Part shown: positions 1-25,366 of the stretch, in pieces
Layout of the letters: each line of letters begins with the position of its first letter
How positions within the stretch are numbered: the first letter of the stretch is position 1
Virus record (IMG/VR): IMGVR_UViG_3300008122_000008
Location: 1-25,366 of that record
DNA from: a virus
Reading direction: 5' to 3' (one strand)
DNA length: 25,366 nucleotides
Made by a program: the position numbers and the translations under genes
The notes under the pieces: model-generated
Databases searched by the model: none
Told to the model about the DNA's origin: nothing
The model's input: the letters and a program-made list of their open reading frames with translations, nothing else

Positions 1-1
1 T

Positions 2-181
2 AATATTAATAAAAACTTTTATAATAATAATTTTATTAAAAAAATGAGATTGAATAATGATATTAAAAATATATATATAATTAAGGGTAACTATCATTCA
101 AATAGACATAGAGATACATATACTACTCAATTTATATATTTTATAAGTTTAGACTACTCAGATTGGCAAAATTATGAATAA
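2..181 (+). CDS. 3' end of an upstream gene (partial, unknown)
   Basis: The plus-strand frame is open from the window edge to a TAA at 179-181, about 59 codons, and ends in ...DYSDWQNYE. A factor-independent terminator begins at its stop codon, which supports it being the real 3' end of a gene. The visible piece is rich in Asn, Tyr and Ile, like the giant LamG protein that follows, so it may be another structural or adhesion protein. No domain can be assigned from this fragment. An internal ATG at 44 could be a start of a very small gene, but no convincing Shine-Dalgarno (SD) sequence precedes it. Confidence 0.5.
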   Translation, partial: NINKNFYNNNFIKKMRLNNDIKNIYIIKGNYHSNRHRDTYTTQFIYFISLDYSDWQNYE

Positions 182-203
182 AGATGGCACGTGCCATCTT
201 TTT
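181..203 (+). terminator. Rho-independent terminator
   Basis: A perfect 20-base palindrome (aagatggcac/gtgccatctt) can fold as an 8-bp stem with an ACGT loop and is followed by a T run. It sits directly on the stop codon of the partial upstream gene and separates it from the giant LamG gene. Confidence 0.85.
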
Positions 204-244
204 ATATGTTAAATATATATAAAACTATATTGCCCGGAATAATA

Positions 245-3200
245 ATGGATAATAAAAAATACGCATATAATATAATTTCTAAAATAAAAGCAGAAAATTT
301 TAATACGGGCCGATTACTTTACAATTCAAGCTCTACAATTTATGATCATAATGACTCTACATCATCATATGTATATTGGAGAAATGATTACTATGAGGAT
401 ACATCTGAAGTCATATTATCTAATAATATTAAAGTAATTAGACTAAAGCAATCAACTTCGCGTCTATATTCTAATAATGTTTTTTCTAATATAAAATCTA
501 CTAATTTTCAAGTTGAATTCGAAATTTTAATTCCTGCAATTAATGCATTAAATGTATATTTTACATTTTTTACATCTTCATCACAGCGCTTATATTTTGC
601 TGTTACCACTAATTCATTTATTATAAATTGTAATAATAAAAGTATTAAATCTGGATTTAAATTTAAAAATAATACCAAATATATTTTATTAGCTACTAAA
701 GAAAATAATATATATTCATTTATGGTTGATGGTATTTATATTGGGTATATTGAATCGCCTGATTTTACAAATAATATTAATTTATCGAATGGATCGGCTG
801 GTATTATTGCTAACGTGCACACTTATGACAGTGCATTCGCATCAACACTAATGGATATTTATAATATAAATATCTCGGATGGACAATATTTAAAATATTA
901 TGATCAATATTCTAAATATGGTAAAAATTTAGTATCGTACTTTAATATTGATACATTAGCACTCACCTCAGATTCAAATAATATTATCACTAATCTTGAA
1001 GCAATTCCTAATACACAAAGTTGGGAATATAGCGATTTACAAACAAATAAGAGTAATATTACTAATACAGTATTTACATATAATATAAATACCAATTTTA
1101 CATTATTATTCAATAAGAATAATGATTATAAGACAATGAATTCAATTGAATTAATTAATATTAATAATAATTATAGAGTCTTATATACAAGTTTATATAT
1201 ACCACCTGATTTATCTCGCAAACCAAAATACCCATTAGTTATTAATGAAAATACCACTACAGCTTTAGATTTTGAAAATAGTCTTATAGATAATGTTGAA
1301 ACCGGCTTATGGCAAAAAAGCGGCACAGCAGATATATCTAATGTAAATGTCATTTTTAATAAAAATAGTTTAGAAATTAAAAATATAGGTGATAGTTTAT
1401 ATACTACTAATAGTGTTATTAGTGGTATGACAACACCTTTTACAATTGATTTTTATTTTGTTGTAAATAATTTTTATGCATCAATTCCAAATGCACCTAG
1501 TGATATGGTTATTCAATATCCATTAATATCACAATCTAATTCAGCTGCATATGGTGAACAGGCTGTATATATTAATAAAGATACTAAAAATATAGAATAT
1601 TATCGTAATCAAAGCTTTTCTAGTCAAATACCAAGAACTGGCGGAAAAAATAAAGTACGTTTAAATGAAATTAATCATCTAACTATTTCGTTTGATGGTG
1701 CTGCTACACGCTTCTTTTTAAATGATGAGCTTGATTTTGTTATCGGTGATATTTATGGTTGGATGCCTACTATGAATGAATTTAGATTCATGGATATTTT
1801 GGTACCATCTTTCCCACAATATAGAACTTACACCTCTGGTTTAATCGATAATATTAATATACATGACGGTATTGCAACTAAAGTTCGAGCACATGATTTA
1901 TATGCAAATAATTTACTTATAGATTTAGCTTTTGATGGTGGGAATAATAGCTCAACTATAGTTGATAATGGCTTATTATCAACTCAATGGTATACGCAAG
2001 GTACCGCAAAAATAAGCACTCAAGAAAAATTTGATGGAGTTAGTAGTTTATTTATTAGTAATGGAGCAGTATATACTGCATCTTTAATAACTTTACCATC
2101 AAAATTTACAATATCATTTGATACATTAATTACGGCCAATTTTACAGATTGGGGCCGATTTGCACAATTTACATCAAGTGACAATAAAAATAGTCTTGTT
2201 ATTCGAGGTACTAAAGACACTAATACATTTGCAATCCATTATTTAGATCCAATATTGAATGAAGATACCTATTTATTTAATAATGTAGCTATTCCATTAA
2301 ACCTACCTACTAATATTAAGTTAGTAAGAAATAATGATTTATATAGTTTATATCTTAATAATACATTATATGGTACTATATCAAGTGATGTAATATATCC
2401 GCCTACAACTATTAATATAGGCTCTAGCAAAACATTTGTTGAATATCTTACTAATACATATATTAAAAATTTTAAAATATATGATATTAATATTACACCT
2501 CCAATTGATAGTGCAAAAATTGAATTAAATTTTAATAATAATTTAAATGATCATTATAAATCTGCGGTTGCTACTATTGAAGGTACTATTGGATATGATA
2601 ATATTAAGTCATTTAAAGGTCATGCTTTAAATATAAACGGTGGCCAAAACAGAGTTAATATTAATAATAATAACTTAAATTTTGAATCCAAAGACTTTAT
2701 ATTATCATATGATATATCATTATCTAATATAGATAGTGGAGCGCGATATGCTATTACAAATAATATTCCTTATCATAGTAGTGGTTCTATTTGGTTAGCT
2801 GCGTCTACTTATTTAGGATTGGATTATTATGATAAGCCTCTTGCCGCATCACCTATTAATACATTACATATTGCAAAAGATACATTTTATAATGTATTTT
2901 TGTTTAGAAAAAATAAAAACATACATATAAAATATAATAATGTATTAGTAGGAAGTCATAATTTAAATAACCATGTATTTAATTTTATTGGCGGCAATAA
3001 TATGAGTATTGGTCGTTCAAGTAATTTTGCAACAGGCGACTCATTTATCGGATATATGGATAATTTTAAATCGCAAAAAGATACACCGATTTTAATATCT
3101 GATGATGGTAACGGTACAGAAGGTGTATGGATTCAATCGGTTGCTGATTGTAATAGTAGCAGCATGCTAAAATATGATTTTAATAATATAACATTACCAA

Positions 3201-5839
3201 CATATAATGAATATTATAAAAATACTAAATCATTTGCTGCTTTATTTTATCATAGAGGAAATCCAGCTATTGTGCCAAATTTAACCACTCCTATTATTAT
3301 TAATAAAAGTATATTAAACACTAAATTTAATATAACTGCACAAAATGGATGCTGGTCAAATTCTGAAATATATGTAACGATAGAGATATTAGACTCTAAT
3401 AATAATGTCATTGCTGCATTAAAATGGCAATGGGTAAACACATATAGTCATTTTATGTATTATGGAGCTAATTTAAGTTCATTAACACAGACTAGTTATG
3501 TTGGCCAATATCCAGGAACTTTTGGTGATATATACTTTAAAGACGATAGAATTGAATATACACACAATTCAGCATATGCCCATAATAACTCTAGCTTCAT
3601 ATTTAATGTTGATTTAAGAGATGCTAAATCATTGCGAGTCGCTAACCTTAAATCATATGAGGATTATTCAAGTTGCGCAGCATATTTTGTTTTTACTAAA
3701 GTTTCAAATAAAGTTTATAAAAGTGTTATCGAGGTTGAGGATGAAATAGATCAACCTGCTATTTATTTACCGCTTGAAAATAGTGCAGATAATCTAGGCT
3801 ATACTAAAACTGACGCTATAATAAATGGCAATATGTTACCGAGTATTATAAATGATAAAAAATATTTTACTTTTAATAATAGTGGTTCCCGCTATATAAC
3901 AATAGCACAAAGTAATATTTTTGAATTATCATATTCTTTAGATTATTATATTGAATTCGATTTTATTCTCACTCAATTTGAAGCAACATCTCATATAATG
4001 ATGATTAATAATTTTACGCATTATAATAACCAAGGCGGCTTTTATATTTCTATTTCGCCAGGTAATGATACTACAGAACATGCTAATAAAGTAGTTTTTC
4101 ACATATTTGATAATGGTAAAGATAATCAAATAAGAAGCAAGAATTCACCCTATTTAAATAAAAATAATAATTTAAAAATTATTAGAAAAAATGGAATAGT
4201 TACATTAATATTAAATGATATTGAAGATAATAATTTTTTAACTAGTAATTTTGCAAAAATATCGCAAGAATCATTTTCATTAGCTAAATTAAATTTATCA
4301 ACTAATAGTTTTGCTATTGGATATTATAATCATTATACTACTACCGTTGCCACATATTATATATCAGGGTTTAAGTTTTGGCCAGGTGTATCTAAGCCGA
4401 AAGATAATTATAATTATAAAGAAGTTATGGATATTGATTTTTCGCCAACTGGGAAATCGTATTTATTTAAAGATAATTATAATAAATGTATTATACATCC
4501 ACATAATATTACTCACCGCGAATATAAAAATAGTAAATATGGTTGTAGTTTTAATGGACTAGATAAAATATTAAAAATAGATAGAAATAATTTATTAAAT
4601 TTAGGATATGATGATTTTGTTATGTCTATTAATTTGGAAATTACTAATTTTAATAATATGTATGCTAGATTTATAAGTGATGCAGCAACCTCTTCTGATA
4701 CAACTTATATAATGGTTACAGGAGATGGCTATACTGCACAGCATGCAAATAAAATATGTGTGGCGATTGCCGATGGTGGACCAAATCAATATTTCTTCAG
4801 TACGCAAAAACTAGTAAATAATACGATTTATAATATTAAATTAGTAAGAAATAATAATAATTTCACTTTATATATAAATGATGAAATAGATGCAACGTAT
4901 GCTTCTGCATATCCATTTAATTTAATTAGAAATGGACTTACAACTATTGGTGGTAATAATACTTTATCACAGAACCAAATGTTTAATGGTATTATTTATT
5001 CAATTAAAATAATACGTAATACGTCAGATATTGAAATGTTGAATGAAAAGGTAATACCACCAGTTCAACATGCAAAATACGTTTTAACAAATGGAGTAGA
5101 TGAGCAAGAATTAAATTATGATAATACAACAATGGACTGTACTATTAAATTTATAAAAGATGAAAATGATATAACTCTATTTGTAGATGATGATAGTATT
5201 ACGGTACCAAAAAATGATACTATATTAGGTAATAACATTAAATTATTTACTAATTATACAGGTCATATTAAAAATTATATTAAATTATATAATACTCCTA
5301 TATATGATAATGATTATGTAGAGTCAGACTTTATCGACACTGCCATACCGCCCCTTTATATAGATGATAATAATTTAATGGGAAGTGATATAAATATTGG
5401 TGATGATAGTATTACCGGATATATTGAAGGTCATCCTAATAGAAAATATCAAATTATTTATAAACCACTAAATGTAATTATAGAAGAAGGCATTGGTGTA
5501 TATGATTATTTTGGTATCGACAGCCGATATATTGATGAATATGAAATATATGATATAGAAGCAAATAAGCGATATACACCGCCTCATATGGGCCCACGTG
5601 GCTATCTTACTACATATATTAATAGTCAGGTATGTAATGCATCAGACTTTGCGATTCGGCTTTATAAACGCGATTCTGGCGTGTTTATTGGTGAGTATGA
5701 ATTAGATAAAACAAGAGACCCATATGAATGTACGGTCCATAATTTAGATACTACTAAAACATATGATATTATGTTATTTGATAAAAATAATAATATAGAA
5801 TCCCGTGTAATGAGTAATAGATCACCGGAAGCGTATTAA
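245..5839 (+). CDS. Giant multi-LamG (concanavalin-like) phage adhesion/tail protein, 1864 aa
   Basis: This is probably a virion surface or tail-fibre-associated protein that binds host or environmental glycans; the role is inferred. The frame is open from 191, but the GTG at 191 and ATG at 206 lie in or beside the upstream terminator without an SD. The ATG at 245 has GGAATAATA before it and is preferred. Repeating beta-rich units have the LamG pattern of a strand ending in FTISFD-like text, then a strand-turn such as IKLVRNNxxxSLYLNN, then a closing strand such as SIGR or TIGG...IKNFKIY. Approximate modules are 60-215, 335-545, 555-752, 758-945, 1170-1382 and 1392-1595, with a degenerate one at 1600-1690. 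Residues 960-1160 are a different, more aromatic domain. Residues 1700-1864 form a C-terminal beta domain. There is no signal peptide or transmembrane segment. Modules near 1270-1320 and 1490-1550 share (E/Q)HANK and look recently duplicated. A second LamG protein is encoded at 23177-25063. Confidence 0.85.
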   Translation: MDNKKYAYNIISKIKAENFNTGRLLYNSSSTIYDHNDSTSSYVYWRNDYYEDTSEVILSNNIKVIRLKQSTSRLYSNNVFSNIKSTNFQVEFEILIPAINALNVYFTFFTSSSQRLYFAVTTNSFIINCNNKSIKSGFKFKNNTKYILLATKENNIYSFMVDGIYIGYIESPDFTNNINLSNGSAGIIANVHTYDSAFASTLMDIYNINISDGQYLKYYDQYSKYGKNLVSYFNIDTLALTSDSNNIITNLEAIPNTQSWEYSDLQTNKSNITNTVFTYNINTNFTLLFNKNNDYKTMNSIELININNNYRVLYTSLYIPPDLSRKPKYPLVINENTTTALDFENSLIDNVETGLWQKSGTADISNVNVIFNKNSLEIKNIGDSLYTTNSVISGMTTPFTIDFYFVVNNFYASIPNAPSDMVIQYPLISQSNSAAYGEQAVYINKDTKNIEYYRNQSFSSQIPRTGGKNKVRLNEINHLTISFDGAATRFFLNDELDFVIGDIYGWMPTMNEFRFMDILVPSFPQYRTYTSGLIDNINIHDGIATKVRAHDLYANNLLIDLAFDGGNNSSTIVDNGLLSTQWYTQGTAKISTQEKFDGVSSLFISNGAVYTASLITLPSKFTISFDTLITANFTDWGRFAQFTSSDNKNSLVIRGTKDTNTFAIHYLDPILNEDTYLFNNVAIPLNLPTNIKLVRNNDLYSLYLNNTLYGTISSDVIYPPTTINIGSSKTFVEYLTNTYIKNFKIYDINITPPIDSAKIELNFNNNLNDHYKSAVATIEGTIGYDNIKSFKGHALNINGGQNRVNINNNNLNFESKDFILSYDISLSNIDSGARYAITNNIPYHSSGSIWLAASTYLGLDYYDKPLAASPINTLHIAKDTFYNVFLFRKNKNIHIKYNNVLVGSHNLNNHVFNFIGGNNMSIGRSSNFATGDSFIGYMDNFKSQKDTPILISDDGNGTEGVWIQSVADCNSSSMLKYDFNNITLPTYNEYYKNTKSFAALFYHRGNPAIVPNLTTPIIINKSILNTKFNITAQNGCWSNSEIYVTIEILDSNNNVIAALKWQWVNTYSHFMYYGANLSSLTQTSYVGQYPGTFGDIYFKDDRIEYTHNSAYAHNNSSFIFNVDLRDAKSLRVANLKSYEDYSSCAAYFVFTKVSNKVYKSVIEVEDEIDQPAIYLPLENSADNLGYTKTDAIINGNMLPSIINDKKYFTFNNSGSRYITIAQSNIFELSYSLDYYIEFDFILTQFEATSHIMMINNFTHYNNQGGFYISISPGNDTTEHANKVVFHIFDNGKDNQIRSKNSPYLNKNNNLKIIRKNGIVTLILNDIEDNNFLTSNFAKISQESFSLAKLNLSTNSFAIGYYNHYTTTVATYYISGFKFWPGVSKPKDNYNYKEVMDIDFSPTGKSYLFKDNYNKCIIHPHNITHREYKNSKYGCSFNGLDKILKIDRNNLLNLGYDDFVMSINLEITNFNNMYARFISDAATSSDTTYIMVTGDGYTAQHANKICVAIADGGPNQYFFSTQKLVNNTIYNIKLVRNNNNFTLYINDEIDATYASAYPFNLIRNGLTTIGGNNTLSQNQMFNGIIYSIKIIRNTSDIEMLNEKVIPPVQHAKYVLTNGVDEQELNYDNTTMDCTIKFIKDENDITLFVDDDSITVPKNDTILGNNIKLFTNYTGHIKNYIKLYNTPIYDNDYVESDFIDTAIPPLYIDDNNLMGSDINIGDDSITGYIEGHPNRKYQIIYKPLNVIIEEGIGVYDYFGIDSRYIDEYEIYDIEANKRYTPPHMGPRGYLTTYINSQVCNASDFAIRLYKRDSGVFIGEYELDKTRDPYECTVHNLDTTKTYDIMLFDKNNNIESRVMSNRSPEAY

Positions 5840-5840
5840 A

Positions 5841-5867
5841 AAAAGGACCTCGAGGTCCTTTTTTTAT
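5841..5867. terminator. Bidirectional terminator between convergent genes
   Basis: The palindrome aaaaggacctcgaggtcctttt (central TCGA) is flanked by A and T runs, so it can stop transcription in both directions. It lies between the stop of the giant LamG gene (+) and the stop of the 290-aa gene (-); the latter's stop codon falls within the T run. Confidence 0.9.
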
Positions 5868-6736
5868 TTGATATAAAATGATAATAAATCAATATTACCT
5901 TTTGTTTTATCGATCAGTTGGTGAATAGTGCTTGTACAGTTATCTAAAGTAGTCGTATAATCAAACGCACCAAAGATTTTAACATTTACATTTAATGGAC
6001 CAACGTAAGTGATTTTTAATAAATCATTATTACCTTGACTAAATGAATATACAGTTGTTGACTTTTTAATTTCAATATTGAATAAAATGATTTTAAATTT
6101 TTCAATCAATTTAATTGCAACTACATCATTATTCACAATATCATTATACATAGTTAAGGCGACAGTATAATAATCAGTAAGGTCATCAAATTTTGCAACT
6201 GTATCTAAACCTTTAATTCGCGGTTTACATACAAATGTTTTATCTTCTTGTGTAATATCAAATACAACGCCGTTAATATAAACATTAATTGCATTATATT
6301 CTCGATCATTATAATAAACTTCATATGCGTTTTGAATCAAACACATACTTTCTTTTAATGAAGTTGCATTAATAATATTTTGAACAAGTGATACTAAAGT
6401 ATAAACTTCAAATTCATTACGAGGAATACGGAATACCGGGAAAGCAATTGCTGTTGGAGATACGTTCTTTAATGTGATACGAACATAACCACTCGGATAA
6501 TTGATTCCGTCAACATATTCTTTAAACTGCAAAGTTACACGGCTATTAATATCAATTACTTGTTTATCATTTGCATTATAAAGATAATGATCTACTACAC
6601 CTTTTAATCGATCTACTAAATGCTTATATATCTTTTCGACTGTATATGGTACATCATCATATGTATATGAATTTGTAATTAATGTTGAGCCTTCTCTTGC
6701 GGCTTTAACATAAGAAGATTTTACTGTATATTGCAT
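5864..6736 (-). CDS. Hypothetical protein, 290 aa
   Basis: I do not recognise this protein. It is soluble-looking, with alternating beta-strand-like segments (for example VRITLKNVSPTAIAFPVF and LLKITYVGPLNVNVKIFG) and no signal peptide or membrane span. The start ATG at 6736 is preceded by AGGAATATCCA, a good SD at normal spacing. The gene is last in the minus-strand series running down from 8527, but a hairpin at 6751-6773 lies just upstream, so its expression may be partly uncoupled from the membrane-protein genes before it. It converges on the giant LamG gene across a shared terminator. A structural or virion-associated role is possible but not shown by the sequence. Confidence 0.8.
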   Translation of the reverse strand: MQYTVKSSYVKAAREGSTLITNSYTYDDVPYTVEKIYKHLVDRLKGVVDHYLYNANDKQVIDINSRVTLQFKEYVDGINYPSGYVRITLKNVSPTAIAFPVFRIPRNEFEVYTLVSLVQNIINATSLKESMCLIQNAYEVYYNDREYNAINVYINGVVFDITQEDKTFVCKPRIKGLDTVAKFDDLTDYYTVALTMYNDIVNNDVVAIKLIEKFKIILFNIEIKKSTTVYSFSQGNNDLLKITYVGPLNVNVKIFGAFDYTTTLDNCTSTIHQLIDKTKGNIDLLSFYIK

Positions 6737-6750
6737 TGGATATTCCTATA

Positions 6751-6773
6751 AAAGAGGTCTATATGACCTCTTG
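6751..6773 (-). terminator. Intercistronic hairpin, probable terminator
   Basis: An 8-bp stem AAGAGGTC/GACCTCTT with a 5-base loop is followed on the minus strand by TTTTAT. It lies between the stop of the 169-aa membrane gene and the start of the 290-aa gene. The short T tract suggests partial termination or an mRNA-stabilising hairpin. Confidence 0.65.
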
Positions 6774-6784
6774 TTTATTTGTAT

Positions 6785-7294
6785 TTAATCATTTTTTTCG
6801 TGATCTTCTACAACTTCTAAACGCTGACAAAATTTGCTATGTTTTTGCGAAAGAATATTAAATGCAGCTTTAATTGCACCGTCTTCTTTAACAATTGTAT
6901 CACTAGTAGATAATGTTAATGCTTTTTTCTTATTATAATGCTGTAATAAGCATAATACTAAATAAGACAAAATAATAAACCCATATGCATAAACCATTCC
7001 AGTACCGATTGGAATGCCAGTAGCATCGCCACTCCACATTAAAATTAATGCTTTAATTGGAGTATAAATCAACCACATAAAAGCAATAAATGCACCACCA
7101 CATAATACAAATAATTGAATTGGAATGGCAACAAAAATAGCAATTAAAAAGTGTCTAATAAATGTACAAATATCATTAAATGAATTATATTGGCCATATT
7201 CTTTTTCAATATAGGTGCTACCAATAATTGTTTTTGACATCATGCCCATAAATTTATATAATGGGCTTGTTTTTTTAATTTGAATATTATTCAT
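6785..7294 (-). CDS. Predicted inner-membrane protein, 169 aa
   Basis: I do not recognise the family. Residues about 48-88 are a long hydrophobic stretch (HFLIAIFVAIPIQLFVLCGG onward) able to form two membrane spans, and residues about 100-118 form another (VYAYGFIILSYLVLCLL). The N-terminal 45 residues and the C-terminal 50 residues are polar and charged, ending in EDHEKND. The start overlaps the end of the preceding 105-aa gene by 8 bases (ATGAATAA), so translation is probably coupled. Two neighbouring small membrane genes in a T4-like phage raise the idea of a lysis, lysis-inhibition or superinfection-exclusion function, but no diagnostic motif is visible. Confidence 0.8.
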   Translation of the reverse strand: MNNIQIKKTSPLYKFMGMMSKTIIGSTYIEKEYGQYNSFNDICTFIRHFLIAIFVAIPIQLFVLCGGAFIAFMWLIYTPIKALILMWSGDATGIPIGTGMVYAYGFIILSYLVLCLLQHYNKKKALTLSTSDTIVKEDGAIKAAFNILSQKHSKFCQRLEVVEDHEKND

Positions 7295-7604
7295 ATTTTA
7301 CATCCACTTCATTAGAGCCTTTAATATAAGACAATGTAATTTTAGTTTCTTGCGGTTGGCCATTCACAATAATTGTATCTTGATAAACTTTTGCAATAAC
7401 ACGATTGGCTTCCTGAGCTTTTATTTCTTCAGCTTTTTTAGCAAGAAGAATATCTTTCTCGATATTACTATTATGCTCATATATTGATGGAATACTAATA
7501 CCACCAATAATAATACTGATAATAATCATAATCATCATAAATGAAAAATATTTATATTCAAGTGTAAAAAATTCCTTTACGCTTTCTTTCGTTGATTCGT
7601 TCAT
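7287..7604 (-). CDS. Small single-span membrane protein, 105 aa
   Basis: The N-terminal 19 residues are charged and aromatic. Residues about 20-38 (FSFMMIMIIISIIIGGIS) form one strong transmembrane helix or uncleaved signal anchor. The remainder is a soluble tail with an Ala/Lys/Glu helix (about 50-68) and a beta-like end (TIIVNGQPQETKITLSYIKG). The topology would place the C-terminal domain outside the inner membrane, as in phage antiholin or spanin-like proteins, but it has no lipobox and no recognisable family motif. An AAAAGG sequence lies upstream of the ATG. The gene overlaps the downstream membrane gene and lies 3 bases after the preceding stop, so it is clearly in an operon. Confidence 0.8.
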   Translation of the reverse strand: MNESTKESVKEFFTLEYKYFSFMMIMIIISIIIGGISIPSIYEHNSNIEKDILLAKKAEEIKAQEANRVIAKVYQDTIIVNGQPQETKITLSYIKGSNEVDVKYE

Positions 7605-7607
7605 ATA

Positions 7608-7982
7608 TTAAACCTTTTTAAATGAAATAATTTCACCGTGATTATCAATTTTGTCTTTAATTACTTCACCAATACTTGCGCCTAGCATGATACGAGTATC
7701 TTCATCTCGTACGTCTAATAAAGTATCAACCGTAACATTAAACAAATATTCATCTGCTTTATATTCAACTTCCAATGTTAAAGGCTCGTCCAATAATTTA
7801 GGATTAAAATTATCTTCAATCAATTTTTGAACAATTTCTTTAGTAAAGAAAGTCGATAAATTTTCTTCTGTAAAACCATTATCCACGCAATCAAGTAATT
7901 GAAAAAAAATTGATTCCGTGATTTCACCAGTTTTACTTGCGTATAATAATTGAATCGCTTCTGTTCTATCAATAAAAATCAT
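7608..7982 (-). CDS. Hypothetical protein, 124 aa
   Basis: Unrecognised small acidic protein. The first half is predicted helical (EAIQLLYASKTGEITESIFF and following), and the second half contains beta-like segments (LTLEVEYKADEYLFNVTVD). There is no membrane span or signal peptide. Its ATG overlaps the TGA of the preceding 105-aa gene as ATGA, the classical arrangement for coupled translation, and its stop is followed after 3 bases by the next gene. Confidence 0.78.
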   Translation of the reverse strand: MIFIDRTEAIQLLYASKTGEITESIFFQLLDCVDNGFTEENLSTFFTKEIVQKLIEDNFNPKLLDEPLTLEVEYKADEYLFNVTVDTLLDVRDEDTRIMLGASIGEVIKDKIDNHGEIISFKKV

Positions 7983-8296
7983 TCTTTAATGCCTTCTAGT
8001 ATTGGATCAATATATGCCCACTTTAAAATATTTTCAAGTTCAAGTATATCACCATCTTCATTGTACATAAAAATATACGGTATTGTGCGGCCACCTTCTT
8101 CATATGATTCTTGATATGTATCTACGCCACAATAATAAATCGATTTATCAGTGCCGACCGCTAAAATGGATCGCTCTACATCTGGGAATGGACCAATCGT
8201 ATGACTATCCATTGGTCCAACTTCAAAGAAAACTAGTTCAACTTTTTGTTGGTCAATTTCATATTGAGTATTGTCAGGCTTTACGATTGATATCAT
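7979..8296 (-). CDS. Hypothetical protein, 105 aa
   Basis: Unrecognised small acidic protein rich in Glu, Asp and Tyr, with beta-like segments through most of its length (VELVFFEVGPMDSHTIG, KSIYYCGVDTYQESY) and a short C-terminal helix. The start at 8296 has the strong SD GAGGATAATAA. It uses a TGA stop, which shows that TGA terminates translation in this phage. It is the second gene of the tight minus-strand operon and lies 3 bases after the preceding stop. Confidence 0.78.
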   Translation of the reverse strand: MISIVKPDNTQYEIDQQKVELVFFEVGPMDSHTIGPFPDVERSILAVGTDKSIYYCGVDTYQESYEEGGRTIPYIFMYNEDGDILELENILKWAYIDPILEGIKE

Positions 8297-8299
8297 TTA

Positions 8300-8527
8300 T
8301 TATCCTCTATATTCATCCGGTATTTCTTCATGCCATTTATCATAATATATGTCGGTATAGTCTTCATGTAATTCAGGATTAAAATACGGCAAACTTTGCA
8401 ACGTATTATATTTATATGTCTCTTGATCATCTGAATTAGCATACTCATGTAAATATACTAGATATTCATCAAATGTAAAGAACATACCTTCAACAACTAT
8501 ACCGTTAAGCTTTTTCATATATGACAT
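8300..8527 (-). CDS. Small hypothetical protein, 75 aa
   Basis: Short acidic, aromatic protein (for example FFTFDEYLVYLHEYANSDD) of unknown function. Two in-frame starts are possible. The ATG at 8527 has GAG directly against it, too close for an SD, whereas the ATG at 8518 has GAGATG at better spacing, so the true protein may be 72 residues. It is the first gene of the operon running down to 5864 and lies just behind a candidate promoter at 8550-8579. It could be an early-expressed accessory protein; nothing more can be read from the sequence. Confidence 0.72.
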   Translation of the reverse strand: MSYMKKLNGIVVEGMFFTFDEYLVYLHEYANSDDQETYKYNTLQSLPYFNPELHEDYTDIYYDKWHEEIPDEYRG

Positions 8528-8549
8528 CTCATATTTGTAATATGAATAT

Positions 8550-8579
8550 ATAATAGCATATACATGCTTAATTTGTATA
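8550..8579 (-). promoter_or_regulatory. Candidate sigma70-like promoter (early class)
   Basis: On the minus strand, TATACA, an 18-base spacer and TATTAT precede the 75-aa gene. The -10 region (plus-strand tatgaatatataata, 8541-8555) is identical over 15 bases to the -10 region of the promoter at 9828-9855, which suggests a shared phage promoter class. Confidence 0.55.
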
Positions 8580-8584
8580 CACTT

Positions 8585-9364
8585 TTATTTGCCGGAACTA
8601 AATTTTCTTGTTAAATTACACATTTGATCTACTATGTTATTAGTTTTTACATATTGACCAAATAAAAATTCTTCTAAGATTTCTTTAGGATCATCGATTG
8701 ATATATATAGTAACTCATCAATAAGTTCGATAAGCTCGTCATTGGTTGGTCGATAATTTTTACTTTCATCAATTAATGGCTTAATTAAAGCGACCAACTC
8801 ATTTTTTAATTCATTGATATGATGTGTATTAATGGTATAGACTCGATTTTCACCAAGAATTAAATATAATTTATTACTGATATGGTCAGGTAATGTTTTT
8901 AATTGATTAATATATAGACCAAGATTAAATCTAACATATAATTCATCAAGATTATAGAACCCCGTAAAATTAGTATTAATAATTGGATTAATATAGGATG
9001 ACTTTAATGCTCTATTGGCACATCCAACAATATTAATAGATTTGATATCTAAAGTACCACGATCCGATTCGCCATGCAAAGGTACAAACATTTTTTCCAT
9101 TTTATCTTTAGATAACGGTAATGATTTAATAATGCGTTCTTTTTCAATTGCATTTACTTTAACGCCATTAAAAGTAAAATATTGAGTGTATTTATTTTTT
9201 CTATCACTCATATTAACTCTATCAGTTATATTAAATTCAACAAATGATCCATTTACTTTTGTATCATTTACGTAATAATAATATTGTTTAAAGTCGCCTT
9301 TATAAAAAAGTCTATTCTCACCTACCCAAATTGCATCATTAACTTTTAAATCTTTAAGATTCAT
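8585..9364 (-). CDS. Hypothetical protein, 259 aa
   Basis: I do not recognise it. It appears soluble, with a beta-rich N-terminal part (residues about 10-65, including AIWVGENRLFYKGDFKQYYY) and a more helical C-terminal half with an acidic stretch (ELIELIDELLYISIDDPKEI). There is no signal peptide. The ATG at 9364 has an AAGGA SD. A terminator stands between it and the upstream 120-aa gene, so it probably relies on read-through or a promoter I could not find. It ends 5 bases from the -35 of the promoter for the next operon. Confidence 0.78.
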   Translation of the reverse strand: MNLKDLKVNDAIWVGENRLFYKGDFKQYYYYVNDTKVNGSFVEFNITDRVNMSDRKNKYTQYFTFNGVKVNAIEKERIIKSLPLSKDKMEKMFVPLHGESDRGTLDIKSINIVGCANRALKSSYINPIINTNFTGFYNLDELYVRFNLGLYINQLKTLPDHISNKLYLILGENRVYTINTHHINELKNELVALIKPLIDESKNYRPTNDELIELIDELLYISIDDPKEILEEFLFGQYVKTNNIVDQMCNLTRKFSSGK

Positions 9365-9383
9365 AATAACGTCCTTAAATTAA

Positions 9384-9409
9384 AAAAAGGGATTATATAA
9401 TCCCTTTAA
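9384..9409 (-). terminator. Rho-independent terminator
   Basis: The perfect palindrome aaagggattatataatcccttt is followed on the minus strand by a run of seven T. It terminates the 120-aa gene at 9424-9786. Confidence 0.85.
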
Positions 9410-9423
9410 AATTCTGTAAAATA

Positions 9424-9786
9424 TTAACCAACAGTTAGTTCAAGCTCGCCGCACTTGAAGTAAGAAATTGTTGAAAGGTTCAATGTACGGTATGCTTTTT
9501 TAGCAGCAATTGCTTTAGCTTGTTCTGGAGTAGCACCTTCAGCACGTGCAGCTGCGGCAGCATCTTTAGCAGCAAGCATATCAAATACTTTAAAGTAATA
9601 GTCGATGTGAGCAGTTGTATCAGAAGTACCGTTAGAGCAGATACGTGGGTTTTCAACAAGACCTGCTTTAACGCCAGTACGGAATTGCATATGACGTTCA
9701 GTACCATCTTTTTTAACAAACACGACTGTAGCAATTTTACCATTTGTATTTTCAATAATATTTCGCATCATTTCAATTTTGTTCAT
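9424..9786 (-). CDS. Small beta-barrel-like (SH3-type) phage protein, 120 aa
   Basis: The N-terminal half carries TVVFVKKDGTERHMQFRTGV, a 'Lys-Lys-x-Gly-x-x-Arg' strand-turn-strand typical of small phage proteins annotated as SH3-fold. The middle is an Ala/Lys-rich helix (AAKDAAAAARAEG and following). I chose ATG 9786 (MNKIEMM) over ATG 9798 because ATGGTGACC upstream of 9786 supplies a GGTGA that can pair with the 16S rRNA tail. The gene has its own candidate promoter and its own terminator, so it is a monocistronic unit. Compared with neighbours it uses more Ala codons and relatively more GC. The C-terminal domain of the protein at 16539-17606 has a similar KKxxGQVR...FRIG motif. Possibly nucleic-acid binding; not proven. 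Confidence 0.75.
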   Translation of the reverse strand: MNKIEMMRNIIENTNGKIATVVFVKKDGTERHMQFRTGVKAGLVENPRICSNGTSDTTAHIDYYFKVFDMLAAKDAAAAARAEGATPEQAKAIAAKKAYRTLNLSTISYFKCGELELTVG

Positions 9787-9827
9787 ACTGGTCACCATTG
9801 TGATTCATTTCATTAGCTTATGAATAT

Positions 9828-9855
9828 ATAATAACACAAATAAAAAGATTGTACA
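9828..9855 (-). promoter_or_regulatory. Candidate sigma70-like promoter (early class)
   Basis: On the minus strand, TGTACA, a 16-base spacer and TATTAT precede the 120-aa gene. The TATTATATATTCATA segment matches the promoter at 8550-8579 exactly. The -35 lies in ATGTATGTACA, also found upstream of the H1-like gene. Confidence 0.55.
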
Positions 9856-9907
9856 TACATTTAAAAAAATAATTACAATTATTTTTTTAAAAATAATCAA
9901 ATAATAC

Positions 9908-10525
9908 TTATAACTGTCTACGAATATGCCTGATATTAAATGATTGCCCAGCAATAATAACTTCCGTATTCCCATCAGCTTTTCTAATAGGATAATGTGG
10001 TGCAATTACATAGGCAGTAATACCATTTTCTAAAGTTGCTTTGGTACCTTCAAATTTACCATCAAATATATATAGTTCATATCCTTCTTTTGGCAGTCCA
10101 ATATATTCGGCTGCTTTATTAATATCGGTTGCATGATAACCAATAATATATTTGTGATTATCTATATTTGATACCATACATATAAGAGGTTTATGTTGGT
10201 AAATTCGACTATTCCTGCGAATATATAAATCTGTATCTTTATCTGATGCGATTGTATATGTTAATAAATGAAGTCTCTCCGCTAAATCATATTCATGCAT
10301 ATAATTTTTGGTGATAAAATCTTTCAATAATTGAAGACATTCATCATATGTTAATTTATTAAAATTTTCAATTGCTAGTACATCATCATCTTTAATATAA
10401 ATGTTATTATCTTTAATATAAACGGTCATATCAACTTCGCGTGATAATGCATTTACTTTTAAAAATTCTTTTGTTAAAAGCTGTCCTGTAGAAGATTCGC
10501 TTAAAATATATTCTTTAAATTTCAT
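9908..10525 (-). CDS. Putative capsid-targeted internal protein, 205 aa
   Basis: The N-terminus MKFKEYILSE|SS resembles the T4 capsid-targeting sequence (MKTYQEFIAE|A) and ends in LSE, which fits the (L/I)xE rule of the T4-type prohead protease gp21. If so, the protein is packaged in the prohead, clipped after residue 10 and injected with the DNA. The mature part has no recognised domain. It contains IKDDDVLAIENFNKL, a conserved-looking GYHATDINKAAEYIGLPKEG segment (residues about 130-150) and a basic C-terminus (RHIRRQL). A sequence GATAAATA 20-27 bases upstream of the ATG may be a degenerate late promoter, which fits a virion protein. The SD is weak. Three further proteins in this window begin in the same way. 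Confidence 0.72.
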   Translation of the reverse strand: MKFKEYILSESSTGQLLTKEFLKVNALSREVDMTVYIKDNNIYIKDDDVLAIENFNKLTYDECLQLLKDFITKNYMHEYDLAERLHLLTYTIASDKDTDLYIRRNSRIYQHKPLICMVSNIDNHKYIIGYHATDINKAAEYIGLPKEGYELYIFDGKFEGTKATLENGITAYVIAPHYPIRKADGNTEVIIAGQSFNIRHIRRQL

Positions 10526-10544
10526 AGTATCAAACTTTTTATTT

Positions 10545-10552
10545 TATTTATC
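10545..10552 (-). promoter_or_regulatory. Possible T4-type late promoter (one mismatch)
   Basis: Minus-strand GATAAATA differs by one base from the T4 late consensus TATAAATA and is followed by AAAT. It lies just upstream of a putative capsid protein. Such motifs occur by chance in AT-rich DNA, so this is tentative. Confidence 0.3.
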
Positions 10553-10564
10553 TAATATATTGTA

Positions 10565-10570
10565 TATAAT
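10565..10570 (+). promoter_or_regulatory. Candidate -10 element TATAAT
   Basis: A perfect TATAAT in the context TTGTATATAAT lies 32 bases before the 108-aa plus-strand gene. No good -35 is found at 16-18 bases upstream. It would drive the two-gene plus-strand insert. Confidence 0.4.
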
Positions 10571-10596
10571 TATATTGTATTTTTAAGGATATTATA

Positions 10597-10923
10597 ATGA
10601 TTAAAATTTATTTTTATTCACAGCCACGTCATAATATTAATCCAGTTTCATATTTTGATTATGAAATAGATTATTTTTTAAAACACAACTTCAAATATAA
10701 TGATAATACAACTATTCATACATATCAAATATTAATTATATATGCTTTGCGTGCAAAAGTATCACAAGGCTTAATTAATATTGATCAATTTGAATTATAT
10801 ATGGATGATTTAAAAGCTGAAGTATTAGCTAACGGTCGTTTTAAATCATATCAAAAAGATGATCAATTTGAATTATATTTAAATAACATAATTGAAAATA
10901 GTAACCAAGAGATAGGAAAATAA
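10597..10923 (+). CDS. Hypothetical protein, 108 aa
   Basis: Unrecognised. It contains a nearly repeated unit, DQFELYMDDLKAEVLANGRF (residues about 65-84) and DDQFELYLNNIIEN (about 89-102), suggesting an internal duplication of a short helical element. The ATG follows AAGGATATTATA, a clear SD. It is the first of a two-gene plus-strand unit inserted among minus-strand genes, with the MazG-like gene starting 3 bases after its stop, so the two are probably co-translated. There is no membrane segment. Confidence 0.78.
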   Translation: MIKIYFYSQPRHNINPVSYFDYEIDYFLKHNFKYNDNTTIHTYQILIIYALRAKVSQGLINIDQFELYMDDLKAEVLANGRFKSYQKDDQFELYLNNIIENSNQEIGK

Positions 10924-10926
10924 GAG

Positions 10927-11220
10927 ATGGATAAAGAACAATCATTATATAATCAATTAATGGAAGAGTGTAATGAAATTTCTATTATAGCAAGTAAAAT
11001 CAAGCGCTTTGGTATTGACTCATATGATCCAACGAACCCAGAACAAACTACTAATCGTGTATTATTGGCTCGTGAATTAAATGATTTACTTGCTGCAGTT
11101 GAATTAATTAATGATTATACAGACCTGGCTTTTAAACCTGATCATACAGCAATTGAACGCAAAAAGCAGAAAATCGCGCGCTATGAAAATATATCACGCG
11201 AATTAGGTAAAGTTAAGTAA
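10927..11220 (+). CDS. MazG-like NTP pyrophosphohydrolase-fold protein, 97 aa
   Basis: The protein is all-helical and shows the two metal-binding half-motifs of the all-alpha NTP-PPase superfamily: EECNE (residues 13-17) and, after a loop, ELND (50-53), an ExxE...ExxD arrangement. The segment between them (ASKIKRFGIDSYDP...TNRVLLAREL) has the 'SK-x-x-RFG' pattern common in phage MazG-like proteins. Members hydrolyse nucleoside triphosphates to monophosphates, and in phages they are thought to adjust nucleotide pools or (p)ppGpp; the substrate cannot be read here. It is shorter than full-length MazG, as is usual for the phage single-domain form. Its stop overlaps the stop of the convergent gene 11213-11641 by 8 bases. 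Confidence 0.72.
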   Translation: MDKEQSLYNQLMEECNEISIIASKIKRFGIDSYDPTNPEQTTNRVLLARELNDLLAAVELINDYTDLAFKPDHTAIERKKQKIARYENISRELGKVK

Positions 11221-11641
11221 TATCAATTCGTAAATATGTACGATCAAAACCACTTCCATCAAGTGCTGAATTGATTTCGAACGGTGTAAGTTTAACAGTA
11301 AACTCGTCAAATTTAATTTCAGCACTTTCTTTATTTTTAATACTTCCAGATTTTTTGGTACTTCCACCAAATGATTCTAATGCAGTAACTAATTCAGTCA
11401 ATTTAGTTTCAGCGTCTTTCTCTGAATAACCCTCTTCACCCATTGGGCCATCTTCCATTACCCAAATGGCTTCTACTTTATGTCCGTCTACTTTATATAT
11501 GCTTGTAGATGTGTTTTCTTTTGTTTGTGTTTGTCGTACGGGTTCCAATCCAACACCAACTTTATCTAATGTATCTTTGATAATAGCGGCCGAATTAGAA
11601 GATCTGTCATCTTCATTTAATAAATAATCTGCAAATTTCAT
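11213..11641 (-). CDS. Putative capsid-targeted internal protein, 142 aa
   Basis: It begins MKFADYLLNE|DD, matching the capsid-targeting pattern seen at 9908, 16539 and 21289, with LNE as a candidate prohead-protease site after residue 10. The mature part is acidic and soluble, with a Ser/Thr/Lys linker (about 90-105) and a beta-rich C-terminus (EIKFDEFTVKLTPFEIN). No enzyme motif is seen. The ATG is preceded by GAGGACTAA, a good SD. The terminator of the upstream gene stands directly before it, and a GATAAATA in that hairpin region (minus strand, about 11688-11695) could be a degenerate late promoter. It converges with and overlaps the MazG-like gene. Confidence 0.72.
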   Translation of the reverse strand: MKFADYLLNEDDRSSNSAAIIKDTLDKVGVGLEPVRQTQTKENTSTSIYKVDGHKVEAIWVMEDGPMGEEGYSEKDAETKLTELVTALESFGGSTKKSGSIKNKESAEIKFDEFTVKLTPFEINSALDGSGFDRTYLRIDIT

Positions 11642-11655
11642 TTAGTCCTCACAAT

Positions 11656-11685
11656 AAAAAAAGGTAGAACATTATATTCTACCTT
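11656..11685 (-). terminator. Rho-independent terminator
   Basis: A 9-bp stem AAGGTAGAA/TTCTACCTT with a 7-base loop is followed on the minus strand by a run of seven T. It ends the 254-aa gene at 11706-12470. Confidence 0.85.
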
Positions 11686-11705
11686 TTATTTATCATAATT
11701 TAAAA

Positions 11706-12470
11706 TTATGATACATTTACCACACGACCTGCTGCAACAGCAAATGGATGATTATCAGCAATCATTTTATCAACTTTAGTCATAATTGCTTCAACACGAT
11801 CAAAGTTAGTAACAACAAAATTACCTTGTTCGATTTGTTTAATTACAGTTGAGAAGTATGAACTTGTATAATCTTTATCTTGTCCTTTAACAAAGTTATG
11901 AACATAGATAACATTTGCAAGACGTAACTTACGAGCACGATCATTTCCAAGCCATGTATTTACAGCTGAAACTTTTGCATCAGTTACATTTAAATCGTCT
12001 TTAGATGCTTGATATGATTCTAATGATGCAGATAATGAACTATCAGTTTTGAATTCTTCAATATCAACAGTGCGACCCATTACATTACTGAATAATAATA
12101 ATTCACCAGGATATTGCATAAAATATGATGCAGCTTTATTATAAGCATCCATATCTTCTACTGGTGCACTGAATTCAAGTTGAGTTGTTTGTTTAGGTGC
12201 ATTTTCTTTTTCAGCTTGTTCAACTAGTTTAACGCCAGCTTGAATTTTTTCCCACATCCAATCTTTAATATCGAAACGACCGTATTTATAATGAGACATT
12301 GAATTAGATTTACCAGGACAATGATCAAATACATGTTTTGCTAAAGCTGATGTACGACCACCTTTTTCATTACACCACGTACGTAAAAAAACTGCGCGAT
12401 CTGAATTTTCATATTTGTTAACAGTTTGAGCCATTTTTGACTTTGTTGAACCTTTTTTTGAATCAACCAT
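11706..12470 (-). CDS. Putative DNA-binding protein with Cro/YdaS-like N-terminal domain, 254 aa
   Basis: Residues about 28-88 (FLRTWCNEKGGRT...YKYGRFDIKDWMWEKIQAG...EQAE) follow the pattern of YdaS/Cro-type helix-turn-helix proteins: L..W....GR...LA......G...YK.G...I.D..W..I. The same domain, including WC-x(3,4)-GRT, opens the 272-aa protein at 18383-19201, so the two are paralogues. The C-terminal part (about 105-254) is helical, and its KVSAVNTWLGNDRARKLRLA segment seems to have a counterpart in the paralogue, suggesting full-length homology. The N-terminus is basic. There is a good SD (AAGGAATTTAGA), a promoter upstream and a strong terminator, so this is a single-gene unit. It could be a phage transcription regulator; the helix-turn-helix assignment is by pattern only. 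Confidence 0.7.
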   Translation of the reverse strand: MVDSKKGSTKSKMAQTVNKYENSDRAVFLRTWCNEKGGRTSALAKHVFDHCPGKSNSMSHYKYGRFDIKDWMWEKIQAGVKLVEQAEKENAPKQTTQLEFSAPVEDMDAYNKAASYFMQYPGELLLFSNVMGRTVDIEEFKTDSSLSASLESYQASKDDLNVTDAKVSAVNTWLGNDRARKLRLANVIYVHNFVKGQDKDYTSSYFSTVIKQIEQGNFVVTNFDRVEAIMTKVDKMIADNHPFAVAAGRVVNVS

Positions 12471-12511
12471 TCTAAATTCCTTAACAAGGGGTCATTCGAT
12501 TTTGAGATTTA

Positions 12512-12541
12512 ATTATACACATATAATCAAATATAAGTAAA
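12512..12541 (-). promoter_or_regulatory. sigma70-like promoter
   Basis: On the minus strand, TTTACT, an 18-base spacer and a perfect TATAAT lie about 40 bases upstream of the putative DNA-binding protein gene. This fits host-polymerase (early) transcription. Confidence 0.55.
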
Positions 12542-12549
12542 CATATTTT

Positions 12550-13092
12550 TTAACTTTTAATTACGATTTTCGCGTATTCTTCTAACACATCTTTACGGAA
12601 AGGTAGATCAGCCCAATTAAATTTAAATTGTTTTTTAATTACAGTCTGACTATATGCAGACGTAAAAGCAGCTAATTCTTTTGTCTTATCATTAATATTT
12701 TGGGCATCAGATTCACCATCTTCCCGACTAAGCAATTTAATAGGATCATCCTGGAATATACATAGCTTAAACATATGCGAATTCTCACCAATCGCATGTT
12801 CCAGTACATTTAAAGGTAATGATAGCTTTCTATATAAAGGCCCATATACAGTCTCACTGATCCATGAACGATCTAATATAATATCGAATCCTTCATTATT
12901 AAGCTTAATAGCATTGTTAATTAATTCATTATAATAGATCATAGTCCATCGTTGAAGCAAATCACCAAATAGCTCTTTTGGCGGCTTACTGGAATGTATA
13001 ATCAACTGTCGCGGATTTAATATATTATTTCGCAAATGATTAATAAATGTAGATTTACCGCAACGATCCGGTCCTTCAATAACGTAGATCAT
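12550..13092 (-). CDS. P-loop deoxynucleoside monophosphate kinase (thymidylate-kinase-like), 180 aa
   Basis: The N-terminus MIYVIEGPDRCGKSTF carries a Walker A loop of the thymidylate kinase type (G-x-D-x-x-GKST, residues 7-15). A central LDRSWISE (73-80) matches the DR(Y/S) motif that holds the base and phosphate in dTMP kinases. A region near residue 120 (LLSREDGESDAQNIND) could be the lid. Length is near that of bacterial and phage dNMP kinases (about 180-240). The likely reaction is ATP-dependent phosphorylation of dTMP or another dNMP for phage DNA synthesis; base specificity cannot be read. The ATG follows AAGGAATATTAA. A late-like TATAAATA at 13123-13130 and the rII terminator lie upstream. 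Confidence 0.82.
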   Translation of the reverse strand: MIYVIEGPDRCGKSTFINHLRNNILNPRQLIIHSSKPPKELFGDLLQRWTMIYYNELINNAIKLNNEGFDIILDRSWISETVYGPLYRKLSLPLNVLEHAIGENSHMFKLCIFQDDPIKLLSREDGESDAQNINDKTKELAAFTSAYSQTVIKKQFKFNWADLPFRKDVLEEYAKIVIKS

Positions 13093-13122
13093 TTAATATT
13101 CCTTAAGAGTTGTATATGTGTA

Positions 13123-13130
13123 TATTTATA
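13123..13130 (-). promoter_or_regulatory. Candidate T4-type late promoter TATAAATA
   Basis: An exact TATAAATA lies on the minus strand 30 bases upstream of the kinase start, downstream of the rII terminator. Spacing to the SD is suitable. A late promoter before a kinase gene is unexpected, so chance occurrence in AT-rich DNA must be considered. Confidence 0.4.
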
Positions 13131-13150
13131 TTATGTCATATTTCAAATAT

Positions 13151-13187
13151 AAAAAAATGCCAATCTATTAAAGACTGGCATTTTTAT
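13151..13187. terminator. Rho-independent terminator after rIIB
   Basis: The stem AAAAATGCCA/TGGCATTTTT, extended by TCT/AGA after one mismatch, is flanked by A and T runs. On the minus strand it terminates the rIIA-rIIB unit. Confidence 0.88.
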
Positions 13188-13194
13188 TTTTCAA

Positions 13195-14088
13195 TTAAAC
13201 TGTGGCGGTAACATCAGCTAATACTTTATATTCGCATACACGAGCTTTAGCACCACTGTAGTCAACAGGGATACTTACAAAGTCTTTAGGATGAACTTTA
13301 CATTTAATAACGCGATTATTAGCACCGCCATAATATTTATTAATATATGACATTGAACCTACATGTAAACCGCGTGAACATGTTTTATTAGGATCCGTAT
13401 CAACTACGGCACGATCTTCAGTTACCGTTTTACCAACCGAATTATCAAATTTACCAGTACGATGATCAAGATAATTATGTGTTACCGCTTTAAAGCAAAT
13501 AACATATCCATCTTTATCAATACCAATATCATTATGCTGAATAAAATCAAATAATTGCGTAATAATTCGATCATCAGTATTTTGTAAAAGAAGATCCGCA
13601 AATTTAATAATATTCGCATCTTTCTTTTTATTAGCAAGAGTTAGAATACCATAAAGTGACTTAGATACTTCTTTCTTTTTATAAAGACATTTGCCATTTT
13701 TTAAATAAAGGTTTCCTTCGGTTGTAGCAACTAAATCTTTAATTTCAGGTTTATAATCGGCATCGCCAATTAACTGATTATATTCGCTTTGCGTCATGCT
13801 ATAGTCATCACGATTAAGCAGACTTAAAATTAATTCTTTATTTAAAACATATACAGCACTTTCAGTATTGATATTATAAATATTATCATTTACGATAACA
13901 GACATAACACCACTACGCTTCATTACTGAATATGGATATTTTACTTCATCAGCCAATCGTTTCAGGTGGTCACTCATCGTGGTTGGTGCGATACCAACTG
14001 CACGACAAGCGGCAGCTTTACTGCTACCTTTCTTGATTTCGTCATGATATTTTGCTAAAATTGCATTTGTTACTTTATACGATTTCAT
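13195..14088 (-). CDS. rIIB: rIIB-like protein, 297 aa
   Basis: The length is close to T4 rIIB (312 aa), and the position directly after rIIA with an ATGA start/stop overlap is the T4 arrangement. Residues 1-45 are a helix-turn-helix (KKGSSKAAACRAVGIAPTTM). The C-terminal part (about 190-297) has the family's GYVICFKAVTHNYLDHRTG and TCSRGLHVGSMSYI...VIKCKVHPKDFVSIP segments. In T4, rIIA and rIIB are membrane-associated early proteins needed for growth on lambda lysogens (overcoming RexAB exclusion) and for normal lysis-inhibition behaviour; their biochemical function is still unclear. Coupled translation with rIIA is suggested by the overlap. No defect is visible in this gene, in contrast to rIIA. 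Confidence 0.9.
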   Translation of the reverse strand: MKSYKVTNAILAKYHDEIKKGSSKAAACRAVGIAPTTMSDHLKRLADEVKYPYSVMKRSGVMSVIVNDNIYNINTESAVYVLNKELILSLLNRDDYSMTQSEYNQLIGDADYKPEIKDLVATTEGNLYLKNGKCLYKKKEVSKSLYGILTLANKKKDANIIKFADLLLQNTDDRIITQLFDFIQHNDIGIDKDGYVICFKAVTHNYLDHRTGKFDNSVGKTVTEDRAVVDTDPNKTCSRGLHVGSMSYINKYYGGANNRVIKCKVHPKDFVSIPVDYSGAKARVCEYKVLADVTATV

Positions 14089-16092
14089 CGATTTACCTTT
14101 TTAGTAATTAGTTTTTGAACTAATGGTTTTCCTACTTTAATATCTTTAAATGCATCTTCACACTCAGCCGGAATTCTAATATTTAAGCTATGTAATACAG
14201 CATCTAATGCAATAGCATCATTATCTGTATATTTCTCAAATATTGAATTAAGATATGAACTTAATCCATCTTTATCTTTTAAAAGCGGTTGAATTTGATT
14301 ATTAAATTTATAATACAATAAATCATATAAAGTATTATTCTTAATTTTAGAAGAATATACTAATTTCTTATTTGTAATAATATTATTACAAACAAAATCA
14401 TTAATAGATATTATATTGCGATTTACTGTAACATTAAATTCTTGGCTTCGTCTTTCAGAAATTAAGAAAATAGGCGGACATTTTACACTATTTTGAATAG
14501 CAGCCAAATAACGAATTGGCCAACTATTATTAAGCTCACCATTACGTTTAGTATATAAAACTATACATGGTTGTGATTTTAAAATATCCAAATCTGCTTC
14601 ATTAATTGGATAACGACCACTTTCAGACTTGTATAAATATAGACCATTTAAATTAACGTCTTTCACTTTTGGTAAGCGTGGTTGCGATACACCCTTAACA
14701 CGTTTAGTTCTTTCAAGCTGTACTGGCTTTATATTATATCCATAAAATGGAGAAATATCTTCAATCAATTTCATATAATACGAAATTGCTTTAGCTTTCA
14801 TTCTTACTAAAATACATTGCTTAATTTTATTGTTGACCATATATACACCAAGGTCAGCAATTGTAGTGTCATAGATAAAAATGATTGGTAAATTAGATTC
14901 AAATATTGCAGCCGGTTTAGCATTAATATATCGTCCAGCAACAGCAATATCAGAACTATCTAAAGTATATAATTGAATAGTCTTTTTATAATCAACTGGA
15001 TAGTAAATACTTGTGTCCACTAAAAAGTGCAATATATTTTTAGCGCTAAACTTTGTTAAATAATTTGGATCAATATAAGTATTTGGAATTGTAGCACTAG
15101 TATATTCACCAATATTATTAATTAACGATTTAAATCGATTAATAAAATCTATATACCACTTATAATTATATTTGAATTCTGCCTTAAATTTTTCAAGAAC
15201 AATATTGATAAAATCATCGTGCTGCTTATTAACAACTCGTTCAATACATTCGCGAGTTTGCTTAGTTAATTCAATACGCTCGCGATCAGGCGGAATATTA
15301 ATATCACCAATATTACATTTATAGATAATAGTTTTATTTGTTTTAATAAATTTAATATCTTGTTCTTCAAAATCACGTTGCTCTAACGGATATAAAACTT
15401 GACCCATGTCAATATATGTTTTATGCTGAAATAAATTTGAGTCATGAACTACGCCAATATCACCATAATAAGTGATCTCTTGATAATCAATATCAATATT
15501 TGTGGTTGGTTTAACTTTAAAAGCCGCTAACTGAGTTTGAATCGCATAAACCCATTTCTTAGTGTCACGGTCATCAATAATAATTTTTGTGCCACTTGGC
15601 TCATCGGTTTTAACTTCACCAACTACAAAAAATTGGGGTACACCTTTATTCTCACGAGCAAAAGTAACAGATGTTTTAATATTATTTTTAATTGAGATAA
15701 CCATAAAGTCATCTACAATAGAGAATGGGCTTTTACATCCAATACCGTAAGCACCAATAGCGTCATTACTATTTTCTTTACTTGACTCTAATAAAGTACC
15801 AAAGTATTTGATGATTTCATCTTTGCTTAAACCATCACCAAAATCGCGAATTGTAAATTTACCTTCAATTTCACCTGGTACTTCAATATGAAAAGGTACA
15901 AGCTCTTTACCCCGCAGATTTGTGTGCATCCCAAGCATTGCAAGATAGTTCACGAACGATTGATCCATATTTATCTTTATATAGACCATCAATTAACATT
16001 GTGAATAATTTTGATGAGTTTTTAACCTGCATAGTATGCTGGTCATTACTCCCAAAGATCTCTACATTAGAGTCTTGTGCCTCAATTTTCAT
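14085..16092 (-). CDS. rIIA: rIIA-like GHKL ATPase-fold protein with a +1 frame break (about 668 aa if joined)
   Basis: The N-terminal ORF (start ATG 16092, alternative 16104) reads through the N-box ELSCNAWDAH (residues about 48-57) and stops at TAA 15909-15907. In the +1 frame the protein continues immediately with KELVPFHIEVPG, DFGDGLS (G1 box, 83-89) and GAYGIGCKSPFS (G2 box, 113-124), then about 540 more residues to TGA at 14085. Joined, the product is about 668 aa, near T4 rIIA (725 aa), with a Bergerat ATP-binding fold. The break is at GCG GGG TAA A: skipping one base, or removing one G from GGGG, restores SAG-KEL exactly. It could be a sequencing or assembly error, a mutation, or programmed +1 frameshifting at a stop codon. 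The 3' part has no internal start that would supply the N-box. The rIIB overlap and a promoter at 16132-16158 define the operon. Confidence 0.85.
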
Positions 16093-16131
16093 ATAAATTA
16101 CCATATTGAATAAAATAAGTTGTTTATATAT

Positions 16132-16158
16132 ACTATACTTGTTTTATATTTTTGTATA
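16132..16158 (-). promoter_or_regulatory. Candidate promoter for rIIA-rIIB
   Basis: On the minus strand, TATACA, a 15-base spacer and TATAGT lie about 40 bases upstream of rIIA. The -35 hexamer is the same as in the candidates at 8574 and 20719. It overlaps the divergent promoter on the other strand. Confidence 0.4.
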
Positions 16159-16168
16159 TATGTTATAT
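16139..16168 (+). promoter_or_regulatory. Candidate promoter for the 106-aa plus-strand gene
   Basis: TTGTTT, an 18-base spacer and TTATAT lie about 55 bases before the gene at 16222. The match is moderate and the region is extremely AT-rich. Confidence 0.35.
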
Positions 16169-16221
16169 ACGTTTTTATAAAAATAATGTAATATTTTTAC
16201 ATCTTAATGTGGGGTATGCTT

Positions 16222-16542
16222 ATGACTGAATTTATGTTTTATGTCAGATACACTGGTTGGTATGCAGAAGCAATTGTGGAAAATTCTACAGGATATCAAT
16301 ATATTGATATCGATACCGCTAATAGAAATATAAAATATTCTAATATAAAAAGTCCTTCAAGTATCTGTATTAAAGATATTGAAAGACTTATATATAGTCA
16401 TGCTTTGGTTAATTCAAGAGGCGGTTTAAAAGATGCGATAGACATATATGAATATAATGAACGATTTCAATGGATTGATTATGATTTATATGACGCAATT
16501 CAAGATGTACAAACTTGTATGTGTTTAAAGCAATTGGATTAA
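16222..16542 (+). CDS. Hypothetical protein, 106 aa
   Basis: Unrecognised small protein with aromatic, beta-like N-terminal half (MTEFMFYVRYTGWYAEAIVE) and a helical second half (SICIKDIERLIYSHALV). The frame is open from ATG 16207, but GTGGGGT 8-14 bases before ATG 16222 is the only SD-like sequence, so 16222 is preferred. It is a lone plus-strand gene between rIIA and the 355-aa gene, and its stop overlaps the stop of that convergent gene by 4 bases. Confidence 0.7.
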   Translation: MTEFMFYVRYTGWYAEAIVENSTGYQYIDIDTANRNIKYSNIKSPSSICIKDIERLIYSHALVNSRGGLKDAIDIYEYNERFQWIDYDLYDAIQDVQTCMCLKQLD

Positions 16543-17606
16543 ATCGGTTTAATAGATATAATTCTATCTAAAGGGATTGTACGCCAATCATCAAGGTCTA
16601 AGTCACGAACAATAATAGTATTTTGCTTTTGGGTAATTTGTGCATCAGTTTTACCGATTCGGAAATTACCCGTTCTAACTTGACCATTCGCTTTTTTAAA
16701 TTTACAATATACGTCAAAGTCCATACGATCAGCAATTGCTAATAATGTACGTTTAGAATATTCAGTATTTGTTTGTTTCTTAACTACCTGGTTAGAATTA
16801 CCTAATTTTTTATTCTTATCCTCTTCCGGAAATTTATCATCCATTTCCTTTTTAAGATTATTATTAGAATCTTTATCATCTACTTGTGATAAATTATCTA
16901 CTTTTTTATAACCATTATTATCCGATGAAGTTTCAGCCTTTTGCTTTTTAAACATTGAATTTGTAAGCTGTTTATCAAGCTTATCATTTGTACTATCAAC
17001 GTTTTTATTATCTTGCTGCTTTTGATCATCCATAGATTTATCGGCAAAAGTCACATTAACTTTATTACCTTCATCTTCAGCTTGCTTTAATTTTTGATCT
17101 CGTATTTCCTGGTCACGTTTTTGCTGTTCAGCTCGTTCTGCTTGACGTCGTTCATTTTCAGCACGCATACGATCAGCAAATGATAAAGGCTTTGGTTTCT
17201 CTTGTGTATTTGATGATGAACTAACTGATGAATCTGAATTAGGTTTACCAAAAATATGCTTTTCTGGTTTATCATTATCTAAGTTAGGATTTTCTTTTTT
17301 AAGACCTAATCGAACAGCTAATGATAATTTATTTTGTTTAGGCTCTTCTTTAGTATCTTCAGATTCTTCCTCTTCTTTTTTAGGAGGCAATGTCATTTCA
17401 GCTAGTTTCGCCGCTTTACCTTTTTCTTTTTTGGTAAAGTATTCATCATCTTCTAAAATCTTTTTGAGTTCATCTTCAGTGATATGTTTGAAAACATTAT
17501 AGCCATAAAGACCCTTTGATTTTATCTTTTTAATAAAATCTTCTAATTCAATTTCATTATTTTCTTCAGAATCTATTGCTTCTGTTAGATAATTATCAAA
17601 GTACAT
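16539..17606 (-). CDS. Long charged, putatively capsid-targeted protein, 355 aa
   Basis: From ATG 17606 the protein begins MYFDNYLTE|AIDSEENNE, matching the capsid-targeting pattern of three other proteins in the window, with LTE as a candidate prohead-protease site. GTAGGCAA lies before this ATG; an upstream in-frame ATG (17624) would add six residues and spoil the pattern. Residues about 60-280 are highly charged, Lys/Glu/Gln/Asn-rich, low-complexity and coiled-coil-like (RAENERRQAERAEQQKRDQ). Residues about 285-355 are a compact beta domain (VYCKFKKANGQVRTGNFRIG...DDWRTIPLDRIISIKPI) recalling the KKDG...R...FRTG unit of the protein at 9424. It may be a scaffold-core or DNA-associated internal head protein. 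Function is inferred from the N-terminus and composition only. Confidence 0.72.
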   Translation of the reverse strand: MYFDNYLTEAIDSEENNEIELEDFIKKIKSKGLYGYNVFKHITEDELKKILEDDEYFTKKEKGKAAKLAEMTLPPKKEEEESEDTKEEPKQNKLSLAVRLGLKKENPNLDNDKPEKHIFGKPNSDSSVSSSSNTQEKPKPLSFADRMRAENERRQAERAEQQKRDQEIRDQKLKQAEDEGNKVNVTFADKSMDDQKQQDNKNVDSTNDKLDKQLTNSMFKKQKAETSSDNNGYKKVDNLSQVDDKDSNNNLKKEMDDKFPEEDKNKKLGNSNQVVKKQTNTEYSKRTLLAIADRMDFDVYCKFKKANGQVRTGNFRIGKTDAQITQKQNTIIVRDLDLDDWRTIPLDRIISIKPI

Positions 17607-17624
17607 TTGCCTACAACTTCCCAT

Positions 17625-18155
17625 TCTTTATAATATGTATTTAATACATTTTCTTTTATTATTCTCTGGACATGACTCACCACTTTATATCTGTGATTTT
17701 AGTAAATTATGATTTAAAAATAATAGAGAAGTTAATCTCAGAATTTAAAAATCATAAATTTAATAATAGAAATACATATTCAATTGATAATTAAAATAGA
17801 TCAATTAGAATATTTTATAAAGGATAAGAGACATATGATTTACTTCAAATGATTGCTGTATTTCATTTGATTCAAATTACAGTAGGCCCAACAATGCCGG
17901 CATCCCAAATACAGTGGTTGCTTTCAAGTTTATACTTCCCTTTCAGGACATTCTTTTGTCATAGAATGTATATCTCACAAGAACTTATTACGGCTTCCTG
18001 TGCATCAATATATGTAGACAGTTCAAAATAGTCAATCAAATACTAAGTTTATCATTCTACATAAGTTATGATCTACGACGATCATATGAACACTACGGTT
18101 GGTTTGACGTCTATTAATTAATCTTGTGCAATCATAATAATTAATAGATGAATCC
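17625..18155. other. 530-bp dyad-rich intergenic region of higher GC, no intact gene
   Basis: This is the longest stretch without an intact gene. The part from about 17.84 to 18.16 kb is visibly richer in G+C than its surroundings. It holds several inverted repeats: tcaaatga/tcatttga (17845-17870), acattct/agaatgt (17948-17969), tatgatc/gatcata (18067-18086) and ctattaatta/taattaatag (18111-18120 with 18138-18147). On the minus strand, successive open stretches that look protein-like (RSVHMIVVDHNLCRMINLVF, FELSTYIDAQEAV, KLESNHCIWDAGIVGPTVI) lie in different frames separated by stops. This could be a decayed gene, an assembly with indels, a recoded gene or a structured RNA. A plus-strand frame at 17849-18031 (60 codons) lacks an SD. 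No tRNA cloverleaf was found. The 17.63-17.84 kb part is AT-rich and looks like leader for the 355-aa gene. Confidence 0.5.
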
Positions 18156-18287
18156 TTAATTAGATTCTTCGTGTTCAGATGGTTGATTACCGGTACCTGC
18201 TTTCACAGGATCACATCTTGGGTTTTCAGTGGTCGAAATAGCCCAAACTTTTTTTATTGCGATTGCATTAGTATTATCAACTAACAT
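18156..18287 (-). CDS. Small hypothetical protein, 43 aa
   Basis: The ORF runs from ATG 18287 to TAA 18156 and encodes a peptide beginning MLVDNTNAIAIKKVWAISTT and ending EHEESN. AGGATAAAGA just before the ATG is a strong SD, and an exact late-promoter motif TATAAATA lies at 18350-18357, so the gene is likely real despite its size. It has one Cys, a Gly/Pro-containing middle and an acidic tail; no domain is recognised. Its codons are less AT-biased than those of neighbours, like the dyad-rich region downstream. The +1 frame after its stop stays open for 41 codons. Confidence 0.65.
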   Translation of the reverse strand: MLVDNTNAIAIKKVWAISTTENPRCDPVKAGTGNQPSEHEESN

Positions 18288-18349
18288 TCTTTATCCTATT
18301 GTTCCACGCCCAGATAAAGTAAGGCTAATATTTACAAATATTGAATATG

Positions 18350-18357
18350 TATTTATA
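18350..18357 (-). promoter_or_regulatory. Candidate T4-type late promoter TATAAATA
   Basis: Exact TATAAATA on the minus strand in the context GGTATAAATACATATTC. The expected start would be near 18344, giving a 5' leader of about 57 bases to the 43-aa gene. A related sequence, GTATTAAATACATATT, precedes the 355-aa gene (around 17636-17646). Confidence 0.5.
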
Positions 18358-18382
18358 CCATAATTTACCGTTAAAGTAAATA

Positions 18383-19201
18383 TTATGCTGCCATTAACAG
18401 CTCATTTTTCGACTTATTAATATTAGTAAAATATTCTTTATAATAATTTAAGTCTATTAATTTAGCGGCTTTATCAATACTATTAATTGATAAAATATCT
18501 AATAATGGATCATTATTAATAATTAGATAATCAATTACATTCATTGAAGATAATACATTTTTATATACATTACCTCTAATACTGGTATTAACTATAAATG
18601 ATGTATTATAAAAACAAGTAAATTTATTTCTTAGAATTTTATTATTTGTCATCAATGGATAAACGATATTGAATAATTTCTTTTTCAGTGTATCATTAAT
18701 TAATAGCCAATCATCAACTTTATTTTTTAAAATATGGCTTTCAATTTTGGTACTAGGTGTAATGATTTTACTTTTTTTAAAATCTGGATATTTATTAACA
18801 ATAATATCTTTATATAAAGGATTTTTAATATTGGATAGATTTAAGTCTAAACCTACATATTCACCAAATAGTTTTATTGTTTCTTCATTTTTTAAAGTTT
18901 TTAGTGCTCTATGATAAATACGCGATGTAATATCGTACTGGGTGTGCCGGATTCGACCTTTTACAGGAATCTTTATAGTTGGCTCACTTTCTTCAATAAT
19001 TGGCATAGCAGCTTGTATGGAGCACCAAACAGCGTCTGTGATTTGCATTTTACCAGATTTATATGGATAAATTCGACCATCCTCTTCATCGAATAAATAT
19101 CGGCTCAAATTGATAGTACGTCCTTTATGGATATTACACCATTCAATAAGTTCTTTTACGCGAGTGTCATCTTTATATTTCGCGTCTTCTACATTCTTCA
19201 T
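18383..19201 (-). CDS. Putative DNA-binding protein, paralogue of the 254-aa protein, 272 aa
   Basis: Residues about 17-73 (ELIEWCNIHKGRT...YPYKSGKMQITDAVWCSIQAA...EESE) align by eye with the Cro/YdaS-like N-terminal domain of the protein at 11706-12470, sharing WC, GRT, YK-x-G, I-x-D-x-x-W and IQA. The remaining 200 residues are helical, Asn/Ile/Lys-rich and more diverged. This copy uses the very AT-rich codons typical of the window, whereas the 254-aa copy is less biased, which suggests different ages or expression levels. GGAT 8-11 bases before the ATG is a possible SD. The H1-like gene's terminator lies directly upstream. A regulatory role is inferred from the domain only. Confidence 0.68.
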   Translation of the reverse strand: MKNVEDAKYKDDTRVKELIEWCNIHKGRTINLSRYLFDEEDGRIYPYKSGKMQITDAVWCSIQAAMPIIEESEPTIKIPVKGRIRHTQYDITSRIYHRALKTLKNEETIKLFGEYVGLDLNLSNIKNPLYKDIIVNKYPDFKKSKIITPSTKIESHILKNKVDDWLLINDTLKKKLFNIVYPLMTNNKILRNKFTCFYNTSFIVNTSIRGNVYKNVLSSMNVIDYLIINNDPLLDILSINSIDKAAKLIDLNYYKEYFTNINKSKNELLMAA

Positions 19202-19240
19202 AAAAAATATCCATATAGATTTAATAAAATTATATAATAA

Positions 19241-19267
19241 AAAAGGACCCTATAGTAGAGTCCTTTT
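19241..19267 (-). terminator. Rho-independent terminator
   Basis: The stem AAAAGGAC/GTCCTTTT, with a loop that can add a CTA/TAG pairing, is followed on the minus strand by a T run. It terminates the H1-like gene. Confidence 0.82.
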
Positions 19268-19280
19268 TAACTTTATTCAA

Positions 19281-19856
19281 TTAAAGCTTGTTGATATCTA
19301 GACCGCATTCTTTCAAATGATTACTGATGCTACCTAAGCGGATAAATTCGATACCATACGCTTTAGGCAATTTAGTAATAGTGCAAAACTGTTTTGCAGA
19401 GATATCACCAAAGTCTTCACTATGCTTGATAGTGAGAATATGCAGAGTACTCAATTTAGAACCACGCGGGGCTTTATGTACTTCTTTAGTGATTGCATTT
19501 AAAAGGTCTCGCTGATGTTTAGTTACACCTTTTACTTCACGTGGTTTACGTGTAGTTTGCTTTTCAACTGTATCGGTTTTTTGTTCAGTAGATTCTGCTT
19601 TAGCCGTCGCATTTTTAGTTGCAGTAGTAGTTTTAGCTTTTACTGGTGCTTTAGTACGAGCAGTTTTAGCAGGTGTATCAGATTTAGCATTTGCCTTATT
19701 TGCACTTGCTTTTTTACGTTGAGCAGTCAATGCAGCTTTTGCTTTAGGCTGGCTAGTTGCTTTCGCTTTGGCCGGAGTTGCTACATTTTCATTATCTTGA
19801 GCTACAACCGCGTTATTAGTAGTGTCAGTAGTAGTTGTGTTAGTTGCTGTATTCAT
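19281..19856 (-). CDS. Histone H1-like basic protein with C-terminal domain, 191 aa
   Basis: The N-terminal Thr/Asn-rich segment is followed by a long Ala/Lys/Thr/Pro tract (residues about 28-115, e.g. ATPAKAKATSQPKAKAALTA) like the tails of bacterial and eukaryotic H1-type DNA-binding proteins. Residues about 120-191 (VTKHQRDLLNAITKEVHKAP, then SAKQFCTITKLPKAYGIEFI) form a compact helical domain of unknown family. It probably coats or condenses DNA, in the cell or the virion. The start is ATG 19856 (MNTATN) or ATG 19868 (MVTIMN); ATGGTAACTATT before the former resembles the arrangement at the 120-aa gene. The frame is open further upstream to 19955, but that part includes the promoter. Alternating homopolymer-like codons make antisense frames look open; those are shadows. 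Confidence 0.75.
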   Translation of the reverse strand: MNTATNTTTTDTTNNAVVAQDNENVATPAKAKATSQPKAKAALTAQRKKASANKANAKSDTPAKTARTKAPVKAKTTTATKNATAKAESTEQKTDTVEKQTTRKPREVKGVTKHQRDLLNAITKEVHKAPRGSKLSTLHILTIKHSEDFGDISAKQFCTITKLPKAYGIEFIRLGSISNHLKECGLDINKL

Positions 19857-19890
19857 AATAGTTACCATATGTTTGTTGTGATGATGATTT

Positions 19891-19919
19891 ATTATTAGCC
19901 ATAACTTACGGCTTGTACA
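19891..19919 (-). promoter_or_regulatory. Candidate promoter for the H1-like gene
   Basis: On the minus strand, TGTACA, a 17-base spacer and AATAAT occur, with the -35 embedded in AATGTATGTACAA. That 11-13-base element is also present upstream of the 120-aa gene at 9786. Confidence 0.45.
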
Positions 19920-20032
19920 TACATTGATTAAAAAATTTACACTTTTACTATACAAATTATGGTAAACAATAAATAAGTTATTGATTTTTATATATTTATT
20001 ATTTACCGCTAAATGTAATTATTTGTAATAAA

Positions 20033-20368
20033 CTATTGTTTTAAATAATTAAATACACACTTTTCCATTATTATGACTATAGAATAAGCTAATTCTGACT
20101 TATTATCCACTAAATTTATTGGTTTTCTAAGGACAAAAATAGGATGTTCGAGCTTATGTATCATCAGTCGGCGTAGCATTACATCTAAATCTTCTTGCAT
20201 AAAGTCCATATATGCATTTGGTATATTATCAATAAATACTAAATGATCATTATTTGCAAATTCTTTATCATAATGAGCAACTGCATCCATATATCTGGAT
20301 TCTTTTAATAAGTTGGATGAATGCTCACGTACGAGCGATATAAGTTTAGAAGAGTCTAGATTTGACAT
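20033..20368 (-). CDS. Hypothetical protein, 111 aa
   Basis: Unrecognised, mostly helical soluble protein (SSKLISLVREHSSNLLKESR, DVMLRRLMIHKLEHPIFVLR). The ATG at 20368 has GGAGATATCCA before it, a strong SD, and lies inside the 3' end of the preceding 104-aa gene (23-base overlap in another frame), so the pair is co-translated. It has no membrane segment or enzyme motif. The 163 bp after it hold the promoter of the H1-like gene and no clear terminator. Confidence 0.75.
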   Translation of the reverse strand: MSNLDSSKLISLVREHSSNLLKESRYMDAVAHYDKEFANNDHLVFIDNIPNAYMDFMQEDLDVMLRRLMIHKLEHPIFVLRKPINLVDNKSELAYSIVIIMEKCVFNYLKQ

Positions 20369-20660
20369 TGGATATCTCCGGATTTAAAATAATACTAATA
20401 AGGTGTGATAAATTGCTTTTAATAAAGATATGATCTTCGTAGATTTCAACTCTATCCCATATTTGTGGAATTAAGTCTTCTTTAATTATTGGTAAATAAG
20501 TGCTAATTGGTGCATTATTTCTATGAAATATTACATAGCTAATAATAGATTGATTAAATGCATCTACTAACAATTGGTACTTGCGTTCAGATTCTAATTG
20601 ATATAACGCAGCTAGTTGAAAATATTCAGACCACTTGCTTTTGTCTTTTGGAAACAACAT
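20346..20660 (-). CDS. Hypothetical protein, 104 aa
   Basis: Unrecognised. Helical N-terminal half (FQLAALYQLESERKYQLLVD) and mixed second half. The ATG at 20660 is preceded by GGAGGTGTATATAT, the most complete SD in the window, implying strong translation. It is the first gene of a two-gene minus-strand unit, divergent from the Cys-cluster gene at 20782. Confidence 0.75.
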   Translation of the reverse strand: MLFPKDKSKWSEYFQLAALYQLESERKYQLLVDAFNQSIISYVIFHRNNAPISTYLPIIKEDLIPQIWDRVEIYEDHIFIKSNLSHLISIILNPEISNVKSRLF

Positions 20661-20718
20661 ATATATACACCTCCATAAATTTTTTCAATAATACAGTATA
20701 AAAATATTAAAAGATGTA

Positions 20719-20747
20719 TATACATTTAAAAATTAGCGGTATATAAT
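20719..20747 (+). promoter_or_regulatory. sigma70-like promoter
   Basis: TATACA, a 17-base spacer and TATAAT. The -35 lies in the palindrome TGTATATACA, related to the ATGTATGTACA elements before two other genes. Confidence 0.6.
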
Positions 20748-20781
20748 AGCTACATACACAATAAACTCGATGGAGTTAAAA

Positions 20782-21255
20782 ATGGCTAAAAAAAATTTAT
20801 TCGGTTTACGTTGCGCATGTTGCGGTTCAGATATCACTGCCCCTCAATTCTATAAGGGCCAAATGTATGGCTATACATGCATTACTAAAGTTGCCCCAAA
20901 GCAAAAGAAAAATAAAGTAGCTGATTTATTAATCATCCCTTTCGATAAAATCGAAGATACTATTAATAATTTTATTCCATATAATCGAACATCGGTTAGT
21001 CGATCTCACCGTATTGGTTATATTTTTACATTATCAACGGGTTTACGTTTATTTATACACGCAAGCCGCATTTATACTACTATTGCAGGTTTAAACCCGC
21101 GTAGTGACACTACAATAGCTCATGGATCACAAACTTATATTGATTATGAGAAAAAAATTCTTATTGTACCAAGAAATATTTGGGAACCAGAAACAATAAT
21201 TAAATTGCGTGGCGTACCAGGAATTCAAGGCGATTTTAAATATCTAGACCAATAA
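20782..21255 (+). CDS. Cys-cluster protein, 157 aa
   Basis: The N-terminus MAKKNLFGLRCACCGSDI has a CxCC cluster (Cys 11, 13, 14) followed by a further Cys at about 33 (YGYTC), suggesting a small zinc or metal site; the rest is beta-rich (IGYIFTLSTGLRLFIHASRI). Family unknown. The frame is open from ATG 20770, but ATGGAGTTAAAA makes GGAG a proper SD for the ATG at 20782, which is preferred. It has its own good promoter and a bidirectional terminator, so it is an independent plus-strand unit. More GC and Arg codons (cgt, cgc) than most neighbours. Confidence 0.75.
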   Translation: MAKKNLFGLRCACCGSDITAPQFYKGQMYGYTCITKVAPKQKKNKVADLLIIPFDKIEDTINNFIPYNRTSVSRSHRIGYIFTLSTGLRLFIHASRIYTTIAGLNPRSDTTIAHGSQTYIDYEKKILIVPRNIWEPETIIKLRGVPGIQGDFKYLDQ

Positions 21256-21279
21256 AAAGAGGCTTATGCCTCTTTTTTT
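21254..21279. terminator. Bidirectional terminator between convergent genes
   Basis: Perfect stem AAAAAGAGGC/GCCTCTTTTT with a TTAT loop and seven T. It overlaps the stop of the Cys-cluster gene and serves the convergent internal-protein gene as well. Confidence 0.9.
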
Positions 21280-21288
21280 ATCAATCAA

Positions 21289-21957
21289 TTATTTATATAC
21301 AAAAGCAGGAAGAGTGCCACCGTATACTTTGGCCATATCTTTTAGATCTTTAGCATGACCCCAGTCTACTAATACGCCGCCGCCAAGATCACGTCCAGAT
21401 TGATCACCTTTAAATAAAGAACGATCGCCAATATCAGACGTAGGCTTTTTACCAGATGTTATCACGACACGATATTTTTTATGATCGAGTTGCCATACTT
21501 CATATGTAGACGTATCACCCCAAGTTTCATGTACATTAAAGTATTTACTATTACCAGTTTTCATACTTAACGTACCAATTGATAAAATTGCAGCAGGTCG
21601 GCGTGGCGCTTCGCTTTTAGCTTTATCTGATTCTCTTGTTTTAGGAACCCATGTCTTAACAGCAACTTTTTCAGCTTTTTCCGCAGGATCAGCTTCATCA
21701 TATGCTTTTTTAATTTCTTCATATGTTGCGCCGAGCTCAACTGCTTTATTACCAAAATCGGCAAACGTACCTTTGAATGGCGGTTTAGTTAATTCTGTAT
21801 CAGTAAGCTTTAAACCAGCAACATAACGATCAATAGCTTTTGTTTTATCTTTAATTGATTTAGCAACACTTGCGCCATCTTTTTCTTTATCGATTAAATC
21901 CTGCATACGGGTCCAATCTTTGGCGGTTACTTCATTTAAATATTCTTCAAAATTCAT
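21289..21957 (-). CDS. Putative capsid-targeted internal protein, 222 aa
   Basis: It begins MNFEEYLNE|VTAKDW, matching the capsid-targeting pattern of the proteins at 9908, 11213 and 16539, with LNE as a candidate prohead-protease site. The mature N-terminal 120 residues are helical and Lys/Asp/Glu-rich (MQDLIDKEKDGASVAKSIKD). A basic Pro-containing linker (KSEAPRRPA, about 117-125) leads to a beta-rich C-terminal domain (about 125-222) with KKYRVVITSGKKP, DRSLFKGDQSGRDLGGG and VDWGHAKDL segments; the family is not recognised. The SD is AGAAGAGA. The gene uses more GC than its neighbours. Two-domain architecture plus the signal suggest an injected effector or head-core protein. Confidence 0.72.
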   Translation of the reverse strand: MNFEEYLNEVTAKDWTRMQDLIDKEKDGASVAKSIKDKTKAIDRYVAGLKLTDTELTKPPFKGTFADFGNKAVELGATYEEIKKAYDEADPAEKAEKVAVKTWVPKTRESDKAKSEAPRRPAAILSIGTLSMKTGNSKYFNVHETWGDTSTYEVWQLDHKKYRVVITSGKKPTSDIGDRSLFKGDQSGRDLGGGVLVDWGHAKDLKDMAKVYGGTLPAFVYK

Positions 21958-22004
21958 TTGTTTCTCTTCTTATATTAATATCAATATTATATATTTAATG
22001 CTAT

Positions 22005-22307
22005 TTAAAAATAGCGTATCTTATAAATATATCCATTTTCTATATGGATGAATTTATCGATTGAATATAAATATTTTATATTTGAAAAATCAAATTCATT
22101 AAGATCACTCACAATGGTATTTGTTGCACATGTACCATTTTTGCCATCTTTTATAATAAAATCATTAATAAATTTAATATTATTTTTTCTTAAAAAAGAT
22201 AATGACGGTAATGTGTCATTATCTTTAGGTTGTGGAGTCAATCGGTCATAAAATTTGCAGCGTCTTTTAAATTTACTATATGATCTTTTATTTACTACAT
22301 TTATCAT
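22005..22307 (-). CDS. Hypothetical protein, 100 aa
   Basis: Unrecognised small basic protein (N-terminus MINVVNKRSYSKFKRRCKFY). The ATG at 22307 follows AGGTGATTGAAGT, an extended SD. Its stop lies in a small hairpin (gctat/atagc, about 22000-22015) without a T run, so this is at best a weak terminator. It is transcribed divergently from the TerL/intein gene; the 90 bp between them holds whatever promoters serve both. Confidence 0.7.
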   Translation of the reverse strand: MINVVNKRSYSKFKRRCKFYDRLTPQPKDNDTLPSLSFLRKNNIKFINDFIIKDGKNGTCATNTIVSDLNEFDFSNIKYLYSIDKFIHIENGYIYKIRYF

Positions 22308-22397
22308 ACTTCAATCACCTGTACTGTAACGATAATAAGTTCATTTTTTATTGTATTTAAAGCTGTATTAAATACAATAAAAACGGTTATAAATATA

Positions 22398-22751
22398 ATG
22401 AACAAATATTTTGCACCTAATAATGGTCGATTTAAAATTCTCACAGATGAAGGCTTTAGCGATTTTTTAGGTGTCACTAAAACAGAACAGTCTTTAACTG
22501 TCAAAGAAATTACATTAGATAATGGTGCAACTATTACAACTACAGTTGATCATTGTATTTTTATTGATACAGTTAATTCAAAGGAAATGGGCAAATTAGG
22601 AATAGGAGATAAAGTTTTATATAATAATCAACTTCATACAATCGTAAGTGTTAGATATAAAGATACTAATGCGGTATATGATGTATTAGAAGTTGAAAAA
22701 AATCATCGATTCTATGTTAAGTCACTTAATCAATATTTTCTGGTAAAAAAC
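22398..22751 (+). other. Split intein 1, C-terminal half (118 aa)
   Basis: It begins with KILTDEGFSDFLGVTKTEQ, similar in pattern to the start of the AceL-TerL intein C-half as I recall it. Block B is ITTTVDHCIF (TxDH), and block F is VYDVLEVEKNHRFYV. It ends FLVKN followed by Cys, the expected Asn/Cys splice junction. The residue before Asn is Lys, not the usual His. The start in front of block B means the intein is split early, between blocks A and B. Confidence 0.85.
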
Positions 22752-23174
22752 TGCCTATATATTGATGAGCTTGGCTTCGTACCAGCGGCCGAAGAATTTT
22801 ATGAATCTGTATATCCAACAATTTCATCATCTGATACTTCTAAAGTAATTATTACAAGTACGCCAAAAGGATTAAACTTCTTTTATAAAATGTGGATTGA
22901 AGCTGAAACAGGTATTAGTGAATATATTGCATATGATGTAAAATGGTACGAACACCCAGACCGCGATCAGGCCTGGTATGATTCACAGGTTGCAAACTTA
23001 AATGCTAAATCAGTTGACCAGGAGATTAATTGTATTGCTGCTAATACAATTATTAATGTAGATAATACAGATATTGCGATCGGTGATTTATATAATAAAT
23101 ATAAAAAGTTAAATTCAGAAAATAATAACGGTGTTGTTTATATTCAAGATATAAATTATACAATTGGAAAATAA
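22398..23174 (+). CDS. terL: Middle piece of a fractured TerL gene: split-intein C-half, TerL ATPase segment, second split-intein N-half (258 aa)
   Basis: Three parts lie in one frame. Residues 1-118 are an intein C-half. Residues 119-211 are terminase large subunit with Walker B (LYIDELGF, 120-127) and the ATPase coupling motif (IITSTPKGLNFFY, 151-163), close to T4 gp17 YIDECAF and ITTTPNGLNHFY. Residues 212-258 begin with Cys and read as an intein N-half that ends at TAA. TerL is the packaging motor ATPase/nuclease. This polypeptide lacks Walker A and the nuclease, so it could only work after trans-splicing to an upstream N-piece (not in the window) and the downstream piece starting at 25105. 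There is no strong SD before ATG 22398; the frame is open back to 22284 with no better start. Neither intein contains an endonuclease. Confidence 0.85.
   Translation: MNKYFAPNNGRFKILTDEGFSDFLGVTKTEQSLTVKEITLDNGATITTTVDHCIFIDTVNSKEMGKLGIGDKVLYNNQLHTIVSVRYKDTNAVYDVLEVEKNHRFYVKSLNQYFLVKNCLYIDELGFVPAAEEFYESVYPTISSSDTSKVIITSTPKGLNFFYKMWIEAETGISEYIAYDVKWYEHPDRDQAWYDSQVANLNAKSVDQEINCIAANTIINVDNTDIAIGDLYNKYKKLNSENNNGVVYIQDINYTIGK
22752..23030 (+). other. TerL extein segment (93 aa): Walker B and coupling motif
   Basis: Cys-LYIDELGF to SVDQEIN. It corresponds to the part of T4 gp17 from Walker B to the end of the ATPase domain (...QFRQE region). The insertion points are therefore just before Walker B and at the ATPase-nuclease junction, both conserved sites. 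Confidence 0.85.
23031..23171 (+). other. Split intein 2, N-terminal half (47 aa)
   Basis: CIAANTIINVDNTDIAIGDL resembles intein block A (Cys1, T-x-I, I-x-I-x-DLY), like the 25-aa N-half of AceL-TerL. It then runs on through an Asn-rich tail to a stop codon. There is no block B, so this is a natural early split rather than a truncated intact intein. Confidence 0.82.
23150..23157 (+). promoter_or_regulatory. Possible late promoter (one mismatch)
   Basis: TATAAATT lies 20 bases before the LamG gene at 23177, inside the end of the TerL/intein ORF. It would allow separate late expression of the adhesin. Chance occurrence is possible. Confidence 0.3.
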
Positions 23175-23176
23175 GC

Positions 23177-25063
23177 ATGGCGAGTCATAAAAAGTATATA
23201 AAAGAATTAAGACCACTTACGTTTATTACATTTGATTCAAATACCTTATGGGATATTGATAATGGCAATTTATTATATGGTGAAACTATACCAGATGAAT
23301 CTGAAAATGGTGAACCTATTAACGCGCTATTACATACTGAATATATTGTAAATCGTAGCTCTTATATGATGGGTCAGCCCTCAATGGTGGTTAATGCTAG
23401 GACTGATAATTATTCTATTGTATTAGCACCATATGAAAAAGATGATAAAAATGAATTTCCTTTTTCTAAATCATGGATTGAAATTCCATATGAAGAGCGC
23501 TTACGTTTAGATAAAAGTTTTAGTATTTCATTTATTTTTAATAAAATTAAATCTGACGGATTTATAAGAAACTGGATTTGGAAAGAAGATCAAAATAGAT
23601 ATGTGGCCGCAAATAACATAAACGGTTATAATTATTCTGATTTATATAGAACTATTTTTCGTAAAGGTAATAAAATAGGTTTAACATATGTAATGCCATA
23701 TTATTATGGAGATTATTTATCAGTTGTTTTTCCAAATAATAGTACGACAATTCAAGGTAGTTCATTACCAGGTTTTTATAATAGAGATGTAAATATTGCC
23801 ATGACACATGAATATATTGTCATGGATGATGGTCGTTATTATACTTTATCTCGCTTATACTGGGATAACCGGGTAATGTACGAACACCAAACTTCTCCAG
23901 TATTTGGCGACTATACCGGTGGTAATACTGCACCATTTGAAATTGGTGGTAACCAGGATGCATGGGCATTTAATACTTTAAATGATAGAGCAACATCTGC
24001 ATTAATATTAGATCAGTTCGCTATTTTTGATTATGCATTACAGCCATTCCAAGTATCAAATATTTATAAAAAGATTTATCCATATGAACAGGTTGTTTTA
24101 CGAGCTGAGCCTACTTTATATTATCCATTTAATGAAAAAAATAATAACTCTGTATTTGAACCTATAGTTAATAATAATTCATATTATACTATTCGATATT
24201 TCGGCGCAAATGAATCTCAAATTGACCGGGGTAAACCTGGTATACATGGCGTTTATGGAACTTCATCAGTACATGTAAAAGCAAAAGGTATGCTATATTG
24301 TAAGCCATATGAAAATAATTATTATGGTAGCACATTCTTTAACCCTGCCGGCGATTTTACAATTGACTTTTTTGCTATGATTGACTCTAATAATAAAGGT
24401 GTATTATTATCTATTCAAGATGATATTCAACCATTTAGAGGTTTATGTTTATATGCAAATTGTAAAAATAATGAAGAACATCCTGGTATGTTACAATTAT
24501 CTATATCTGAAGATAATTATATTATGACAGACGAAAAAAATATTCGTAATGAGGCTGTAACTTATAATCATGGTGTTGTTCGTCATTATGCGATTAGACG
24601 TAAAAATAATTTCATTGAATTATGGATCAATTCAGTATTAGTTAATAAAATATATTTACCTGCTGGTAACTTAACTAATGGGGCTAACCATCTTTATATG
24701 TTCGGATTAATGCCAGGTAATTTATCTGTATCAGGATCAATTCAACATTTGACTTTTTATACACGTGCATTATCACAACAAGAATTAGAAGTTAGATCTT
24801 CTTATATGGTAAAATATAATATTCGTGGAAAAGTAACCGTACAAGGTGTTGGTCAAACTATTTTAATGCGTGTTTATTCATTTAATAATGGTAATTTAGT
24901 TGTAGAGCAAAAAACTGACGGCGATGGATCATATAATTTAACTATTCCAAGTGATGACTATATTAATGTAGTAGTGATGGATGTAGGTAATATTAATATT
25001 CGACCAAAAATATTAGGACCTTTAATGCCAGATGAATATGAAGACTTGCCTTGGGATTATTAA
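23177..25063 (+). CDS. LamG-domain phage adhesion protein, 628 aa, lying between two TerL pieces
   Basis: Two LamG/concanavalin-like modules are visible, at about residues 30-300 (with SFSISFIFNKIK) and 300-545 (with FTIDFFAMID, then HYAIRRKNNFIELWINSVLV and IQHLTFYTRALSQQELE, the typical last strand). Residues about 548-628 (VKYNIRGKVTVQGVGQTILM...DGDGSYNLTIPSDDY) look like a carboxypeptidase-regulatory/transthyretin-like beta-sandwich. This resembles the overall design of the 1864-aa protein at 245, so the two probably serve related receptor- or glycan-binding roles on the virion. GGAAAATAAGC precedes the ATG, which is 2 bases after the TerL/intein stop. Its position, a complete structural gene between the halves of a split intein, is unusual. 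Confidence 0.85.
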   Translation: MASHKKYIKELRPLTFITFDSNTLWDIDNGNLLYGETIPDESENGEPINALLHTEYIVNRSSYMMGQPSMVVNARTDNYSIVLAPYEKDDKNEFPFSKSWIEIPYEERLRLDKSFSISFIFNKIKSDGFIRNWIWKEDQNRYVAANNINGYNYSDLYRTIFRKGNKIGLTYVMPYYYGDYLSVVFPNNSTTIQGSSLPGFYNRDVNIAMTHEYIVMDDGRYYTLSRLYWDNRVMYEHQTSPVFGDYTGGNTAPFEIGGNQDAWAFNTLNDRATSALILDQFAIFDYALQPFQVSNIYKKIYPYEQVVLRAEPTLYYPFNEKNNNSVFEPIVNNNSYYTIRYFGANESQIDRGKPGIHGVYGTSSVHVKAKGMLYCKPYENNYYGSTFFNPAGDFTIDFFAMIDSNNKGVLLSIQDDIQPFRGLCLYANCKNNEEHPGMLQLSISEDNYIMTDEKNIRNEAVTYNHGVVRHYAIRRKNNFIELWINSVLVNKIYLPAGNLTNGANHLYMFGLMPGNLSVSGSIQHLTFYTRALSQQELEVRSSYMVKYNIRGKVTVQGVGQTILMRVYSFNNGNLVVEQKTDGDGSYNLTIPSDDYINVVVMDVGNINIRPKILGPLMPDEYEDLPWDY

Positions 25064-25104
25064 TATAGTTAAATATATTTTATAAAAAGAGATAATTAAA
25101 AGTT

Positions 25105-25366
25105 ATGAATAAGCTTAAAAAATTTGTATCAATTAAAACAATTAAAGATATTGAAATTAAATCTGATATTGGTTATATTCCGATAAAAAATATTATGAAG
25201 ACTGTAGAATATGATGTATATGAATTAGCATTTGATAATGGCGAAATTATAGAATGTGCGGATAATCATATCTTTATTGATACTAATAATAAAGAAATAT
25301 TTGCTGTTGATTTAACACCTGAAGATAAAATTATTTCTAATAATGGATTTACATCTTTAATATCAA
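25105..25366 (+). CDS. terL: Start of the next TerL piece: split intein 2, C-terminal half (partial, runs off the window)
   Basis: The ORF from ATG 25105 is open to the window end (87 codons). It reads MNKLKKFVSIKTIKDIEIKS, then SDIGYIPIKNIMKTVEYDVY, then block B FDNGEIIECADNHIFID, parallel to intein C-half 1 (SDFLGVTKTEQ..., TVDHCIFID). The remaining intein C-half, the splice junction and the TerL nuclease domain should follow outside the window. That part is a prediction, not seen. GAGATAATTAAAAGTT precedes the ATG, a weak SD. Confidence 0.8.
   Translation, partial: MNKLKKFVSIKTIKDIEIKSDIGYIPIKNIMKTVEYDVYELAFDNGEIIECADNHIFIDTNNKEIFAVDLTPEDKIISNNGFTSLIS

What the first reader, a model, noticed from the sequence alone, without database searches (positions are those of the whole stretch)
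22398..25366. Terminase large subunit broken into at least three genes by two consecutive split inteins
Seen: one ORF contains intein C-half, TerL Walker B/coupling segment, and intein N-half; about 1.9 kb downstream another ORF starts with an intein C-half. Known: atypically split inteins occur in metagenomic TerL genes (AceL-TerL), and 'fractured genes' with split inteins have been described. Inference: here a single essential motor protein would require two ordered trans-splicing events, with a 93-residue middle piece that is useless alone. Tandem split inteins in one protein are, to my knowledge, rare.
Basis: partly seen in the sequence, partly recalled or inferred. Interest (0 to 1): 0.93.

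Follow-up and report, generated by a model that had tools for sequence, protein, structure and literature searches.

The report
Phage DNA-packaging motor in four genes
A giant bacterial virus appears to encode its essential DNA-packaging motor as four scattered, out-of-order gene pieces whose protein products must be stitched together by three self-splicing elements, which tests how far an essential gene can be broken up and still work.

Summary
Window ORF 22398-23174 is intein C-half + 93 TerL residues (Walker B) + intein N-half, and ORF 25105 starts with another intein C-half. A 98.4%-identical 381-kb contig (G001) shows that ORF 25105 continues into the TerL segment upstream of Walker B, not into the nuclease. 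TerL in G001 is four genes: A (N-terminus to Walker A lysine, 328 kb, minus strand), B (25105, 198 kb), C (22398, 195 kb), D (nuclease, 38 kb, beside tail sheath and tube genes). They carry three N-halves and three C-halves, a closed set. The joined exteins (568 aa) align without a gap at any junction to intact TerLs (45-47%). Piece A also holds a complete intein abutting the split N-half; a 65%-identical relative stacks three inteins there, the outermost apparently class 3.

TerL with two or more split inteins is not rare: 28 of 56 loci in a biased set show it; one is a colinear four-piece gene, and cultured Salicola phage SCTP-2 has three scattered pieces. Known kind (split-intein genes); new variant (four pieces, scattered, permuted, stacked inteins). 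All computational; no splicing was shown; both structure models were useless.

The parts
22398..22751 (+). C-half (118 aa) of split intein b; ends FLVKN, +1 Cys
   Evidence: the G001 ORF is 96% identical
22752..23030 (+). TerL extein C, 93 aa, Walker B to just before the nuclease (CLYIDEL...VDQEIN; T4 gp17 about 251-353)
23031..23171 (+). N-half (47 aa) of split intein c, starts CIAANTII; stop codon 23172-23174
   Evidence: homologous N-half in L033
25105..25366 (+). start (87 of 117 aa) of the C-half of split intein a; in G001 the ORF goes on to LSHN + TerL extein B (84 aa, TTVAAGY...RGQSVN) + N-half of split intein b
23177..25063 (+). intervening gene, 628 aa, LamG domain protein (not part of TerL); keeps its place between C and B in G001 and in the 65% relative

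Best explanation
This is the large terminase (TerL, T4 gp17-type) of a T4-like jumbo phage, encoded as four genes. Each inner junction is a split intein: a at GK|TT in Walker A, b at SVN|C just before Walker B, c at EIN|C before the nuclease. After translation, N-half and C-half of each intein associate, excise themselves and ligate the exteins in the order A-B-C-D, giving one 568-residue TerL. Piece A also loses a complete intein that abuts the split N-half. Shown by sequence: the four pieces, the halves, catalytic residues, seamless joined sequence, conservation. Inferred: that splicing occurs in the cell, that it is specific, and the order of the steps.
For: G001 holds A 327565-328509(-), B 197759-198463(+), C 195052-195828(+), D 37775-38863(+). 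Joined exteins match intact TerLs of L036/L039/L034 at 45-47% over 512-528 aa with no gap at any of 3 junctions, and tile T4 gp17 (A to 166, B from 167, C from about 251, D from 354). An intein HMM over all 1521 ORFs of 40 aa or more in G001 finds only these four ORFs plus NrdA; the next domain E-value is 0.39: 3 N-halves, 3 C-halves. Split sizes 36/117, 33/118, 47/103 resemble AceL-TerL 25/104, GOS-TerL 37/115, Cat-TerL 30/104. The 65% relative keeps A, B and C with the same junctions. dN/dS is below 1 in every stretch where it could be computed. D lies next to tail sheath (PHROG 23, E 5.5e-97) and tail tube (PHROG 45, E 6.9e-49) genes, as gene 17 does in T4.
Against: No experiment or proteomics. 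G001 is a linear, possibly incomplete contig, so a second terL outside it is not excluded. Piece D was not found for the 65% relative. Intein b lacks the usual penultimate His (Lys, or Arg in the relative); the mini intein has Ser there; the site-a family lacks the usual block-B Thr (the norms are recalled). dS is saturated in several comparisons and N-half c scores dN/dS 0.69 against the relative. Structure models of pieces C and A had mean pLDDT 41 and 34 and say nothing. Inteins a, b and c of G001 share 24-32% identity, and cross-splicing was not tested. The four genes do not share a late-promoter motif.
Confidence: 0.86

Rival explanations
1. Decayed relics: the pieces are remains of a broken terL and packaging is done by another, unseen TerL (outside the contig, in a helper phage, or too divergent to detect).
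For: G001 is not shown to be complete; some intein residues are unusual; only T4-type TerL models were searched.
Against: A PHROG 2 search of G001 at E up to 10 finds only pieces A, C, D and a weak hit in NrdA; BLAST with four TerLs at E up to 1 finds only the four pieces and one 36-aa hit at E 0.60. The key intein residues named above are present; the C extein shows 2 synonymous and 0 other changes between window and G001 (the A extein shows no change at all between L042 and G001, which says little), and dN/dS is below 1 elsewhere.
Confidence: 0.07
2. The pieces work as separate subunits that assemble without covalent joining, the intein halves being dead or only docking devices.
For: Split intein halves bind each other (known of the family); D is a whole nuclease domain (PF17289) and could act alone.
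Against: Junction a cuts the P-loop between Lys and Thr and junction b lies 4 residues before the Walker B Asp-Glu, so ATPase fragments would have to share one active site with intein tails in it. Cys1, terminal Asn and +1 Cys/Thr are kept in the three pairs.
Confidence: 0.04
3. Assembly or binning artefact: fragments of different phages wrongly placed.
Against: Window and G001 are colinear over 19.5 kb at 98.4%; L042 is another, 98% identical copy of A with the same neighbouring ORFs; a 65% relative keeps C-LamG-B and the A layout. Scattered TerL pieces occur in a deposited complete genome of a cultured phage, SCTP-2.
Confidence: 0.02

Closest known systems
Fractured genes with split inteins in phage and metagenome genes (Dassa et al. 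2009; recalled, the paper is not held)
   Same: An essential phage gene is cut inside a split intein; N-half ends one gene and C-half starts the next
   Different: As I recall, those are two-piece genes, colinear, usually with a free-standing homing endonuclease between. Here three cuts, pieces 1.9 to 156 kb apart on both strands, order of C and B reversed, a LamG gene between these two
AceL-TerL / GOS-TerL / Cat-TerL atypically split inteins (sizes from passages of PMC11766414)
   Same: TerL host protein, short N-half and long C-half, +1 Cys
   Different: Single splits as described; here three such splits in one TerL. Whether site c is the AceL-TerL site is recalled, not tested
Aeromonas phage PX29 genes 17A/17B (N-intein and C-intein in GenBank notes); Providencia PSTRCR_127 and Vibrio NVP1244A
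   Same: Split at site c; PX29 and PSTRCR_127 inteins group with G001 intein c, support 87/85, not NVP1244A's
   Different: One split, colinear, GIY-YIG-like endonuclease in or between the pieces (annotated for PX29; by eye for the others)
Kuttervirus PhaxI TerL intein
   Same: Same site GK|TT; in one clade with split intein a, support 97/99
   Different: Contiguous intein, one gene
Salicola jumbo phage SCTP-2 (MF360958), cultured
   Same: TerL in scattered genes: about 429.5 kb(-), gp267 at 256.4 kb(+), about 216 kb(-), two split inteins
   Different: Three pieces; site b differs (SLLY|C); a contiguous intein further on. Only gp267 was seen annotated as 'terminase large subunit'
L242, contig IMGVR_UViG_3300027742_000010 (L241 is 100% identical over the 6.6 kb held)
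   Same: Four TerL pieces, three split inteins
   Different: All four in order within 5 kb, with endonuclease-like ORFs between A-B and B-C; site b at RGKS|C

Membership tests
T4-type large terminase | Homology to gp17 ATPase and nuclease domains | tested here: met
   PF03237 over cut-off for C, PF17289 over cut-off for D, PHROG 2 for A, C, D, BLAST of B to T4 E 5e-22 in a 3-sequence comparison and gp17 as best PDB match of B, E 6.6e-17
T4-type large terminase | Packaging activity | not testable with these tools
   needs experiment
Split inteins | Complementary N-half and C-half on separate genes, flanking contiguous extein sequence | tested here: met
   three pairs; exteins join without gaps
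Split inteins | Cys/Ser at position 1, block-B Thr and His, block-F Asp, penultimate His, terminal Asn, +1 Cys/Ser/Thr (list recalled) | tested here: inconclusive
   Cys1, block-B His, block-F Asp, terminal Asn and +1 present in a, b and c (by eye); block-B Thr missing in a, penultimate His missing in b
Split inteins | Trans-splicing shown | not testable with these tools
   no assay available
Atypically split (AceL-TerL-like) inteins | Split near the N-terminus: short N-half, C-half of about 104-115 aa | tested here: met
   36/117, 33/118, 47/103; c has a longer N-half than the 25-37 quoted
Fractured genes (Dassa et al., recalled) | Two parts of one gene at one locus with a free-standing homing endonuclease between them | tested here: not met
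   pieces 1.9 to 156 kb apart; a LamG gene lies between C and B; the nearest endonuclease seen is an HNH-like gene, third after A in L042. So it works like a fractured gene but is not filed as this arrangement
Class 3 intein (outermost intein of piece A in L044) | No N-terminal nucleophile; WCT triplet: Trp N3:12, Cys C2:4, Thr C1:5 (definition seen in passages of PMC7891396) | tested here: met
   starts Asn; HDW, SYCITV, PTHN read from the translation; block placement by eye; no class 3 model was run

The most novel reading that the evidence does not exclude
Scattering is itself selected: four unlinked, separately expressed genes make the packaging motor an AND-gate, active only when all four loci have been expressed and three orthogonal trans-splicing reactions are done, so that the TerL ATPase and nuclease cannot act early. 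In addition the Walker A site follows a stacking rule: every inner intein begins with Cys, so any one can be removed first, and a class 3 intein, which does not begin with a nucleophile, can only sit outermost.
Probability: 0.2. Interest if true: 0.93.

Novelty: new variant of a known kind. Interest (0 to 1): 0.83.

Why it matters
If the pieces splice, an essential enzyme is built in nature from four unlinked genes by three trans-splicing reactions. The reports of assembly from three segments that I saw (PMC12707363 passages; PMC7210297 listing and start of abstract) are engineered. It gives a natural set of co-evolved, presumably orthogonal atypical split inteins for protein engineering. The series intact TerL, contiguous intein, colinear split gene with endonucleases, scattered gene is visible in relatives, so the evolution of genes in pieces can be tested directly. 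It also warns that TerL-based phage detection and phylogeny may miss or miscount such phages. SCTP-2 is cultured, so the central claim can be checked by proteomics.

Tried and rejected
Structure prediction of piece C (3 sequences, mean pLDDT 41) and of the three-intein piece A of L044 (3 sequences, mean pLDDT 34) was uninformative; no fold search was run on them. Search for piece D of the 65% relative through D itself and through the tail sheath gene gave no contig of that metagenome among the 80 kept of 156 and the 80 kept of 98 relatives, so a weaker one could have been cut off. The idea that the stacked mini intein is a tandem copy of split intein a was rejected: BLAST finds it nearest to intein b of the relative and to Desulfovibrio phage 7757 and lists no match to intein a of either phage at E up to 0.01, and the tree puts all 8 site-a inteins in a clade without it (97/99). 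In that tree 9 of 19 inner branches are open, so sites b, c and FIDE|C are not resolved. Late promoters: TATAAATA occurs within 60 bases upstream of 18 of 391 ORFs of 120 aa or more, 4.6 expected; in the 120 bases before their starts D has three, C has one only 10 bases off, A and B have none, so common late control of the four genes is not supported.

Literature: ten searches were answered; among the listings and the passages that I opened I found no report of a natural protein with three split inteins, or of inteins stacked at one site. Most listed papers were not opened, most subscription papers and the Dassa paper are not held.
Full report
OBSERVATION. The ORF at 22398-23174 has 258 codons. 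Residues 119-211 are TerL (PHROG 2, E 4.3e-16; PF03237, 27 bits against 22). They are flanked by an intein C-half (1-118, ending LVKN) and the beginning of another intein (212-258, starting CIAANT); NCBIfam's intein N-terminal model matches two stretches and passes its cut-off. At 25105 another ORF begins with a C-half intein and runs off the window.

THE REST OF THE GENE. Window 5835-25366 is colinear with positions 178491-198020 of a 380,997-base virus contig, G001, at 98.4% identity. There the 25105 ORF is complete (234 aa): C-half intein ending LSHN, then TTVAAGYIVHQM...SSVRGQSVN, then CIDINTMI...GRS. That segment is TerL between Walker A and Walker B. It therefore precedes the 22398 piece in the protein, although its gene lies downstream. 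A PHROG 2 search at E up to 10 gave four places: piece C, a place at 38 kb, a place at 328 kb on the minus strand, and a weak hit (E 0.018) in NrdA. The 38-kb ORF (37775-38863) is a C-half intein followed by CSFLGSSN... and the nuclease domain (PF17289 over its cut-off). The 328-kb ORF (327565-328509, minus) is the TerL N-terminus to FPRQMGK, then CVTGDTN...AILSN, a complete small intein, then directly CIDGDSMV...KGSQQ, an N-half. D and C are 156.2 kb apart, C and B 1.9 kb, B and A 129.1 kb.

THE PIECES FIT. A (132 aa), B (84), C (93) and D (259) join into 568 aa. The join matches T4 gp17 over 483 aa at 36% with the piece borders at T4 166/167, about 250/251 and 353/354, and matches three uninterrupted TerLs of contigs of 156-160 kb at 45-47% over 512-528 aa without a gap at any junction. 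An intein HMM built from 14 inteins (G001's own included, so those hits are expected) and run on all 1521 G001 ORFs of 40 aa or more found the four TerL ORFs and the NrdA ORF 114935-117841; the next domain E-value was 0.39. So there are three N-halves and three C-halves and nothing left over. BLAST of four TerLs against these ORFs at E up to 1 found the four pieces and one 36-residue match at E 0.60. PF03237 rings once in G001, in piece C. Terminase families other than these were not searched.

INDEPENDENT COPIES. L042 (20 kb) carries piece A at 98% with the same neighbouring ORFs. Two contigs of metagenome 3300011947 carry C, LamG gene and B in the same order (L033) and A (L044); extein identity to G001 is 65% (A), 80% (B) and 63% (C). 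That they belong to one phage is inferred. Piece D of that phage was not found. Between window and G001 piece C shows dN/dS 0.25, with 2 synonymous and 0 other changes in the extein; between L042 and G001 the mini intein shows 0.16 and the extein and N-half no change. Against the 65% relative dS is saturated for several stretches; the values that can be computed run from 0.06 to 0.69, the highest for N-half c.

STACKED INTEINS. In G001 and L042 a complete intein ends with Asn and its +1 residue is Cys1 of split intein a. In L044 a further intein of 327 residues stands before it: GK|NLAWDTP...LVPTHN|CSTKDTN...AILSN|CIDGDSLV. It has a LAGLIDADG_3 domain (E 6.2e-10), and the NCBIfam intein C-terminal model (435-458) abuts the intein N-terminal model (458-541), both over cut-off. 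It starts with Asn and shows Trp, Cys and Thr at places that I read by eye as N3:12, C2:4 and C1:5, the class 3 signature given in PMC7891396 (passages). Three inteins thus share one insertion site with no extein residue between them. Each inner intein begins with Cys, so after removal of any one, the next still has a +1 Cys. This order-independence is an inference.

ORIGIN. A tree of 22 inteins puts all eight site-a (Walker A) inteins in one clade (97/99; 0 of 500 shuffles as low), with split intein a of G001 beside that of the relative; intein b of both phages pairs (98/98), the mini inteins pair (100/99) apart from the site-a clade, and intein c of G001 groups with those of PX29 and PSTRCR_127 (87/85, short of the tool's star). 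CP21's intein counted in the site-a group lies 3 residues away, and one c intein (NVP1244A) falls elsewhere. The split inteins therefore look like separate site-specific arrivals, not local copies.

HOW COMMON. A scan of viral contigs with an alignment of three B pieces gave 78 loci. 56 have an ORF across junction a, 55 of them split there. By eye, 28 of the 56 show a second split (ORF ends at Walker B or before the nuclease, with an N-half or with the next piece following); 5 run off the sequence too early to be judged (L248, L270, L274, L288, L291). Five of the 56 show a third: L238 (G001 itself), L239 (the 65% relative, by its N-half c), L241 and L242 (100% identical over 6.6 kb, so one sequence), and L272 (N-halves at a, b and c; D not seen). 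The set is biased, since the query is a piece split at a, and copies were not removed. L242 has all four pieces in order within 5 kb. The ORF between its A and B matches MUG113 (over cut-off); the ORF between B and C has only a NUMOD3 hit below cut-off; I take both as homing endonucleases. Among cultured phages SCTP-2 has three scattered pieces; Vibrio vB_VmeM-32 and Campylobacter F370 have two scattered pieces on opposite strands; CP21 has two pieces with a T5orf172 nuclease between. For a group II Campylobacter phage, IBB_35, the authors describe a terL 'interrupted by an intein and an intron' with an endonuclease (PMC3322345, passages).

MECHANISM. Best reading: three trans-splicing reactions and one cis reaction (two in the relative) yield one TerL. 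Junction a cuts the P-loop between Lys and Thr and junction b stands just before the Walker B acid pair, so no unspliced ATPase piece should be active; junction c separates the nuclease domain. D keeps the place of gene 17 next to genes for tail sheath and tail tube (PHROG matches), as in T4, which suggests that the 5' parts moved away. A likely path is contiguous intein, split gene with endonuclease (L035, L242), loss of the endonuclease and relocation. An HNH-like gene is the third after A in L042 (PHROG 3118 E 3e-22, though a PHROG named Srd anti-sigma factor scores slightly better) and stands near A in L044 (PHROG 3118 E 4.6e-25, its best); Pfam finds nothing in either. Whether scattering serves regulation is unknown; the four genes do not share a late-promoter motif.

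LIMITS. No splicing, expression or packaging was tested. G001 may be incomplete. Intein b has Lys (Arg in the relative) before the last Asn and the mini intein has Ser, both unusual. Structure models failed. That I found nothing like this in print rests on ten full-text searches of an open-licence library and passages of some papers; a review of jumbo phages whose text names SCTP-2 (listing) has one occurrence of 'intein', and none of the 12 of 14 passages shown dealt with a split TerL (PMC7824862).

Noticed in passing
window 1-5834: The window's left end, with a 1882-aa LamG protein (191-5839), has no blastn match (E 1e-10, word 28) in the otherwise 98.4%-identical G001: probably a variable tail or receptor-binding gene.
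   Followed up: no
window 23177-25063; L002:13399-15432: Between and after TerL pieces C and B lie large genes; the first is LamG-like, with full-length relatives (27.5-27.9% identity in the 15 listed) in 20 phage records of Stenotrophomonas, Acidovorax, Xanthomonas and Variovorax, a hint at the host group.
   Followed up: partly
G001 114935-117841 (in L010): NrdA carries a contiguous small intein, the only other intein found in G001.
   Followed up: partly
L042:12464-13249 and L044:7086-7868: HNH endonuclease-like gene (also matching Srd anti-sigma PHROGs) shortly downstream of TerL piece A in both phages: candidate homing endonuclease.
   Followed up: partly
L219, L228, L236 / MF360958: Cultured Salicola phage SCTP-2 has a three-piece scattered TerL with two split inteins and a further contiguous intein.
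   Followed up: yes
L028 / MT863727 and L218 / KU160494: Fletchervirus F370 and Vibrio phage vB_VmeM-32 have TerL in two scattered genes on opposite strands joined by one split intein.
   Followed up: partly
L233:1435-1938 (minus): Vibrio phage vB_VmeM-32: directly before TerL piece A lies a 168-aa frame with a PHROG 2 match (positions 286-374, E 2.4e-6) but no BLAST match to the joined TerL: perhaps a decayed or divergent second TerL fragment.
   Followed up: partly
L272:1657-5516: A further TerL with N-halves at sites a, b and c; N-half b is fused to an endonuclease-like stretch in a 617-aa ORF; piece D not seen in the locus.
   Followed up: partly
L044:4820-5800: Apparent class 3 LAGLIDADG intein stacked on a class 1 intein at the TerL Walker A site.
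   Followed up: partly
window 13195-16104: rIIB and rIIA homologues side by side on the minus strand, as in T4-like phages; the rIIA frame is interrupted in the window (ORFs 14085-15992 and 15907-16104) but whole (672 aa) in G001.
   Followed up: no

What the first reader, a model, noticed from the sequence alone, without database searches (positions are those of the whole stretch)
23177..25063. A complete LamG adhesin gene lies between the two halves of a split intein
The usual explanation for split-intein genes is insertion of a homing endonuclease. Here the intervening gene is a 628-aa structural/adhesion protein with no endonuclease motif, only 2 bases after the N-half stop. Either a rearrangement moved a tail gene into terL, or an endonuclease was replaced by cargo. 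Trans-splicing would let the phage tolerate, and even regulate, this arrangement.
Basis: partly seen in the sequence, partly recalled or inferred. Interest (0 to 1): 0.75.

Follow-up and report, generated by a model that had tools for sequence, protein, structure and literature searches.

The report
Phage packaging motor in scrambled pieces
In this giant phage the gene for the DNA-packaging motor is broken into four separate, out-of-order genes, with a tail-adhesin gene sitting between two of them, and the four protein pieces appear to be stitched together after translation by three different split inteins.

Summary
A complete 628-aa LamG gene (23177-25063) does sit 2 nt after an ORF ending in a split-intein N-half and 41 nt before an ORF opening with a split-intein C-half. 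The halves are not partners. ORF A (22398-23174) is I_C(site 2)-TerL-I_N(site 3). ORF C (25105 onward, complete in a 98%-identical 381-kb relative) is I_C(site 1)-TerL-I_N(site 2). The order is scrambled: TerL piece 3, LamG, piece 2. In the relative, piece 1 lies 130 kb away on the other strand and piece 4 lies 157 kb away next to gp32/gp18. No other TerL was found. Spliced in silico as 1-2-3-4, the exteins align without gaps across all three junctions with intact TerLs and rebuild Walker A. A relative with about 50-65% protein identity keeps the same scrambled cluster. The adhesin is at home in the tail module; the terL pieces moved in beside it. Related phages carry split inteins at the same sites, in normal order, with homing-endonuclease genes between the halves. 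Best reading: a four-piece TerL assembled by three AceL-TerL-like atypical split inteins plus one cis intein. Splicing itself was not tested.

The parts
22398..22751 (+). I_C2: C-half (118 aa) of the site-2 split intein, ends FLVKN; partner N-half is at the end of ORF C (outside the window, L003 7929-8633)
   Evidence: intein profile positions 35-145; CatC 6dsl match E=7e-5 for the joined site-2 intein
22752..23030 (+). TerL piece 3 (93 aa, CLYIDELGF...SVDQEIN), carries Walker B
   Evidence: Terminase_6N E=4e-6, phrog_2 E=4e-16; colinear with intact TerL
23031..23174 (+). I_N3: N-half (47 aa, CIAANTIINV...) of the site-3 split intein plus stop; partner C-half is on piece 4 (G001 about 37754-38083)
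   Evidence: intein profile positions 1-47 in the G001 copy, weak alone (domain E 0.006-0.015); conserved Cys and site in L034
23177..25063 (+). LamG-domain tail-associated protein, 628 aa; orthologue of Moby CPT_225
   Evidence: Laminin_G_3, PHROG_31125, synteny, dN/dS 0.14
25105..25365 (+). First 87 aa of ORF C: I_C1, C-half of the site-1 (Walker A) split intein, cut by the contig end; partner N-half is on piece 1 (G001 327565-328509, -)
   Evidence: complete in L003 7929-8633 as I_C1-TerL piece 2-I_N2; site-1 clade in tree

Best explanation
The large terminase (TerL, T4 gp17-type) of this jumbo phage is encoded as four separate genes, out of order and on both strands. Piece 1 is TerL-N ending at Walker A 'RQMGK', then a complete cis mini-intein, then I_N1. 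Piece 2 is I_C1-TerL-I_N2. Piece 3 is I_C2-TerL-I_N3. Piece 4 is I_C3 plus the nuclease domain. After translation three AceL-TerL-like atypical split inteins (short I_N, long I_C) pair 1-1, 2-2 and 3-3 and splice in trans; the cis mini-intein removes itself. The product is a seamless 568-aa TerL whose Walker A motif exists only after splicing. The LamG gene is an ordinary member of the tail-adhesin operon into which pieces 3 and 2 were moved; the two pieces flank it and are probably transcribed with it. Shown by sequence: the anatomy, the closed set of halves, colinearity of the spliced product, conservation of the arrangement. Inferred: that the inteins splice, that pairing is specific, that pieces are co-expressed, and the history (colinear fracturing by homing endonucleases, then endonuclease loss and dispersal).
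For: Four TerL ORFs in G001 at 328509-327565(-), 197759-198463(+), 195052-195828(+) and about 37754-38863(+), and no other TerL-like ORF. Intein halves form a closed set: exactly three N-halves and three C-halves, all on TerL ORFs, all split at about the same profile position. Order 1-2-3-4 aligns gaplessly over all three junctions with intact TerLs; score 1278 against 1031 for the next of 24 orders. Window 5725-25366 is colinear with G001 at 98.2%. The relative 3300011947 keeps piece 3-LamG-piece 2-LamG and a stacked piece 1, at 47-65% aa identity. Low dN/dS: extein 3 has 0 nonsynonymous changes, I_C1 0.04, LamG 0.14. The C-half of ORF C falls in the site-1 clade, support 0.96. The isolated Salicola phage SCTP-2 (440 kb) has its only TerL in three dispersed pieces with matching halves. 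Every split site has a colinear counterpart with an endonuclease-like gene: site 1 L155/L158/L160, site 2 CP21, site 3 L172/L183.
Against: No splicing data. I_C2 ends in KN (RN in the relative) instead of the usual HN, and I_N3 has an unusual block A (CIAANT), so splicing at sites 2 and 3 could be slow. I_N1/I_N2 (42% identical) and I_C1/I_C3 (39%) are similar enough that cross-pairing is possible. Pieces 1 and 4 were read in G001, not in the window's own record. The pieces of the 3300011947 relative lie on two contigs and its piece 4 was not found. AlphaFold models were uninformative.
Confidence: 0.88

Rival explanations
1. One reading: one split intein whose two halves flank the adhesin, because an adhesin replaced the homing endonuclease between them or was moved into terL.
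For: The gene order I_N, LamG, I_C as seen in the window alone.
Against: The N-half follows TerL 'QEIN' (site 3) and the C-half precedes 'TTVAAG' (Walker A, site 1); joining them would fuse TerL out of order. C-half phylogeny puts it with site-1 inteins. The adhesin orthologue lies in the tail module of relatives with intact TerL.
Confidence: 0.03
2. The pieces are decaying remnants; the phage packages with another, undetected terminase.
For: Unusual terminal residues at site 2 (KN/RN) and block A at site 3.
Against: Extein 3 has no nonsynonymous change and low dN/dS elsewhere; arrangement and reading frames kept at 47-65% identity; ATPase and nuclease motifs intact; no other TerL-like ORF.
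Confidence: 0.06
3. Assembly artefact: chimeric joins placed terL pieces beside an adhesin.
For: Metagenomic contigs; repeats exist in the genome.
Against: The window and G001 differ by 1.8% yet are colinear over 19.6 kb; the same cluster is present in a relative with about 50-65% protein identity from another sample; every ORF has clean ends; an isolate, SCTP-2, shows the same kind of dispersal.
Confidence: 0.01
4. The pieces are joined at RNA level (group I/II introns or trans-splicing RNAs), as for terL of Jug phages.
For: RNA-spliced terL is known in other phages (PMC12363816; ICP1, PMC10448857).
Against: No Rfam intron match in the region even at E<=1 or in the window; the ORF ends code for conserved intein halves; piece order and strands would need RNA trans-splicing.
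Confidence: 0.02

Closest known systems
Fractured genes with split inteins (Dassa et al. 2009; paper not held, cited by PMC6892783 and PMC7891396)
   Same: An essential phage gene split inside an intein, halves on separate ORFs; an endonuclease gene normally lies between.
   Different: The described cases read here are two ORFs in normal order around an endonuclease; here four ORFs, scrambled, on both strands, with a structural gene between non-partner halves.
AceL-TerL / GOS-TerL / Cat atypical split inteins (reviewed in PMC11766414; CatC structure 6dsl)
   Same: TerL host, short N-half (25-37 aa) and C-half of about 104 aa; the in-silico joined site-1 and site-2 inteins match CatC over their C-half part at E 2e-4 and 7e-5.
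   Different: Three such inteins in one protein, at three sites.
Salicola phage SCTP-2 TerL (MF360958; ORF 267 annotated as terminase)
   Same: TerL in three dispersed pieces with a double-flanked middle piece.
   Different: Three pieces, not four; pieces not in an adhesin operon; I found no published note of the splitting.
Campylobacter phages CP21 and F370, and the IBB_35 paper (PMC3322345)
   Same: terL split by inteins at or near site 2; F370 has two dispersed ORFs.
   Different: Two pieces; CP21 is colinear with a T5orf172/GIY-YIG gene between.
Jug phages (PMC12363816)
   Same: terL in 2-3 fragments in a jumbo phage.
   Different: Group I introns, spliced at RNA level, fragments in order.

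Membership tests
Naturally split intein (class 1) | N-half with block A Cys1 at the end of one ORF; C-half with blocks F/G ending in N before C/S/T at the start of another | tested here: met
   Three N-halves with Cys1; C-halves end HN|T, KN|C, HN|C
Naturally split intein (class 1) | Trans-splicing activity | not testable with these tools
   needs expression
AceL-TerL-type atypical split intein | Short N-half, with block B carried by the C-half | tested here: met
   N-halves 36, 33, 47 aa; C-halves about 103-118 aa carrying block B
Dassa-type fractured gene | Host gene interrupted within the intein, halves as separate ORFs | tested here: met
Dassa-type fractured gene | Homing-endonuclease gene between the two halves | tested here: not met
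   LamG lies between non-partner halves; no endonuclease in the gaps; an HNH-like ORF lies only near piece 1
T4 gp17-type terminase large subunit | Walker A, Walker B and nuclease acidic residues in order after splicing | tested here: met
   RQMGK|TT, LYIDE, TVDT / IESN / HDD in alignment with intact TerLs
LamG tail adhesin | LamG/ConA-like domain, encoded in the tail module | tested here: met
   Laminin_G_3; synteny with Moby tail genes
LamG tail adhesin | Binding to the host surface | not testable with these tools
   no binding data; AF2 model unusable

The most novel reading that the evidence does not exclude
A naturally scrambled protein-coding gene put right purely at protein level: four dispersed, out-of-order ORFs joined by three mutually specific split inteins plus stacked cis inteins, with Walker A made only at the splice, so that packaging can start only when all four pieces are present.
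Probability: 0.7. Interest if true: 0.85.

Novelty: new variant of a known kind. Interest (0 to 1): 0.78.

Why it matters
It shows how far split inteins can release an essential gene from physical continuity: not only split, but dispersed and reordered. It offers a natural set of three atypical split inteins that must tell each other apart within one protein, where mis-pairing would skip or circularise a piece; that is useful for multi-segment ligation. It also gives a graded series (cis intein, two-piece with endonuclease, three-piece in order, three-piece dispersed, four-piece scrambled) in which the route to gene scrambling can be tested. Gene finders and marker-gene surveys that rely on TerL will miss such phages.

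Tried and rejected
AlphaFold models of ORF A and LamG had mean pLDDT 41 and 29 and were not used or searched further. T4-like late promoter TATAAATA: 19 in the window against 15.8 expected, no support, although one lies 2 nt upstream of ORF A. Rfam: nothing. A genome-contig scan for piece 2 found no relative. An LamG alignment scan found no further loci. Net charges of halves (I_N1 -6, start of I_C1 +4) fit pair 1 but do not settle pairs 2 and 3. Misassembly and RNA introns were considered and rejected. The TerL profile used contains the spliced G001 sequence, so its scores on G001 are inflated; the absence of any other TerL ORF is not affected and agrees with the independent phrog_2 search.

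Full report
What is in the window. The window is a 25,366-base virus record. ORF A (22398-23174, 258 aa) is a composite: a 118-aa intein C-half, a 93-aa stretch of T4-type TerL (Terminase_6N E=4e-6; phrog_2 E=4e-16) and a 47-aa intein N-half. Two bases later begins a complete 628-aa LamG-domain protein (23177-25063), and 41 nt after it begins ORF C (25105 onward), an intein C-half cut by the contig end.

The complete picture comes from a relative. A 380,997-base contig (IMGVR_UViG_3300011242_000001, G001) is 98.2% identical and colinear with window 5725-25366. There ORF C is complete: I_C (117 aa...SHN) + TerL 'TTVAAGY...SVRGQSVN' + I_N 'CIDINTM...'. TerL piece 1 is at 328509-327565(-): TerL to 'FPRQMGK', a complete mini-intein 'CVTGD...AILSN', and directly abutting it an N-half 'CIDGDSM...GSQQ'. 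Piece 4 is at about 37754-38863(+): C-half '...ILSHN', then 'CSFLGSSNTLI...' to the TerL C-terminus, between gp32-like and tail-sheath-like genes, the T4-like place of gene 17 (the gp32 and sheath names are my reading of the sequences).

Pairing. The four exteins (132+84+93+259 aa) in order 1-2-3-4 align without a gap at any junction with intact TerLs from Moby, IME-SM1, ACP17 and an environmental phage; of 24 orders, 1234 scores 1278 and the next 1031. Profile searches find TerL only on these four ORFs, and split intein halves only on them: three N-halves and three C-halves, all split at about the same profile position; the only other inteins are complete ones, the cis mini-intein of piece 1 and one in NrdA. 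In a tree of C-halves every split or cis intein of the site-1 lineage forms one clade (support 0.96) that contains the C-half of ORF C; the stacked cis mini-intein of piece 1 falls outside it, near the site-2 inteins. So the N-half before LamG (site 3) and the C-half after it (site 1) are not partners. The gene order is piece 3, LamG, piece 2.

Is it real and kept? The relative in sample 3300011947 has the same cluster (piece 3, LamG 629 aa, piece 2, second LamG-like gene; 47%, 50% and 65% aa identity for the first three) and the same kind of piece 1 on a second contig. Between window and G001, extein 3 has no amino-acid change, I_C1 has dN/dS 0.04 and LamG 0.14; piece 1, compared between L043 and G001, has 0.15. 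This excludes misassembly and argues against decay.

Where does the adhesin belong? Its orthologue in Stenotrophomonas phage Moby (CPT_225) lies in the tail/baseplate region, and the genes downstream in G001 (orthologues of CPT_231, 232, 215-217, gp48, gp53, 220, gp5) match that region. Moby's TerL is intact. So terL pieces came to the adhesin, not the reverse.

Origin. In other phages split inteins at the same sites are found in normal order with endonuclease-like genes between: site 1 in L155/L158 (DUF559/Vsr-like) and L160 (T5orf172), site 2 in Campylobacter phage CP21 (T5orf172/GIY-YIG), site 3 in L172/L183 (phrog_3339 homing endonuclease); L172 has sites 1 and 3 split at once, in order. 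Salicola phage SCTP-2, an isolate, has its only TerL in three pieces at about 216 kb(-), 256 kb(+) and 429 kb(-). Campylobacter phage F370 has two dispersed pieces. The simplest history is fracturing by homing endonucleases, loss of the endonucleases, then dispersal, which trans-splicing tolerates. This is inference.

Mechanism. The in-silico joined site-1 and site-2 inteins match, over their C-half part, gp41-1 (6qaz E=2e-6, site 1) and the consensus atypical TerL intein CatC (6dsl E=2e-4 and 7e-5). Splicing would rebuild Walker A (RQMGK|TT) and place Walker B next to piece 2, so no fragment alone has the whole ATPase. Pieces 2 and 3 have the order I_C-extein-I_N used in engineered cyclisation (my knowledge), so specific pairing matters; a published 24 x 24 matrix found cross-reaction mostly among atypically split inteins (PMC7090010). 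Splicing, specificity and timing remain untested.

Known or new? Split TerL inteins and fractured genes are known. I found no report, in the held library, of a gene in four trans-spliced, reordered pieces; Dassa et al. 2009 could not be read, so a precedent there is possible.

Noticed in passing
L045 4430-6364 (G003 59126-61060) and G001 327565-328509: Inteins stacked at one site: in G001 a cis mini-intein abuts the split N-half at Walker A with no extein between, so Cys1 of the second is the +1 residue of the first; in the 3300011947 relative a third intein, with a LAGLIDADG domain, is stacked before them.
   Followed up: partly
window 22540-22660; L043 about 6341-6760: Mismatches against G001 are concentrated inside intein segments (22 in 120 nt in I_C2; dS 0.12 in the cis intein) while flanking exteins are nearly identical, as if inteins were exchanged by recombination.
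   Followed up: partly
window about 17860-18386: A stretch of about 480 nt without a clear gene, with at least five further partial copies in G001 (68-75% identity, at 26.8, 58.1, 87, 151 and 265 kb); no Rfam match.
   Followed up: partly
G001 325186-325974(-), L043 8536-9324, L045 7086-7871: HNH/Srd-like ORF of about 262 aa conserved shortly downstream of TerL piece 1; possible remnant or relative of a homing endonuclease.
   Followed up: partly
L048 1102-3216 (Vibrio phage vB_VmeM-32): The annotated terL starts directly with a site-1 intein C-half and also has a cis intein at DE|C; its N-terminal piece should lie elsewhere in the genome.
   Followed up: no
L047 4959-5852, L051, L057 (Salicola phage SCTP-2): TerL in three dispersed pieces in an isolated 440-kb phage; the middle piece alone is annotated as terminase in the region read.
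   Followed up: yes
G001 114935-117841: NrdA with a complete cis mini-intein and a second odd insertion after 'CVEIALPTAGYN'.
   Followed up: no
window 1-5724: The 1882-aa LamG-domain protein at the left end is not colinear with G001, while the rest is 98% identical: a variable adhesin.
   Followed up: no
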